Below are positions 1-39,694 of a stretch of 39,694 nucleotides of DNA, piece after piece. Source of the DNA: Actinoallomurus sp. (GTDB taxonomy: Bacteria > Actinomycetota > Actinomycetes > Streptosporangiales > Streptosporangiaceae); the NCBI GenBank assembly GCA_025964625.1, contig JAOPYL010000087.1:1-39694 (forward strand), in the 5' to 3' direction. The notes under the pieces were generated by a model. It was not told the DNA's origin, made no database searches, and was given only the letters and a program-made list of their open reading frames with translations. The stretch's first letter is position 1. The number at the start of each line of letters is the position of its first letter. Both the position numbers and the translations under genes were made by a program.

Positions 1-10
1 CGGTAGCCAT
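1..10 (-). CDS. 5' end of a minus-strand gene leaving the window
   Basis: An ATG on the minus strand at position 10 reads Met-Ala-Thr before the window ends. It is preceded by a very good ribosome binding site: the minus strand carries AGAGGAGG about 6 bases upstream (plus-strand 17-24). The start signal is the only evidence; nothing can be said about the product. Confidence 0.5.
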
Positions 11-508
11 GTCCTTGCCTCCTCTGACCGGATACTTTCCTGCCACGTCCCCCCTTTCCCCAAGAATCCATCCCGATACGTGAAATGAACCAATCTTGAC
101 CTCTTGCGGCTGACGTCCTCCTGTGCCGCTGAACGTCTGAGATCGCTGGGGCTCACAGTCCGCCGCTGGTCGTGGGAGATTGCTGAGAACCACGATGATG
201 GGCCTGCCGCGAGTGAGTCGTGAATCCTGTGCGATCGAGTGGGTGCCGTCTCCGTGCAGGACGTCTCAGCCGCCGCGCACGGCGCGAAGTGACTCCCTGA
301 GGAGCCGGGGGTGGCGAAGACGGCCTGGGTTCGTACCCGCTCCCCATGTGTCGGCCGGATTCAAATCTTCCTCAGATCTTTCCATGAATCGCCGCCCTCG
401 TAGTAAAGGGCCGGTGGGGTCTGAACCTGGAAGGGAGATCGCGGATTACGGTATTCGCAGTGATCCCCTGCTGGCGGGACATATCGACTGGCCACTCAGG
501 AAGGAAAC
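11..508. other. Intergenic region between divergent genes
   Basis: About 500 bases separate the minus-strand start at 10 from the plus-strand start at 509. Open frames here (for example 180-512) have no ribosome binding site, no recognisable motif and a low-complexity Arg/Ser/Pro composition, so I do not call them. The region must hold the promoters of both flanking genes, but no convincing -35/-10 pair was found. A tRNA T-arm-like string near 330 is not part of a cloverleaf. Confidence 0.5.
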
Positions 509-1408
509 ATGAAGAAGCTGCCTCAGGTAACCCTGATCTTCTGGGTCATGAAGATAGCTGCAACGACCCTGGGCGAAACGGCGGGTGACCTTCTCGCTCA
601 GACGATGAAGGTCGGCTACATCATAAGTTCGACGATATTAATCTCCTTGTTCTTCATCAGTCTGGTGGCGCAGCTGAAAGCGAAGAAGTTCCATCCGGTG
701 CTGTATTGGACCGTTATCCTCTCAACGAGCACAGCCGGCACGACCATGTCGGACTTTATGAACCGTACTGCGGGGCTTGGCTACGCCAAGGGGGCGCTGG
801 TTCTGATCACGGGGTTGTCGGCGGTGTTCGTGATCTGGAAACTCAGTGGTTATTCCTTCGATGTAATGAGCATCAGCGCCTTCAGAGGCGAGATGCTGTA
901 CTGGACTGCGATTCTGTTCTCCAACACGCTGGGCACGTCCCTGGGAGACTTCCTGGCCGACAATACCGGCCTGGGCTTCGCGGGAGGAGCACTCCTGGTA
1001 AGTGGTCTGCTGCTATTGATCGTCATGGCCAAGTACTACAGTCGCGTGTCGAACACGTTGCTATTCTGGCTGGCATTCGTCTTGACTCGCCCGCTCGGCG
1101 CGACCACAGGAGACTTCTTCAGCAAGCCGAGGGCCAAGGGCGGCCTGGGCTACGGGACGATAGGTGCGTCCCTCATCCTCGCCTCAGTGCTCGTAGCACT
1201 GATCGTCTACCAGCTTTGGCAGCAGCGGACGCGGACAGCGTCGGCCGAAGATGTCGCACCCGCTCCGCCCCTGGCCGTCGGCGCATCCCTCCCGCGCCGC
1301 GCGGACCTCGGTCAGGTCCGCCTCATCCGGCCAGGTGCGGGCGTCGATCAGTGGCAGAAGGCCGGCGGCGGAGCCGAAGATCCAGATGACGGCCGGAATG
1401 CTCGTTGA
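509..1408 (+). CDS. Four-repeat integral membrane protein (COG4705 type)
   Basis: A 299-aa polytopic membrane protein of unknown function, resembling COG4705 'membrane-anchored' proteins. About eight hydrophobic segments fall in four internal repeats near residues 15-37, 69-94, 135-160 and 188-216. Each repeat has a core of a small or Thr-rich stretch, Gly, then G/S-D-F/L and a following Gly-Tyr/Phe, as in TLGETAGDLL and TLGTSLGDFL. The ATG at 509 is set by AGGAAGG 5 bases upstream. Residues after about 242 form a polar Ala/Pro/Arg tail of higher GC than the membrane part. This tail may be read-through into unrelated DNA after loss of an earlier stop. No transport substrate can be inferred and no operon partner is visible. 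Confidence 0.75.
   Translation: MKKLPQVTLIFWVMKIAATTLGETAGDLLAQTMKVGYIISSTILISLFFISLVAQLKAKKFHPVLYWTVILSTSTAGTTMSDFMNRTAGLGYAKGALVLITGLSAVFVIWKLSGYSFDVMSISAFRGEMLYWTAILFSNTLGTSLGDFLADNTGLGFAGGALLVSGLLLLIVMAKYYSRVSNTLLFWLAFVLTRPLGATTGDFFSKPRAKGGLGYGTIGASLILASVLVALIVYQLWQQRTRTASAEDVAPAPPLAVGASLPRRADLGQVRLIRPGAGVDQWQKAGGGAEDPDDGRNAR
1286..1408 (-). other. Possible antisense gene remnant
   Basis: Read on the minus strand, this stretch gives a protein-like sequence (SIPAVIWIFGSAAGLLPL followed by IDARTWPDEADLTE) right after an in-frame stop. A hydrophobic segment followed by a charged, helical-looking segment is unlike the Arg/Pro-rich shadow frames nearby. It has no start codon or ribosome binding site and overlaps the odd C-terminal tail of the 509-1408 gene. 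It may be a fragment of a lost gene, or chance. Confidence 0.2.
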
Positions 1409-1511
1409 TCAGGCCGCCGGCGGTCTTTGGCCGGGCGCCTCGCTGTTCCCGCTGAGCTGCGCCGGGTCGTCCTCCACGTCGATGACGGCAGCCGGTGCAT
1501 GGCTGGCCTAC

Positions 1512-1532
1512 TTTTAGAAACGCATTCTAGAA
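1512..1532. promoter_or_regulatory. Palindromic operator, site A of three
   Basis: Two 8-bp arms, TTTTAGAA and TTCTAGAA, are separated by 5 bp (ACGCA). The same 8-5-8 arrangement occurs at 6813-6833 and 9419-9439, each time in front of an operon of acyl-CoA enzymes. Here it lies about 130 bp upstream of the DUF35 gene at 1663. TAGAAT inside the downstream arm could serve as a -10 element, so a bound repressor would block the promoter. The likely binder is the TetR protein encoded at 6951-7598 (inference). Confidence 0.65.
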
Positions 1533-1662
1533 TATCCCTCAAGCCTCGAGCTGCAGGTGATCGCCACACGCGCGACTCCGTGACGTTCCTGCTCCCGGCC
1601 GACCGGACGTCGCCGACCGATGACGCTCTGCCCGGCGGCGGCTCACGACGAGGAGGGGAACG

Positions 1663-2103
1663 ATGTCCACCGACCAGCCGGCCAAACCCGCGCCCAGATC
1701 GACCCCCGAGACGCAGCCGTTCTGGGACGGCACCGCGGCCGGAGAGCTGCGTGTCCAGCGTTGCCGCGCCTGTTCCCGCCACTACTTCTATCCCCGCCCG
1801 ATCTGCCCGCACTGCGGCGCAGCCGACGTCGAATGGGTGACCACCACCGGGCGGGCGACGCTCTACTCGTATGTCATCAACCACCGGCCGGCGCCGGGTT
1901 TCGCCGGGGACGGCCCGTACGCCATCGCCGTCGTCGAGCTGGAGGAGGGCGTGCGGATGATGACGAACATCGTCAACACCGAGATCACCCCGGAGAATCT
2001 CCGACTGGACATGCCGCTGCGCGTCGTCTTCGAGCCGCGCGGAGACGTGCGCGTGCCCCTTTTCGAGCCGGTTCCCGAACCCGCCGGAGGTAACGCCCGA
2101 TGA
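1663..2103 (+). CDS. DUF35 OB-fold protein with rubredoxin-like zinc ribbon
   Basis: A 146-aa protein with the standard DUF35 layout. An N-terminal helix (ETQPFWDGTAAGELRVQRC) leads into a zinc ribbon with Cys34, Cys37, Cys48 and Cys51, then an OB-fold with the usual 'TGRATLYSYVINHRP' opening. DUF35 proteins are non-catalytic partners of thiolase-fold enzymes; in steroid side-chain degradation a DUF35 domain (ChsH2) binds the aldolase Ltp2. The start is fixed by GAGGAGGGG 5 bases before the ATG. Its stop overlaps the start of the thiolase-like gene (ATGA), so the two are translationally coupled and probably form a complex. Palindrome site A lies upstream. Confidence 0.9.
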   Translation: MSTDQPAKPAPRSTPETQPFWDGTAAGELRVQRCRACSRHYFYPRPICPHCGAADVEWVTTTGRATLYSYVINHRPAPGFAGDGPYAIAVVELEEGVRMMTNIVNTEITPENLRLDMPLRVVFEPRGDVRVPLFEPVPEPAGGNAR

Positions 2104-3248
2104 GCGCCGACATCGTCATCGTCGGAGCGGCCGAGACCGATGAGGTCGGCAGGCTCCCGAACCATTCCGTGTTCCAGCTCCACCTCGAGAGCGCCCGCAA
2201 CGCGCTCGCCGACGCGGGCCTGACCAAGGACGACATCGACGGGGTCGCCACGGTCGGCACGCCCGGGCCGGTGCAGGTCGCGCACGCCTTGGGCGTCACC
2301 CCGGCCTGGCTGGACGGCACGTCGGTCGGCGGCACGTCGTTCCTGTTCCATGTACGGCACGCGGTGGCGGCGATCCGGGCCGGGATGTGCCATACGGTGC
2401 TCATCACGCACGGCGAGTCCGGGCGCTCACGGATCGGCGCGGCGCGGCCGCCGTTCGGACCCGACTCGATCATCGGGCAGTTCGAGATGCCGTACGGGAT
2501 CATGGGACCGGCGACCATGTTCACCCTCACGGCGCTGCGCTACATGAAGGAGACCGGGCTCACCCACGAGCAGCTCGCCTCCGTCGCGGTGGCCCAGCGC
2601 AGGTGGTCCAGCCGCACCCCGCGGGCGGCAATGCGCGACCTGGTCACGGTCGAGGACGTGCTCGCCTCCCGGCTCGTCGCCTATCCGTTCCACCTGCTCG
2701 AATGCTGCCTGGTCACCGACGGCGGCGGCGCGCTGATCGTCACCTCGCGGGAACGCGCCGAGGCACTCGGCACCCGCAGGCCTCCGGTGTACGTCCTAGG
2801 GAGCGGTGAGTCGGCAGAGTCGCCGATCATCTCGCAGATGGAGGACTTCACCACGTCCAGGTCGTTCCGGCTCTCCAGCCAGGCCGCGTTCGCGGAGGCG
2901 AAGATCACCCACGACGACGTCGACCACCTCATGATCTACGACGCGTTCGCGCACGTGCCGATCTACGGCCTGGAGGACATGGGCTTCGTCGGACGCGGCG
3001 AGGCCGGCGCGTTCATCGAGGAGGGGCACACCTCGCCCGGCGGCCGGTTGCCGATGAACACCAACGGCGGCGGCCTGTCCTACACCCACACGGGCATGTA
3101 CGGCATGTTCGCGATGCAGGAGTCGATCCGCCAGCTCCGCGGCGAGGCGGCCGCCCAGGTACCCGGCGTCGAGCTCGGCGTCGTCCTCGGCAACGGCGGC
3201 ATGTTCATGTCCGCCGCCACACTCGTCCTCGCCAACCGCCGCCCCTGA
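2100..3248 (+). CDS. Thiolase-fold protein lacking thiolase cysteines (Ltp2-like aldolase candidate)
   Basis: A 382-aa protein of the SCP-x/lipid-transfer thiolase superfamily: N-terminal IVGAAETDEVG, a mid-region HGESGRSR, and C-terminal NTNGGGLSYTH and VVLGNGGM motifs. The usual nucleophilic Cys of the N-terminal half is absent (residues 74-84 read TSVGGTSFLFH), and the C-terminal Cys-Gly motif is replaced by GNGGM (364-368). Classical thiolysis is therefore unlikely. The IYDAF segment (Tyr280) and SYTH (Tyr328, His330) resemble the Ltp2 class of acyl-CoA retro-aldolases, which work with a DUF35 partner. It is coupled by a 4-base overlap to the DUF35 gene and shares operator site A. The family call is firm; the aldolase role is inferred. 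Confidence 0.85.
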   Translation: MSADIVIVGAAETDEVGRLPNHSVFQLHLESARNALADAGLTKDDIDGVATVGTPGPVQVAHALGVTPAWLDGTSVGGTSFLFHVRHAVAAIRAGMCHTVLITHGESGRSRIGAARPPFGPDSIIGQFEMPYGIMGPATMFTLTALRYMKETGLTHEQLASVAVAQRRWSSRTPRAAMRDLVTVEDVLASRLVAYPFHLLECCLVTDGGGALIVTSRERAEALGTRRPPVYVLGSGESAESPIISQMEDFTTSRSFRLSSQAAFAEAKITHDDVDHLMIYDAFAHVPIYGLEDMGFVGRGEAGAFIEEGHTSPGGRLPMNTNGGGLSYTHTGMYGMFAMQESIRQLRGEAAAQVPGVELGVVLGNGGMFMSAATLVLANRRP

Positions 3249-3341
3249 CCCCGGTCACCGCCCGAGGCCGCCTGTGGTCCCGCTTCCCGAGTGCAGCTCA
3301 GACCCCAGGTATAGAAGCTCTTTGAAGCGGCGGCGTCAGGG

Positions 3342-3529
3342 CTGCATTTCTTTCTTGATCGGGGCTTAGGGTCTCGGATTGTTCCCCAAGCTCTCCGGGA
3401 GTTCGGTTGGGCGCTTGAGACCATGGATGAGCGGTACGGAAAGGGGAGTCGCAGGCCATCGAAGACACAAAATGGATCGAAGAAGCGGCGCTGGCGGGTG
3501 ACATCCTGCTGTGCAAGGATCTTTCGCCG
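3342..3529 (+). pseudogene. Remnant of a PIN-like domain (VapC-type) gene
   Basis: From 3342 the plus strand reads LHFFLDRGLGSRIVPQALRE and then FGWALETMDERYGK. This resembles the N-terminus of PIN-like toxin-domain proteins, with an early FLDRGLG acidic motif. At the AAAGGGG run (3441-3446) the frame breaks by one base. The next frame continues as GESQAIEDTKWIEEAALAG and DILLCKDL, again in the expected order, up to about 3523. The similarity then stops where the convergent synthetase gene ends at 3530, so the C-terminal half is missing. The first codon is CTG, with an in-frame stop 10 codons upstream. No antitoxin is recognisable. Frameshift, lost start and truncation together make it a fossil. 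Confidence 0.6.
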
Positions 3530-5605
3530 TCAGGTGCGCCAGGTGACCAGGGCGTCCAGGGCCTCGACCTCCGAACCGCGTACGAGCAACGGATTGATCT
3601 CGAGTGATTCAAGCGTGTCGCCGAGGCCTTCGGCGAGGCCGGCGACGCGGGCGACGACGTCGGCGACCGCGTCCAGGTCGGCGGGCTCGGTGCCGCGGGC
3701 GCCGTGGAGGAGCTTCGCGCCGCGCAGTTCGCCGAGTGCCCGGCGCACCTCGGCGGCATCGACGGGCAGGAGCCGCAGCGCGGAGTCACGCAGGACCTCC
3801 ACCCACACTCCGCCGAGACCGACCGCGAGGACGAGGCCCCAGGCGGGGTCGCGTACGACGCCGACGAGCAGCTCGACGCCACCGGTCCGCTGCGGTTGCA
3901 CGAGGACGTCCGGCCCGATGGCCGCGCTGATCTCCCGGTACGCCCGGCGGACATCGTCCGGCGACGCCAGGCCGAGGCGTACGCCGCCGATGTCGCTCTT
4001 GTGCGCCAGGTCTTCGGCGGCGGCCTTGAGCACGACCGGGTAGCCGAACCGAGTGACCGCCGCCACCGCGGCGTCCTCGTCGCGGGCGAGCGAGGAGGGG
4101 ACGACGGGCAGGCCGTTCTCGGCCAGCAGAGCGGCGGTCCGATGCTCGGACCACACGCCCGTGGCCGGTCCGCGCACGATCGGGACCGGGACCGGCGGGG
4201 GAGGGGCCGGCCGTGTCCGCCGGGTCTCGGACCAGCGGACCGCGGCGCCGATCGCCTGCATCCCGTGCTCGATACCGCCCACGACGTGCGGATAGCCCGT
4301 GCGCTCTTGCACGGTACGGGCGAACGGCCCGATGTCGGTCAGTACGTTCCCGACGATGACGACGGGCCTCGGTGACGAGGCGATGACCTGCGCGCTCCTT
4401 TCGAACATCCGGAGCACCGGCGCGGGGTCGGGCGGCTCGGCCCGGGGCAGGTCGGACAGGAGCATGACGGTGTCGATGCCGGGGTCGTCGGCGACGATCG
4501 TCAGCGCCCGGCTCAGCAGGGTCCGGTCGACCACGACGTACCCGGTCACGTCGAGCGGGTTCTGCACGCTGCCGAACTCCGGGACGATCTCCCTCAGCCG
4601 CGCCGCGGTCTCCTCGGCGAACGGCGGGAGCTCCAGCCCCTCATCCTCGGCCCGGTCGGCGATGACCTCCGAGGCGCCGCCGGACGGCGTGACCACGCCG
4701 AGCCGCCGGCCGGGCAGCGGCCCGGAGGAGGCGAGCAGCCCGGACGTGATGATCAGGTCCTCCAGCGAGCGCACCCGTACGACGCCGAGCTGTCGGAAGG
4801 CCGCGTCGATGACGCCGTCGTCGCCGACCAGCGCGCCGGTGTGCGCGCGTGCGGTGGACGACGCGAGCCCGCTCCGGCCGATCTTCAACGCGACGATCGG
4901 CTTGCCCGCGTCCAGGGCCCGGCGCGCGACACGGGAGAACTCCTCCGGGTGCCGGATCGACTCCAGGAACAGCGCGATGACCTTCGTCGCCGGGTCGTCC
5001 ACCAGGTAGTCGACGACGTCGGTCACCGAGACGACGGCCTCGTTGCCCATCGAGGTGAGCAGGCTGAGGCCGATGTTGCGGGCCTGGGCGAAGGTGAGCA
5101 CGGAGCTGGCCAGCGCGCCGCTCTGCAGCACGACGCCGACCGATCCGCGCAGCAGCGGCGGCAGGATCGGCAGGCCGTACGGGGTGATGCCGGCGGCGGC
5201 GTTGATGAAGCCGTTGCCGTTCGGGCCGAGGACGTTCAGTCCGTGCGCGCGGCTGAACGCGGCGAGCTCCTCCTCGCGCAGCCGCCCCTCCTCGCCGGTC
5301 TCGCCGAAGCCGGCGGTGAGCACCACGTAGTTGCGGATGCCGAGCCGCGCGCCCTCCTCCAGGACCGCAGGCACGATCTTGGTCGGCACCATGACGTACG
5401 CGAGGTCCACCGGCTCCGGAAGGTCGGAGAGGGTCCGGTGGGCCCGTTCGCCGTGCACGACCTCCGTGTGGGGATTGACGAGGTGGACCGGGCCCGCGAA
5501 GCCGTGCAGCCGCAGGTTCGCGAAGGTGTTCACCGACCAGCCGGACTTGTCGGTGGCCCCGACCAGCGCGATCGACGCCGGGTTGAACAGCGTGCCGACG
5601 GTCAC
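3530..5605 (-). CDS. ADP-forming acyl-CoA synthetase (fused alpha-beta, acetate--CoA ligase family)
   Basis: A 691-aa NDP-forming acyl-CoA synthetase. It activates a carboxylic acid with CoA and ATP, giving ADP and phosphate through a phosphohistidine. The order is CoA-binding domain (about 1-130, IALVGATDKSGWS), succinyl-CoA-ligase-like domains (about 150-450) with the phosphoryl-acceptor His255 in ARAHTGALVG and Glu215 in LFLESIRHP, then an ATP-grasp domain (about 480-691, GYPVVLKAAAEDLAHKSDIGGV). It lacks the GNAT domain of Pat-type proteins. I start it at GTG 5605, which overlaps the dehydrogenase stop (GTGA) and gives the usual family N-terminus. The longer frame to 6154 only antisense-shadows the dehydrogenase gene. 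Coupled to the 5602-6759 gene under operator site B. Confidence 0.92.
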   Translation of the reverse strand: MTVGTLFNPASIALVGATDKSGWSVNTFANLRLHGFAGPVHLVNPHTEVVHGERAHRTLSDLPEPVDLAYVMVPTKIVPAVLEEGARLGIRNYVVLTAGFGETGEEGRLREEELAAFSRAHGLNVLGPNGNGFINAAAGITPYGLPILPPLLRGSVGVVLQSGALASSVLTFAQARNIGLSLLTSMGNEAVVSVTDVVDYLVDDPATKVIALFLESIRHPEEFSRVARRALDAGKPIVALKIGRSGLASSTARAHTGALVGDDGVIDAAFRQLGVVRVRSLEDLIITSGLLASSGPLPGRRLGVVTPSGGASEVIADRAEDEGLELPPFAEETAARLREIVPEFGSVQNPLDVTGYVVVDRTLLSRALTIVADDPGIDTVMLLSDLPRAEPPDPAPVLRMFERSAQVIASSPRPVVIVGNVLTDIGPFARTVQERTGYPHVVGGIEHGMQAIGAAVRWSETRRTRPAPPPPVPVPIVRGPATGVWSEHRTAALLAENGLPVVPSSLARDEDAAVAAVTRFGYPVVLKAAAEDLAHKSDIGGVRLGLASPDDVRRAYREISAAIGPDVLVQPQRTGGVELLVGVVRDPAWGLVLAVGLGGVWVEVLRDSALRLLPVDAAEVRRALGELRGAKLLHGARGTEPADLDAVADVVARVAGLAEGLGDTLESLEINPLLVRGSEVEALDALVTWRT

Positions 5606-6759
5606 TCGCCGATCCCGCCGAGCTTCACGTGTCCCTTCAGCAGGTTGCGGGCGATGGTCCGGCGCTGGATCTCGTCGGTGCCCTCGAAGATGCGCAGCAG
5701 GCGCAGCTCGCGGTACCAGCGTTCGATCGGCAGCTCCTTCGTGTAGCCCATGCCGCCGTGGATCTGCAGCACCCGGTCGACGACCTGGTTGGCCATGATG
5801 GCGCCGTTGAGCTTGGCGATCGACGACGCGTGCCGGGCGTCCAGGCCCTGCTGCGCCCGCCACGCGGCGTACAGCGTGAGCCACTTGGTCGCCTCGATCT
5901 CCACCTGGGAGTCGGCGATCTGCCACTGGATGGCCTGGTAGTCGGCGATCACGTGACCCATCGACTGGCGGATGTTGGCGTAGTCGATCGCCATCTGCAG
6001 CAGCCGCTCGGCCGAGCCGATGGCGCGTGCCGGGATCATGAAGCGGCCGTTGCGGATCCAGGTCATCGCCAGCTCGAAGCCCTTGCCGACCTCGCCGAGT
6101 ACGTTCTCCTCGGGCACGCGCACGTCCTCGAAGACGAGCGCCGCCGGGCCCCACTGGCCCATGGTGGGGATCGGCTCGGACTTCCAGCCCATGTCGCGGT
6201 CGGCGAGGAAGCAGGTGACGCCCGCGTCCGGCACGACGGCGAACACCATGACGAAGTCGGCCTCGTTGCCGCCGGTGATGAAGGTCTTCTCGCCGTTGAT
6301 GACGTAGTCGCCGCCGTCCTTGACGGCGCGGCTGGTGATGTTGCGCGCGTCGGACCCGGCGCCGGGCTCGGTGATGGCGAAGCAGGACCGCCGTGCGCCC
6401 TCGATCGTCGGGATCAGGTAGCGCCGCTTCTGCTCGTCCGTGCCCGCGTAGAGGATGTTGTCGGCGCTCCCGCCGAAGCTGAACGGCACGAAGGTGCGGC
6501 CCGTCTCCATCACGATGATCGCGGCCATGACGGCGCCGGCGTTCATGCCGCCGTACTCCTCGGGTGTGTTGATCCCCCAGAAGCCGGCCTTCTTGGCCTT
6601 GAGCTGCAGCTCCGTGATGGCGTCCAGGTCGAGACCGGGGCGGCCGGCGCGTTCGTTGCGCAGCACCTCGGGTTCGAGCGGCATGACCTCTTTCTGGATG
6701 AAGCTGCGGACGGTGTCGCGGATCTGCCGTTCCTCGTCGCTGAGGGAGAAGTCCACCAT
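5602..6759 (-). CDS. Acyl-CoA dehydrogenase
   Basis: A 385-aa FAD-dependent acyl-CoA dehydrogenase that introduces the alpha-beta double bond of acyl-CoA. It begins with the typical FSLSDEERQIRDTVRSF, has the signatures CFAITEPGAGSDA (about 130-142) and GEKTFITGGNEAD, and ends with RIFEGTDEIQRRTIA, in which the Glu of FEGT is the catalytic base. The ATG at 6759 has AAAGGAG 6 bases upstream; an extension to 6843 would run through the operator. It is first in a two-gene operon with the ADP-forming synthetase (4-base overlap). Operator site B ends 53 bp upstream of the start, and a TTGACA hexamer lies further upstream on this strand (6867-6872). Confidence 0.95.
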   Translation of the reverse strand: MVDFSLSDEERQIRDTVRSFIQKEVMPLEPEVLRNERAGRPGLDLDAITELQLKAKKAGFWGINTPEEYGGMNAGAVMAAIIVMETGRTFVPFSFGGSADNILYAGTDEQKRRYLIPTIEGARRSCFAITEPGAGSDARNITSRAVKDGGDYVINGEKTFITGGNEADFVMVFAVVPDAGVTCFLADRDMGWKSEPIPTMGQWGPAALVFEDVRVPEENVLGEVGKGFELAMTWIRNGRFMIPARAIGSAERLLQMAIDYANIRQSMGHVIADYQAIQWQIADSQVEIEATKWLTLYAAWRAQQGLDARHASSIAKLNGAIMANQVVDRVLQIHGGMGYTKELPIERWYRELRLLRIFEGTDEIQRRTIARNLLKGHVKLGGIGE

Positions 6760-6812
6760 CGGCCGACTCCTTTCTGACCGGGCGATTCCCCGGAGCACCG
6801 TCGGTGAGCTAT

Positions 6813-6833
6813 TTCTAGAACGAGCCTCTAGAA
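6813..6833. promoter_or_regulatory. Palindromic operator, site B of three
   Basis: Arms TTCTAGAA and CTCTAGAA flank a 5-bp spacer (CGAGC). It sits in the divergent space between the acyl-CoA dehydrogenase (start 6759, minus) and the TetR gene (start 6951, plus), so it could control both, including autoregulation. A minus-strand TTGACA at 6867-6872 is a plausible -35 for the dehydrogenase operon, although no good -10 at standard spacing is visible. Confidence 0.7.
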
Positions 6834-6950
6834 CTTGGTACAAGCCTGCGCCTCACCCGCGCGGGGTGTCAAGCAGACCGCACGTCCTCGCGTCGGCGGC
6901 TCGATTGTGGAATACCGTTCCGTAATCTGAGGACAGGGGCCGACAGCGAG

Positions 6951-7598
6951 GTGGAGATGGCACGCAAGACGACCAGCCGCCCGAGCGCGAACGCCTGGCA
7001 GTGGAGCCGCACGGCCGAGACCCGCCGGGGGATGCTGACGGCGGCCCGTGAGGTGTTCACCGAACGTGGCTTCGCCGACGCGAGCGTCGCCGACGTGGTG
7101 GAGCGCGCCGGCTCCAGCGTCGGCAGCCTGTATCACCACTTCGGCGGAAAGGCCGAACTCTTCCTCGCGCTCTGGGAGGACCACCAGGCCGCACACGAGG
7201 AGGGCGCCGCGACCGCCGTCGCCGGGGCGCGCCAGAAGGGCGAGATGGACCCGTTGGAGTTGTTCATCAGGGGCGCGCAGGCGTTCCTGGTGGAGTCGTG
7301 GGAGCGGCGCGACCTGGTCCGGCTGTTCATGGACGGCGACGGGCCGCCGGGGTTCGAGCTGATGCGCCGCACGCGCGGCCGTGAGTGGGTGCGGCAGAAC
7401 GCGGTCCTCCTGGGCGCCGGCTCCGACCCGGTCGCCCGCGTCACCGTCGCCGTGCTGACCACGATCATCGGTGAGGCGGGCCGCGAGGTCGCCGCCTGCG
7501 AGACCAAGGCGGAGGCGGACAAGGTCGCCGAGGCCACCATCCGCCTGATCCGCCGGCTCGACCCCCTCACTGTCGGTGACGAGCCCGCCCCGTCGTGA
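6951..7598 (+). CDS. TetR/AcrR-family transcriptional regulator
   Basis: A 215-aa TetR-type repressor. The N-terminal HTH covers about residues 22-68, with REVFTERGFADASVADVVER and the recognition-helix segment AGSSVGSLYHHFGGKAELF. The C-terminal part is a ligand-binding helical bundle. Translation may start at GTG 6951 or at ATG 6957; the latter has GCGAGG 4 bases upstream and looks slightly better. It is the only regulator gene within the cassette bounded by the three TTCTAGAA palindromes and lies next to site B, so it is the probable binder. An acyl-CoA ligand is likely by analogy with similar catabolic TetR proteins. Confidence 0.92.
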   Translation: MEMARKTTSRPSANAWQWSRTAETRRGMLTAAREVFTERGFADASVADVVERAGSSVGSLYHHFGGKAELFLALWEDHQAAHEEGAATAVAGARQKGEMDPLELFIRGAQAFLVESWERRDLVRLFMDGDGPPGFELMRRTRGREWVRQNAVLLGAGSDPVARVTVAVLTTIIGEAGREVAACETKAEADKVAEATIRLIRRLDPLTVGDEPAPS

Positions 7599-7637
7599 CC
7601 GGTGACTCACCGCGCGAGGCGCCTGGCCACCCGGGCC

Positions 7638-8483
7638 TCACCGGAACGCGGCCCGGCCGTGGTCGATGACGACCGTCCCGTCGTCCTTGGTGGTGCGGAA
7701 CAGCGCGGTGCCGCCGTCGGCCCAGATCGAGACGGTCAGCGACTCGCCGGGCAGCACCGGGCTGCTGAACCGCCCGGACATCGCCGCGAACCGGGCCGGA
7801 TCGGATCCGGCCAGGGTGTGCAGCAGCGCCCGGCCGGTCACCCCGTACGTGCACAGTCCGTGCAGGATCGGCCGCTCGAACCCGGCCCGCGCGGCGAACT
7901 TCGGGTCGGAGTGCAGCGGATTCCGATCACCGGAGAGGCGGTAGATCAGCGCCTGCTCGGGCCGGGTGACGTAGGTGACCTGGTGATCCGGTTGGCGGTC
8001 GGGTGCCGCCCAGTCGTCGCGCGGCCCGCGGTCGCCGCCGAAGCCGCCCTCGCCGCGGATGAAGGCCGAGCCGCGCGACGTGATGACCGTCTCGCCGGTG
8101 GCGGGGTCGGCCGCGGTGGCCTCGCTGACGACCAGAGCGCCGGACCCCTTGTCGTAGATCCCGGTGACTTTCGACGTGACACGCAGGGCACCCTCGGGAG
8201 CGAGCGGCCGGTGCAGCTCGAACGCCTGCTCGGCGTGGACGAGCATCGCCGGGTCGAAGTCGCCGATCCGGCGGGCGCCGGGAACCTGCGCGAGCAGCAC
8301 CGCGTACGTCGGCAGCACGTGCTGCTCGACTCCGCCGGAGTTCTCCGTCGTGAAGGCGAGCTCCTCCAGCGGGTCGCCGATCCCGGCACCGACGCCGACG
8401 GCGTACAGCAGCGCGTCCTTCGAGGTCCACGACCGTTCGTACGGTGCCGACTCGACGCCGACCGCGCTGTGGTCCAGCGGCAT
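7638..8483 (-). CDS. MaoC-family enoyl-CoA hydratase (hydratase-2, double hot-dog)
   Basis: A 281-aa protein like the hydratase-2 half of multifunctional enzyme type 2. It hydrates trans-2-enoyl-CoA to (R)-3-hydroxyacyl-CoA. A degenerate N-terminal hot-dog (about 1-150) precedes a C-terminal MaoC domain with the signature YRLSGDRNPLHSDPKFA and then GFERPILHGLCTYG; the Asp and His of DRNPLH are the catalytic pair. The start follows the SDR stop by one base, with GGAG upstream inside the SDR gene, so SDR and hydratase are co-translated. In animals the same two activities are fused in one polypeptide. Confidence 0.93.
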   Translation of the reverse strand: MPLDHSAVGVESAPYERSWTSKDALLYAVGVGAGIGDPLEELAFTTENSGGVEQHVLPTYAVLLAQVPGARRIGDFDPAMLVHAEQAFELHRPLAPEGALRVTSKVTGIYDKGSGALVVSEATAADPATGETVITSRGSAFIRGEGGFGGDRGPRDDWAAPDRQPDHQVTYVTRPEQALIYRLSGDRNPLHSDPKFAARAGFERPILHGLCTYGVTGRALLHTLAGSDPARFAAMSGRFSSPVLPGESLTVSIWADGGTALFRTTKDDGTVVIDHGRAAFR

Positions 8484-8484
8484 G

Positions 8485-9408
8485 TCAGGCTCCCTTCTCC
8501 GGGGTGCGGCCGTCCGGCATGACGTTCGGGGCGGCCTTCTCGACCAGGCCGGGGACGATCTCGCCGAGCTCGGCCGGGTCCCAGCGGGCGCCCTTGTCGG
8601 CGCCGGGGCCGGCCCGCCAGCCCTCGGCGACGCTGATCACGCCGCCGCGTGCGTTGAACACCCGGCCGGTGATGTCGCGGGCCTGGTCGGAGCCGAGCCA
8701 GACGACCAGGGGCGCGATGTTGTCGGCGGCGCGCGGGTCGAAGTCCTGCGGCTCCTCGCCCGGCTGCCAGCGGGTGAGACTCTCCGTCATGCGGGTCAGT
8801 GCCGCCGGGGCCACGGCGTTGACGGTGACCCCGTACCGGCCGAGCTCGCGGGCGGCGATGACGGTGAGCCCGGCGATGCCGGCCTTGGCAGCGCCGTAGT
8901 TGCCCTGCCCGGCGTTGCCGTAGATCCCGGACGATGACGTCGTGTTGATGATCGCGGCGTCGACCTGGTGCCCGGCCTTGGAGCGGGCCCGCCAGTACGC
9001 TCCGGCGTGCCGCAGCGGGGCGAACGTCCCGCGCAGGTGCACGCGGATGACGTCGTCCCACTCCTCGGCGGTCATGTTCACCAGCATCCGGTCGCGCAGG
9101 ATGCCCGCGTTGTTGACCAGCACGTGCAGGTCGCCGAAGTGCTCGATGGCCGATTCGATCATCCGCTTCGCGCCGTCGAAGTCGGAGACGTCGTCGCCGT
9201 TGGCGATCGCCTCGCCGCCCGCCTCCCGGATCCGCTCGACGACCTCTCCCGCCGGGCCGCTCGACGAGCCGCTGCCGTCGACCTCCGCGCCGAGGTCGTT
9301 GACGACGACCTTGGCCCCCTGACGGGCGAACTCCAGCGCGTGCCCTCGGCCGATGCCGCGCGCGGCGCCGGTGACGATGACGACGCGTCCCTCCACGATT
9401 CCGCTCAT
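8485..9408 (-). CDS. SDR-family 3-hydroxyacyl-CoA dehydrogenase (MFE-2-like)
   Basis: A 307-aa short-chain dehydrogenase with the Rossmann motif VTGAARGIGRGHALEFA (about 12-28), ND for cofactor choice (VVVNDLGAEVDG, typical of the NAD-dependent MFE-2 group), NNAG (about 96-99), and the catalytic Ser plus YGAAK (TSSSGIYGNAGQGNYGAAK). By family it oxidises (R)-3-hydroxyacyl-CoA to 3-ketoacyl-CoA, matching the hydratase encoded next. The ATG at 9408 has GAGG close upstream. Operator site C ends only 10 bp before the start codon, so repressor binding would cover the transcription start. Confidence 0.93.
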   Translation of the reverse strand: MSGIVEGRVVIVTGAARGIGRGHALEFARQGAKVVVNDLGAEVDGSGSSSGPAGEVVERIREAGGEAIANGDDVSDFDGAKRMIESAIEHFGDLHVLVNNAGILRDRMLVNMTAEEWDDVIRVHLRGTFAPLRHAGAYWRARSKAGHQVDAAIINTTSSSGIYGNAGQGNYGAAKAGIAGLTVIAARELGRYGVTVNAVAPAALTRMTESLTRWQPGEEPQDFDPRAADNIAPLVVWLGSDQARDITGRVFNARGGVISVAEGWRAGPGADKGARWDPAELGEIVPGLVEKAAPNVMPDGRTPEKGA

Positions 9409-9418
9409 GACGCCTCAT

Positions 9419-9439
9419 TTCTAGAACGATCTTCTAGAA
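9419..9439. promoter_or_regulatory. Palindromic operator, site C of three (perfect arms)
   Basis: The best copy of the motif: TTCTAGAA, spacer CGATC, TTCTAGAA. Each arm is itself a palindrome. It is 10 bp upstream of the SDR start at 9408 and lies where transcription should begin, given the promoter proposed at 9442-9470. Confidence 0.72.
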
Positions 9440-9441
9440 AA

Positions 9442-9470
9442 AGTCTCGGGAGGTCCGGCGCGCCTGTCAA
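9442..9470 (-). promoter_or_regulatory. Putative promoter of the SDR-MaoC operon
   Basis: On the minus strand TTGACA (9465-9470) is followed after 17 bp by GAGACT (9442-9447), a weak but acceptable actinobacterial -10 of the form nAnnnT. The predicted start would fall inside operator site C. A matching TTGACA precedes site B. Confidence 0.45.
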
Positions 9471-9480
9471 GTCCGGGCCG

Positions 9481-10698
9481 TCAGCCGGCGGAGCGATTCT
9501 GCCTGGTCGCCGACGCCGCGGTGCCGTTCAGGAGGTGTTCGACCGGGAGCGTGGCGGCGCCGAGAGCGACGGCGTCCGGGCCGAGACGGCACAGCTCGAT
9601 CGAGGTCTCGGCGAACGGATGCCTCAGCGCGTGCCGGCGGGCCGCCTCACGGATCGCCGGGAGAAGCTTCTCTCCGAGCAGGAGCCCGGCCCACCCGCCG
9701 AGGATGATCCGCTCCGGGTTGAACAGGTTGATCAGGTCGGCGATGCCGGCGCCGAGGTAGAGGGCGGTCTGGTCCAGTACTTCGGCCGCCGCCGCCGAGG
9801 TGGCGGCCGCTTCGATCAGCGCGGCGAGCGCGGATTCCTGGTCGTCACCGGGCAATGCGCGGCCGTATCGGTCCAGGATCGCCTCGGCGCCGACGTACGC
9901 TTCCAGGCAGCCGGAGGACCCGCACCGGCAGGACCGCCCGCCGACCATGACGGTCGTATGTCCCCACTCACCGGCGCTGGACGTGGAACCCCGGTGGGTC
10001 GAGCCGCGCGTGATGATGCTCGCGCCGACGCCGGAGCCGATGAGGCCGACCACCGCGTGCTGGGCCCCGCGGCCCGCACCGAACCACAACTCCGCCTGAC
10101 CCATCGTCTTCGCGCCGTTGTCGATGTGCAGTGGCAGATCGGTGCCGGCCCGCAGCAGCCGTTCCAGTGGAACCGCGTCCCATCCGAAAGTCTGCCCGTG
10201 CACGAGCACCTCGGGTCCCTGTTCGACCACTCCGGGCACCCCGACGCCGACTCCGAGGACGGCGGAGGAACCGACGCCGCTGCCGGCCAGTACGGCGGCC
10301 AGGCCGGCCAGGATCCGATCGACGACCACGTCGACGCCGCGCTCCCTGGGATCCAGCGGGTAGTCGGCCTTGGCGCGTTCGGTCATCGCGAGGTCGAACA
10401 GCTCGACGCGGACCCGCGTCTCGCCGACGTCGACCCCGACGACGTACCCGTGGTCGGGGTTGATCCGCAGGAGGACCCGCGGGCGCCCGCCGTCGGAGTC
10501 CACCGAGCCGGCCTCGATCACGATGCCCTCGTCGATCAGGTCGCGGACCACGTTGCTCACGGACGCCGGGCTCAGCCCGGTGGTCCGGCTCAGGTCCTGA
10601 CGGCTGCGCGGCTGGTCGAAGTAGAGCGACCACAGCAGTACGGACCGGTTGTCCCGGCGAAGGTCGCGCACAGTTCCCCGCCTGCGCTCAGCCATCAT
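9481..10698 (-). CDS. ROK-family transcriptional regulator of the adjacent sugar importer
   Basis: A 405-aa ROK repressor. An N-terminal winged HTH (about 15-75: SRQDLSRTTGLSPASVSNVV) is fused to a sugar-kinase fold with VGVDVGETRVRVELFDL, the GVGVPGVVE loop and the zinc motif CRCGSSGCLEAYVG. This is the NagC/XylR/Mlc type, in which a sugar or its phosphate releases DNA. Tandem ATGs at 10698 and 10695 follow GGAGAGG. It is divergent from the ABC importer operon starting at 10893 and is its likely regulator. An AT-rich 190-bp spacer with short repeats lies between them. Confidence 0.92.
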   Translation of the reverse strand: MMAERRRGTVRDLRRDNRSVLLWSLYFDQPRSRQDLSRTTGLSPASVSNVVRDLIDEGIVIEAGSVDSDGGRPRVLLRINPDHGYVVGVDVGETRVRVELFDLAMTERAKADYPLDPRERGVDVVVDRILAGLAAVLAGSGVGSSAVLGVGVGVPGVVEQGPEVLVHGQTFGWDAVPLERLLRAGTDLPLHIDNGAKTMGQAELWFGAGRGAQHAVVGLIGSGVGASIITRGSTHRGSTSSAGEWGHTTVMVGGRSCRCGSSGCLEAYVGAEAILDRYGRALPGDDQESALAALIEAAATSAAAAEVLDQTALYLGAGIADLINLFNPERIILGGWAGLLLGEKLLPAIREAARRHALRHPFAETSIELCRLGPDAVALGAATLPVEHLLNGTAASATRQNRSAG

Positions 10699-10719
10699 CT
10701 ACCTCTCCGGAATCCACGT

Positions 10720-10737
10720 CTTATAACAAGTAAATCA
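10720..10737. promoter_or_regulatory. AT-rich element upstream of the ROK gene
   Basis: The minus strand carries TATAAG (10720-10725), a possible -10 for the ROK gene. TAAATCA at 10731-10737 recurs as part of TTAAATCA at 10799-10806 near the importer promoter. The two words could be ROK half-sites serving both directions. Confidence 0.3.
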
Positions 10738-10775
10738 AGAAGCACCGGACCAGTGCGGCAACGCTCTGCCGCCTC

Positions 10776-10805
10776 TTGACGGGCTGGTTTCACGCGGATT
10801 AAATC
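10776..10805 (+). promoter_or_regulatory. Promoter and overlapping palindrome of the sugar-importer operon
   Basis: TTGACG (10776-10781), a 17-bp spacer and TTAAAT (10799-10804) form a good sigma-70-type promoter, giving a start near 10811 and a leader of about 80 bases. The 9-bp palindrome GATTAAATC (10797-10805) covers the -10, as expected for an operator of the divergent ROK repressor. Confidence 0.55.
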
Positions 10806-10892
10806 ACGCCATGAATTAAGCCGTGTCGCAAGGGCGCGGCATCCGCCTCCCGCTCCCGGCCCGGGAGCCAAGACCCCGTCCGAGGGAACATC

Positions 10893-12203
10893 GTGCGCAT
10901 ACGAAAAATAACCCCGGGGGTGGTGCTGGCGCTGCTCGCCGCGTCCGCCGCCGGGTGCGGCAGCAGCGGCAAGGCCGGCCAGGCGACGTCCCAGACGCTC
11001 ACGTACTGGGCGTCCAACCAGGGCACCAGCCTCGACAACGACCGGCAGGTACTCCAGCCGGAGCTGGACAAGTTCACCCGGCAGACCGGGATCAAGGTCA
11101 AGCTGCAGGTGATCGGCTGGCCGGACCTGCTCAACCGGATCCTGGCCGCCACCACGTCAGGCCAGGGACCCGACGTCCTCAACATCGGCAACACCTGGTC
11201 CGCCTCGCTGCAGTCCACGGGGGCACTGCTGCCGTTCGACGACGCGACCCTCGCCAAGATCGGCGGCAAGGGCCGGTTCCTCGGCCCGAGCCTGGCCGCC
11301 ACCGGCGCGGCCGGCAAGGCGCCGGCCGGCGTCCCGCTCTACGGGCAGGCCTACGCCCTGTACTACAACAAGAAGATGTTCGCCGCCGCGGGCATCGACC
11401 ACCCGCCTGCGACCTGGCCCGAGCTGGTCGCCGACGGCAAGAAGCTCACCCACGGCGGCCAGTGGGGCCTGACGCTCCAGGCCGGGCAGGTCACCGAGAA
11501 CGCCCACCACGCGGCGATCCTCGGCGCCCAGCAGGGCGCCCAGTTGTTCGACTCCGCCGGCAAGCCACACCTGTCGTCCCCGCAGGAGGTCGCCGCGATC
11601 AAGCAGTACGTGGACCTCATGGCGGTCGACAAGATCGTCAACCCGAGTGACGCGGAGTACACCGACACCAGCACGTCGCTCAAGGACGTGGCCACCGGCA
11701 AGGCCGCGATGTTCATGAACCAGGCCTCGCAGGGGTCGTTCAAGCTCGTCGGCATGAAGCTCGACGACCTCGGCGTCACCCCGATCCCGTTCCCGGCCCC
11801 GGTCCCGGCCGGCGGCCGTCACGTGAACAGCTTCGTGGCCGGCATCAACCTGTCGGTGTTCAAGAACACCAAGAACCGCGACGCGGCGCTGAAGTTCGTG
11901 AAGTTCATGGACAGCGCCGACGAGCAGAAGATCCTCAACAAGACCTACGGGTCGCTGCCGGTGGTCAGCGACGCCTACTCCGACCCGGCGTTCCAGACGC
12001 CCGCGACCAAGGTCTTCCAGCAGGTGCTGGCCACCAGCGCCGAACCACTGCCGGAGGTCCCGCAGGAGAGCCAGTTCGAGACGCTCGTCGGCGGCGCCAT
12101 GAAGACGATGTTCGCCGACGCCGCGAACGGCAAGCCGATCACGGATGAGTACGTCAGGGCCAAGCTCGACCAGGTCGACCAGCAACTGGCCGCCAGCGGC
12201 TGA
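10893..12203 (+). CDS. ABC importer sugar-binding lipoprotein
   Basis: A 436-aa family-1 solute-binding protein. A lipoprotein signal ends in LAASAAGC, with the lipidated Cys22, followed by a Ser/Gly linker and the mature binding protein. It starts TLTYWASNQGTSLDNDRQVLQ and has the typical GQGPDVLNIGNTWSASLQSTG and VPLYGQAYALYYNKKMF segments. It captures a carbohydrate outside the membrane for the two permeases encoded next. The start is GTG with GAGGGAA 5 bases upstream. The enzymes in the operon suggest a beta-linked gluco- or xylo-oligosaccharide, but the sequence does not define the ligand. Confidence 0.93.
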   Translation: MRIRKITPGVVLALLAASAAGCGSSGKAGQATSQTLTYWASNQGTSLDNDRQVLQPELDKFTRQTGIKVKLQVIGWPDLLNRILAATTSGQGPDVLNIGNTWSASLQSTGALLPFDDATLAKIGGKGRFLGPSLAATGAAGKAPAGVPLYGQAYALYYNKKMFAAAGIDHPPATWPELVADGKKLTHGGQWGLTLQAGQVTENAHHAAILGAQQGAQLFDSAGKPHLSSPQEVAAIKQYVDLMAVDKIVNPSDAEYTDTSTSLKDVATGKAAMFMNQASQGSFKLVGMKLDDLGVTPIPFPAPVPAGGRHVNSFVAGINLSVFKNTKNRDAALKFVKFMDSADEQKILNKTYGSLPVVSDAYSDPAFQTPATKVFQQVLATSAEPLPEVPQESQFETLVGGAMKTMFADAANGKPITDEYVRAKLDQVDQQLAASG

Positions 12204-12209
12204 CGCCTG

Positions 12210-12239
12210 CCGGCCCGCCCGCCTCGCCGGGCGGGCCGG
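12210..12239 (+). terminator. Intra-operon hairpin after the binding-protein gene
   Basis: A perfect 12-bp GC stem (12210-12221 with 12228-12239) and a 6-base loop lie between the binding-protein stop and the first permease. There is no U-tract. Such structures commonly protect the upstream message from 3' decay and lower permease expression relative to the binding protein. Confidence 0.7.
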
Positions 12240-12259
12240 ACACTCATCGAAGGAACTTC

Positions 12260-13243
12260 ATGACATCCACGACGTCACCCCCCGCGGTCGAGCGGGCAGC
12301 CGGCGAACCGGACCGGCGGCCGGCCCGTTCGCGGAGGAAGCGTCCGGCGCTGCCGTACCTGCTGCTGCTCCCGGCTCTCCTCTTCGAGCTGCTCATCCAC
12401 ATCGTGCCGATGTTCGTCGGCATCGGGATGAGCCTGCTCCACCTGACCCAGTTCTTCATCCGGAACTGGTCGGCGGCGCCCGGCGCCGGACTGTCGAACT
12501 ACCGGCTCGCCGTCGACTTCCACGCCCCGGTCGGCGCCGCGCTGCTGCGGTCCTTCTGGACCACCGTGAAGTTCACGGTCCTGTCCGTCGGCCTGTCGTG
12601 CCTGTTCGGCATGGCGGCCGCGGTGCTCATGCAGGGCTCGTTCCGCGGCCGGGGACTGCTGCGCACGCTCTTCCTGGTCCCGTACGCGCTGCCTCTCTAC
12701 GCGGCGGTGATCACCTGGGCGTTCATGCTGCAGCGTGACAACGGCCTGGTGAACCACCTGCTCGGCGACGACCTGCACGTCGTCGGCACCAACACGCACG
12801 CCCCGTTCTGGCTGATCGGTGGCAACAGCTTCGTCTCGCTGGTCGCCGTCTCGGTCTGGCGGTCCTGGCCGTTCGCCTTCCTGATCCTGATGGCCGGGCT
12901 GCAGAACATCCCGGCCGACCTGTACGAGGCGAGCGCTCTGGACGGCGCGAGCTGGTGGCGGCAGCTGCGCTCGGTCACGCTGCCGATGCTCCGCCCGGTC
13001 AACCAGGTCCTCGTCCTGGTGCTGTTCCTGTGGACCTTCAACGACTTCAACACGCCGTACGTGCTGTTCGGCAAGTCGGCGCCGCTGCAGGCCGACCTGA
13101 TCTCGATCCACATCTACCAGAGCTCGTTCGTCACCTGGAACTTCGGCTCGGGGTCGGCGATGTCCGTCCTTCTGCTGCTGTTCCTGCTGCTGGTGACGGC
13201 GGTCTATCTGGTGTCGACGGGCCGGAGGAGGTCCGATGTCTGA
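12260..13243 (+). CDS. ABC sugar importer permease (MalF/LacF type)
   Basis: A 327-aa membrane subunit with a charged N-terminus (about 30 residues) and six predicted membrane helices. The cytoplasmic EAA loop is EASALDGASWWRQLRSVTLP (about residue 220 on), which contacts the ATPase. The ATG follows AAGGAA. Its last codons overlap the next permease gene by 8 bases. No ATPase gene is present in the operon, so the shared ATPase MsiK, encoded elsewhere as in Streptomyces, probably energises it. Confidence 0.93.
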   Translation: MTSTTSPPAVERAAGEPDRRPARSRRKRPALPYLLLLPALLFELLIHIVPMFVGIGMSLLHLTQFFIRNWSAAPGAGLSNYRLAVDFHAPVGAALLRSFWTTVKFTVLSVGLSCLFGMAAAVLMQGSFRGRGLLRTLFLVPYALPLYAAVITWAFMLQRDNGLVNHLLGDDLHVVGTNTHAPFWLIGGNSFVSLVAVSVWRSWPFAFLILMAGLQNIPADLYEASALDGASWWRQLRSVTLPMLRPVNQVLVLVLFLWTFNDFNTPYVLFGKSAPLQADLISIHIYQSSFVTWNFGSGSAMSVLLLLFLLLVTAVYLVSTGRRRSDV

Positions 13244-14075
13244 GCCGCGCTGGCTGCGCAGTGTCCGCTGGATCGTCCTGGGACTGCTCACGATCTTCAC
13301 GCTGACCCCGCTGTACGTGATGGTCAGCTCGGCGCTCAAGCCGCTCGACGAAGTTCAGGGCGCGTTCCACTGGGTGCCGACCACGCTCACGCTCCGGCCG
13401 TTCGTGGACATCTGGAAGACCATCCCGCTCGGCCGCTACTTCCTCAACAGCCTGGTCGTGTCGGCGAGCGCGACCGTCCTGTCGGTGACGATCGCGATCT
13501 TCGCCGCCTACTCCATCAGCCGGTTCCGCTTCCCCGGACGGCGCGTCTTCTCGGTGACGGTGCTGTCCACCCAGATGTTCCCCGGGATCCTCTTCCTGCT
13601 CCCGCTCTTCCTCATCTTCGTCAACATCGGCGAGGCCACCGGCGTGCAGCTCTACGGCAGCCGGCTCGGCCTCACCATCACCTACCTGACGTTCTCGCTG
13701 CCCTTCTCCATCTGGATGCTGGCCGGCTACTTCGACTCGATCCCACGCGAGCTCGACGAGGCCGCCCAGGTCGACGGCAACGGGCCGGTCGGCGCGCTGC
13801 TGCGCGTCGTCGTCCCGGCGGCCATGCCGGGAATCGTCGCGGTGGCCATCTACGCCTTCATGACCGCCTGGGGCGAGGTCCTGTTCGCCTCGGTCCTGAC
13901 CAATGACAGCACCCGCACGCTCTCGATCGGCCTGCAGGAGTACTCCACCCAGACCGACGTCTACTGGAACCAGGTCATGGCCGCCGCGCTGGTCGTCTCG
14001 ACCCCGATCGTCATCGGATTCCTGCTACTCCAGCGCTATCTGGTCGCCGGGCTGACCGCAGGCGCCGTCAAGTGA
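13236..14075 (+). CDS. ABC sugar importer permease (MalG/LacG type)
   Basis: A 279-aa second membrane subunit with six helices. The EAA loop is [19 protein letters not shown] followed by VVVPAAMPG (about residues 170-200). GGAGGAGG lies 5 bases before the ATG, inside the end of the first permease gene, so translation is coupled. With the partner permease it forms the transmembrane channel for the lipoprotein encoded at 10893. Confidence 0.93.
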
Positions 14076-14103
14076 TCCGCATCCCGCTCATAGAAGGAAC
14101 TCC

Positions 14104-15444
14104 ATGGAAGATCTGACCGCGCTCGATTCCGGATTCTGCTGGGGGGCCGCGACCGCGGCGTACCAGGTCGAAGGTGCGGTGGCCGAGGACGGCCGGCTGC
14201 CCTCGATCTGGGACACCTTCAGCCGGGTACCCGGCGCGATCAACGGTGGTGACACCGGCGATGTCGCGTGTGACCACTACCACCGCTGGCCCGAGGACGT
14301 AGCGCTGATGCGGCGGCTGGGTCTGAACGCCTACCGGTTCTCGGTGGCCTGGCCGCGCGTCGTCCCCACCGGCGCCGGAGCGGTCAACCCGCGCGGGCTG
14401 GCCTTCTACGACCGGCTCGTCGACGCGCTGCTGGAAGCCGGGATCCGGCCGTTCGTGACCCTCTACCACTGGGACCTTCCCCAGGCGCTGCAGGACCTCG
14501 GCGGCTGGCCGGAACGTGAGACCGCGTACCGCTTCGCGGAGTACGCGGCCGTCGTGGCGGGGGCGCTGGGGGACCGGGTCACCGACTGGACGACGGTCAA
14601 CGAGCCGCTCTGTTCGGCCTGGATCGGCCATCTGGAAGGCCACATGGCACCCGGGATGACCGACCTGCGGGCCGCCGTCCGCGCCTCCCACCATCTGCAC
14701 CTGGCGCACGGACTCGGTGTCGAGGCGATCAGGGCGAACGCCGTGCTGCCCGCCTCCATCGGGGTCGTCTACAACCTGAGTCCCTGCGAACCCGCCTCGG
14801 ACCGCGACGCGGATCTCGCCGCGACGGTCCGGATGGACGGGCACGTCAACCGCTGGTGGCTCGACCCGACCGCCGGCCGCGGGTACCCGGCCGACATGGT
14901 CGAGGTGTACGGGACCGAACCACCGGTCCGCGACGGGGACCTGGAGACGATCGCGGCTCCGCTGGACTACCTCGGCCTCAACTACTACTTCCGGCAGATC
15001 GTCGCGGACGACCCCGGAGGACCGGCTCCGTACGCCCGGCAGATGCCGGTGCCGGGAGCGACCACCACCGCGATGGGCTGGGAGGTGCATCCGGCAGGCC
15101 TGGAGCAGCTGCTGCTCCGGCTGACGGACGAATACAAGGCCCGGACCCTCTACGTCACCGAGAGCGGATCCGCGTTCGCCGACGAGGTCCGTCCGGACGG
15201 TTCCGTCGAGGACCCCCAGCGCACCGAACACCTGGAAGCACATCTGGCGTCGTGCGTGCGCGCCGCCCGGAGCGGTGCCCCGGTGCGGGGCTACTTCGCC
15301 TGGTCTCTGCTCGACAACTTCGAGTGGGCGTACGGATACGACAAGCGCTTCGGGCTCGTTCACGTCGACTTCACCACCCAGGCCCGGACCGTCAAGGCCA
15401 GCGGTCACCGCTACGCCGAGATCATCCGAGCCCACCAGAGCTGA
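14104..15444 (+). CDS. GH1 beta-glucosidase, cytoplasmic
   Basis: A 446-aa glycoside hydrolase family 1 enzyme with no signal peptide. It opens with the family signature [15 protein letters not shown] (about 11-25). The acid/base is Glu167 in TVNEP and the nucleophile Glu353 in YVTESG, where the more common ENG is ESG. It has [10 protein letters not shown] and a C-terminal [20 protein letters not shown], which forms the -1 and aglycone sites. It would hydrolyse imported beta-linked oligosaccharides, releasing glucose or similar sugars. It lies 28 bases after the permease with its own AGAAGGAA site, so it belongs to the importer operon. Confidence 0.95.
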
Positions 15445-15471
15445 TCCATCTCCACCCGCCAAGGAGAACCG

Positions 15472-17625
15472 ATGAGATCGCTGCCCCATCCCCGAGCCGC
15501 CACGGCCCTGTGGGCCCTGACCCTGGCGCTGACAGCCGTGCTCGTCATGCCGCACAGCGCGCGCGCCGCGGACACCCTGGTCTCCCAGGGCAAGCCCGCG
15601 ACCGCGTCCTCCACCGAGAACTCCGGCACCGCGGCCGCCAACGCGGTCGACGGGAACACCGGAACCCGCTGGTCCAGTGCCTTCAGCGATCCCCAGTGGC
15701 TGCAGGTCGATCTGGGCTCGACCACCACGATCAGCAAGGTCGTGCTGAACTGGGAGGCGGCGTACGGGACGGCCTACCGGATCCAGACGTCGGCGGACGG
15801 CACCAACTGGAGCACGGTGTACTCCACGACCACCGGCGCGGGCGGCACGGAGACGCTCAACGTCAGCGGCAGCGGCCGCTACGTGCGGATGTACGGGACC
15901 GCACGGCACACCGGCTATGGGTACTCCCTCTGGGAGTTCCAGGTCTACGGCTCCGGCTCAGGCACCCCGCCGCCCGCCGGCGGCGGTGACCTCGGGCCGA
16001 ACGTCCTGGTCTTCGATCCGTCGATGGCCGGCTCGACCATCCAGAGCACGCTGGACTCGGTTTTCAGCAAGCAGGAGACCAACCAGTTCGGCTCGGACCG
16101 GTACGCGCTGCTGTTCAAGCCGGGCAGCTACAACGTCAACGCCAACATCGGTTTCTACACCTCCATCGCCGGCCTGGGCCGCAACCCCGACGACGTCAAC
16201 ATCAACGGCAGCGTGAACGTCGACGCCGGCTGGTTCAACGGCAACGCCACGCAGAACTTCTGGCGTTCGGCGGAGAACATGTCCGTCACCCCGACGGGCG
16301 GAACCGACCGCTGGGCCGTGGCGCAGGCCGCGCCGTTCCGCCGCATGCACATTCGCGGCGGACTCAACCTCGCCCCGTCGAGCAACGGATGGGCCAGCGG
16401 AGGCTACATCTCCGACTCCAAGGTGGACGGACAGGTGTCCTCGGTCTCGCAGCAGCAATGGCTGTCACGCGACAGCCAGTTCGGCAGCTGGTCCGGTTCG
16501 GTGTGGAACATGGTGTTCTCTGGCGTGGCCGGTGCGCCCCCGCAGCATTTCCCGAACCCCTCGCACACGGTCCTCGACCAGAGCCCGGTCACGCGTGAGA
16601 AGCCGTACCTCTACGTCGACTCGTCCGGCGCCTACAACGTGTTCGTGCCCTCCCAGCGGCAGAACTCCTCGGGCACCACGTGGGCGAACGGCTCGACCCC
16701 CGGCTCGTCGATCCCGCTCAGCCAGTTCTACGTCGCCAAGCCCGGTGACTCCGCCGCCACCATCAACGCCGCGCTCGGTGCGGGCCTGAACCTGTTGTTC
16801 ACCCCCGGCGTCTACCACGTCAACCAGACGATCAACGTGACGCGGGCCAACACGGTCGTCCTCGGCCTGGGCTACCCGACGCTCGTGCCCGACAACGGCG
16901 TGACCCCCATGACGGTCGCGGATGTGGACGGCGTCAAGCTCGGCGGGCTGCTCTTCGACGCCGGTACGGTGACCTCGCCGGTGCTCCTCCAGGTCGGCCC
17001 GAGCGGCTCCTCGGCCGACCACGCCGCCAACCCCACCTCCATCCAGGACGTCTTCTTCAGGATCGGCGGGGCCGGCGCGGGATCGGCGACGAACAGTCTC
17101 GTGGTGAACAGCAACAACGCGATCATCGATCACATCTGGGCCTGGCGGGCCGACCACGGCACCGGCGTCGGGTGGACGACCAACACCGCCGACACCGGCC
17201 TGATCGTCAACGGCAACAATGTGATGGCCTACGGCCTGTTCGTCGAGCACTACCAGAAGTACAACGTGATCTGGAACGGTCAGGGCGGCCGTACGGTCTT
17301 CTTCCAGAACGAGCTGCCCTACGATCCGCCGAACCAGGCGGCGTGGATGAACGGAAGCACCAAGGGCTACGCGGCGTACAAGGTCGCCGACAGCGTCAAC
17401 ACCCACGAGGCCTGGGGCGTGGGCAGCTACTGCTACTTCAACGTCGATCCGTCGATCGTCGCCGCCCGCGGCTTCGAGGTCCCGAACAAGCCCGGCGTGA
17501 AGTTCCACGACCTGCTCACGGTGTCCCTCGGCGGTAACGGGACGATCACCAACGTCATCAACACCACCGGCGGCGCCGCGAGCGGCACCGCCACCATCCC
17601 GAGTTACCTGGTCGGCTATCCCTAG
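15472..17625 (+). CDS. Secreted CBM32 (F5/8 type C) plus parallel beta-helix protein
   Basis: A 717-aa exported protein. A signal peptide (1-32, ending SARA) precedes a discoidin/CBM32 domain (about 38-160, SQGKPATASSTEN, NAVDGNTGTRWSS, WLQVDLG), a Gly/Pro linker (161-174) and a long domain (about 175-717). That domain begins NVLVFDPSMAGSTIQSTLD, with repeated Asn/Gly-rich strands (INVTRANTVVLGLG) typical of right-handed beta-helix enzymes such as GH55 or pectate lyase folds. Close relatives in Streptomyces are, as I recall, labelled only by their F5/8 domain or misleadingly as adenylyl cyclase. The operon context suggests it cuts an extracellular polysaccharide into the importer's oligosaccharides. 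AAGGAG sets the start. The exact activity is unknown. Confidence 0.88.
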   Translation: MRSLPHPRAATALWALTLALTAVLVMPHSARAADTLVSQGKPATASSTENSGTAAANAVDGNTGTRWSSAFSDPQWLQVDLGSTTTISKVVLNWEAAYGTAYRIQTSADGTNWSTVYSTTTGAGGTETLNVSGSGRYVRMYGTARHTGYGYSLWEFQVYGSGSGTPPPAGGGDLGPNVLVFDPSMAGSTIQSTLDSVFSKQETNQFGSDRYALLFKPGSYNVNANIGFYTSIAGLGRNPDDVNINGSVNVDAGWFNGNATQNFWRSAENMSVTPTGGTDRWAVAQAAPFRRMHIRGGLNLAPSSNGWASGGYISDSKVDGQVSSVSQQQWLSRDSQFGSWSGSVWNMVFSGVAGAPPQHFPNPSHTVLDQSPVTREKPYLYVDSSGAYNVFVPSQRQNSSGTTWANGSTPGSSIPLSQFYVAKPGDSAATINAALGAGLNLLFTPGVYHVNQTINVTRANTVVLGLGYPTLVPDNGVTPMTVADVDGVKLGGLLFDAGTVTSPVLLQVGPSGSSADHAANPTSIQDVFFRIGGAGAGSATNSLVVNSNNAIIDHIWAWRADHGTGVGWTTNTADTGLIVNGNNVMAYGLFVEHYQKYNVIWNGQGGRTVFFQNELPYDPPNQAAWMNGSTKGYAAYKVADSVNTHEAWGVGSYCYFNVDPSIVAARGFEVPNKPGVKFHDLLTVSLGGNGTITNVINTTGGAASGTATIPSYLVGYP

Positions 17626-17669
17626 CCCACGGCCCACGGGCGATCGCCCGACCGGTCTGCGTCTGACCG

Positions 17670-17712
17670 CCGGCCTGCGCCACCATGATGTGCGATGGTG
17701 TGCGCAGGCCGG
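17670..17712. terminator. Bidirectional terminator hairpin
   Basis: A long stem (17670-17686 with 17695-17712, one bulged base, 8-base loop) lies between the convergent 15472-17625 and 17758-18744 genes. It probably terminates both. There is no long U-tract, as is usual in high-GC actinomycetes. Confidence 0.7.
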
Positions 17713-17757
17713 ACAGGCGGCCCGCGCATCTGCGACGCCTTCCGGCGGCCGCCTCGT

Positions 17758-18744
17758 TCAGAGGATGAAATGGGCTCGGATGGTCGTACCGCCCGGCCTG
17801 GTGTGCAAGCGGACCAGATCGGCGAGTTGGTTGACCAGGAGCACACCCCGGCCGCCGAGCACGTCGGGATCGACCGGGCGGCGTCCCACCAGCGGGTCGG
17901 TGATGAACCCCGCGTCCCTGACCTCGCAGACCAGATACCTGTCTTCGGTCCAGATCCGGAGCGTGCCCGCTCCGCCGCCGTGAACGAGAGTGTTCGCGGC
18001 CAGCTCGTTGACGGCCAGCTCCGCGTCCAGAACCCGGTCGGCTCCCAAGCCGGCACGACCGGCGTGCTCGACGACCAGCGCCCGGGCCTGACCCAGATTC
18101 GCGTCATCGAAGGCCAGCATCGCCGGTTCATCGGCAGGTTCGGCCAGCGGCACGTTGTAGGCCCGCACGACGCGCTTCGGCGCGTACTCGCCGCTGTCGT
18201 ACTCACCCCCGTCATCGACGAGAACGGGGTGGGTGGCGGCGGCGTCGGCGAGCACCCGCGGGTGCAGTGTCCCGGCGTCGTACGGGCACAGGATGGTGAC
18301 CGCGCGGCCGGTGAACGCCAGATTGATCAGCGCCTCATGCTGCACGCACGCCGGATACTCGTTCTCGCTGCGGCCCGGCCAGATGGGCTCACCGATGATC
18401 CGCACCCGGCCATGCGGATGAGCGTCAGCGAATTTTCGCAGGACCATGGGGATGATCCGCCCCGGGTTACGGCCGACCTGGGTCATGTCCATCAGCCGAA
18501 CCTGGGCGGCGGAGTCACCGAGTTCGGAACGCAGCACGTCCAGATTGGGCCCGGGAACGGCCACCGCCACCGGCTCTCCGGCGTCCAGCCCGCCGCGGAT
18601 GAAGGGCACCGTGCCGGCCAGATACTCGTGTGCGCCGCGGTAGAACAGCGCCGGATGCACGAACGGGCCAGTGGCCGGCTGCGCACCTGCGGTGCTTGGT
18701 CTCCTCATCGCCCCCACACCCCCGTCCCCGGCATACCCGGTCAT
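17758..18744 (-). CDS. MEDS-domain plus HATPase (RsbA/RsbW-like anti-sigma type) regulator
   Basis: A 328-aa protein. Residues about 28-190 form a MEDS/DcmR sensory domain (HPALFYRGAHEYLAGTVPFI; CPYDAGTL). Residues about 210-328 form an HATPase_c fold with the N-box ELAVNELAANTLVHGGG and the G-box DVLGGRGVLLVNQLAD. There is no phospho-acceptor His domain, so it is probably a switch-type Ser/Thr protein kinase or anti-sigma factor, as in the 'RsbA family'. The start is ATG 18744 or ATG 18708 (MRRPSTAG), the latter with a GGGGG tract just upstream. No sigma or anti-anti-sigma gene is nearby, so its partner is encoded elsewhere. Confidence 0.85.
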   Translation of the reverse strand: MTGYAGDGGVGAMRRPSTAGAQPATGPFVHPALFYRGAHEYLAGTVPFIRGGLDAGEPVAVAVPGPNLDVLRSELGDSAAQVRLMDMTQVGRNPGRIIPMVLRKFADAHPHGRVRIIGEPIWPGRSENEYPACVQHEALINLAFTGRAVTILCPYDAGTLHPRVLADAAATHPVLVDDGGEYDSGEYAPKRVVRAYNVPLAEPADEPAMLAFDDANLGQARALVVEHAGRAGLGADRVLDAELAVNELAANTLVHGGGAGTLRIWTEDRYLVCEVRDAGFITDPLVGRRPVDPDVLGGRGVLLVNQLADLVRLHTRPGGTTIRAHFIL

Positions 18745-18889
18745 ATTACTTTGAAAAGGCTGTCGAGGCCGGTGGCGTCTCCGGACGCGTCCGCGACCAG
18801 CGCATCAGTGGCTCTGGTAGAGGGAGGTCGGTGGCGATCTTGGCGGGAAGGACTGCTCGGTGACCTCCTCGGCGCGGCTTCGTGAAGCG

Positions 18890-20053
18890 TCAGACGAAGG
18901 CGCCGAGGCCGGTGATGGCGCGTCCGGTGATCAGGGTGTTGATCTCCCGCGTGCCCTCGTAGGAGTAGATCGCCTCGGCGTCGGCGACGAACCGGCCGAC
19001 CTTGTAGTCCAGCACGATGCCGTTGCCGCCCAGGATCTCCCGCGCCCAGCCGACGGACTCGCGCATCCGCGCGGTGCAGAAGGCCTTGGCCATGGCCGAG
19101 TGCTCGTCGCGGTAGACGCCGGTGTCCTGGAGCTGTGCCAGCCGCACGACCATCCCCAGCGAGGAGGTGACGTCGCCGAGAATGCGCACCAGCAGGTCCT
19201 GAACGAGCTGGAACTTCGCGATGGGCCGGCCGAACTGCTCGCGTTCCTTCGCGTACGCCAGCGCCAGTTCGTAGGCGCCCATCATCACGCCGACGGCCTG
19301 CCAGGCCACTCCACCCCTGGTCCTGCGGAGGATTTCGGCGGTGTCGCGGAAGCCGCCGGCCCGCTGAAGCCGGTTTTCCTCGGGGATCCGGCAGTCGGTG
19401 AGCGTGATGTCGGCGTTCTCCACGGTCCGCAGCGCGATCTTGTGCTCGATCTTCGTCGCGGTGAACCCCGGTGTGTCCTTTTCCACCACGAAGCCCTTGA
19501 CGTGGTCGTCCGCCTCGTCCCTGGCCCAGATGATGACCAGGTCGGCGAAGGTGGCGTTGCCGATCCAGCGCTTCGCGCCGTTGATGACCCACTCGTCACC
19601 CTCGCGACGCGCGGTGGTCTCCAGTCCGGCGGCCACGTCCGAACCGCCGTGCGGCTCGGTGAGCCCGAACGCGCCGATCTTCTCCATCCGCGACATCGCC
19701 GGCAGCCAGCGTTCCTGCTGCTCCTCGGAGCCGCAGCGGGCGATACTGCCCATCGCGAGTCCGGTGTGGACGCCGAAGAACGTCGCGAGCGACGGGTCGA
19801 CGCGGTTCATTTCCAGCGCCACGAACCCGGTCAGCAGACTGCGCGCGCCCCGGTAGGCAAGCCCGGCGACGTCCAGTGCCGCGAAACCGGGGACGAGGTC
19901 GTGGGGGAACGCGGCGTCCGCCCATGCCTTGTTCGCGATCGGCGCCACCTCGCTCTCCATGAAGGTCCTCGTACGCAGAAGGACCTCGTGCTCGTCGTCG
20001 GTCAGCAGGCTCTGGTAGTCGTAGAAGTCACCGACGAGGGGCTTGTCGGTCAT
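18890..20053 (-). CDS. Acyl-CoA dehydrogenase (glutaryl-CoA dehydrogenase-like)
   Basis: A 387-aa FAD enzyme. Typical motifs are IGAFGLTEPHGGSDVA (about 120-135), NGAKRWIGNATFADL, and the C-terminal EAIYSYEGTREINTLI, in which the Glu of YEGT is the catalytic base. The RWIGNATFAD segment and the overall architecture are closest to glutaryl-CoA dehydrogenase-type proteins. I prefer ATG 20053, with AAAGGG 10 bases upstream; a GTG at 20062 in the same frame sits almost on that site. It is not linked to the TTCTAGAA sites and has no coupled neighbour, so its substrate cannot be inferred. Confidence 0.92.
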   Translation of the reverse strand: MTDKPLVGDFYDYQSLLTDDEHEVLLRTRTFMESEVAPIANKAWADAAFPHDLVPGFAALDVAGLAYRGARSLLTGFVALEMNRVDPSLATFFGVHTGLAMGSIARCGSEEQQERWLPAMSRMEKIGAFGLTEPHGGSDVAAGLETTARREGDEWVINGAKRWIGNATFADLVIIWARDEADDHVKGFVVEKDTPGFTATKIEHKIALRTVENADITLTDCRIPEENRLQRAGGFRDTAEILRRTRGGVAWQAVGVMMGAYELALAYAKEREQFGRPIAKFQLVQDLLVRILGDVTSSLGMVVRLAQLQDTGVYRDEHSAMAKAFCTARMRESVGWAREILGGNGIVLDYKVGRFVADAEAIYSYEGTREINTLITGRAITGLGAFV

Positions 20054-20232
20054 CGTGGTCACGCCCTTTCGATGTATGAGATCTGGGAGATGATCGCCGG
20101 CCTGCTGACCGGGGCACTCCGTACGTGGACGGCCCAGCGCACACCTTGACGGTCCCCTTTAGGCGAGCCGGGTCTGAGGGTATGGGGCTCAAGGGGGCGG
20201 ATTGGACGGTTACGGAGCGAAGGTGATCGCTT

Positions 20233-21261
20233 TTGAAGGTGGCTGTGATCGGAGTCGGTGCGGTCGGGGCGGCGACGGTGTTGTCGCTGATCCAACGCGG
20301 TGGGATGTGCCGGCAGATCGCACTCGTCGACCGTAACGCCTCCCGCGCCGACGGGGTGGCCACCGATATGCGCTATGCCACGCCGTTGTCGCCGATGGTG
20401 GAGGTGCGTTCTGGCGGTTATGACGCTGTTGCCGGCGCTGAGCTGGTGATCATTACGGCGGGGCTGAATGAGAAGGCCGGCGGTGCCACCGACCGTTCCG
20501 ACCCGCACGGTCGGTTGCGGCTGCTTGAGACCAATGCAAAGGTCTATGCCGACATAGTGCCTCAGGTGGTGGCGGTCGCACCGCAGGCGGTGCTCATGGT
20601 GGTCACCGACCCGCCGGATCCGCTGGCGGATCTCACCCGCCGGCTGGCAGGCCATGACCGGGTGTTCTCCACCGGCACCTTGATCGACAGCCTGCGCTTC
20701 CGCGTGCACCTGGCCGACCGGCTCCAGGTGCGGCCCCGGGACGTCCAGGCCATGGTGGTCGGTGAACACGGCACATCCGAGGTGCTGTTGTGGTCCTCGG
20801 CATCGATGGGCGGCATCCCCGTTCTCGATCTGCTCGACCAGAGCGGCCAGCCGGTCGAGAAGGTCCGGCAGGAGATCGAGAACGACATCCGATACGCGAA
20901 CATCACCATCATCGAAGGCACCGGGGCCAGCCAGTACGGCATCGGCGCCGTTTCGGCGCGCCTGGCGGAGGCGGTGCTGCGTGACGAACGCGCCGTGCTG
21001 CCGGTGGCCGCCTATCACCCCCGCTACGAGGTGACGTTGTCGTTGGTCAGTGTGCTGGGCGCCGGCGGGGTGCAGCAGATGCACGAACCCGTGATGACTG
21101 CGGACGAGCGTGCCGCCCTCGATCGCAGCGCCGCCGCCCTGCGCGAGGCCGCACACCGCGCCGTCACCGCCGCACCCTGTCCGCCATCCGCCGCATCATC
21201 GAACTCCAACACCAACTCGCCCAGATCACCCGCGAACGGGACGAACTCGCCCGGCGCCTGA
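20233..21261 (+). CDS. Lactate/malate dehydrogenase family protein with altered active-site loop
   Basis: A 342-aa NAD-binding 2-hydroxyacid dehydrogenase. It has the Rossmann VIGVGAVGAAT (5-15), LVDRN (NAD-type Asp33), the catalytic pair Asp152 (TLIDSLRFR, with substrate Arg155) and His179 (GEHGTSEV). Departures from the family are Asn79 in AGLNEKAGG, near where lactate dehydrogenases carry Gln and malate dehydrogenases Arg, and DPPDP in place of the usual NPVD. The TTG start has AAGGTG upstream. The natural end should be near LREAAHRAV; the last 30 or so residues (Pro/Ser/Asn-rich) read out of frame through a fragment of another gene. Function beyond NAD-dependent oxidoreductase is uncertain. 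Confidence 0.82.
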   Translation: MKVAVIGVGAVGAATVLSLIQRGGMCRQIALVDRNASRADGVATDMRYATPLSPMVEVRSGGYDAVAGAELVIITAGLNEKAGGATDRSDPHGRLRLLETNAKVYADIVPQVVAVAPQAVLMVVTDPPDPLADLTRRLAGHDRVFSTGTLIDSLRFRVHLADRLQVRPRDVQAMVVGEHGTSEVLLWSSASMGGIPVLDLLDQSGQPVEKVRQEIENDIRYANITIIEGTGASQYGIGAVSARLAEAVLRDERAVLPVAAYHPRYEVTLSLVSVLGAGGVQQMHEPVMTADERAALDRSAAALREAAHRAVTAAPCPPSAASSNSNTNSPRSPANGTNSPGA

Positions 21262-21285
21262 CCCAGATGGGCTGCGACCACCAGA
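21177..21285 (+). pseudogene. Out-of-frame coiled-coil fragment
   Basis: In the frame other than the dehydrogenase tail, the DNA encodes LSAIRRIIELQHQLAQITRE followed by RDELARRLTQM, a clear amphipathic coiled coil. It has no start or ribosome binding site. Either it is the displaced C-terminus of a longer original dehydrogenase, after an indel near 21165, or the end of a different gene joined by recombination. Confidence 0.4.
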
Positions 21286-21331
21286 TCCCGCCGCCACCCC
21301 CAGCACGCGGCGACCGTGAGCTTTCCCAGTG

Positions 21332-21451
21332 CTGTTGGCTGAACCACAGATCGTCGCGTTCGACAATCGCGGCGCAGGCCGTTCCGGCAAGCCGGATATT
21401 CCGTACTCGATCGAGTTGATGGCCGCCGACACCATCGGCCTGATGGATCGG
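21332..21451 (+). pseudogene. Alpha/beta-hydrolase gene fragment
   Basis: This stretch reads LLAEPQIVAFDNRGAGRSGK then PDIPYSIELMAADTIGLMDR. This is the highly typical 'DNRGxGxS' strand-turn and following helix of alpha/beta-hydrolases. The nucleophile elbow and catalytic Asp/His regions are missing, and the frame runs into unrelated sequence (RAGCGADRPRP) and stops. It is a short relic. Confidence 0.6.
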
Positions 21452-21508
21452 GGGCGGGCCGGCTGCGGCGCCGACCGCCCCCGACCTGGAGGATCGGTGG
21501 ATCGGTGA

Positions 21509-24256
21509 CTAGGAGACGTCGACGACGAAGGTGGTCGAGGTGGTCCCTCCGTTGTAGCGGACGGTCGCGGTGACCGTCGCGACACCGGCTCCGACCGTGT
21601 GGATCGTCTGGTGCCGGTCGACGCGGACCACCTGCGGGCGGTCGCTGCGGTAGGTCACGGTCAGTCCCCTGGGCAGCGGGACGCTCGCCCCCCTGGTGAT
21701 GTAGCCGTAGATGCTCTCGTCTCCCATCGACACGGTGAGCTGCGGGTCCACCGCGGTGTTCTTGGCGAACATCACCCGCTGGGCGACATTCTGCGCGGCG
21801 TCACCGGTCTGCGTCGGCTTGGCGGTGACGACCGACGGAGTCGGCCGCAGTGCACCGCTGACGCGCACGGATGCCCGCGCCGCGATGCCCGAGTCCGCAC
21901 TCGACGTGCTCAGCTGCAGTTCGTACGCCCCGGGGTCGACCTTGTACTTCTTCGACGTCTCGTCGTAGAAGGCGAACTTCGGCACCGGCACGGTGAAGCT
22001 GATCCGTTTGGTCCGGTGGGGGGGCACGGTGACCTTCTGGAATGCCTCGAGCCGCTTGATGGGACGTTGCGCCGAGGCCGGTTCGAACGGGGTGCTGACG
22101 TACAGCTGGGGCACCGCGTCGCCCGCCTCCGAGCCACGGTTGGTGACGTCGGCGGTGACGTGCAGGGTGCCGTTCGCGTCGGCCGCGCGCCTGTCGACCC
22201 GCAGGCCCGAGTACGAGAAGTCGTTGTAGCTCAGGCCGTACCCGAACGGGTAGGTGACGTCACCGGTGAAGTACATGTACGTGCGGCCGTCTGAGGTCGC
22301 GGTCGGCCGGATGGTGTAGTCGCCGATCGCCGGCAGCTGCTTGAGATCGCTGTACCAGCTGAACGGCAGCCGGCCGCTCGGGTCGGTCGTGCCGAGCAGC
22401 ACGTCGGCGAGCGCGGCGCCCTGGCGCTGCCCGTTGTAGGAGCTCCACAGGAGGGCCGGCACCTGGGACTGGAAGCCGCTGGTGTCGACCTGCCCGAGGG
22501 TCTCCAGGTACGCGATGGTGTGCGGGTTCTGCGCCGCGACCTGGCTGATGAGAGAGGACTGCGCGCCGGGCAGGGCGAGCGTGCTGCGGTCCGTGTCCTC
22601 CTGGGCGGTGCTCGCGTCGGTGCCGGCGACCACGATCACCGCGTCGTAGTTCTTCGCCGCCGCGACGGAGGCCGGGTCGACCGTGTCCAGCTTCGTGCCC
22701 GTGACGCCCGGGTAGTAGTCGACCGCGGCGTCGGGGTCGATCTTCTGGATGGCGGTCTTGACGCCCTGGTAGGCGTTGGTCTCCTTGGCGACGCCCGCGG
22801 AGCCCTGGTTGCTCGAGTAACCGCCGAGGTACAGCGACGACGGGTTGGCGTAGGCGCCCATCACCGCGACGCGGTAGGTGCCGGTCGATGGCACCTTGAG
22901 CGGCAGAAGGCTGCTCTTCGTACCGCCCTGCCCGGTGACGGCCGCGTTCTTCAGCAGCACCAGGCTCTCGTCGGCCACCCGCTGGTCCAGGGCCAGCCGG
23001 TCGGCGGTCTCGGTCACGGCGTTGTTGGCGTCGGAGTTGGTCCAGGTGCCCGGGGCCAGGCGGGCACGAGCCGCCTTCACCCACGGCACCGTGGTCTGCG
23101 TGTCGAACTCACCGGTCTCGATGCGTGAGGTGAACAGCCGCACCAGCGAGGTGTCGACATCGCCCTCGTTGTAGACGTCGGTCTGGGTCGTGATGTGGTT
23201 CGCGACGGCGGTCGGGATCGTGTTGCCGTAGCTGTAGGCGTCGTGGTAGCCCTGATCGCAGTCCAGGTCCTCGCCCGCGGAGTTCGCGTACGCGGTGCGC
23301 CCGTACTGATCCAGTGGCGCCGACGCTCCCGGCGGCTGCCAATGATGGCCGGCCTGGATCTCATAGACCGCGTCGCAGTCTGATGTGAAGTACCCGCCGA
23401 AGCCGTACGTCTGGCGGGCCAGCGTGTCCATGAGATGGACGTCGGCGGCGGCCGGGACCCCGTTGATCTCGTTGTAGGAACTCATGATCGAGCCGGGGTC
23501 GCTCCGCGCGATGATGTCGCGGAACTGGGCCGTGTAGTACTCCCGCAGCGTGCGCTCGTCCATGTCCGAAGAGCCGGTCCGGCGGTTGTACTCGCTGTTG
23601 TTCGCGGCGAAGTGCTTGATGGTGGCGATGGCCTTGAGGTAGCCGTGCGCCGATTTCGGCAGCCGGCCGTTCTCGTCCTGGCCCTGCAGGCCGTTGACGA
23701 ACTGAGACGCGAGTGCGGCCGTGAGGGTCGGGTCCTCGCTCCATGTCTCGTCGTTGCGGCCCCAGCGCGGGTCACGCGCGAGGTTGACGGTCGGGGAGTA
23801 GTAGTCGAGGTCCTGGGTGTTGTTCGGCGCCACGTCGCGGGCCTCGTCGGAGATCCGGCCGGCCTCCTCATGCACCAGGCCGGGGTTCCAGGTGCTGCCC
23901 AGCGACAGGTCGACCGGGTAGGACGTGGTGTTGGTCAGCGTCGGTGGGTTGGCGCCCGTGTTGGTCTGCTGGCGGGCGACGCCGTGCGCGGCCTCGTTCC
24001 ACCACCCCCACGCGGCAACGCCCAGCCTGGGGATCGCCGGCGCCTGGCTGCTGTTCATCTGCTGCGCCTTCTCCGGCAGCGTGAGACGCGAGACCAGATC
24101 CGCCGCGCGTTCCGCGGGCGTGTAGTTCGGGTTGAGATAGGTCGGTGGGGCCGTTTTAGTCGCCGATGAGCTCGCTGACGCGCTCGGCGTGACCGTCGCG
24201 ACGGCGCAGCACATGGCCGCTCCGGTCGCGATGATCGCGAATACTCTCCTGTGCAC
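21509..24256 (-). CDS. Secreted GH3 beta-xylosidase/beta-glucosidase-like enzyme
   Basis: A 915-aa exported glycoside hydrolase family 3 protein. A signal peptide (about 1-28, ending PSASA) is followed by the GH3 N-domain (about 45-400) with KHFAANNSE and the nucleophile Asp293 in GGYFTSDCDAV. Then come the GH3 C-domain (about 430-680), an FnIII-like domain (about 710-800) and a terminal BIG2-like domain (about 838-915). The SDCDAV context and the N-terminal GWWNEAAHGVA resemble plant-type beta-xylosidase/arabinosidase GH3s rather than SDW-type glucosidases. GTG 24256 is chosen because GGGAG lies 5 bases upstream; ATG 24301 would add 15 residues before the signal. It is divergent from the ROK gene at 24420. 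Confidence 0.9.
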   Translation of the reverse strand: MHRRVFAIIATGAAMCCAVATVTPSASASSSATKTAPPTYLNPNYTPAERAADLVSRLTLPEKAQQMNSSQAPAIPRLGVAAWGWWNEAAHGVARQQTNTGANPPTLTNTTSYPVDLSLGSTWNPGLVHEEAGRISDEARDVAPNNTQDLDYYSPTVNLARDPRWGRNDETWSEDPTLTAALASQFVNGLQGQDENGRLPKSAHGYLKAIATIKHFAANNSEYNRRTGSSDMDERTLREYYTAQFRDIIARSDPGSIMSSYNEINGVPAAADVHLMDTLARQTYGFGGYFTSDCDAVYEIQAGHHWQPPGASAPLDQYGRTAYANSAGEDLDCDQGYHDAYSYGNTIPTAVANHITTQTDVYNEGDVDTSLVRLFTSRIETGEFDTQTTVPWVKAARARLAPGTWTNSDANNAVTETADRLALDQRVADESLVLLKNAAVTGQGGTKSSLLPLKVPSTGTYRVAVMGAYANPSSLYLGGYSSNQGSAGVAKETNAYQGVKTAIQKIDPDAAVDYYPGVTGTKLDTVDPASVAAAKNYDAVIVVAGTDASTAQEDTDRSTLALPGAQSSLISQVAAQNPHTIAYLETLGQVDTSGFQSQVPALLWSSYNGQRQGAALADVLLGTTDPSGRLPFSWYSDLKQLPAIGDYTIRPTATSDGRTYMYFTGDVTYPFGYGLSYNDFSYSGLRVDRRAADANGTLHVTADVTNRGSEAGDAVPQLYVSTPFEPASAQRPIKRLEAFQKVTVPPHRTKRISFTVPVPKFAFYDETSKKYKVDPGAYELQLSTSSADSGIAARASVRVSGALRPTPSVVTAKPTQTGDAAQNVAQRVMFAKNTAVDPQLTVSMGDESIYGYITRGASVPLPRGLTVTYRSDRPQVVRVDRHQTIHTVGAGVATVTATVRYNGGTTSTTFVVDVS

Positions 24257-24357
24257 GGGGACTCCCAGTACGCGGCTCGGATTTGCCGGTATGGCCACCA
24301 AGGATCACGGCCTCCGACAGACCGGACTCTAAGATCCGGGTTTGTCAGCGTCAAGGA

Positions 24358-24376
24358 TTAACTTAAGCGTAACGCT
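24358..24376. promoter_or_regulatory. Putative ROK operator between GH3 and ROK genes
   Basis: Two adjoining small palindromes, TTAACTTAA (24358-24366) and AGCGTAACGCT (24366-24376), occupy the divergent space. GGATTAA here also occurs at the importer promoter (10796-10802). It could be the binding site of the ROK regulator encoded at 24420. Confidence 0.4.
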
Positions 24377-24383
24377 GCAGAGT

Positions 24384-24413
24384 TTTACCGAGCTCCGGAC
24401 AAACCTGTAACCT
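24384..24413 (+). promoter_or_regulatory. Putative leaderless promoter of the second ROK gene
   Basis: TTTACC (24384-24389), 18 bp, then TAACCT (24408-24413) would start transcription at or next to the ATG at 24420. This fits the absence of a good ribosome binding site. Confidence 0.4.
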
Positions 24414-24419
24414 GGGGTC

Positions 24420-25613
24420 ATGGCGAGCGCACCCGGGTCTCTCGAATCGCTGCGATCGCGCAATCGCCTCCACGTGCTGGAGACGGTGCAGCAGCGCGGC
24501 GCGGTCAGCAGGGCCGACATCACCCGCGCGACCGGACTGTCACGCACCACCGTCTCCAGCCTGGCCGCCGATCTGCTGTCGGACGGAGTCCTCATCGAAC
24601 TGGCCGACCGGGTGGCACCGCCCGTCACGTCGCCGGGCGGCGGCCGTCCCGCGACTCTGCTCACTCTCAATCCCGACGGCGGCGGCGTGCTCGGCGTCCA
24701 TCTCGGCCACGACAACGTACGCGTCGTGTACGCGGACCTGTCCGGTGGTGTGCTCGGTGAGCGGCAACGTGAGATCGACGTCGACCACCTGCCGGTCGAC
24801 TCGCTCGCCTATGTGAGCGACGCGGCGCTCGAACTCGTCGCGGCCGAAGGCCATGACGTCGATCGTGTCATCGGCATGGGTGTCGCGGTCTCGGCCCCCG
24901 TCCAGCTCGCGTCGCACACCCTGCGCAGCCCCTCGATGCTGCGCGATTGGAGTGACGTCGACATCGCCGCGCGGTTGCGGCACGAAGTCGGGCTGCCGGT
25001 GTATGTCGGGAACGACGCCAACCTCGGGGCGATGGCCGAGTGGACCTTCGGGGTCGGCCGGGGGGCCGACGACCTCATCTACGTGATGCTGTCCGACGGC
25101 GTCGGCGCAGGCCTGATCCTGAACGGCAGGCCCTACGAGGGCGCCACCGGAACCGCCGGTGAGCTGGGGCATGTGGTCGTTGTCGAGGGCGGGTACGTCT
25201 GCCGGTGCGGCAACCGAGGCTGCCTTGAGACGGTCGTCGGCACCCATGCCCTCGTCGGCGCCTTCTCGCAGAGCCGTGGCCCGGACACGACACTCGCCGA
25301 TGTGGTCGCCCTGTCGGTGGCCGACGATCCCGGATCCCTGCGGGTCATCGTCGACGCGGGGCGTACGGTCGGCCGCGCCCTGGCCGGAATCTGCGCCATG
25401 CTCGATCCCAAGCTGGTGATCATCGGAGGCAAGCTCGCGGCCGCCGGGTCGCCGCTGCTCGACGGCGTTCGCGAGGTCCTGGTCAGGGGACTGCCACCGG
25501 CGATCAGCCAGGGAGTCGTCGTCACGGCGGGCCGGCTCGGCCATCGTGCCGAGGTGCTCGGCGCGATCGCACTCGCGACCCGCAGCACCTCCGCCCACCT
25601 GCTGACACGGTGA
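24420..25613 (+). CDS. ROK-family transcriptional regulator, second copy
   Basis: A 397-aa ROK repressor. Its winged HTH (about 8-62) contains SRADITRATGLSRTTVSSLA. The kinase-like domain begins GVLGVHLGHDNVRVVYADL and carries the zinc motif CRCGNRGCLETVVG. It is divergent from the secreted GH3 gene and separated from the importer locus by about 7 kb, so it probably controls GH3. It differs clearly in sequence from the first ROK protein, so it is not a recent duplicate. Confidence 0.92.
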   Translation: MASAPGSLESLRSRNRLHVLETVQQRGAVSRADITRATGLSRTTVSSLAADLLSDGVLIELADRVAPPVTSPGGGRPATLLTLNPDGGGVLGVHLGHDNVRVVYADLSGGVLGERQREIDVDHLPVDSLAYVSDAALELVAAEGHDVDRVIGMGVAVSAPVQLASHTLRSPSMLRDWSDVDIAARLRHEVGLPVYVGNDANLGAMAEWTFGVGRGADDLIYVMLSDGVGAGLILNGRPYEGATGTAGELGHVVVVEGGYVCRCGNRGCLETVVGTHALVGAFSQSRGPDTTLADVVALSVADDPGSLRVIVDAGRTVGRALAGICAMLDPKLVIIGGKLAAAGSPLLDGVREVLVRGLPPAISQGVVVTAGRLGHRAEVLGAIALATRSTSAHLLTR

Positions 25614-25671
25614 TCCCGCGCGATCGGCGAGAGGGAGAACCCCAGCGACTTCGGCGCCCATACTTCGGCTT

Positions 25672-25715
25672 TAGTCGCTGCCTGCCTGGCCTGTAGTCGC
25701 CGCCTGCCAGACTTG
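25672..25715. repeat. Imperfect 22-bp tandem repeat upstream of the decarboxylase
   Basis: Two adjacent copies begin TAGTCGCTGCCTGCC (25672) and TAGTCGCCGCCTGCC (25694). In addition AGCGACT near 25644 can pair with AGTCGCT at 25673. The repeat lies in the roughly 150-bp leader of the glutamate decarboxylase gene and may be regulatory or a weak terminator of the ROK gene. Confidence 0.45.
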
Positions 25716-25766
25716 CTCCTCGGTGGGCGGCCGGGGAGGGGAGTGAAGGTGGTGTCGGAGAAGGGG

Positions 25767-27152
25767 ATGAAAGGCCGGCAACGGCCGATGTGGGTGAACC
25801 CGCTGTTCGGGCAGGCCGACCCGGTTTCCGGCGTGACGGCGCATCTTCCCCGGCTGAGGTTGCCGGAGGCCCCGATGGCGCCGGTGACCGCGTCCCGGCT
25901 CATCCGCGACGAGCTGATGCTGGACGGGAACCCGCGGCTGAACCTGGCCACCTTCGTGACCACCTGGATGGAGCCAGAGGCGCAGGCGCTCATGGGCGAC
26001 ACCGCCGACAAGAACCTCGTCGACAGGGACGAATATCCCGCGACGGCCGAACTCGAACAGCGCTGCGTCGCGATGCTGAGCCACCTGTGGAACGCCCCAC
26101 GCCCCGACGCCCCGGTCGGCTGCTCCACCATCGGATCCAGCGAGGCGTGCATGCTCGCCGGCATGGCGCTCAAACGACGCTGGATGCACCGCAACGCCGA
26201 CAGGTACCCCGCCGGCGCCCGGCCGAACCTGGTCATGGGCACCAACGTCCAGGTGTGCTGGAAGAAGTTCTGCAACTTCTGGGAGGTGGAGGCGAGCCTG
26301 GTCCCGATGGAGGGCGACCGGTTCCACCTGGGCGCGGAGCAGGCCGCGGAGGCGTGCGATGAGAACACCATCGGCGTGATCGCCATCCTGGGTTCCACTA
26401 TGGACGGCAGCTACGAGCCGGTCGCCGAGATCTGCGCCGCCCTTGACGCGCTGGAGGAGCGCATCGGATGGCACGTGCCCGTCCACGTGGACGCCGCGTC
26501 CGGCGGCATGATCGCCCCGTTCCTGGATCCGGGCCTGGAATGGGACTTCCGGCTTCCGCGCGTCGCCTCCATCAACACGTCCGGCCACAAGTACGGGCTG
26601 GTCTACCCGGGTATCGGCTGGGTGCTGTGGCGCGATGAGGAGGCGCTGCCCGAGGACCTCGTGGAGCGCGTGAACTACCTGGGCGGCGACATACCCACGT
26701 TCACGCTCAACTTCTCCCGGCCCGGCTCCCAGGTCATCGCGCAGTACTACAACTTCCTGCGGCTCGGCCACGACGGCTACCGCGCGGTCCAGCGTGCCAT
26801 CCGGGAGGTGGCAATGCACCTGGCCGAGCGGATCGAGGCGCTCGGCTGCTTCCAGCTCCTCACCCGCGGCGACCAACTACCGGTATTCGCCTTCACCACC
26901 ACCGATGACGTCACGCAGTTCAGCGTCTTCGACGTCTCACGGCGGCTGCGGGAGTCCGGCTGGCTGGTGCCCGCGTATACCTTCCCGCCGAACCGCCAAG
27001 ATCTGGAGGTACTCCGGGTCGTGTGCCGCAACGGGTTCTCCTTCGACCTGGCCGACCGGCTGGTCGAGGACCTGCGGAACCTGCTGCCGTGGCTGCGCAA
27101 GCAGCCGGGGCCGATATACGGACCGAAAGATGCGTCGAGCTTCCACCACTGA
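25767..27152 (+). CDS. gadB: Glutamate decarboxylase (PLP-dependent)
   Basis: A 461-aa group II decarboxylase very like E. coli GadB (466 aa). It converts glutamate to GABA and CO2 while consuming a proton. The PLP lysine is Lys275 in NTSGHKYGL, Asp242 in HVDAASGG binds the PLP nitrogen, and VGCSTIGSSEACMLAGMALK (117-136) is the phosphate-binding segment. ATG 25767 has GGAG 6 bases upstream and gives the usual family N-terminus; GTG 25752 with GGGGAG is an alternative. No glutamate/GABA antiporter gene is linked, so a role in acid resistance is not shown here; a GABA-shunt role is possible. Confidence 0.93.
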   Translation: MKGRQRPMWVNPLFGQADPVSGVTAHLPRLRLPEAPMAPVTASRLIRDELMLDGNPRLNLATFVTTWMEPEAQALMGDTADKNLVDRDEYPATAELEQRCVAMLSHLWNAPRPDAPVGCSTIGSSEACMLAGMALKRRWMHRNADRYPAGARPNLVMGTNVQVCWKKFCNFWEVEASLVPMEGDRFHLGAEQAAEACDENTIGVIAILGSTMDGSYEPVAEICAALDALEERIGWHVPVHVDAASGGMIAPFLDPGLEWDFRLPRVASINTSGHKYGLVYPGIGWVLWRDEEALPEDLVERVNYLGGDIPTFTLNFSRPGSQVIAQYYNFLRLGHDGYRAVQRAIREVAMHLAERIEALGCFQLLTRGDQLPVFAFTTTDDVTQFSVFDVSRRLRESGWLVPAYTFPPNRQDLEVLRVVCRNGFSFDLADRLVEDLRNLLPWLRKQPGPIYGPKDASSFHH

Positions 27153-27163
27153 CGGCGCCGTCA
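27150..27163. terminator. 14-bp perfect palindrome spanning two convergent stop codons
   Basis: TGACGGCGCCGTCA contains the TGA stop of the decarboxylase on the plus strand and the TGA stop of the DUF3817 gene on the minus strand at its two ends. It could form a short hairpin in both transcripts. It is too short for a confident terminator. Confidence 0.4.
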
Positions 27164-27487
27164 GGCCGTGGCATCCGCGGCCAGGGACTGCCCGGCCTCG
27201 CGCAGTTCCTCGCGCCTGGCGTGGTCGAAGAAGAACGGGCCGGTCGGCAGCACGGCGGCGAGCAGGGCGAGCGTGGTGGTCTTCCGGCCCCAGTCCAGCC
27301 TGGCGCGCACATCCAGGGTGGCCGCGACGAGCGCGATGAAGAACGCGGCGTGGAGCAGACCGAGCGGCATGACCAGGTTGATGTCGGAGATCCGGCTGAG
27401 CAGCGAGCCGAAGATCAGCAGGACCAGGAAGGAACAGCCTTCGGCGATCGCGATCACACGGAAACGGAAGAAGGGGTTCGACGGCAA
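27161..27487 (-). CDS. DUF3817 small integral membrane protein
   Basis: A 108-aa protein with about three membrane helices (FRVIAIAEGCSFLVLLIFGS; MPLGLLHAAFFIALVA; TLALLAAVLPTGPFFFD) and a charged C-terminus. It matches the DUF3817 pattern of an early AEG and a central GxxHxxxF. Function is unknown. The start is TTG (27487), supported by a strong GGAGGTG 8 bases upstream and the absence of a better ATG or GTG. It is convergent with glutamate decarboxylase. Confidence 0.85.
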   Translation of the reverse strand: MPSNPFFRFRVIAIAEGCSFLVLLIFGSLLSRISDINLVMPLGLLHAAFFIALVAATLDVRARLDWGRKTTTLALLAAVLPTGPFFFDHARREELREAGQSLAADATA

Positions 27488-27628
27488 TGGACAGCACCTC
27501 CAGTGAGAACCCTAAGCGTGGGTCTCCTCGCCGCGTCACCGAGGTCCCGCGAGACCGACCTGGCCATCGGACGAGCAGGACGCGGACGCGGCGCGGAAAA
27601 TGTCAGTGGTCGAACGTATGATCGAACT

Positions 27629-28120
27629 ATGGTCGAGAATGCGACGCTCGTAAGCCGTACCCGTCCGAACCTGACCGCCGCCGAGATAGCCGCCCTCGGG
27701 CTCTCGCTCGCCCATCTGGGCGCGGGCCCACAGTCCGCCATCGCCCGCCGCGCCCTGCGGCACATGTTCGAGGACCTGGAGGCCCCGAGCGACGTCATCG
27801 CCACGACGCTCGCCACGCTGACCAGGCCGCTCGACCCCGCGACGGCGCGCCGGGCCAGGACCGCCGCCGGCGCGATCACCGCCCGGCTGGTCATCCGCCT
27901 GCACTACGCCGACGCGAAGGGGAACATCACGATCCGGGAGGTGGAGCCGGTCACCTGCCTCGTGCACCGCGACCACTGGTACCTCGTGGCGTGGTGCCGG
28001 CTCCGCCAGGACATCCGGGCCTTCCGGTTCGACCGGGTGCTCGCCGTCGAGTCGACCGACATCCCCGCCCGGCCGCATCGGGCCGAGCGCTTCCTGCCCT
28101 TCCAGGGCCGGGCGGCCTGA
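27629..28120 (+). CDS. WYL-domain protein without the N-terminal HTH
   Basis: A 163-aa protein. Residues about 13-70 match the helical linker that normally follows the HTH in YafY/PafB-type regulators (LTAAEIAALGLSLAHLG). Residues about 85-155 form the WYL ligand-sensing domain with HRDHWYLVAWCRLRQDIRAF and RFDRV. Full-length relatives are about 320 aa with an N-terminal winged HTH and a C-terminal WCX region; here both are missing. The ATG at 27629 has no ribosome binding site, and CGAAC repeats precede it. It may be a naturally short effector-binding protein or a truncated gene; the frame is intact. Upstream DNA does not encode the missing HTH. Confidence 0.8.
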   Translation: MVENATLVSRTRPNLTAAEIAALGLSLAHLGAGPQSAIARRALRHMFEDLEAPSDVIATTLATLTRPLDPATARRARTAAGAITARLVIRLHYADAKGNITIREVEPVTCLVHRDHWYLVAWCRLRQDIRAFRFDRVLAVESTDIPARPHRAERFLPFQGRAA

Positions 28121-28136
28121 CTCGGCGCGGCATCCG

Positions 28137-29813
28137 CTACCCGAGGATCTCGGCGCGCAGACGGGTCTTGAGGATCTTTCCGCCGGGGTTGCGGGGCAGC
28201 TCGCCGTCGCGGAACCAGACGTGGGCCGGCACCTTGAACGCCGCGATCCGCTCGCGGAGGAACGCCCGGAGCTCGTCCGCCGTGACCGTCGCCCCGGGCC
28301 GCAGGCAGACGACCGCGCCGACCTCCTCGCCGAGCTCGTCGTGCGGCACGCCGATGACGGCTGCGTCGGCCACCGCGGCGTGCTCGTACACCGCGGCCTC
28401 GACCTCGGCGCAGTAGACGTTCTCACCGCCGCGGATCAGCATGTCCTTGGCCCGGTCGACGATGTACACGAAGCCCTCGGCGTCCACGCGGGCCAGGTCG
28501 CCGCTGTGCAACCAGCCGCCCACGAAGGCCTGGGCGGTGGCCTCCGGGCGGTTCCAGTAGCCCTTGATGACGTTCGGGCCCTTGATGAGCAGCTCACCGA
28601 CCTCGCCGGTGGGCACCTCCTCACCGGACGGGTCGACGACCTTGACGTCGCAGACCGGAACCGGCGGGCCGACGCTGTCCGGGTGGGCGAGGTAGTTGAT
28701 CCCGCTGTTGTACGTCGTCACCGACGAGGTCTCGGTGAGTCCGTAACCGTTGCTCGGCGTCCGCTCCGGCAGCTGCTGCTTGATCTTCTCGACCAGTGTG
28801 GGCGGCGCCGGCGCGCCGCCGTACGAGACCGCGGTGAGGCTGGAGATGTCGTACTTGTCGAACTCAGGGGAGGCGAGCACCTGCCACGCCATCGTGGGCA
28901 CGCCGCCGAACGTCGTGACCCTTTCGCGTTCGATGAGCTCCAGCGCCCGCTCGGCGTTCCACTTGTGGATCAGCACGATCGTGCCGCCCATCAGCGCGCT
29001 GGTCACCAGCACGGAGTGGCAGCCGGTCGCGTGGAAGAACGGCACGCCGAGCAGGGTCACGCGGCGCTGGGGCGCGGTGAGCTCCTCGGCCGTACCGCCC
29101 GCCCGCACCCCGGCGGCGAGCATCGCGTAACCCAGGCTCAGCGGGTTGCCGGTGATGTTGCGCTGCGTGCCGAGCGCGCCCTTCGGCCGGCCGGTCGTGC
29201 CCGAGGTATAGAAGATCGTCGCGTCGTCCTCGGGGTCGATGGCGACGTCGGGGAGGGTGTCGCCGACCTCGCCCAGCACCGACTCGTACGGCTCCGCGCC
29301 CGCCGGCGGCGTGCCGTCACCCCGTACGACGATGGTGGCGATGCCGAGTCCGGGTAGCACCTCGGCAAGACGACCGGCCCGCTCCTCGTCGGCGACGAGC
29401 ACCTTCGCGCCGCTGTCGCGCAGGCCGTACTCCAGCTCGGGCGCGGTCCACCACGCGTTCAGCGGCACGACGACGGCGCCGATCGCGGCCGCGCCGAAGA
29501 AGGCGACGGACCACTCGGGGAAGTTGCGCATGGCGATCGCGACCCGGTCGCCCTTTCGCACGCCGTACCGTTCGGTGAGCCGGCGCGCGAAGGTCGCCGC
29601 GTGCCGGAAGTGCTGCTCGAACGTCAGCCGCTCGTCCTCGTACACCAGGAACGGGGCGTCACCGTGCAGCCGGGTGATCTCCAGTACGGCCCGCAGTGAC
29701 GGGGGAGCGTGTTTCCAGACACGCGTGCGCTCGCCGCGGATCTCGGCCTCGTCCACCTCGAACAACTGCCCCGGCGCGGTCAGGGCGGCCTTCACCTCGT
29801 CCAGGCTCTTCAC
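28137..29813 (-). CDS. Acyl-CoA synthetase (class I adenylate-forming)
   Basis: A 558-aa AMP-forming acid-CoA ligase. The P-loop is IFYTSGTTGRPKGAL (about 196-210), motif YGLTETSSVT, hinge DRAKDMLIRGGENVYCAEVE, and the C-terminal catalytic lysine lies in RNPGGKILKTRLR. It activates a free acid for the dehydrogenase and kinase encoded upstream. The start is GTG overlapping the dehydrogenase stop (GTGA), making it the third gene of a tightly coupled kinase-dehydrogenase-ligase operon. This place matches LvaE in the Pseudomonas levulinate pathway (analogy, not orthology). Confidence 0.93.
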   Translation of the reverse strand: MKSLDEVKAALTAPGQLFEVDEAEIRGERTRVWKHAPPSLRAVLEITRLHGDAPFLVYEDERLTFEQHFRHAATFARRLTERYGVRKGDRVAIAMRNFPEWSVAFFGAAAIGAVVVPLNAWWTAPELEYGLRDSGAKVLVADEERAGRLAEVLPGLGIATIVVRGDGTPPAGAEPYESVLGEVGDTLPDVAIDPEDDATIFYTSGTTGRPKGALGTQRNITGNPLSLGYAMLAAGVRAGGTAEELTAPQRRVTLLGVPFFHATGCHSVLVTSALMGGTIVLIHKWNAERALELIERERVTTFGGVPTMAWQVLASPEFDKYDISSLTAVSYGGAPAPPTLVEKIKQQLPERTPSNGYGLTETSSVTTYNSGINYLAHPDSVGPPVPVCDVKVVDPSGEEVPTGEVGELLIKGPNVIKGYWNRPEATAQAFVGGWLHSGDLARVDAEGFVYIVDRAKDMLIRGGENVYCAEVEAAVYEHAAVADAAVIGVPHDELGEEVGAVVCLRPGATVTADELRAFLRERIAAFKVPAHVWFRDGELPRNPGGKILKTRLRAEILG

Positions 29814-31078
29814 GATTCGACTCCGTACTTCTCGCGGGCTGCGGCGATCTTGTCCGGCAGGTACTCGGTGGGCCAGCGACCCGGGGCGGGTTCGTGGTCC
29901 CTGAGCACGCGGCGGGCGATCGACGCCTGATGGACCTCGGTCGGGCCGTCCATGATCCCCATCAGGGGCGCCGCCTGCCAGAGCCGTGCGAGGGGGGTGT
30001 CATTGGAGACGCCGAGCGCGCCGTGCAGGTGCATCGCCCGGTAGACCACGTCGTGGAAGACCCGGGCGGCGGCCACCTTGCAGGCGGCGATCTGGGTGCG
30101 CGCCTCCTTGGTGGAGGACTGGTCGATCAGCCAGGCGGTGTGCAGGATCAGCAGCCGGAACTGCTGGATCTCGATGTAGGAGTCGGCGATCGCGGCCTGC
30201 ACGAGCTGCTTGCCGGCCAGGTTTCCGTCGTGGGTCTCCCGGGACAGCGCCCGCTCGCACATCATGTCGAACGCCTTCTTCACCGCCGCCACGGTGCGCA
30301 TCGAGTGGTGGATCCGCCCGCCGCCGAGCCGCGCCTGCGAGATCGTGAACGCCCCGCCCACCTCGCCGAGCAGCGCGTCCGCTCCCACCCGCGCGTCGTC
30401 GTAGCGGATGTGCGCGTGCCCACCGTCGCGGTGGCCCATCGTCGCGATGTCGCGCACGATCTCGACGCCCGGCGTGCCGGCGGGCACAAGGAACATCGAC
30501 ATCCGCTGGTACGGATGCGCGTCCGGGTCGGTCACCGCCATCACGATGAGGAACGAGGCGTTGGCGGCGTTGGACGTGAAGTACTTCTCCCCGGTGATGA
30601 CCCAGCCGTCGCCGTCGCGGACCGCCCGCGTCCTGAAGAGCCTGGGATCGGCGCCGGCGTGCGGTTCTGTCATCGAATAGGCGGAGAAGCACTCGCCGTC
30701 GAGCAACGGCTTCAGGTAGCGCGCCTTCTGCTCGTCGGTGCCGTACATCGCGATGATCTCGGCGTTGCCCGTGTCCGGCGCCTGGCAGCCGAAGATGACC
30801 GACGCCCACGGCGAGCGGCCGATGAGCTCGTTCATCAGCGCCAGCTTGAGCTGGCCGTAGCCCTGCCCGCCCAGGTCGGGGCCGAGGTGGCAGGCCCACA
30901 GGCCCTGCTCGCGTACCTGCCGCTTCAGGGGCTCGACGATCGTCCGCAGCTCGTCGTCGAGCGGTTCGTAGGCCTTACCGCCGAAGACGAGGTCGAGGGG
31001 CTCGACCTCGTCCCGGATGAAGGCGTCCATCCAGTCCAGCTTCGCCTGGAACTCCGATTCGGTGGAGAAGTCCCACAT
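29810..31078 (-). CDS. ACAD10/11-type acyl-CoA dehydrogenase
   Basis: A 422-aa member of the ACAD fold. It has CFSAYSMTEPHAGADPRLF, the FAD-loop segment GEKYFTSNAANASF, and a C-terminal MDGPTEVHQASIARRVL. In ordinary acyl-CoA dehydrogenases this last position reads YEGT with the catalytic Glu; here it is Asp-Gly-Pro, as in ACAD10/11 and LvaC, which handle 4-phosphoacyl-CoA. The ATG at 31078 shares one base with the stop of the kinase gene (TGATG). The longer frame to 31609 is antisense to the kinase. It is probably the partner of that kinase and converts 4-hydroxyacyl-CoA to an enoyl or 3-hydroxy isomer via phosphate elimination (inference). Confidence 0.92.
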   Translation of the reverse strand: MWDFSTESEFQAKLDWMDAFIRDEVEPLDLVFGGKAYEPLDDELRTIVEPLKRQVREQGLWACHLGPDLGGQGYGQLKLALMNELIGRSPWASVIFGCQAPDTGNAEIIAMYGTDEQKARYLKPLLDGECFSAYSMTEPHAGADPRLFRTRAVRDGDGWVITGEKYFTSNAANASFLIVMAVTDPDAHPYQRMSMFLVPAGTPGVEIVRDIATMGHRDGGHAHIRYDDARVGADALLGEVGGAFTISQARLGGGRIHHSMRTVAAVKKAFDMMCERALSRETHDGNLAGKQLVQAAIADSYIEIQQFRLLILHTAWLIDQSSTKEARTQIAACKVAAARVFHDVVYRAMHLHGALGVSNDTPLARLWQAAPLMGIMDGPTEVHQASIARRVLRDHEPAPGRWPTEYLPDKIAAAREKYGVES

Positions 31079-32124
31079 CAGGCCTCCATGAAGGTCAGGG
31101 CGCGGGCGAACAGCCCGAGTGTCGTCGCGTGCAGGAGGTCGCCGACGTCCTTGGCCGCCTTGCCGGCGCACGCGCGTGCGTGCGTGCCCTCCAGCACGAT
31201 GCCGAGCTTGAAGCAGGCCATGACGGCGTACCAGGTGAGCGCGGACAGATCGCGGTCCGACCGCGCGGCGTAGACGGCGGCCAGCTCGGCGGGGGAGGGC
31301 AGCCCGCCCGCCGCGCCGATGGCCCCGGAAAGCTTGGCGGTCTCCTCGCCCGGCCAGGTCGCGATCAGCCAGCCGAGGTCGAGCAGCGGGTCGCCGATCG
31401 TGCACATCTCCCAGTCGACGATCGCGGCGACCTCGGAGTCGGTGAAGGAGTAGAGCAGGTTGGCCAGGTGGTAGTCGCCGTGCATGATGCCGGGACGCCA
31501 GGTCGGCGGCCGGTTGTCCTCCAGCCAGGACGCGACCTTCGTGAGCCCTGGGATCCGCGGTCCGGGGTAGCCGTCCAGCGCGTTGTAGGACTCCAGCTCG
31601 GACAGCCACCGGCCGACCTGGCGTTCGAGGAAGCCCTCGGGCCTGCCCATGTCGCCGAGGCCCACGGCGACATGGTCGATGGCGCCGAGCTCGGCGAGCG
31701 CGGCGGCCGCCTCCAGGCCCATCCGGTGCCGCACCGCCGGGTCGCCGGCGTGGAGGTCGGGCAGCGTCGTGGTGGGGTTGAAGCCGCGCACCGACTCCAT
31801 GAGATAGAAGACGGCGCCGCCCATGACCGTCTCATCGGGGCAGGCCGCGATGAGACGCGGGGCGCGCACGCCGGTGCCGCTCAGCGCGGCCAGCACCCGG
31901 GCCTCTCGCCGCAGCGCGTCATTGCTCTTCGGCCGCGGGTGCGCGGGCGGGCGGCGCAGGACGTACTCGCGCGGCCCGCGCCAGAACCGGATCAGCACGT
32001 TCTGTGTGCCACCGCCGAGGCGCTCGACGGCCTCGAAGGCGCCGCCGGGGAGGCCCTGGCCGTCCATCCAGTCCGTGAGAACGCCGAAGTCGACGAGGGA
32101 CGCGTCGATGTGATCAGGCTGCAT
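31078..32124 (-). CDS. APH-fold kinase, ACAD10/11 kinase-domain type
   Basis: A 348-aa phosphotransferase of the aminoglycoside-phosphotransferase/choline-kinase fold. It carries the nucleotide loop RLGGGTQNVLIRF (35-47), the Brenner motif IMHGDYHLANLL with catalytic Asp217, and IVDWEMCTIGDPLLDLGW with metal-binding Asp237. This matches the kinase domain of human ACAD10/11 and bacterial LvaA-like proteins, which phosphorylate the 4-hydroxyl of acyl-CoA, rather than antibiotic resistance kinases. The ATG has GGAGG 10 bases upstream. It is the first gene of the operon and divergent from a TetR gene across a 33-bp palindrome. Confidence 0.92.
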   Translation of the reverse strand: MQPDHIDASLVDFGVLTDWMDGQGLPGGAFEAVERLGGGTQNVLIRFWRGPREYVLRRPPAHPRPKSNDALRREARVLAALSGTGVRAPRLIAACPDETVMGGAVFYLMESVRGFNPTTTLPDLHAGDPAVRHRMGLEAAAALAELGAIDHVAVGLGDMGRPEGFLERQVGRWLSELESYNALDGYPGPRIPGLTKVASWLEDNRPPTWRPGIMHGDYHLANLLYSFTDSEVAAIVDWEMCTIGDPLLDLGWLIATWPGEETAKLSGAIGAAGGLPSPAELAAVYAARSDRDLSALTWYAVMACFKLGIVLEGTHARACAGKAAKDVGDLLHATTLGLFARALTFMEA

Positions 32125-32156
32125 CCAGGGGAAACCTCCGCATCCGCGAGCCTATG

Positions 32157-32189
32157 ATTCAACTGCATTAAAGGTCAATGTGGTTGAAT
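32157..32189. promoter_or_regulatory. 33-bp palindromic TetR operator over the TetR start codon
   Basis: Outer arms ATTCAAC and GTTGAAT are perfect, inner CATT/AATG also pair, and 11 of 13 arm positions match around a 7-bp centre. It spans the divergent space between the kinase operon (32124) and the TetR gene, and its right end includes the first two bases of the ATG at 32188. Binding should repress both genes, implying autoregulation. Confidence 0.72.
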
Positions 32190-32847
32190 GAAAACTGTGG
32201 GCACGGCGGGGCGCGCGACGAGGGAGCGCCTTCTCGAGGCCGCGGAACGCCTGTTCGCCGCCCAAGGCGTCAACGCCGTCAGCCTGCGCGAGATCGTCCG
32301 TGAGTCGGGCGCCCGCAACGTGACCGCCCTGCAGTACCACTTCGGCGACCGGAGGAGCCTGCTGCGCGCCGTCCTCGAACGGCACCACCGGGACGTCGAG
32401 ATCGCCAGGAACGCGCTGCTCGACACGTACGAGGCCGAGGGGGATGCCGACGTCCGGGCCCTGGCCGTCATCCTGGTGCGGCCCCTCGCGGCCAAGCTCG
32501 CCCACGCCGGAGGCAGGGCCTACCTGCGGATCCTCGGCGAACTCCTGAACCGCCCCGAGCCGGTGATCGACCGGGCGAGCCTTCGGAACCCCGCGGACAG
32601 CCTGTTCCGCTGGCGGGCCCTGACCGCCCCGCTGCTGGAGGAGGACGCCACCCGCCTGCACCGAAGGTTCGTGGCGGTGCGGTTCACCATGACCGAGCTC
32701 GCCCGCCGCGCGCAGTCCGGCCCGCACGCCGACGACCGGCTGTTCACCAGTCATCTCATCGATCTGGTAGCCGCGCTGCTGCTCGCGCCCCTGTCCCCGC
32801 AGACCCTGCGCCTGGCCGCCGAACGCGACCGCGGCCGTACGGCCTGA
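32188..32847 (+). CDS. TetR-family regulator of the kinase-dehydrogenase-ligase operon
   Basis: A 219-aa TetR protein. Its HTH (about 8-55) has TRERLLEAAERLFAAQGVNA, then VSLREIVRESG and ARNVTALQYHFGDRRSLL. The C-terminal domain resembles TetR_C_33-like acyl-responsive repressors, though this is a weak call. ATG 32188 has no ribosome binding site, and the operator reaches into it, so the message may be leaderless; GTG 32197 is an alternative. Divergent placement and the palindrome make it the likely repressor of 28137-32124. Confidence 0.92.
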   Translation: MKTVGTAGRATRERLLEAAERLFAAQGVNAVSLREIVRESGARNVTALQYHFGDRRSLLRAVLERHHRDVEIARNALLDTYEAEGDADVRALAVILVRPLAAKLAHAGGRAYLRILGELLNRPEPVIDRASLRNPADSLFRWRALTAPLLEEDATRLHRRFVAVRFTMTELARRAQSGPHADDRLFTSHLIDLVAALLLAPLSPQTLRLAAERDRGRTA

Positions 32848-32898
32848 GGCACGTCGCGCGGACACGCCACGTCACCGGGAGTGGAGGTCACCGCTACG

Positions 32899-33087
32899 GT
32901 GCGTGTACGGTTTCGGGCCGTGGAGAACCTGCGGATAGGCGTCGTCGAGGTCGAACACGACGACCAGACCACCCACGACTACCTGAGCTGTTCCGTCTGC
33001 TCCTGGCGGCTGGGAGTGTCGCCGCGGGAGTACGCCGTGCGCATCGCCTACCGCCACGACGACTCCCACCAGGGCCCCACCCGTTGA
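32899..33087 (+). CDS. Small protein with CxxC motif, unknown
   Basis: A 62-aa frame (68 aa if GTG 32881 is used). It contains EVEHDDQTTHDYLSCSVCSW, a His-rich stretch followed by Cys-x-x-Cys, then a basic helix and a HRHDDSHQG tail that could complete a metal site. GTG 32899 has GGAGG 11 bases upstream. It lies 50 bases after the TetR gene on the same strand and before a strong hairpin. I do not recognise the family. The ordered composition suggests a real gene, but it is not certain. Confidence 0.5.
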   Translation: MRVRFRAVENLRIGVVEVEHDDQTTHDYLSCSVCSWRLGVSPREYAVRIAYRHDDSHQGPTR

Positions 33088-33106
33088 GCCGGCCAGATCT
33101 CACGCG

Positions 33107-33169
33107 CCGGCCGCCCGGTCTCGCTGTTCACTGGTGGGCATCACCACTGTGCGAGGTCCGGGCGGCCGG
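33107..33169. terminator. Large bidirectional hairpin terminator
   Basis: A perfect 12-bp outer stem (33107-33118 with 33158-33169) encloses further pairing (CACTGGTG with CACCACTG, one mismatch). It lies between the convergent small gene (ends 33087) and the MFS gene (ends 33180) and probably terminates both. Confidence 0.7.
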
Positions 33170-33179
33170 AGAGGTTCCG

Positions 33180-34715
33180 TCAGGCGGCGTCCGCGGCGCC
33201 GGTCAGCCGCGCGACCTCGCGCTTATGCTCCTCGGCGTCGGCGCGCGCCGCCTTCGGGCTCCATCGGCCGATCAACGGGAGCATCAGCCCGAGGAAGAGG
33301 ACCTCGGCGACGATGCACACCCACCACCACGCCTGCCACTGGTGGGGTGCGTCGGCCGCCGCGCTCTTGATCTTCCCGAGCTCCGCGAGGAGGGCCGGCG
33401 GCGGAATCGTACCGGGCGGTACCGCCTTCGCCTGTTCCAGTACGACCGGGGCCTTGGTCAGGGTGTCGACCGCGCTGACGACGTACGGGAGCACGAAGAA
33501 GGACAGGCACACGACGATCCGCAGGATCCAGCCCCAGATCGCGAGGCCCGTCGCGGTCAGCGCGGGGTTGCGCCGCTCCACCGTCTCGGTGAACGCGGCC
33601 ATCCAGGGCGCGTACGCCGTGGCCAGTCCGAGGGCGAGCAGGCTGATGATCCAGATCAGCGTGGCCGAGCTCGTGTGCGGATGGGTGGTCCGGGTCATGA
33701 AGATGAAGGTCATCACCACTGCCAGCAGCGTGCCGGCCACCATGAAGGGTTTGCGGACCCTCAGCCGGTCCGACAGGACGCCCACGACCACCAGGGCGAC
33801 CGCGTTGATCCCCCAATACCAGGTGTTGATCCCGTTCGCCCGTGAGGTCGTGAAGCCGAAGTTCGAGGTCAGGTAGATGGTGAAGAACCCGACCGCCGTG
33901 TAGTAGATGAGCAGGAAGAGGCTGATGCCGAGCGCCGGGGCGAGGATGTCCAGGCGCAGCATCTGCCGCCACGGCCTCGCCAGGTTCGCCTCCCGCTCGG
34001 CACTGTCGGCCCTGGATTCGATGAGCTCCCGGTCGCCGACGCTCACCATCACCTGGTCACGGAGCCCGGGCTTGAGCTCCCGGAGTCCGAACAGGGCGAT
34101 CGCGAACGCGACCAGCCCGACGACGCCGACGATGTAGTACTGGCTCGACCAGGAGTTGTGCAGATGCGGCAGCGTCCGGTTCGCGACGAAGCTGACGACC
34201 AGGCTGCCGACGACCGGGCCGAGCGTCCAGAAGCCCATGGCGGAGGCCCGGCCGATCTGGGGGGAGAAGTCGCGCACGAGCGCCGGGGTCGCGACCAGAC
34301 ACATGCCTTCGACCAGGCCGCCCGCGATGGCGAAGATCGAGAAGACCACCTTGTTCGGCGCGAGCGGCGTCAGCAGGGTGAGCGCACCCGTCACGGCCAG
34401 TCCGTACGTCACGAGGTTGGCGCGGCCCCACCGGTCGGCCACACCGGCGACGAGGGAGCCGAACGCGCCCACCAGGTTCGACAGGACGAGGATGTTCACG
34501 TAGTAGAGGAACGACATCTTGTAGTGGGCCAGCACCAGCGGCGCCACGCCACCGGTGACGTACAGCTCGTAGTACAGGATGATCGTGACGAAGACCGCCA
34601 CGGCGAGGTACCAGTACCGAGGTCCGGTGTTCGGGTAGCGGTCGAGACCGCGGTGCCACAGGCGGTCAGGGGTGAAACGGCCCGCCGGGGCGGTCGTCGG
34701 ATTCGTGAGGGCCAT
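33180..34715 (-). CDS. MFS transporter
   Basis: A 511-aa major facilitator with twelve predicted helices. The conserved loop-2/3 motif is DRWGRANLVTYG (about 94-105), and the repeated loop-8/9 motif is SDRLRVRKPF. Long polar stretches sit between TM6 and TM7 (about 220-255) and near the C-terminus. The ATG has GAGGAAG 3 bases upstream. It is divergent from the TetR gene at 34888 across an 18-bp palindrome, so it is probably repressed by it. The substrate may be the acid activated by the neighbouring acyl-CoA synthetases, but the sequence does not show it. Confidence 0.9.
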   Translation of the reverse strand: MALTNPTTAPAGRFTPDRLWHRGLDRYPNTGPRYWYLAVAVFVTIILYYELYVTGGVAPLVLAHYKMSFLYYVNILVLSNLVGAFGSLVAGVADRWGRANLVTYGLAVTGALTLLTPLAPNKVVFSIFAIAGGLVEGMCLVATPALVRDFSPQIGRASAMGFWTLGPVVGSLVVSFVANRTLPHLHNSWSSQYYIVGVVGLVAFAIALFGLRELKPGLRDQVMVSVGDRELIESRADSAEREANLARPWRQMLRLDILAPALGISLFLLIYYTAVGFFTIYLTSNFGFTTSRANGINTWYWGINAVALVVVGVLSDRLRVRKPFMVAGTLLAVVMTFIFMTRTTHPHTSSATLIWIISLLALGLATAYAPWMAAFTETVERRNPALTATGLAIWGWILRIVVCLSFFVLPYVVSAVDTLTKAPVVLEQAKAVPPGTIPPPALLAELGKIKSAAADAPHQWQAWWWVCIVAEVLFLGLMLPLIGRWSPKAARADAEEHKREVARLTGAADAA

Positions 34716-34809
34716 CGCTTCCTCTTCTTCTTGGGGCGTGGCGTGTCGGAGCGCCGGTAGACGCCCCGCCCCCGAGGCGGATGTGCCCGATGAGCTGTGC
34801 CATCATGGC

Positions 34810-34827
34810 TGAATAAGCGTTCATTCA
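34810..34827. promoter_or_regulatory. TetR-type operator between MFS and TetR genes
   Basis: TGAATAAGCGTTCATTCA is an 18-bp inverted repeat with 7 of 9 paired positions. It lies 95 bp upstream of the MFS start and 61 bp upstream of the TetR start, a normal place for divergent control. Confidence 0.6.
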
Positions 34828-34887
34828 CAGATGTGAGACATTAGTACGCTCGGCCCGAGTGACGTGTCAAGACGGAGGGGCGGCGGA

Positions 34888-35511
34888 GTGACCGAACCGG
34901 AGCTGCCGCTCGGTGGTTCGCAGCTGCAGCGGCGCCTGGCCGGCGCCGCCGTCGAGCTCTTCTACCGGCAGGGCGCGATGGCGACGTCGGTCCGGCAGAT
35001 CACCGAGGCGTGCGGGTTGACCCCCGGCGCGCTGTACAACCACTTCGACTCCAAGGAACAGCTGCTGTACGTGGTGGTGCGCGACATCCACCTGCGGCAG
35101 GAGAGCATGCTGGCCGCCGCGCAGGCGGCCGTCGCCGGGGATCCGGTCGCGGAGCTCAGCGCGATCGTCGGGGTCTACGTGGCGCGCCATTCCCACCACC
35201 GGGAGACGGCGCGGGTGGCGAACCGTGAGTACCGCCTGCTGAGCGGGGAGAGATACGAGGAGGTCGTCGGCATCCGCCGGCGGCTCCGTGACCACGTCGT
35301 CGACGTGCTGCTCGCCGGCCAGCGGCACCAGGTGTTCCACCTGGTCGGCGGCGAGGACCGGACGGCGGCCGTGCTCACCGCGATCCCCATCCTGGACATG
35401 TGCGTGCACATCAGCGAATGGTTTGACGAACACCGGCCCCTCGGCCATGCCGACCTGCAGGCCCGCTACGTCGGGCTGGCGCTGCGCATGGCGGGAGCCC
35501 GAACCGACTGA
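34888..35511 (+). CDS. TetR-family regulator
   Basis: A 207-aa TetR repressor. Its HTH contains LAGAAVELFYRQGAMATSVR, then QITEACGLTPGALYNHFDSK, and the C-terminal domain is of the fatty-acid-responsive type (RETARVANREYRLL is typical of TetR_C_17-like domains). GTG 34888 has GGAGGGG 7 bases upstream; the longer GTG start at 34864 has none. Eighteen bases separate its stop from the synthetase at 35530, so the two form an operon. It probably binds the palindrome at 34810. Confidence 0.92.
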   Translation: MTEPELPLGGSQLQRRLAGAAVELFYRQGAMATSVRQITEACGLTPGALYNHFDSKEQLLYVVVRDIHLRQESMLAAAQAAVAGDPVAELSAIVGVYVARHSHHRETARVANREYRLLSGERYEEVVGIRRRLRDHVVDVLLAGQRHQVFHLVGGEDRTAAVLTAIPILDMCVHISEWFDEHRPLGHADLQARYVGLALRMAGARTD

Positions 35512-35529
35512 GACGACATGGAGGTCGCC

Positions 35530-37071
35530 ATGGCCGAGCTTCTCCGGCCGCATGCCCAGGCCCGGCCGGACGAGCCGGCCGTGACCGACGAGCGCGGCAC
35601 GACGACGTGGCGTGAGTTCGAGGCGCGCGTCGACCGGCTGGCCGGTGCGCTGCGTGGCCTGGGGCTGGTCACCGGGGACGCCATCGCGATCCACTCCGGC
35701 AATCGGCGGGAGTACTTCGAGCTGATGGCCGCGGCCACCCACGTGGGACTGCGTTACATCCTCGTCAACTGGCACTGGACGGCGGACGAGCTGGAGTACG
35801 TCCTCGCCGACTCCGGCGCCAAGGCCCTGTTCTCCGAGGACCGGTTCGCGGACGTGGCCGCCGAGGCCGGCGCGGACCTGGCGACCCGCGTGGGCATCGG
35901 CGAGATCCCGGGATTCCAGCCGTATGAGGAGTTCCTGGCCGGCGGCCCGGACGGCGAGCCCGAGGACCAGGTCCTGGGCTGGCCGATGATCTATACGTCG
36001 GGCACGACGGGCCGGCCCAGGGGAGTGAGCCGCAAGCTCGTGGCGGCGGGCGTCCCGATCGCCACGATGACGCTCATCGCCGAGGCGTTCGCCGAGATCC
36101 TGCGGATCCCGGCGGGTGGCCGTTCGCTGCTGGTCGGGCCGGTGTACCACTCCGCGCAGTGGCTGTGGTCGTACGGCCTGCTGTGCGCCGGACGTCCGGT
36201 CGTCATGCGGCAGGCGTTCGACCCCGAGGAGACGCTGAGCCTCATCCAGGAACACCGGATCACCAACGTGCACCTGGTGCCGACCCAGTTCGTGCGGCTG
36301 CTGCGGCTGGACGACGCGACACGGCAGGCGCATGACCTGTCCAGCCTCGAAGCCGTCTGGCATGGGGCGGCTCCGTGCTCACGCGAGGTCAAGCGACGGA
36401 TGATCGACTGGCTCGGGCCGGTCATCTATGAGTACTACGGTTCCACGGAGGCCGCGGTGAACACCGTGGTCTCGTCCGAGGAGTGGCTGAAGCGCCCCGG
36501 TACCGTCGGGCGGGCGCTGCCCATGACCGAGATCCACGTACTCCGCGACGACGGCACGCCGGCCGAGCCGGAGGAACGCGGGCAACTGTGGTTCCGCTAC
36601 ACGAGCGGCGACGACGTGGAGTACTGGGGCGACCCGGACAAGACCGCCTCCATGCACCGGGAGGACGGGCTCTTCACCACCGGAGACATCGGCTACCTGG
36701 ACGCCGACGGGTACCTCTTCCTCGCCGACCGCGCCATCGACATGATCATCAGTGGTGGTGTGAACATCTATCCGGCCGAGGTCGAGGATGTGCTCAGCAC
36801 CCATCCGGCGGTACGCGACGTCGCGGTCTTCGGCGTGCCGGACGAGGAGTACGGAGAGCAGGTCAAGGCCGCGGTGGAACTCGAGGACGGCCACGAGCCG
36901 TCGGAGTCGCTGGCCGACGAGCTGATCGCGTTCTCCCGTGCGTCGCTGGCCGGGTACAAGGCGCCCCGCTCGGTCGATTTCGTGACCGCGTTGCCGCGCA
37001 CCCCGACGGGCAAGCTCTACAAGCGGCTGGTCCGTGACCCGTACTGGTCCGGGCGGGACAAGCAGATCTGA
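35530..37071 (+). CDS. Acyl-CoA synthetase (FadD-like)
   Basis: A 513-aa AMP-forming ligase. It has the P-loop MIYTSGTTGRPRGVS (about 154-168), YEYYGSTEAAVNTV, the hinge DRAIDMIISGGVNIYPAEVE and the C-terminal lysine in RTPTGKLYKRLVR. ATG 35530 is preferred over 35518 because GGAGG lies 5 bases upstream of it. It is co-transcribed with the TetR gene. Its C-terminal half is strikingly like the next synthetase (37230-38756), pointing to an old duplication. Acid substrate unknown. Confidence 0.93.
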   Translation: MAELLRPHAQARPDEPAVTDERGTTTWREFEARVDRLAGALRGLGLVTGDAIAIHSGNRREYFELMAAATHVGLRYILVNWHWTADELEYVLADSGAKALFSEDRFADVAAEAGADLATRVGIGEIPGFQPYEEFLAGGPDGEPEDQVLGWPMIYTSGTTGRPRGVSRKLVAAGVPIATMTLIAEAFAEILRIPAGGRSLLVGPVYHSAQWLWSYGLLCAGRPVVMRQAFDPEETLSLIQEHRITNVHLVPTQFVRLLRLDDATRQAHDLSSLEAVWHGAAPCSREVKRRMIDWLGPVIYEYYGSTEAAVNTVVSSEEWLKRPGTVGRALPMTEIHVLRDDGTPAEPEERGQLWFRYTSGDDVEYWGDPDKTASMHREDGLFTTGDIGYLDADGYLFLADRAIDMIISGGVNIYPAEVEDVLSTHPAVRDVAVFGVPDEEYGEQVKAAVELEDGHEPSESLADELIAFSRASLAGYKAPRSVDFVTALPRTPTGKLYKRLVRDPYWSGRDKQI

Positions 37072-37215
37072 GCGCGCTGACACCAGTGGTGCGGCTCGGC
37101 GTTCTCGAGGACCTGATGCGGCCGAGCCGGGTCGGCGCGCCGGCCCACCAGGTCGTGGTAGCCGCGGTCCGGCGCCCCCGGACGTTCCCGCCTTTCGCCT
37201 GATCACCGGACCGAG

Positions 37216-37221
37216 TAGCGT
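37216..37221 (+). promoter_or_regulatory. -10 element of a leaderless transcript
   Basis: TAGCGT ends 8 bases before the GTG start at 37230, and there is no ribosome binding site. This is the usual geometry of leaderless actinobacterial mRNAs. No clear -35 is visible. Confidence 0.4.
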
Positions 37222-37229
37222 TCGGTTTC

Positions 37230-38756
37230 GTGCACCTGGGAGAGATCGCCGCTGTCACCCCTGACAAGCCCGCAGTGATCATGGCCGGCTCCGGCCGGGT
37301 CATCACCTTCCGCGAGCTGGACGAGGAGTCCAACCGGCTCGCCCGGCTCCTGCGCGCCGAGGGGCTGCGCCCCGGCGACCACGTCGCCTTCATGCTGGAG
37401 AACCACCCGTCGTTCCTCGCGGTCGCCTGGGCGGCGCAGCGCTCGGGGCTGTACTACACCGCGATCAGCTCGCGCCTGCGGCCCGACGAGCTGGCCTACG
37501 TCATCGGCAACTGCGGAGCCCGGGTCTTCATCTCCTCGGCGAAGCTCGAGGAGGTCGCGGTCGCCGTCGCCGACCGCACGCCCGGCGTCAAGCTCCGGCT
37601 GATGCTCGACGGCGCGGCCCCCGGCTTCGAACCGTACGAGGAGCGCATCGCCCGGCACCCCGCCACGCCCCTCGACGACGAGTGCGAGGGCATGGACATG
37701 CTCTACTCCTCCGGGACCACCGGCCGGCCCAAGGGCGTCAAACCGCCGCTCTCACGGGCGCCGATGGGCACGCCGAACAGGCTCTACCAGCTGATCGCGT
37801 TCCTCTTCCAGCCGGACGGCGACTCGGTCTACCTGTCGCCTGCGCCGCTCTACCACGCCGCGCCGCTGCGGTACTCCCTCAACCTCCACCGCTTCGGCGC
37901 GACCGTCGTCGTCATGGAGAGGTTCGACCCCGAGGAGGCGCTCCGGGCGATCGAGAAGTACGGCGTGACGCACAGCCAGTGGGTGCCGACCATGTTCATC
38001 CGGATGCTGAAGTTGCCGGAGGAGACGCGTGCCGCCTATGACCTGTCGAGCCTGCGGTACGCGGTGCACGCCGCCGCGCCCTGCCCCATCCAGGTCAAGG
38101 AGCAGATGATCGACTGGTGGGGGCCGGTGCTGCACGAGTACTACGCCGGCACCGAGGGCAACTGCTTCGTCTACACCGACTCCGAGGCGTGGCTGGCGCA
38201 CAGGGGCACCGTCGGCCGTCCGCTCCTCGGTGAGATCCATGTCTGTGCCGAGGACGGCACGGAGCTGCCCACCGGGCGGCCCGGCACGCTGTACTTCTCG
38301 GGCGGGTCGGAGTTCGAGTACCACGACGACCCGGCCAAGACCGCCTCGTCGCGCGACCCCCTCGGCCGTGGCTGGACCACCCTCGGCGACGTCGGGTACG
38401 TCGACGACGAAGGTTTCCTCTACCTCACCGACCGCCTGTCCTACATGATCATCAGCGGCGGCGTGAACATCTATCCGCAGGAGGTCGAGAACCTCCTGGC
38501 CGTCCACCCGAAGGTCGCCGACGTCGCCGTGATCGGTGTGCCGGACCCCGAGATGGGGGAGGCGGTCAAGGCGGTGGTGCAGCCGGTGGCGGCGGAGGAC
38601 GCCGGGCCCGCACTGGAGCGGGAGCTGATCGAGTACTGCCGCGAGCGCCTCGCGCACTATAAGTGCCCGCGCTCGGTCGACTTCCGCCCCGACCTGCCGC
38701 GCCATCCGACGGGCAAGCTCTACAAGCGGCTCCTGAAGGACGAGTACTGGAAATAG
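37230..38756 (+). CDS. Acyl-CoA synthetase (FadD4-like)
   Basis: A 508-aa AMP-forming ligase. It has the P-loop MLYSSGTTGRPKGVK (about 152-166), PLYHAAPLRYSL, HEYYAGTEGNCFVYTD, the hinge DRLSYMIISGGVNIYPQEVE and the C-terminal RHPTGKLYKRLLKDEYW. It starts at a GTG without a ribosome binding site, 158 bases after the previous synthetase and behind a possible -10, so it may be transcribed separately and leaderlessly. It is a paralog of 35530-37071, with almost the same hinge and C-terminal motif. Substrate unknown. Confidence 0.92.
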   Translation: MHLGEIAAVTPDKPAVIMAGSGRVITFRELDEESNRLARLLRAEGLRPGDHVAFMLENHPSFLAVAWAAQRSGLYYTAISSRLRPDELAYVIGNCGARVFISSAKLEEVAVAVADRTPGVKLRLMLDGAAPGFEPYEERIARHPATPLDDECEGMDMLYSSGTTGRPKGVKPPLSRAPMGTPNRLYQLIAFLFQPDGDSVYLSPAPLYHAAPLRYSLNLHRFGATVVVMERFDPEEALRAIEKYGVTHSQWVPTMFIRMLKLPEETRAAYDLSSLRYAVHAAAPCPIQVKEQMIDWWGPVLHEYYAGTEGNCFVYTDSEAWLAHRGTVGRPLLGEIHVCAEDGTELPTGRPGTLYFSGGSEFEYHDDPAKTASSRDPLGRGWTTLGDVGYVDDEGFLYLTDRLSYMIISGGVNIYPQEVENLLAVHPKVADVAVIGVPDPEMGEAVKAVVQPVAAEDAGPALERELIEYCRERLAHYKCPRSVDFRPDLPRHPTGKLYKRLLKDEYWK

Positions 38757-38788
38757 TGCCGCGGTGGCCGTGGAATCCGGGACGAACC

Positions 38789-38818
38789 CGTTGATCCGAC
38801 GTTGATCGGACGTTGAAC
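38789..38818 (+). promoter_or_regulatory. Three 11-bp-spaced direct repeats, SARP-type site
   Basis: CGTTGATC, CGTTGATC and CGTTGAAC begin exactly 11 bp apart (38789, 38800, 38811). Heptamer direct repeats with one helical turn of spacing are the known recognition pattern of SARP/AfsR activators. The last copy contains TTGAAC, which may double as a -35. They lie about 200 bp before the NB-ARC ATPase gene. Confidence 0.65.
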
Positions 38819-38920
38819 GGGCCGGAGAAGAATCATCTTCGTGGACGGGTCAGGGGGTAAAGGCCCGCCCGCTCGCCCGGAGGCCAATGCCGCTGCGTTG
38901 CCGGGCGAAACGATGGGGGA

Positions 38921-38948
38921 GGAGCCCGGCCGGCACAGGCCGGACTCC
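38921..38948 (+). terminator. First leader hairpin
   Basis: GGAG-C-CCGGCC pairs with GGCCGG-A-CTCC around a 6-base loop (one mismatch). It is the upstream member of a tandem pair before the ATPase gene and may end the synthetase transcript. Confidence 0.5.
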
Positions 38949-38950
38949 GG

Positions 38951-38988
38951 GAGCCCTGTACCGGGCGTGACGGGCCGGTACAGGGCTC
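38951..38988 (+). terminator. Second leader hairpin (perfect 14-bp stem)
   Basis: GAGCCCTGTACCGG (38951-38964) pairs perfectly with 38975-38988 around a 10-base loop. It ends 36 bases before the ATPase start codon and downstream of the SARP-type repeats. It is therefore either a terminator of the upstream transcript or an attenuator in the ATPase leader. No U-tract. Confidence 0.65.
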
Positions 38989-39024
38989 CATCGTCTGTTC
39001 GGGACCAACAGCGGAGGAACCACG

Positions 39025-39694
39025 ATGCCGTACGGGCTGCCGCCCGACATCAATGACTTCACCGGGCGGAGCGGCGCCCTCGCCGAGCTGACCGGCGCCC
39101 TGATGCCCAGCGGGTCGATGCCGGTCGCCGCGGTGAGCGGAATGGGCGGCGTCGGCAAGACCGCCCTGGCCGTGCATGTCGCGCACGCCGTACGCCGGCG
39201 CTTTCCCGGCGGGCGGCTGTACGCCGACCTGCGCGGAGTGCGCGATCGCCCGGCCGAGCCCGGTGCGGTGCTCGGCGGCCTCCTGCGGGCGCTCGGCCGG
39301 TCGGACCTCCCGGCGAGCCTGGACGAGCGAGCGGCGCTGTACCGCTCTGAGCTGGCCGGCCGCCGGGTGCTGGTGCTGCTGGACGACGCGTGCGACCCGG
39401 CCCAGGTACGGCCGCTGCTACCCGGCGCGGCCGGATCGGCCGTTCTGGTGACGAGCCGGGTCACGATGGCGGGTCTGCCCGGAGCCCGGCTGGTCGATCT
39501 CGACGTCCTGGAACCCGACGAGGCCGTGGCCCTGCTCAGGCGCGTGGCCGGTACGGACCGGATCGCCGCCGAACGCGGCGCGGCGCTCGATGCCGTCGCG
39601 GCCTGCGGCTTCCTGCCGCTGGCCATCCGCATCGTCGGGGCGCGGCTGGCCGCACGGCCGGCCCTGAGCGTCGGCGACCTGGCACGCCGCCTGG
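39025..39694 (+). CDS. NB-ARC ATPase (AfsR/STAND type), 3' end outside the window
   Basis: The first 223 residues of an intracellular signalling ATPase are visible. It starts MPYGLPPDINDFTGRSG, the normal entry to the NB-ARC part of AfsR-like proteins, followed by the P-loop VSGMGGVGKTALA (about 37-49), Walker B LVLLDDA (about 114-120), the sensor VLVTSR and GFLPLAIRIVGARLA. AfsR itself has a SARP DNA-binding domain before this point; here the ATG has GGAGG 7 bases upstream and the preceding DNA encodes no such domain. It is therefore a SARP-less STAND protein, probably with C-terminal TPR repeats beyond the edge. SARP-type repeats and two hairpins precede it. Confidence 0.88.
   Translation, partial: MPYGLPPDINDFTGRSGALAELTGALMPSGSMPVAAVSGMGGVGKTALAVHVAHAVRRRFPGGRLYADLRGVRDRPAEPGAVLGGLLRALGRSDLPASLDERAALYRSELAGRRVLVLLDDACDPAQVRPLLPGAAGSAVLVTSRVTMAGLPGARLVDLDVLEPDEAVALLRRVAGTDRIAAERGAALDAVAACGFLPLAIRIVGARLAARPALSVGDLARRL

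Follow-up and report, generated by a model that had tools for sequence, protein, structure and literature searches.

In the stretch of Actinoallomurus sp. DNA analysed here (contig JAOPYL010000087.1; the whole 39,694 nucleotides are called the window), three coupled genes lie on the minus strand in the order kinase, dehydrogenase and ligase. The first (31078-32124; 348 aa; PF01636, E 2e-42) encodes a small-molecule kinase of the APH fold, proposed to be a 4-hydroxyacyl-CoA kinase, with the motifs HGDYHLAN at residues 215-222 and IVDWE at residues 235-239. The second (29810-31078; 422 aa from the ATG at 31078; PF00441, PF02770 and PF02771) encodes an Asp-base acyl-CoA dehydrogenase (ACAD), proposed to be a phosphate-eliminating 4-phosphoacyl-CoA dehydrogenase. 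Its MDGPTEVH codons (minus strand, 29930-29953; residues 376-383) include the putative catalytic D377, which aligns with D753 of ACAD11. The third gene (28137-29813; 558 aa, GTG start; PF00501, E 9e-93, and PF13193) encodes an AMP-forming acyl-CoA ligase, the proposed activator of a free hydroxy acid. Kinase and dehydrogenase genes overlap by 1 base and dehydrogenase and ligase genes by 4 bases; the first-pass annotation had described this coupling and the three motifs, and the coordinates and the genes agree with it. A TetR-family regulator (32188-32847, plus strand; PF00440, TetR_N) is divergent from the operon.

Among 346 kinase relatives confirmed in named records, the best 80 share 62-88% identity with the window kinase. 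Two from Actinoallomurus (88% and 84%) and one from Actinomadura sp. DC4 (83%) come nearest, pointing to a probable Actinoallomurus-like host within the Thermomonosporaceae. The order of TetR, kinase, dehydrogenase and ligase is the same at L063 (Actinomadura sp. DC4) and L064 (Actinoallomurus iriomotensis), and also at L062, where the ligase is interrupted by the contig end. Given such relatives and the recurrence of the gene order at these three loci, the operon is not a chance arrangement. At 37 of these best 80 of 346 loci, a window-type dehydrogenase lies no more than 3 kb from the kinase, in 5 cases on the same strand and in 32 divergent; another 6 loci carry a different Asp-type dehydrogenase, and the remaining 37, of which 5 are near a contig end, have none within 3 kb. 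Because of these last 37, the kinase may have other partners as well.

The ligase was proposed earlier as a member of the module, but it was found in only 3 of these best 80 of 346 loci, those of the nearest relatives, and lies outside the conserved unit. Its identity is 83% in L063 and L064 and, in L062, 81% over the 227 aa that precede the contig end; other matches reach 33-38%. Two further neighbours were rejected as ligases: a 559-aa neighbour of TetR at L120, which is ligase-like in length only and is an adhesin-type protein, and the third gene of L111, which is a second ACAD (PF12806). Neighbour clusters were assigned to Pfam families from a single representative each.

The regulator, in turn, belongs to the conserved unit, and its gene tracks the kinase/dehydrogenase pair. 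A TetR homolog (tblastn, at least 50% identity at any length) was present at 37/37 loci where kinase and window-type dehydrogenase lie at most 3 kb apart, versus 2/43 of the others among the best 80 of 346 kinase loci (Fisher P 9e-21, uncorrected for relatedness, most loci being from Actinomadura). An imperfect palindrome of 33 bases (32157-32189; ATTCAACTGCATT..AATGTGGTTGAAT), which extends into the TetR start codon, is a candidate TetR operator. The evidence for it is weak, as 82 of 2000 shuffled sequences were as good and no palindrome of equal quality (11-base arms with no more than 2 mismatches) was found in L062-L064 or L111. The core ATTGAC..TTAATG is conserved at these four loci; seven other loci had no palindrome of equal quality and showed two unrelated repeats instead.

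Annotated contexts were examined for 20 of 80 plasmid rows, which cover 40 of 1856 and 40 of 1564 records. Eleven annotated plasmid records, the gene tables of which are incomplete, held a related dehydrogenase; in 9 of them a phosphotransferase gene stood beside it or within two genes, in the other 2 none was annotated, and in 6 of the 11 an SDR gene was located directly at the pair. Such an SDR would be consistent with a 4-keto acid being reduced, the reaction of LvaD; the operon in the window has none, which would fit a substrate that arrives already hydroxylated. The genes in the annotated records examined are named 'phosphotransferase family protein' or plainly 'acyl-CoA dehydrogenase family protein'.

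The window dehydrogenase is 40% identical to the dehydrogenase domain of mouse ACAD11 over 346 aligned residues, and alignment placed H597, R626, R631, H634, R637 and D753 of ACAD11 at H221, R250, R255, H258, R261 and D377. In a published study of ACAD11 (PMC12440821), D753 is the catalytic residue, and R626, H634 and R637 form modelled salt bridges to the 4-phosphate. Mutagenesis described there found non-conservative changes of these three residues to be the most disruptive, with R637K only partly so. The dehydrogenase alignment held 110 of 115 rows (5 duplicates omitted) plus mouse, and the structure-based alignments A2 and A3 held 16 and 20 chosen rows. Among 97 bacterial Asp-type rows, the window's included, R250, H258 and D377 were kept in all 97 and R261 in 93; His replaces the R261 equivalent in four Chloroflexota loci (R/H/H/D).

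When rows were classed by bits, not by tree, with cuts that differ between comparisons, the R/H/R/D signature was present in 63/63 rows in the score range of the window, 4/4 intermediate rows and 26/30 lower-scoring Asp-type rows (the other four being R/H/H/D). It was absent from all 13 rows of other ACADs. These represent 12 genes: six belong to the window genome, including one on the window that was counted twice, and six neighbour family genes at other loci. Identity to mouse ACAD11 had a median of 40 (36-44) in the 63 rows, 43 (41-45) in the intermediate rows, 56.5 (34-62) in the 30 lower-scoring rows, of which some are divergent, and 26 (21-31) in the other ACADs. In the fold search, 4hr3 came first (E 8e-28), followed by ACAD11 (8v3u and 2wbi, about 1e-26 to 2e-25), and the first ordinary ACAD appeared at 2e-22; the model has a pLDDT below 50 over 377-407, the stretch that holds the catalytic base. 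The first-pass annotation had set the enzyme apart from ordinary ACADs with a Glu base, and this held, since it carries an Asp base and the Arg/His/Arg set and falls on an Asp-type branch supported at 100/99.

For the kinase, phmmer matched the kinase domain of ACAD11 at 6e-27, with 29% identity, and D217, N222, D237 and R168 align with D220, N225, D240 and R176 of ACAD11. An ACAD11 Arg beside the helix-C Glu, numbered R86 in PMC12440821, is residue 84 in the numbering used here, a two-residue offset; R73-E74 of the window kinase lies there. R73-E74 of helix C, R168, D217, N222 and D237 (metal site) were kept in 109/109 rows including mouse, all rows having been picked by similarity to the window kinase. 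APH-fold kinases in general have equivalents of D217, N222 and D237, and R168 also aligns with an Arg of the more distant Rv3168 (3ats), so that these residues are no proof of an acyl-CoA substrate. The AlphaFold model of the kinase (pLDDT 91.8) had its best fold match in 3dxp, then in Rv3168 (3ats) and the 25-hydroxy steroid kinase; the ACAD11 kinase domain was absent among the 50 fold matches listed.

Phylogenetic analyses placed both proteins beside, not within, the ACAD11 clade. In the dehydrogenase tree (64 of 111 rows, below 80% identity), Asp-type enzymes were split from other ACADs at 100/99, and the window was in a clade of 27 rows (100/99), with mouse ACAD11 in a separate clade of 19 rows (100/99). 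Three more rows form a third Asp-type clade; the tree leaves the branching order of the three clades undecided, and they are sisters in a loose sense. The kinase alignment comprised 108 of 112 rows plus mouse, and the tree, built from 49 of these 109 rows (below 78% identity), separated 39 rows with the window from 10 rows with mouse at 100/100, the mouse row being flagged for odd letter composition. The annotated kinases of L021 and L022 fell outside both alignment and tree by the length filter. Among kinases labelled as standing beside a window-type dehydrogenase, 18/19 were on the window side, and one (L153, on a long branch) was on the mouse side; those labelled with other Asp-type dehydrogenases (15, mouse among them) were divided between the mouse side (8) and the window side (7). 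A window-type kinase beside another Asp-type dehydrogenase also occurs in G038 (L060), in addition to the 6 loci mentioned above. The two trees thus divide in a similar but not identical fashion, and partners have been swapped at times.

An orthologous relationship to ACAD10/11 was therefore rejected, and a 4-hydroxyacyl-CoA substrate is deduced from pocket residues, not from orthology, because both proteins belong to separate clades. The ACAD10/11-like character proposed by the first-pass annotation thus stood for membership of the Asp-type family and for the phosphate-set residues, but not for the placement of the two proteins. The pair is assigned to the wider Asp-type family, outside the ACAD11 clade, and is read as working like ACAD10/11. 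In titles and abstract openings of the open-access literature, neither a description of the window's clade nor an assay of any enzyme from it was found, and this kinase and dehydrogenase branch is apparently undescribed, although its predicted chemistry is of a known kind.

The window genome itself contains 41 ACAD matches. Of the 11 best, which were examined, the first five are Asp-type by motif and the next six are not. The five are the dehydrogenase of the window, a paralog on C370 (64% identical) that is separated by an SDR gene from a nearby kinase of its own, two canonical-type enzymes on C299 and C57 (61% and 58% identical to mouse ACAD11), and a fragment at the end of C145. Three kinases were matched at E below 1e-49 and one weakly at 1e-10; the kinase on C159 (L020) belongs to the mouse ACAD11 side of the kinase tree.

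A survey of 149 genomes from the phylum, including that of the window, found the dehydrogenase (E at most 1e-75) in 62 and the kinase (E at most 1e-25) in 59. Both were present in 57 genomes, the dehydrogenase only in 5, the kinase only in 2 and neither in 85 (raw counts, uncontrolled for genome size). A kinase lay within 3 kb, always on the same strand, for 9/24 high-scoring (at least 410 bits), 0/5 intermediate and 11/66 lower-scoring dehydrogenases, two of the 24 being from the window's own genome, and 20/88 kinases were near a dehydrogenase. The 15 high-scoring enzymes that lack a kinase at this distance are a point against the proposed pairing.

Taken together, we consider it likely that the operon is a split kinase/dehydrogenase module, which prepares a hydroxyacyl-CoA for beta-oxidation by phosphorylation and subsequent elimination of phosphate. 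The CoA ligase, or another ligase, would make the CoA thioester of the hydroxy acid, and the kinase would phosphorylate its hydroxyl, most likely at the gamma (4) carbon. R250, H258 and R261 of the dehydrogenase are predicted to hold the phosphate, and D377 would take the alpha proton. In a cycle like the one proposed for ACAD10, hydride would then pass to FAD, phosphate would leave and hydride would return, giving a plain 2-enoyl-CoA as the end product with no net oxidation. TetR may control the set, probably as a repressor that is freed by a substrate-derived ligand. The overall conversion by ACAD10/11 has been shown in published work, and likewise for LvaA/LvaC as cited there. The proposed route from 4-hydroxyacyl-CoA through its phosphorylated form and phosphate elimination to enoyl-CoA is well supported as a prediction from sequence, because the residues of ACAD11 around the phosphate substrate are conserved and the set is absent from other ACADs; the type of chemistry is very probably that of the ACAD10/11-LvaC family. 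It is from these comparisons that we infer the ACAD10/11 reaction for the pair in the window, as well as where the hydroxyl sits and how TetR acts. As to the breakdown of gamma-hydroxy acids or lactones that had been predicted, the residue set fits 4-phosphoacyl chemistry; the substrate is read from pocket residues, and its levulinate variant is not favoured.

With mammalian ACAD11 and ACAD10, which are kinase-ACAD fusions (8v3u, 8v3v and 2wbi), the window proteins share the Asp base, the R/H/R set, the equivalents of R631 and R176 and the catalytic residues of the kinase. They differ in being encoded by two separate genes, in their identities of 40% (dehydrogenase) and 29% (kinase) and in their separate clades. 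The C-terminal tail of window-type dehydrogenases is longer, with a median of 46 residues after the EVH histidine versus 17.5, and has the motif W[PD][ST]..P in 46/63 rows versus 0/34 others, a comparison in which all rows below 410 bits form one class of 34. HHSMR and DGPTEVH in the window correspond to HHCMR and DGPDEVH in ACAD11/ACAD10. The best PDB match of the dehydrogenase in both sequence and fold, 4hr3, is a putative acyl-CoA dehydrogenase of Mycobacterium abscessus, which carries DGPDEVH; its entry title states no function, and it is not among the rows of the dehydrogenase tree.

A phosphorylation-then-elimination route might instead act on a hydroxyl other than that at C4 of a straight-chain acyl-CoA, for example on a tertiary alcohol or on a ring- or terpenoid-derived acid, although we regard this as unlikely. 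The kinase model matches the 25-hydroxy steroid kinase of Sterolibacterium (9fsg; Foldseek E 6e-14, 20% identity; phmmer 2e-5), which shares the kinase fold and the activation of an alcohol for phosphate elimination. The substrate of that enzyme is a free steroid, activated in this way during catabolism; the lyase for the elimination had yet to be identified in 2021 (PMC8449060). Some relatives of the pair are near P450 and CoA-transferase genes; one gene resembling a ketosteroid or oxocyclohexanecarboxylate dehydrogenase (L027) and one resembling an FMO (L017) were also found near relatives, both scoring below the NCBIfam cut-offs. In the survey, 11/14 genomes with a high-scoring dehydrogenase also hold one in the lower, canonical score range, which suggests different substrates. 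However, the residues predicted to bind phosphate, and the way they relate to the Asp base, are as in ACAD11, which favours the same geometry, and the neighbourhoods are varied and indicate no single substrate.

A strict levulinate/4-hydroxyvalerate (Lva) operon as in Pseudomonas is very improbable. Adjacent genes in the window correspond to LvaA (kinase), LvaC (dehydrogenase) and perhaps LvaE (CoA ligase), and the Lva system likewise encodes kinase and dehydrogenase separately with a CoA ligase close by; its proteins were compared by their descriptions in PMC6692424, PMC12440821 and PMC11342911. Against this, DUF6285 (PF19802), which we take to be the family of LvaB, had 0 matches in the window genome (95% complete), no LvaD-like SDR is among the coupled genes, and the regulator is a TetR instead of LvaR; a levulinate pathway is therefore not indicated. 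The clades are also separate from those of ACAD11, with a dehydrogenase only 40% identical to it. LvaR is of the sigma54 type (PMC6692424); according to that study, lvaB likewise lacked a homolog in the region of P. citronellolis examined. Finally, an ordinary beta-oxidation operon of ligase and ACAD beside an unrelated APH-type kinase, for example an antibiotic-modifying one, is largely refuted and hardly credible: the closest solved kinases by sequence, 9o56 (E 7e-43) and the APH-like protein 3dxp of Ralstonia eutropha (E 2e-39), are filed as aminoglycoside phosphotransferases and NCBIfam APH(3') and Mph models match weakly, but APH(3') reaches 26.8 bits against a cut-off of 205, so that a resistance kinase was rejected, the dehydrogenase has the phosphate set and no Glu base, and kinase and dehydrogenase co-occur across the 149 genomes.

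Returning to the split kinase/dehydrogenase module, it might tentatively be viewed as a second phospho-activation system with a specialisation of its own, which the same genomes carry alongside the canonical ACAD10/11-type set and which would serve ring- or branch-bearing hydroxy acids (terpenoid, steroid or lactone-derived) that the canonical set does not handle. The chemistry of ACAD10/11 was explained in papers of 2024 and 2025, and a widespread bacterial hydroxy-acid route may be hidden under generic annotation names. If the clade runs the same reaction on other substrates, gamma-hydroxyl removal in bacteria would have a wider range, and its kinase/dehydrogenase pairs would be open to the published assays.

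The operon in the window, which encodes the kinase, the dehydrogenase with Asp as base and the CoA ligase, is flanked by further genes. An MFS transporter, a second TetR and two more AMP-forming ligases lie at window positions 33180-38756, and relatives of the transporter, the TetR and the first ligase occur near the operon in two relatives with the same gene order (L062 and L063, the latter Actinomadura sp. DC4). On the other side, a short WYL-domain protein of 163 aa was identified by Pfam (27629-28120), in which Pfam found no DNA-binding domain. Apart from the operon, a second acyl-CoA cluster (3530-9408) encodes a synthetase of CoA-binding, succinyl-CoA-ligase-like and ATP-grasp make-up, an ordinary Glu-type ACAD, a MaoC-type hydratase, an SDR and a 215-aa ORF.

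Window-type kinases also occur with other neighbours. In six Streptosporangiaceae loci (L107, L108, L113, L126, L139 and L140), subunits of acyl-CoA carboxylase were found upstream of the kinase together with an enoyl-CoA hydratase and the acyclic terpene utilisation protein AtuA, and no Asp-type dehydrogenase was found within 3 kb. Two genes separate AtuA from the kinase in L139 and L140; these neighbours were identified from one scanned representative per cluster.

Some kinases also bear ACAD names. The kinase partner in Rhodococcus opacus PD630 (L028:8218-9255) is annotated as 'Acyl-CoA dehydrogenase family member 10', and the solved Ralstonia eutropha protein 3dxp carries the chain title 'putative acyl-CoA dehydrogenase', yet has a kinase fold. 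Both names were probably taken over from the animal fusion.

On a Deinococcus radiodurans plasmid (L146:7109-8897), an Asp-type dehydrogenase gene is followed by phosphotransferase and histidine phosphatase genes. A histidine phosphatase gene is common to this locus and the P. citronellolis levulinate cluster, where it adjoins the lvaA homolog (PMC6692424).

The dehydrogenase itself varies. In a genome that belongs to the window's class, a divergent (33%) Asp-type enzyme with the motifs YDGPTEVH and RLAPARLTHCMR (L060:2289-3692) has a window-type kinase nearby. In four Chloroflexota loci (L124, L129, L130 and L133), the dehydrogenases adjoining a window-type kinase align His with the phosphate-binding R637 of ACAD11 (motif RLAYGRLRHGMH), a naturally occurring change in this phosphate site.
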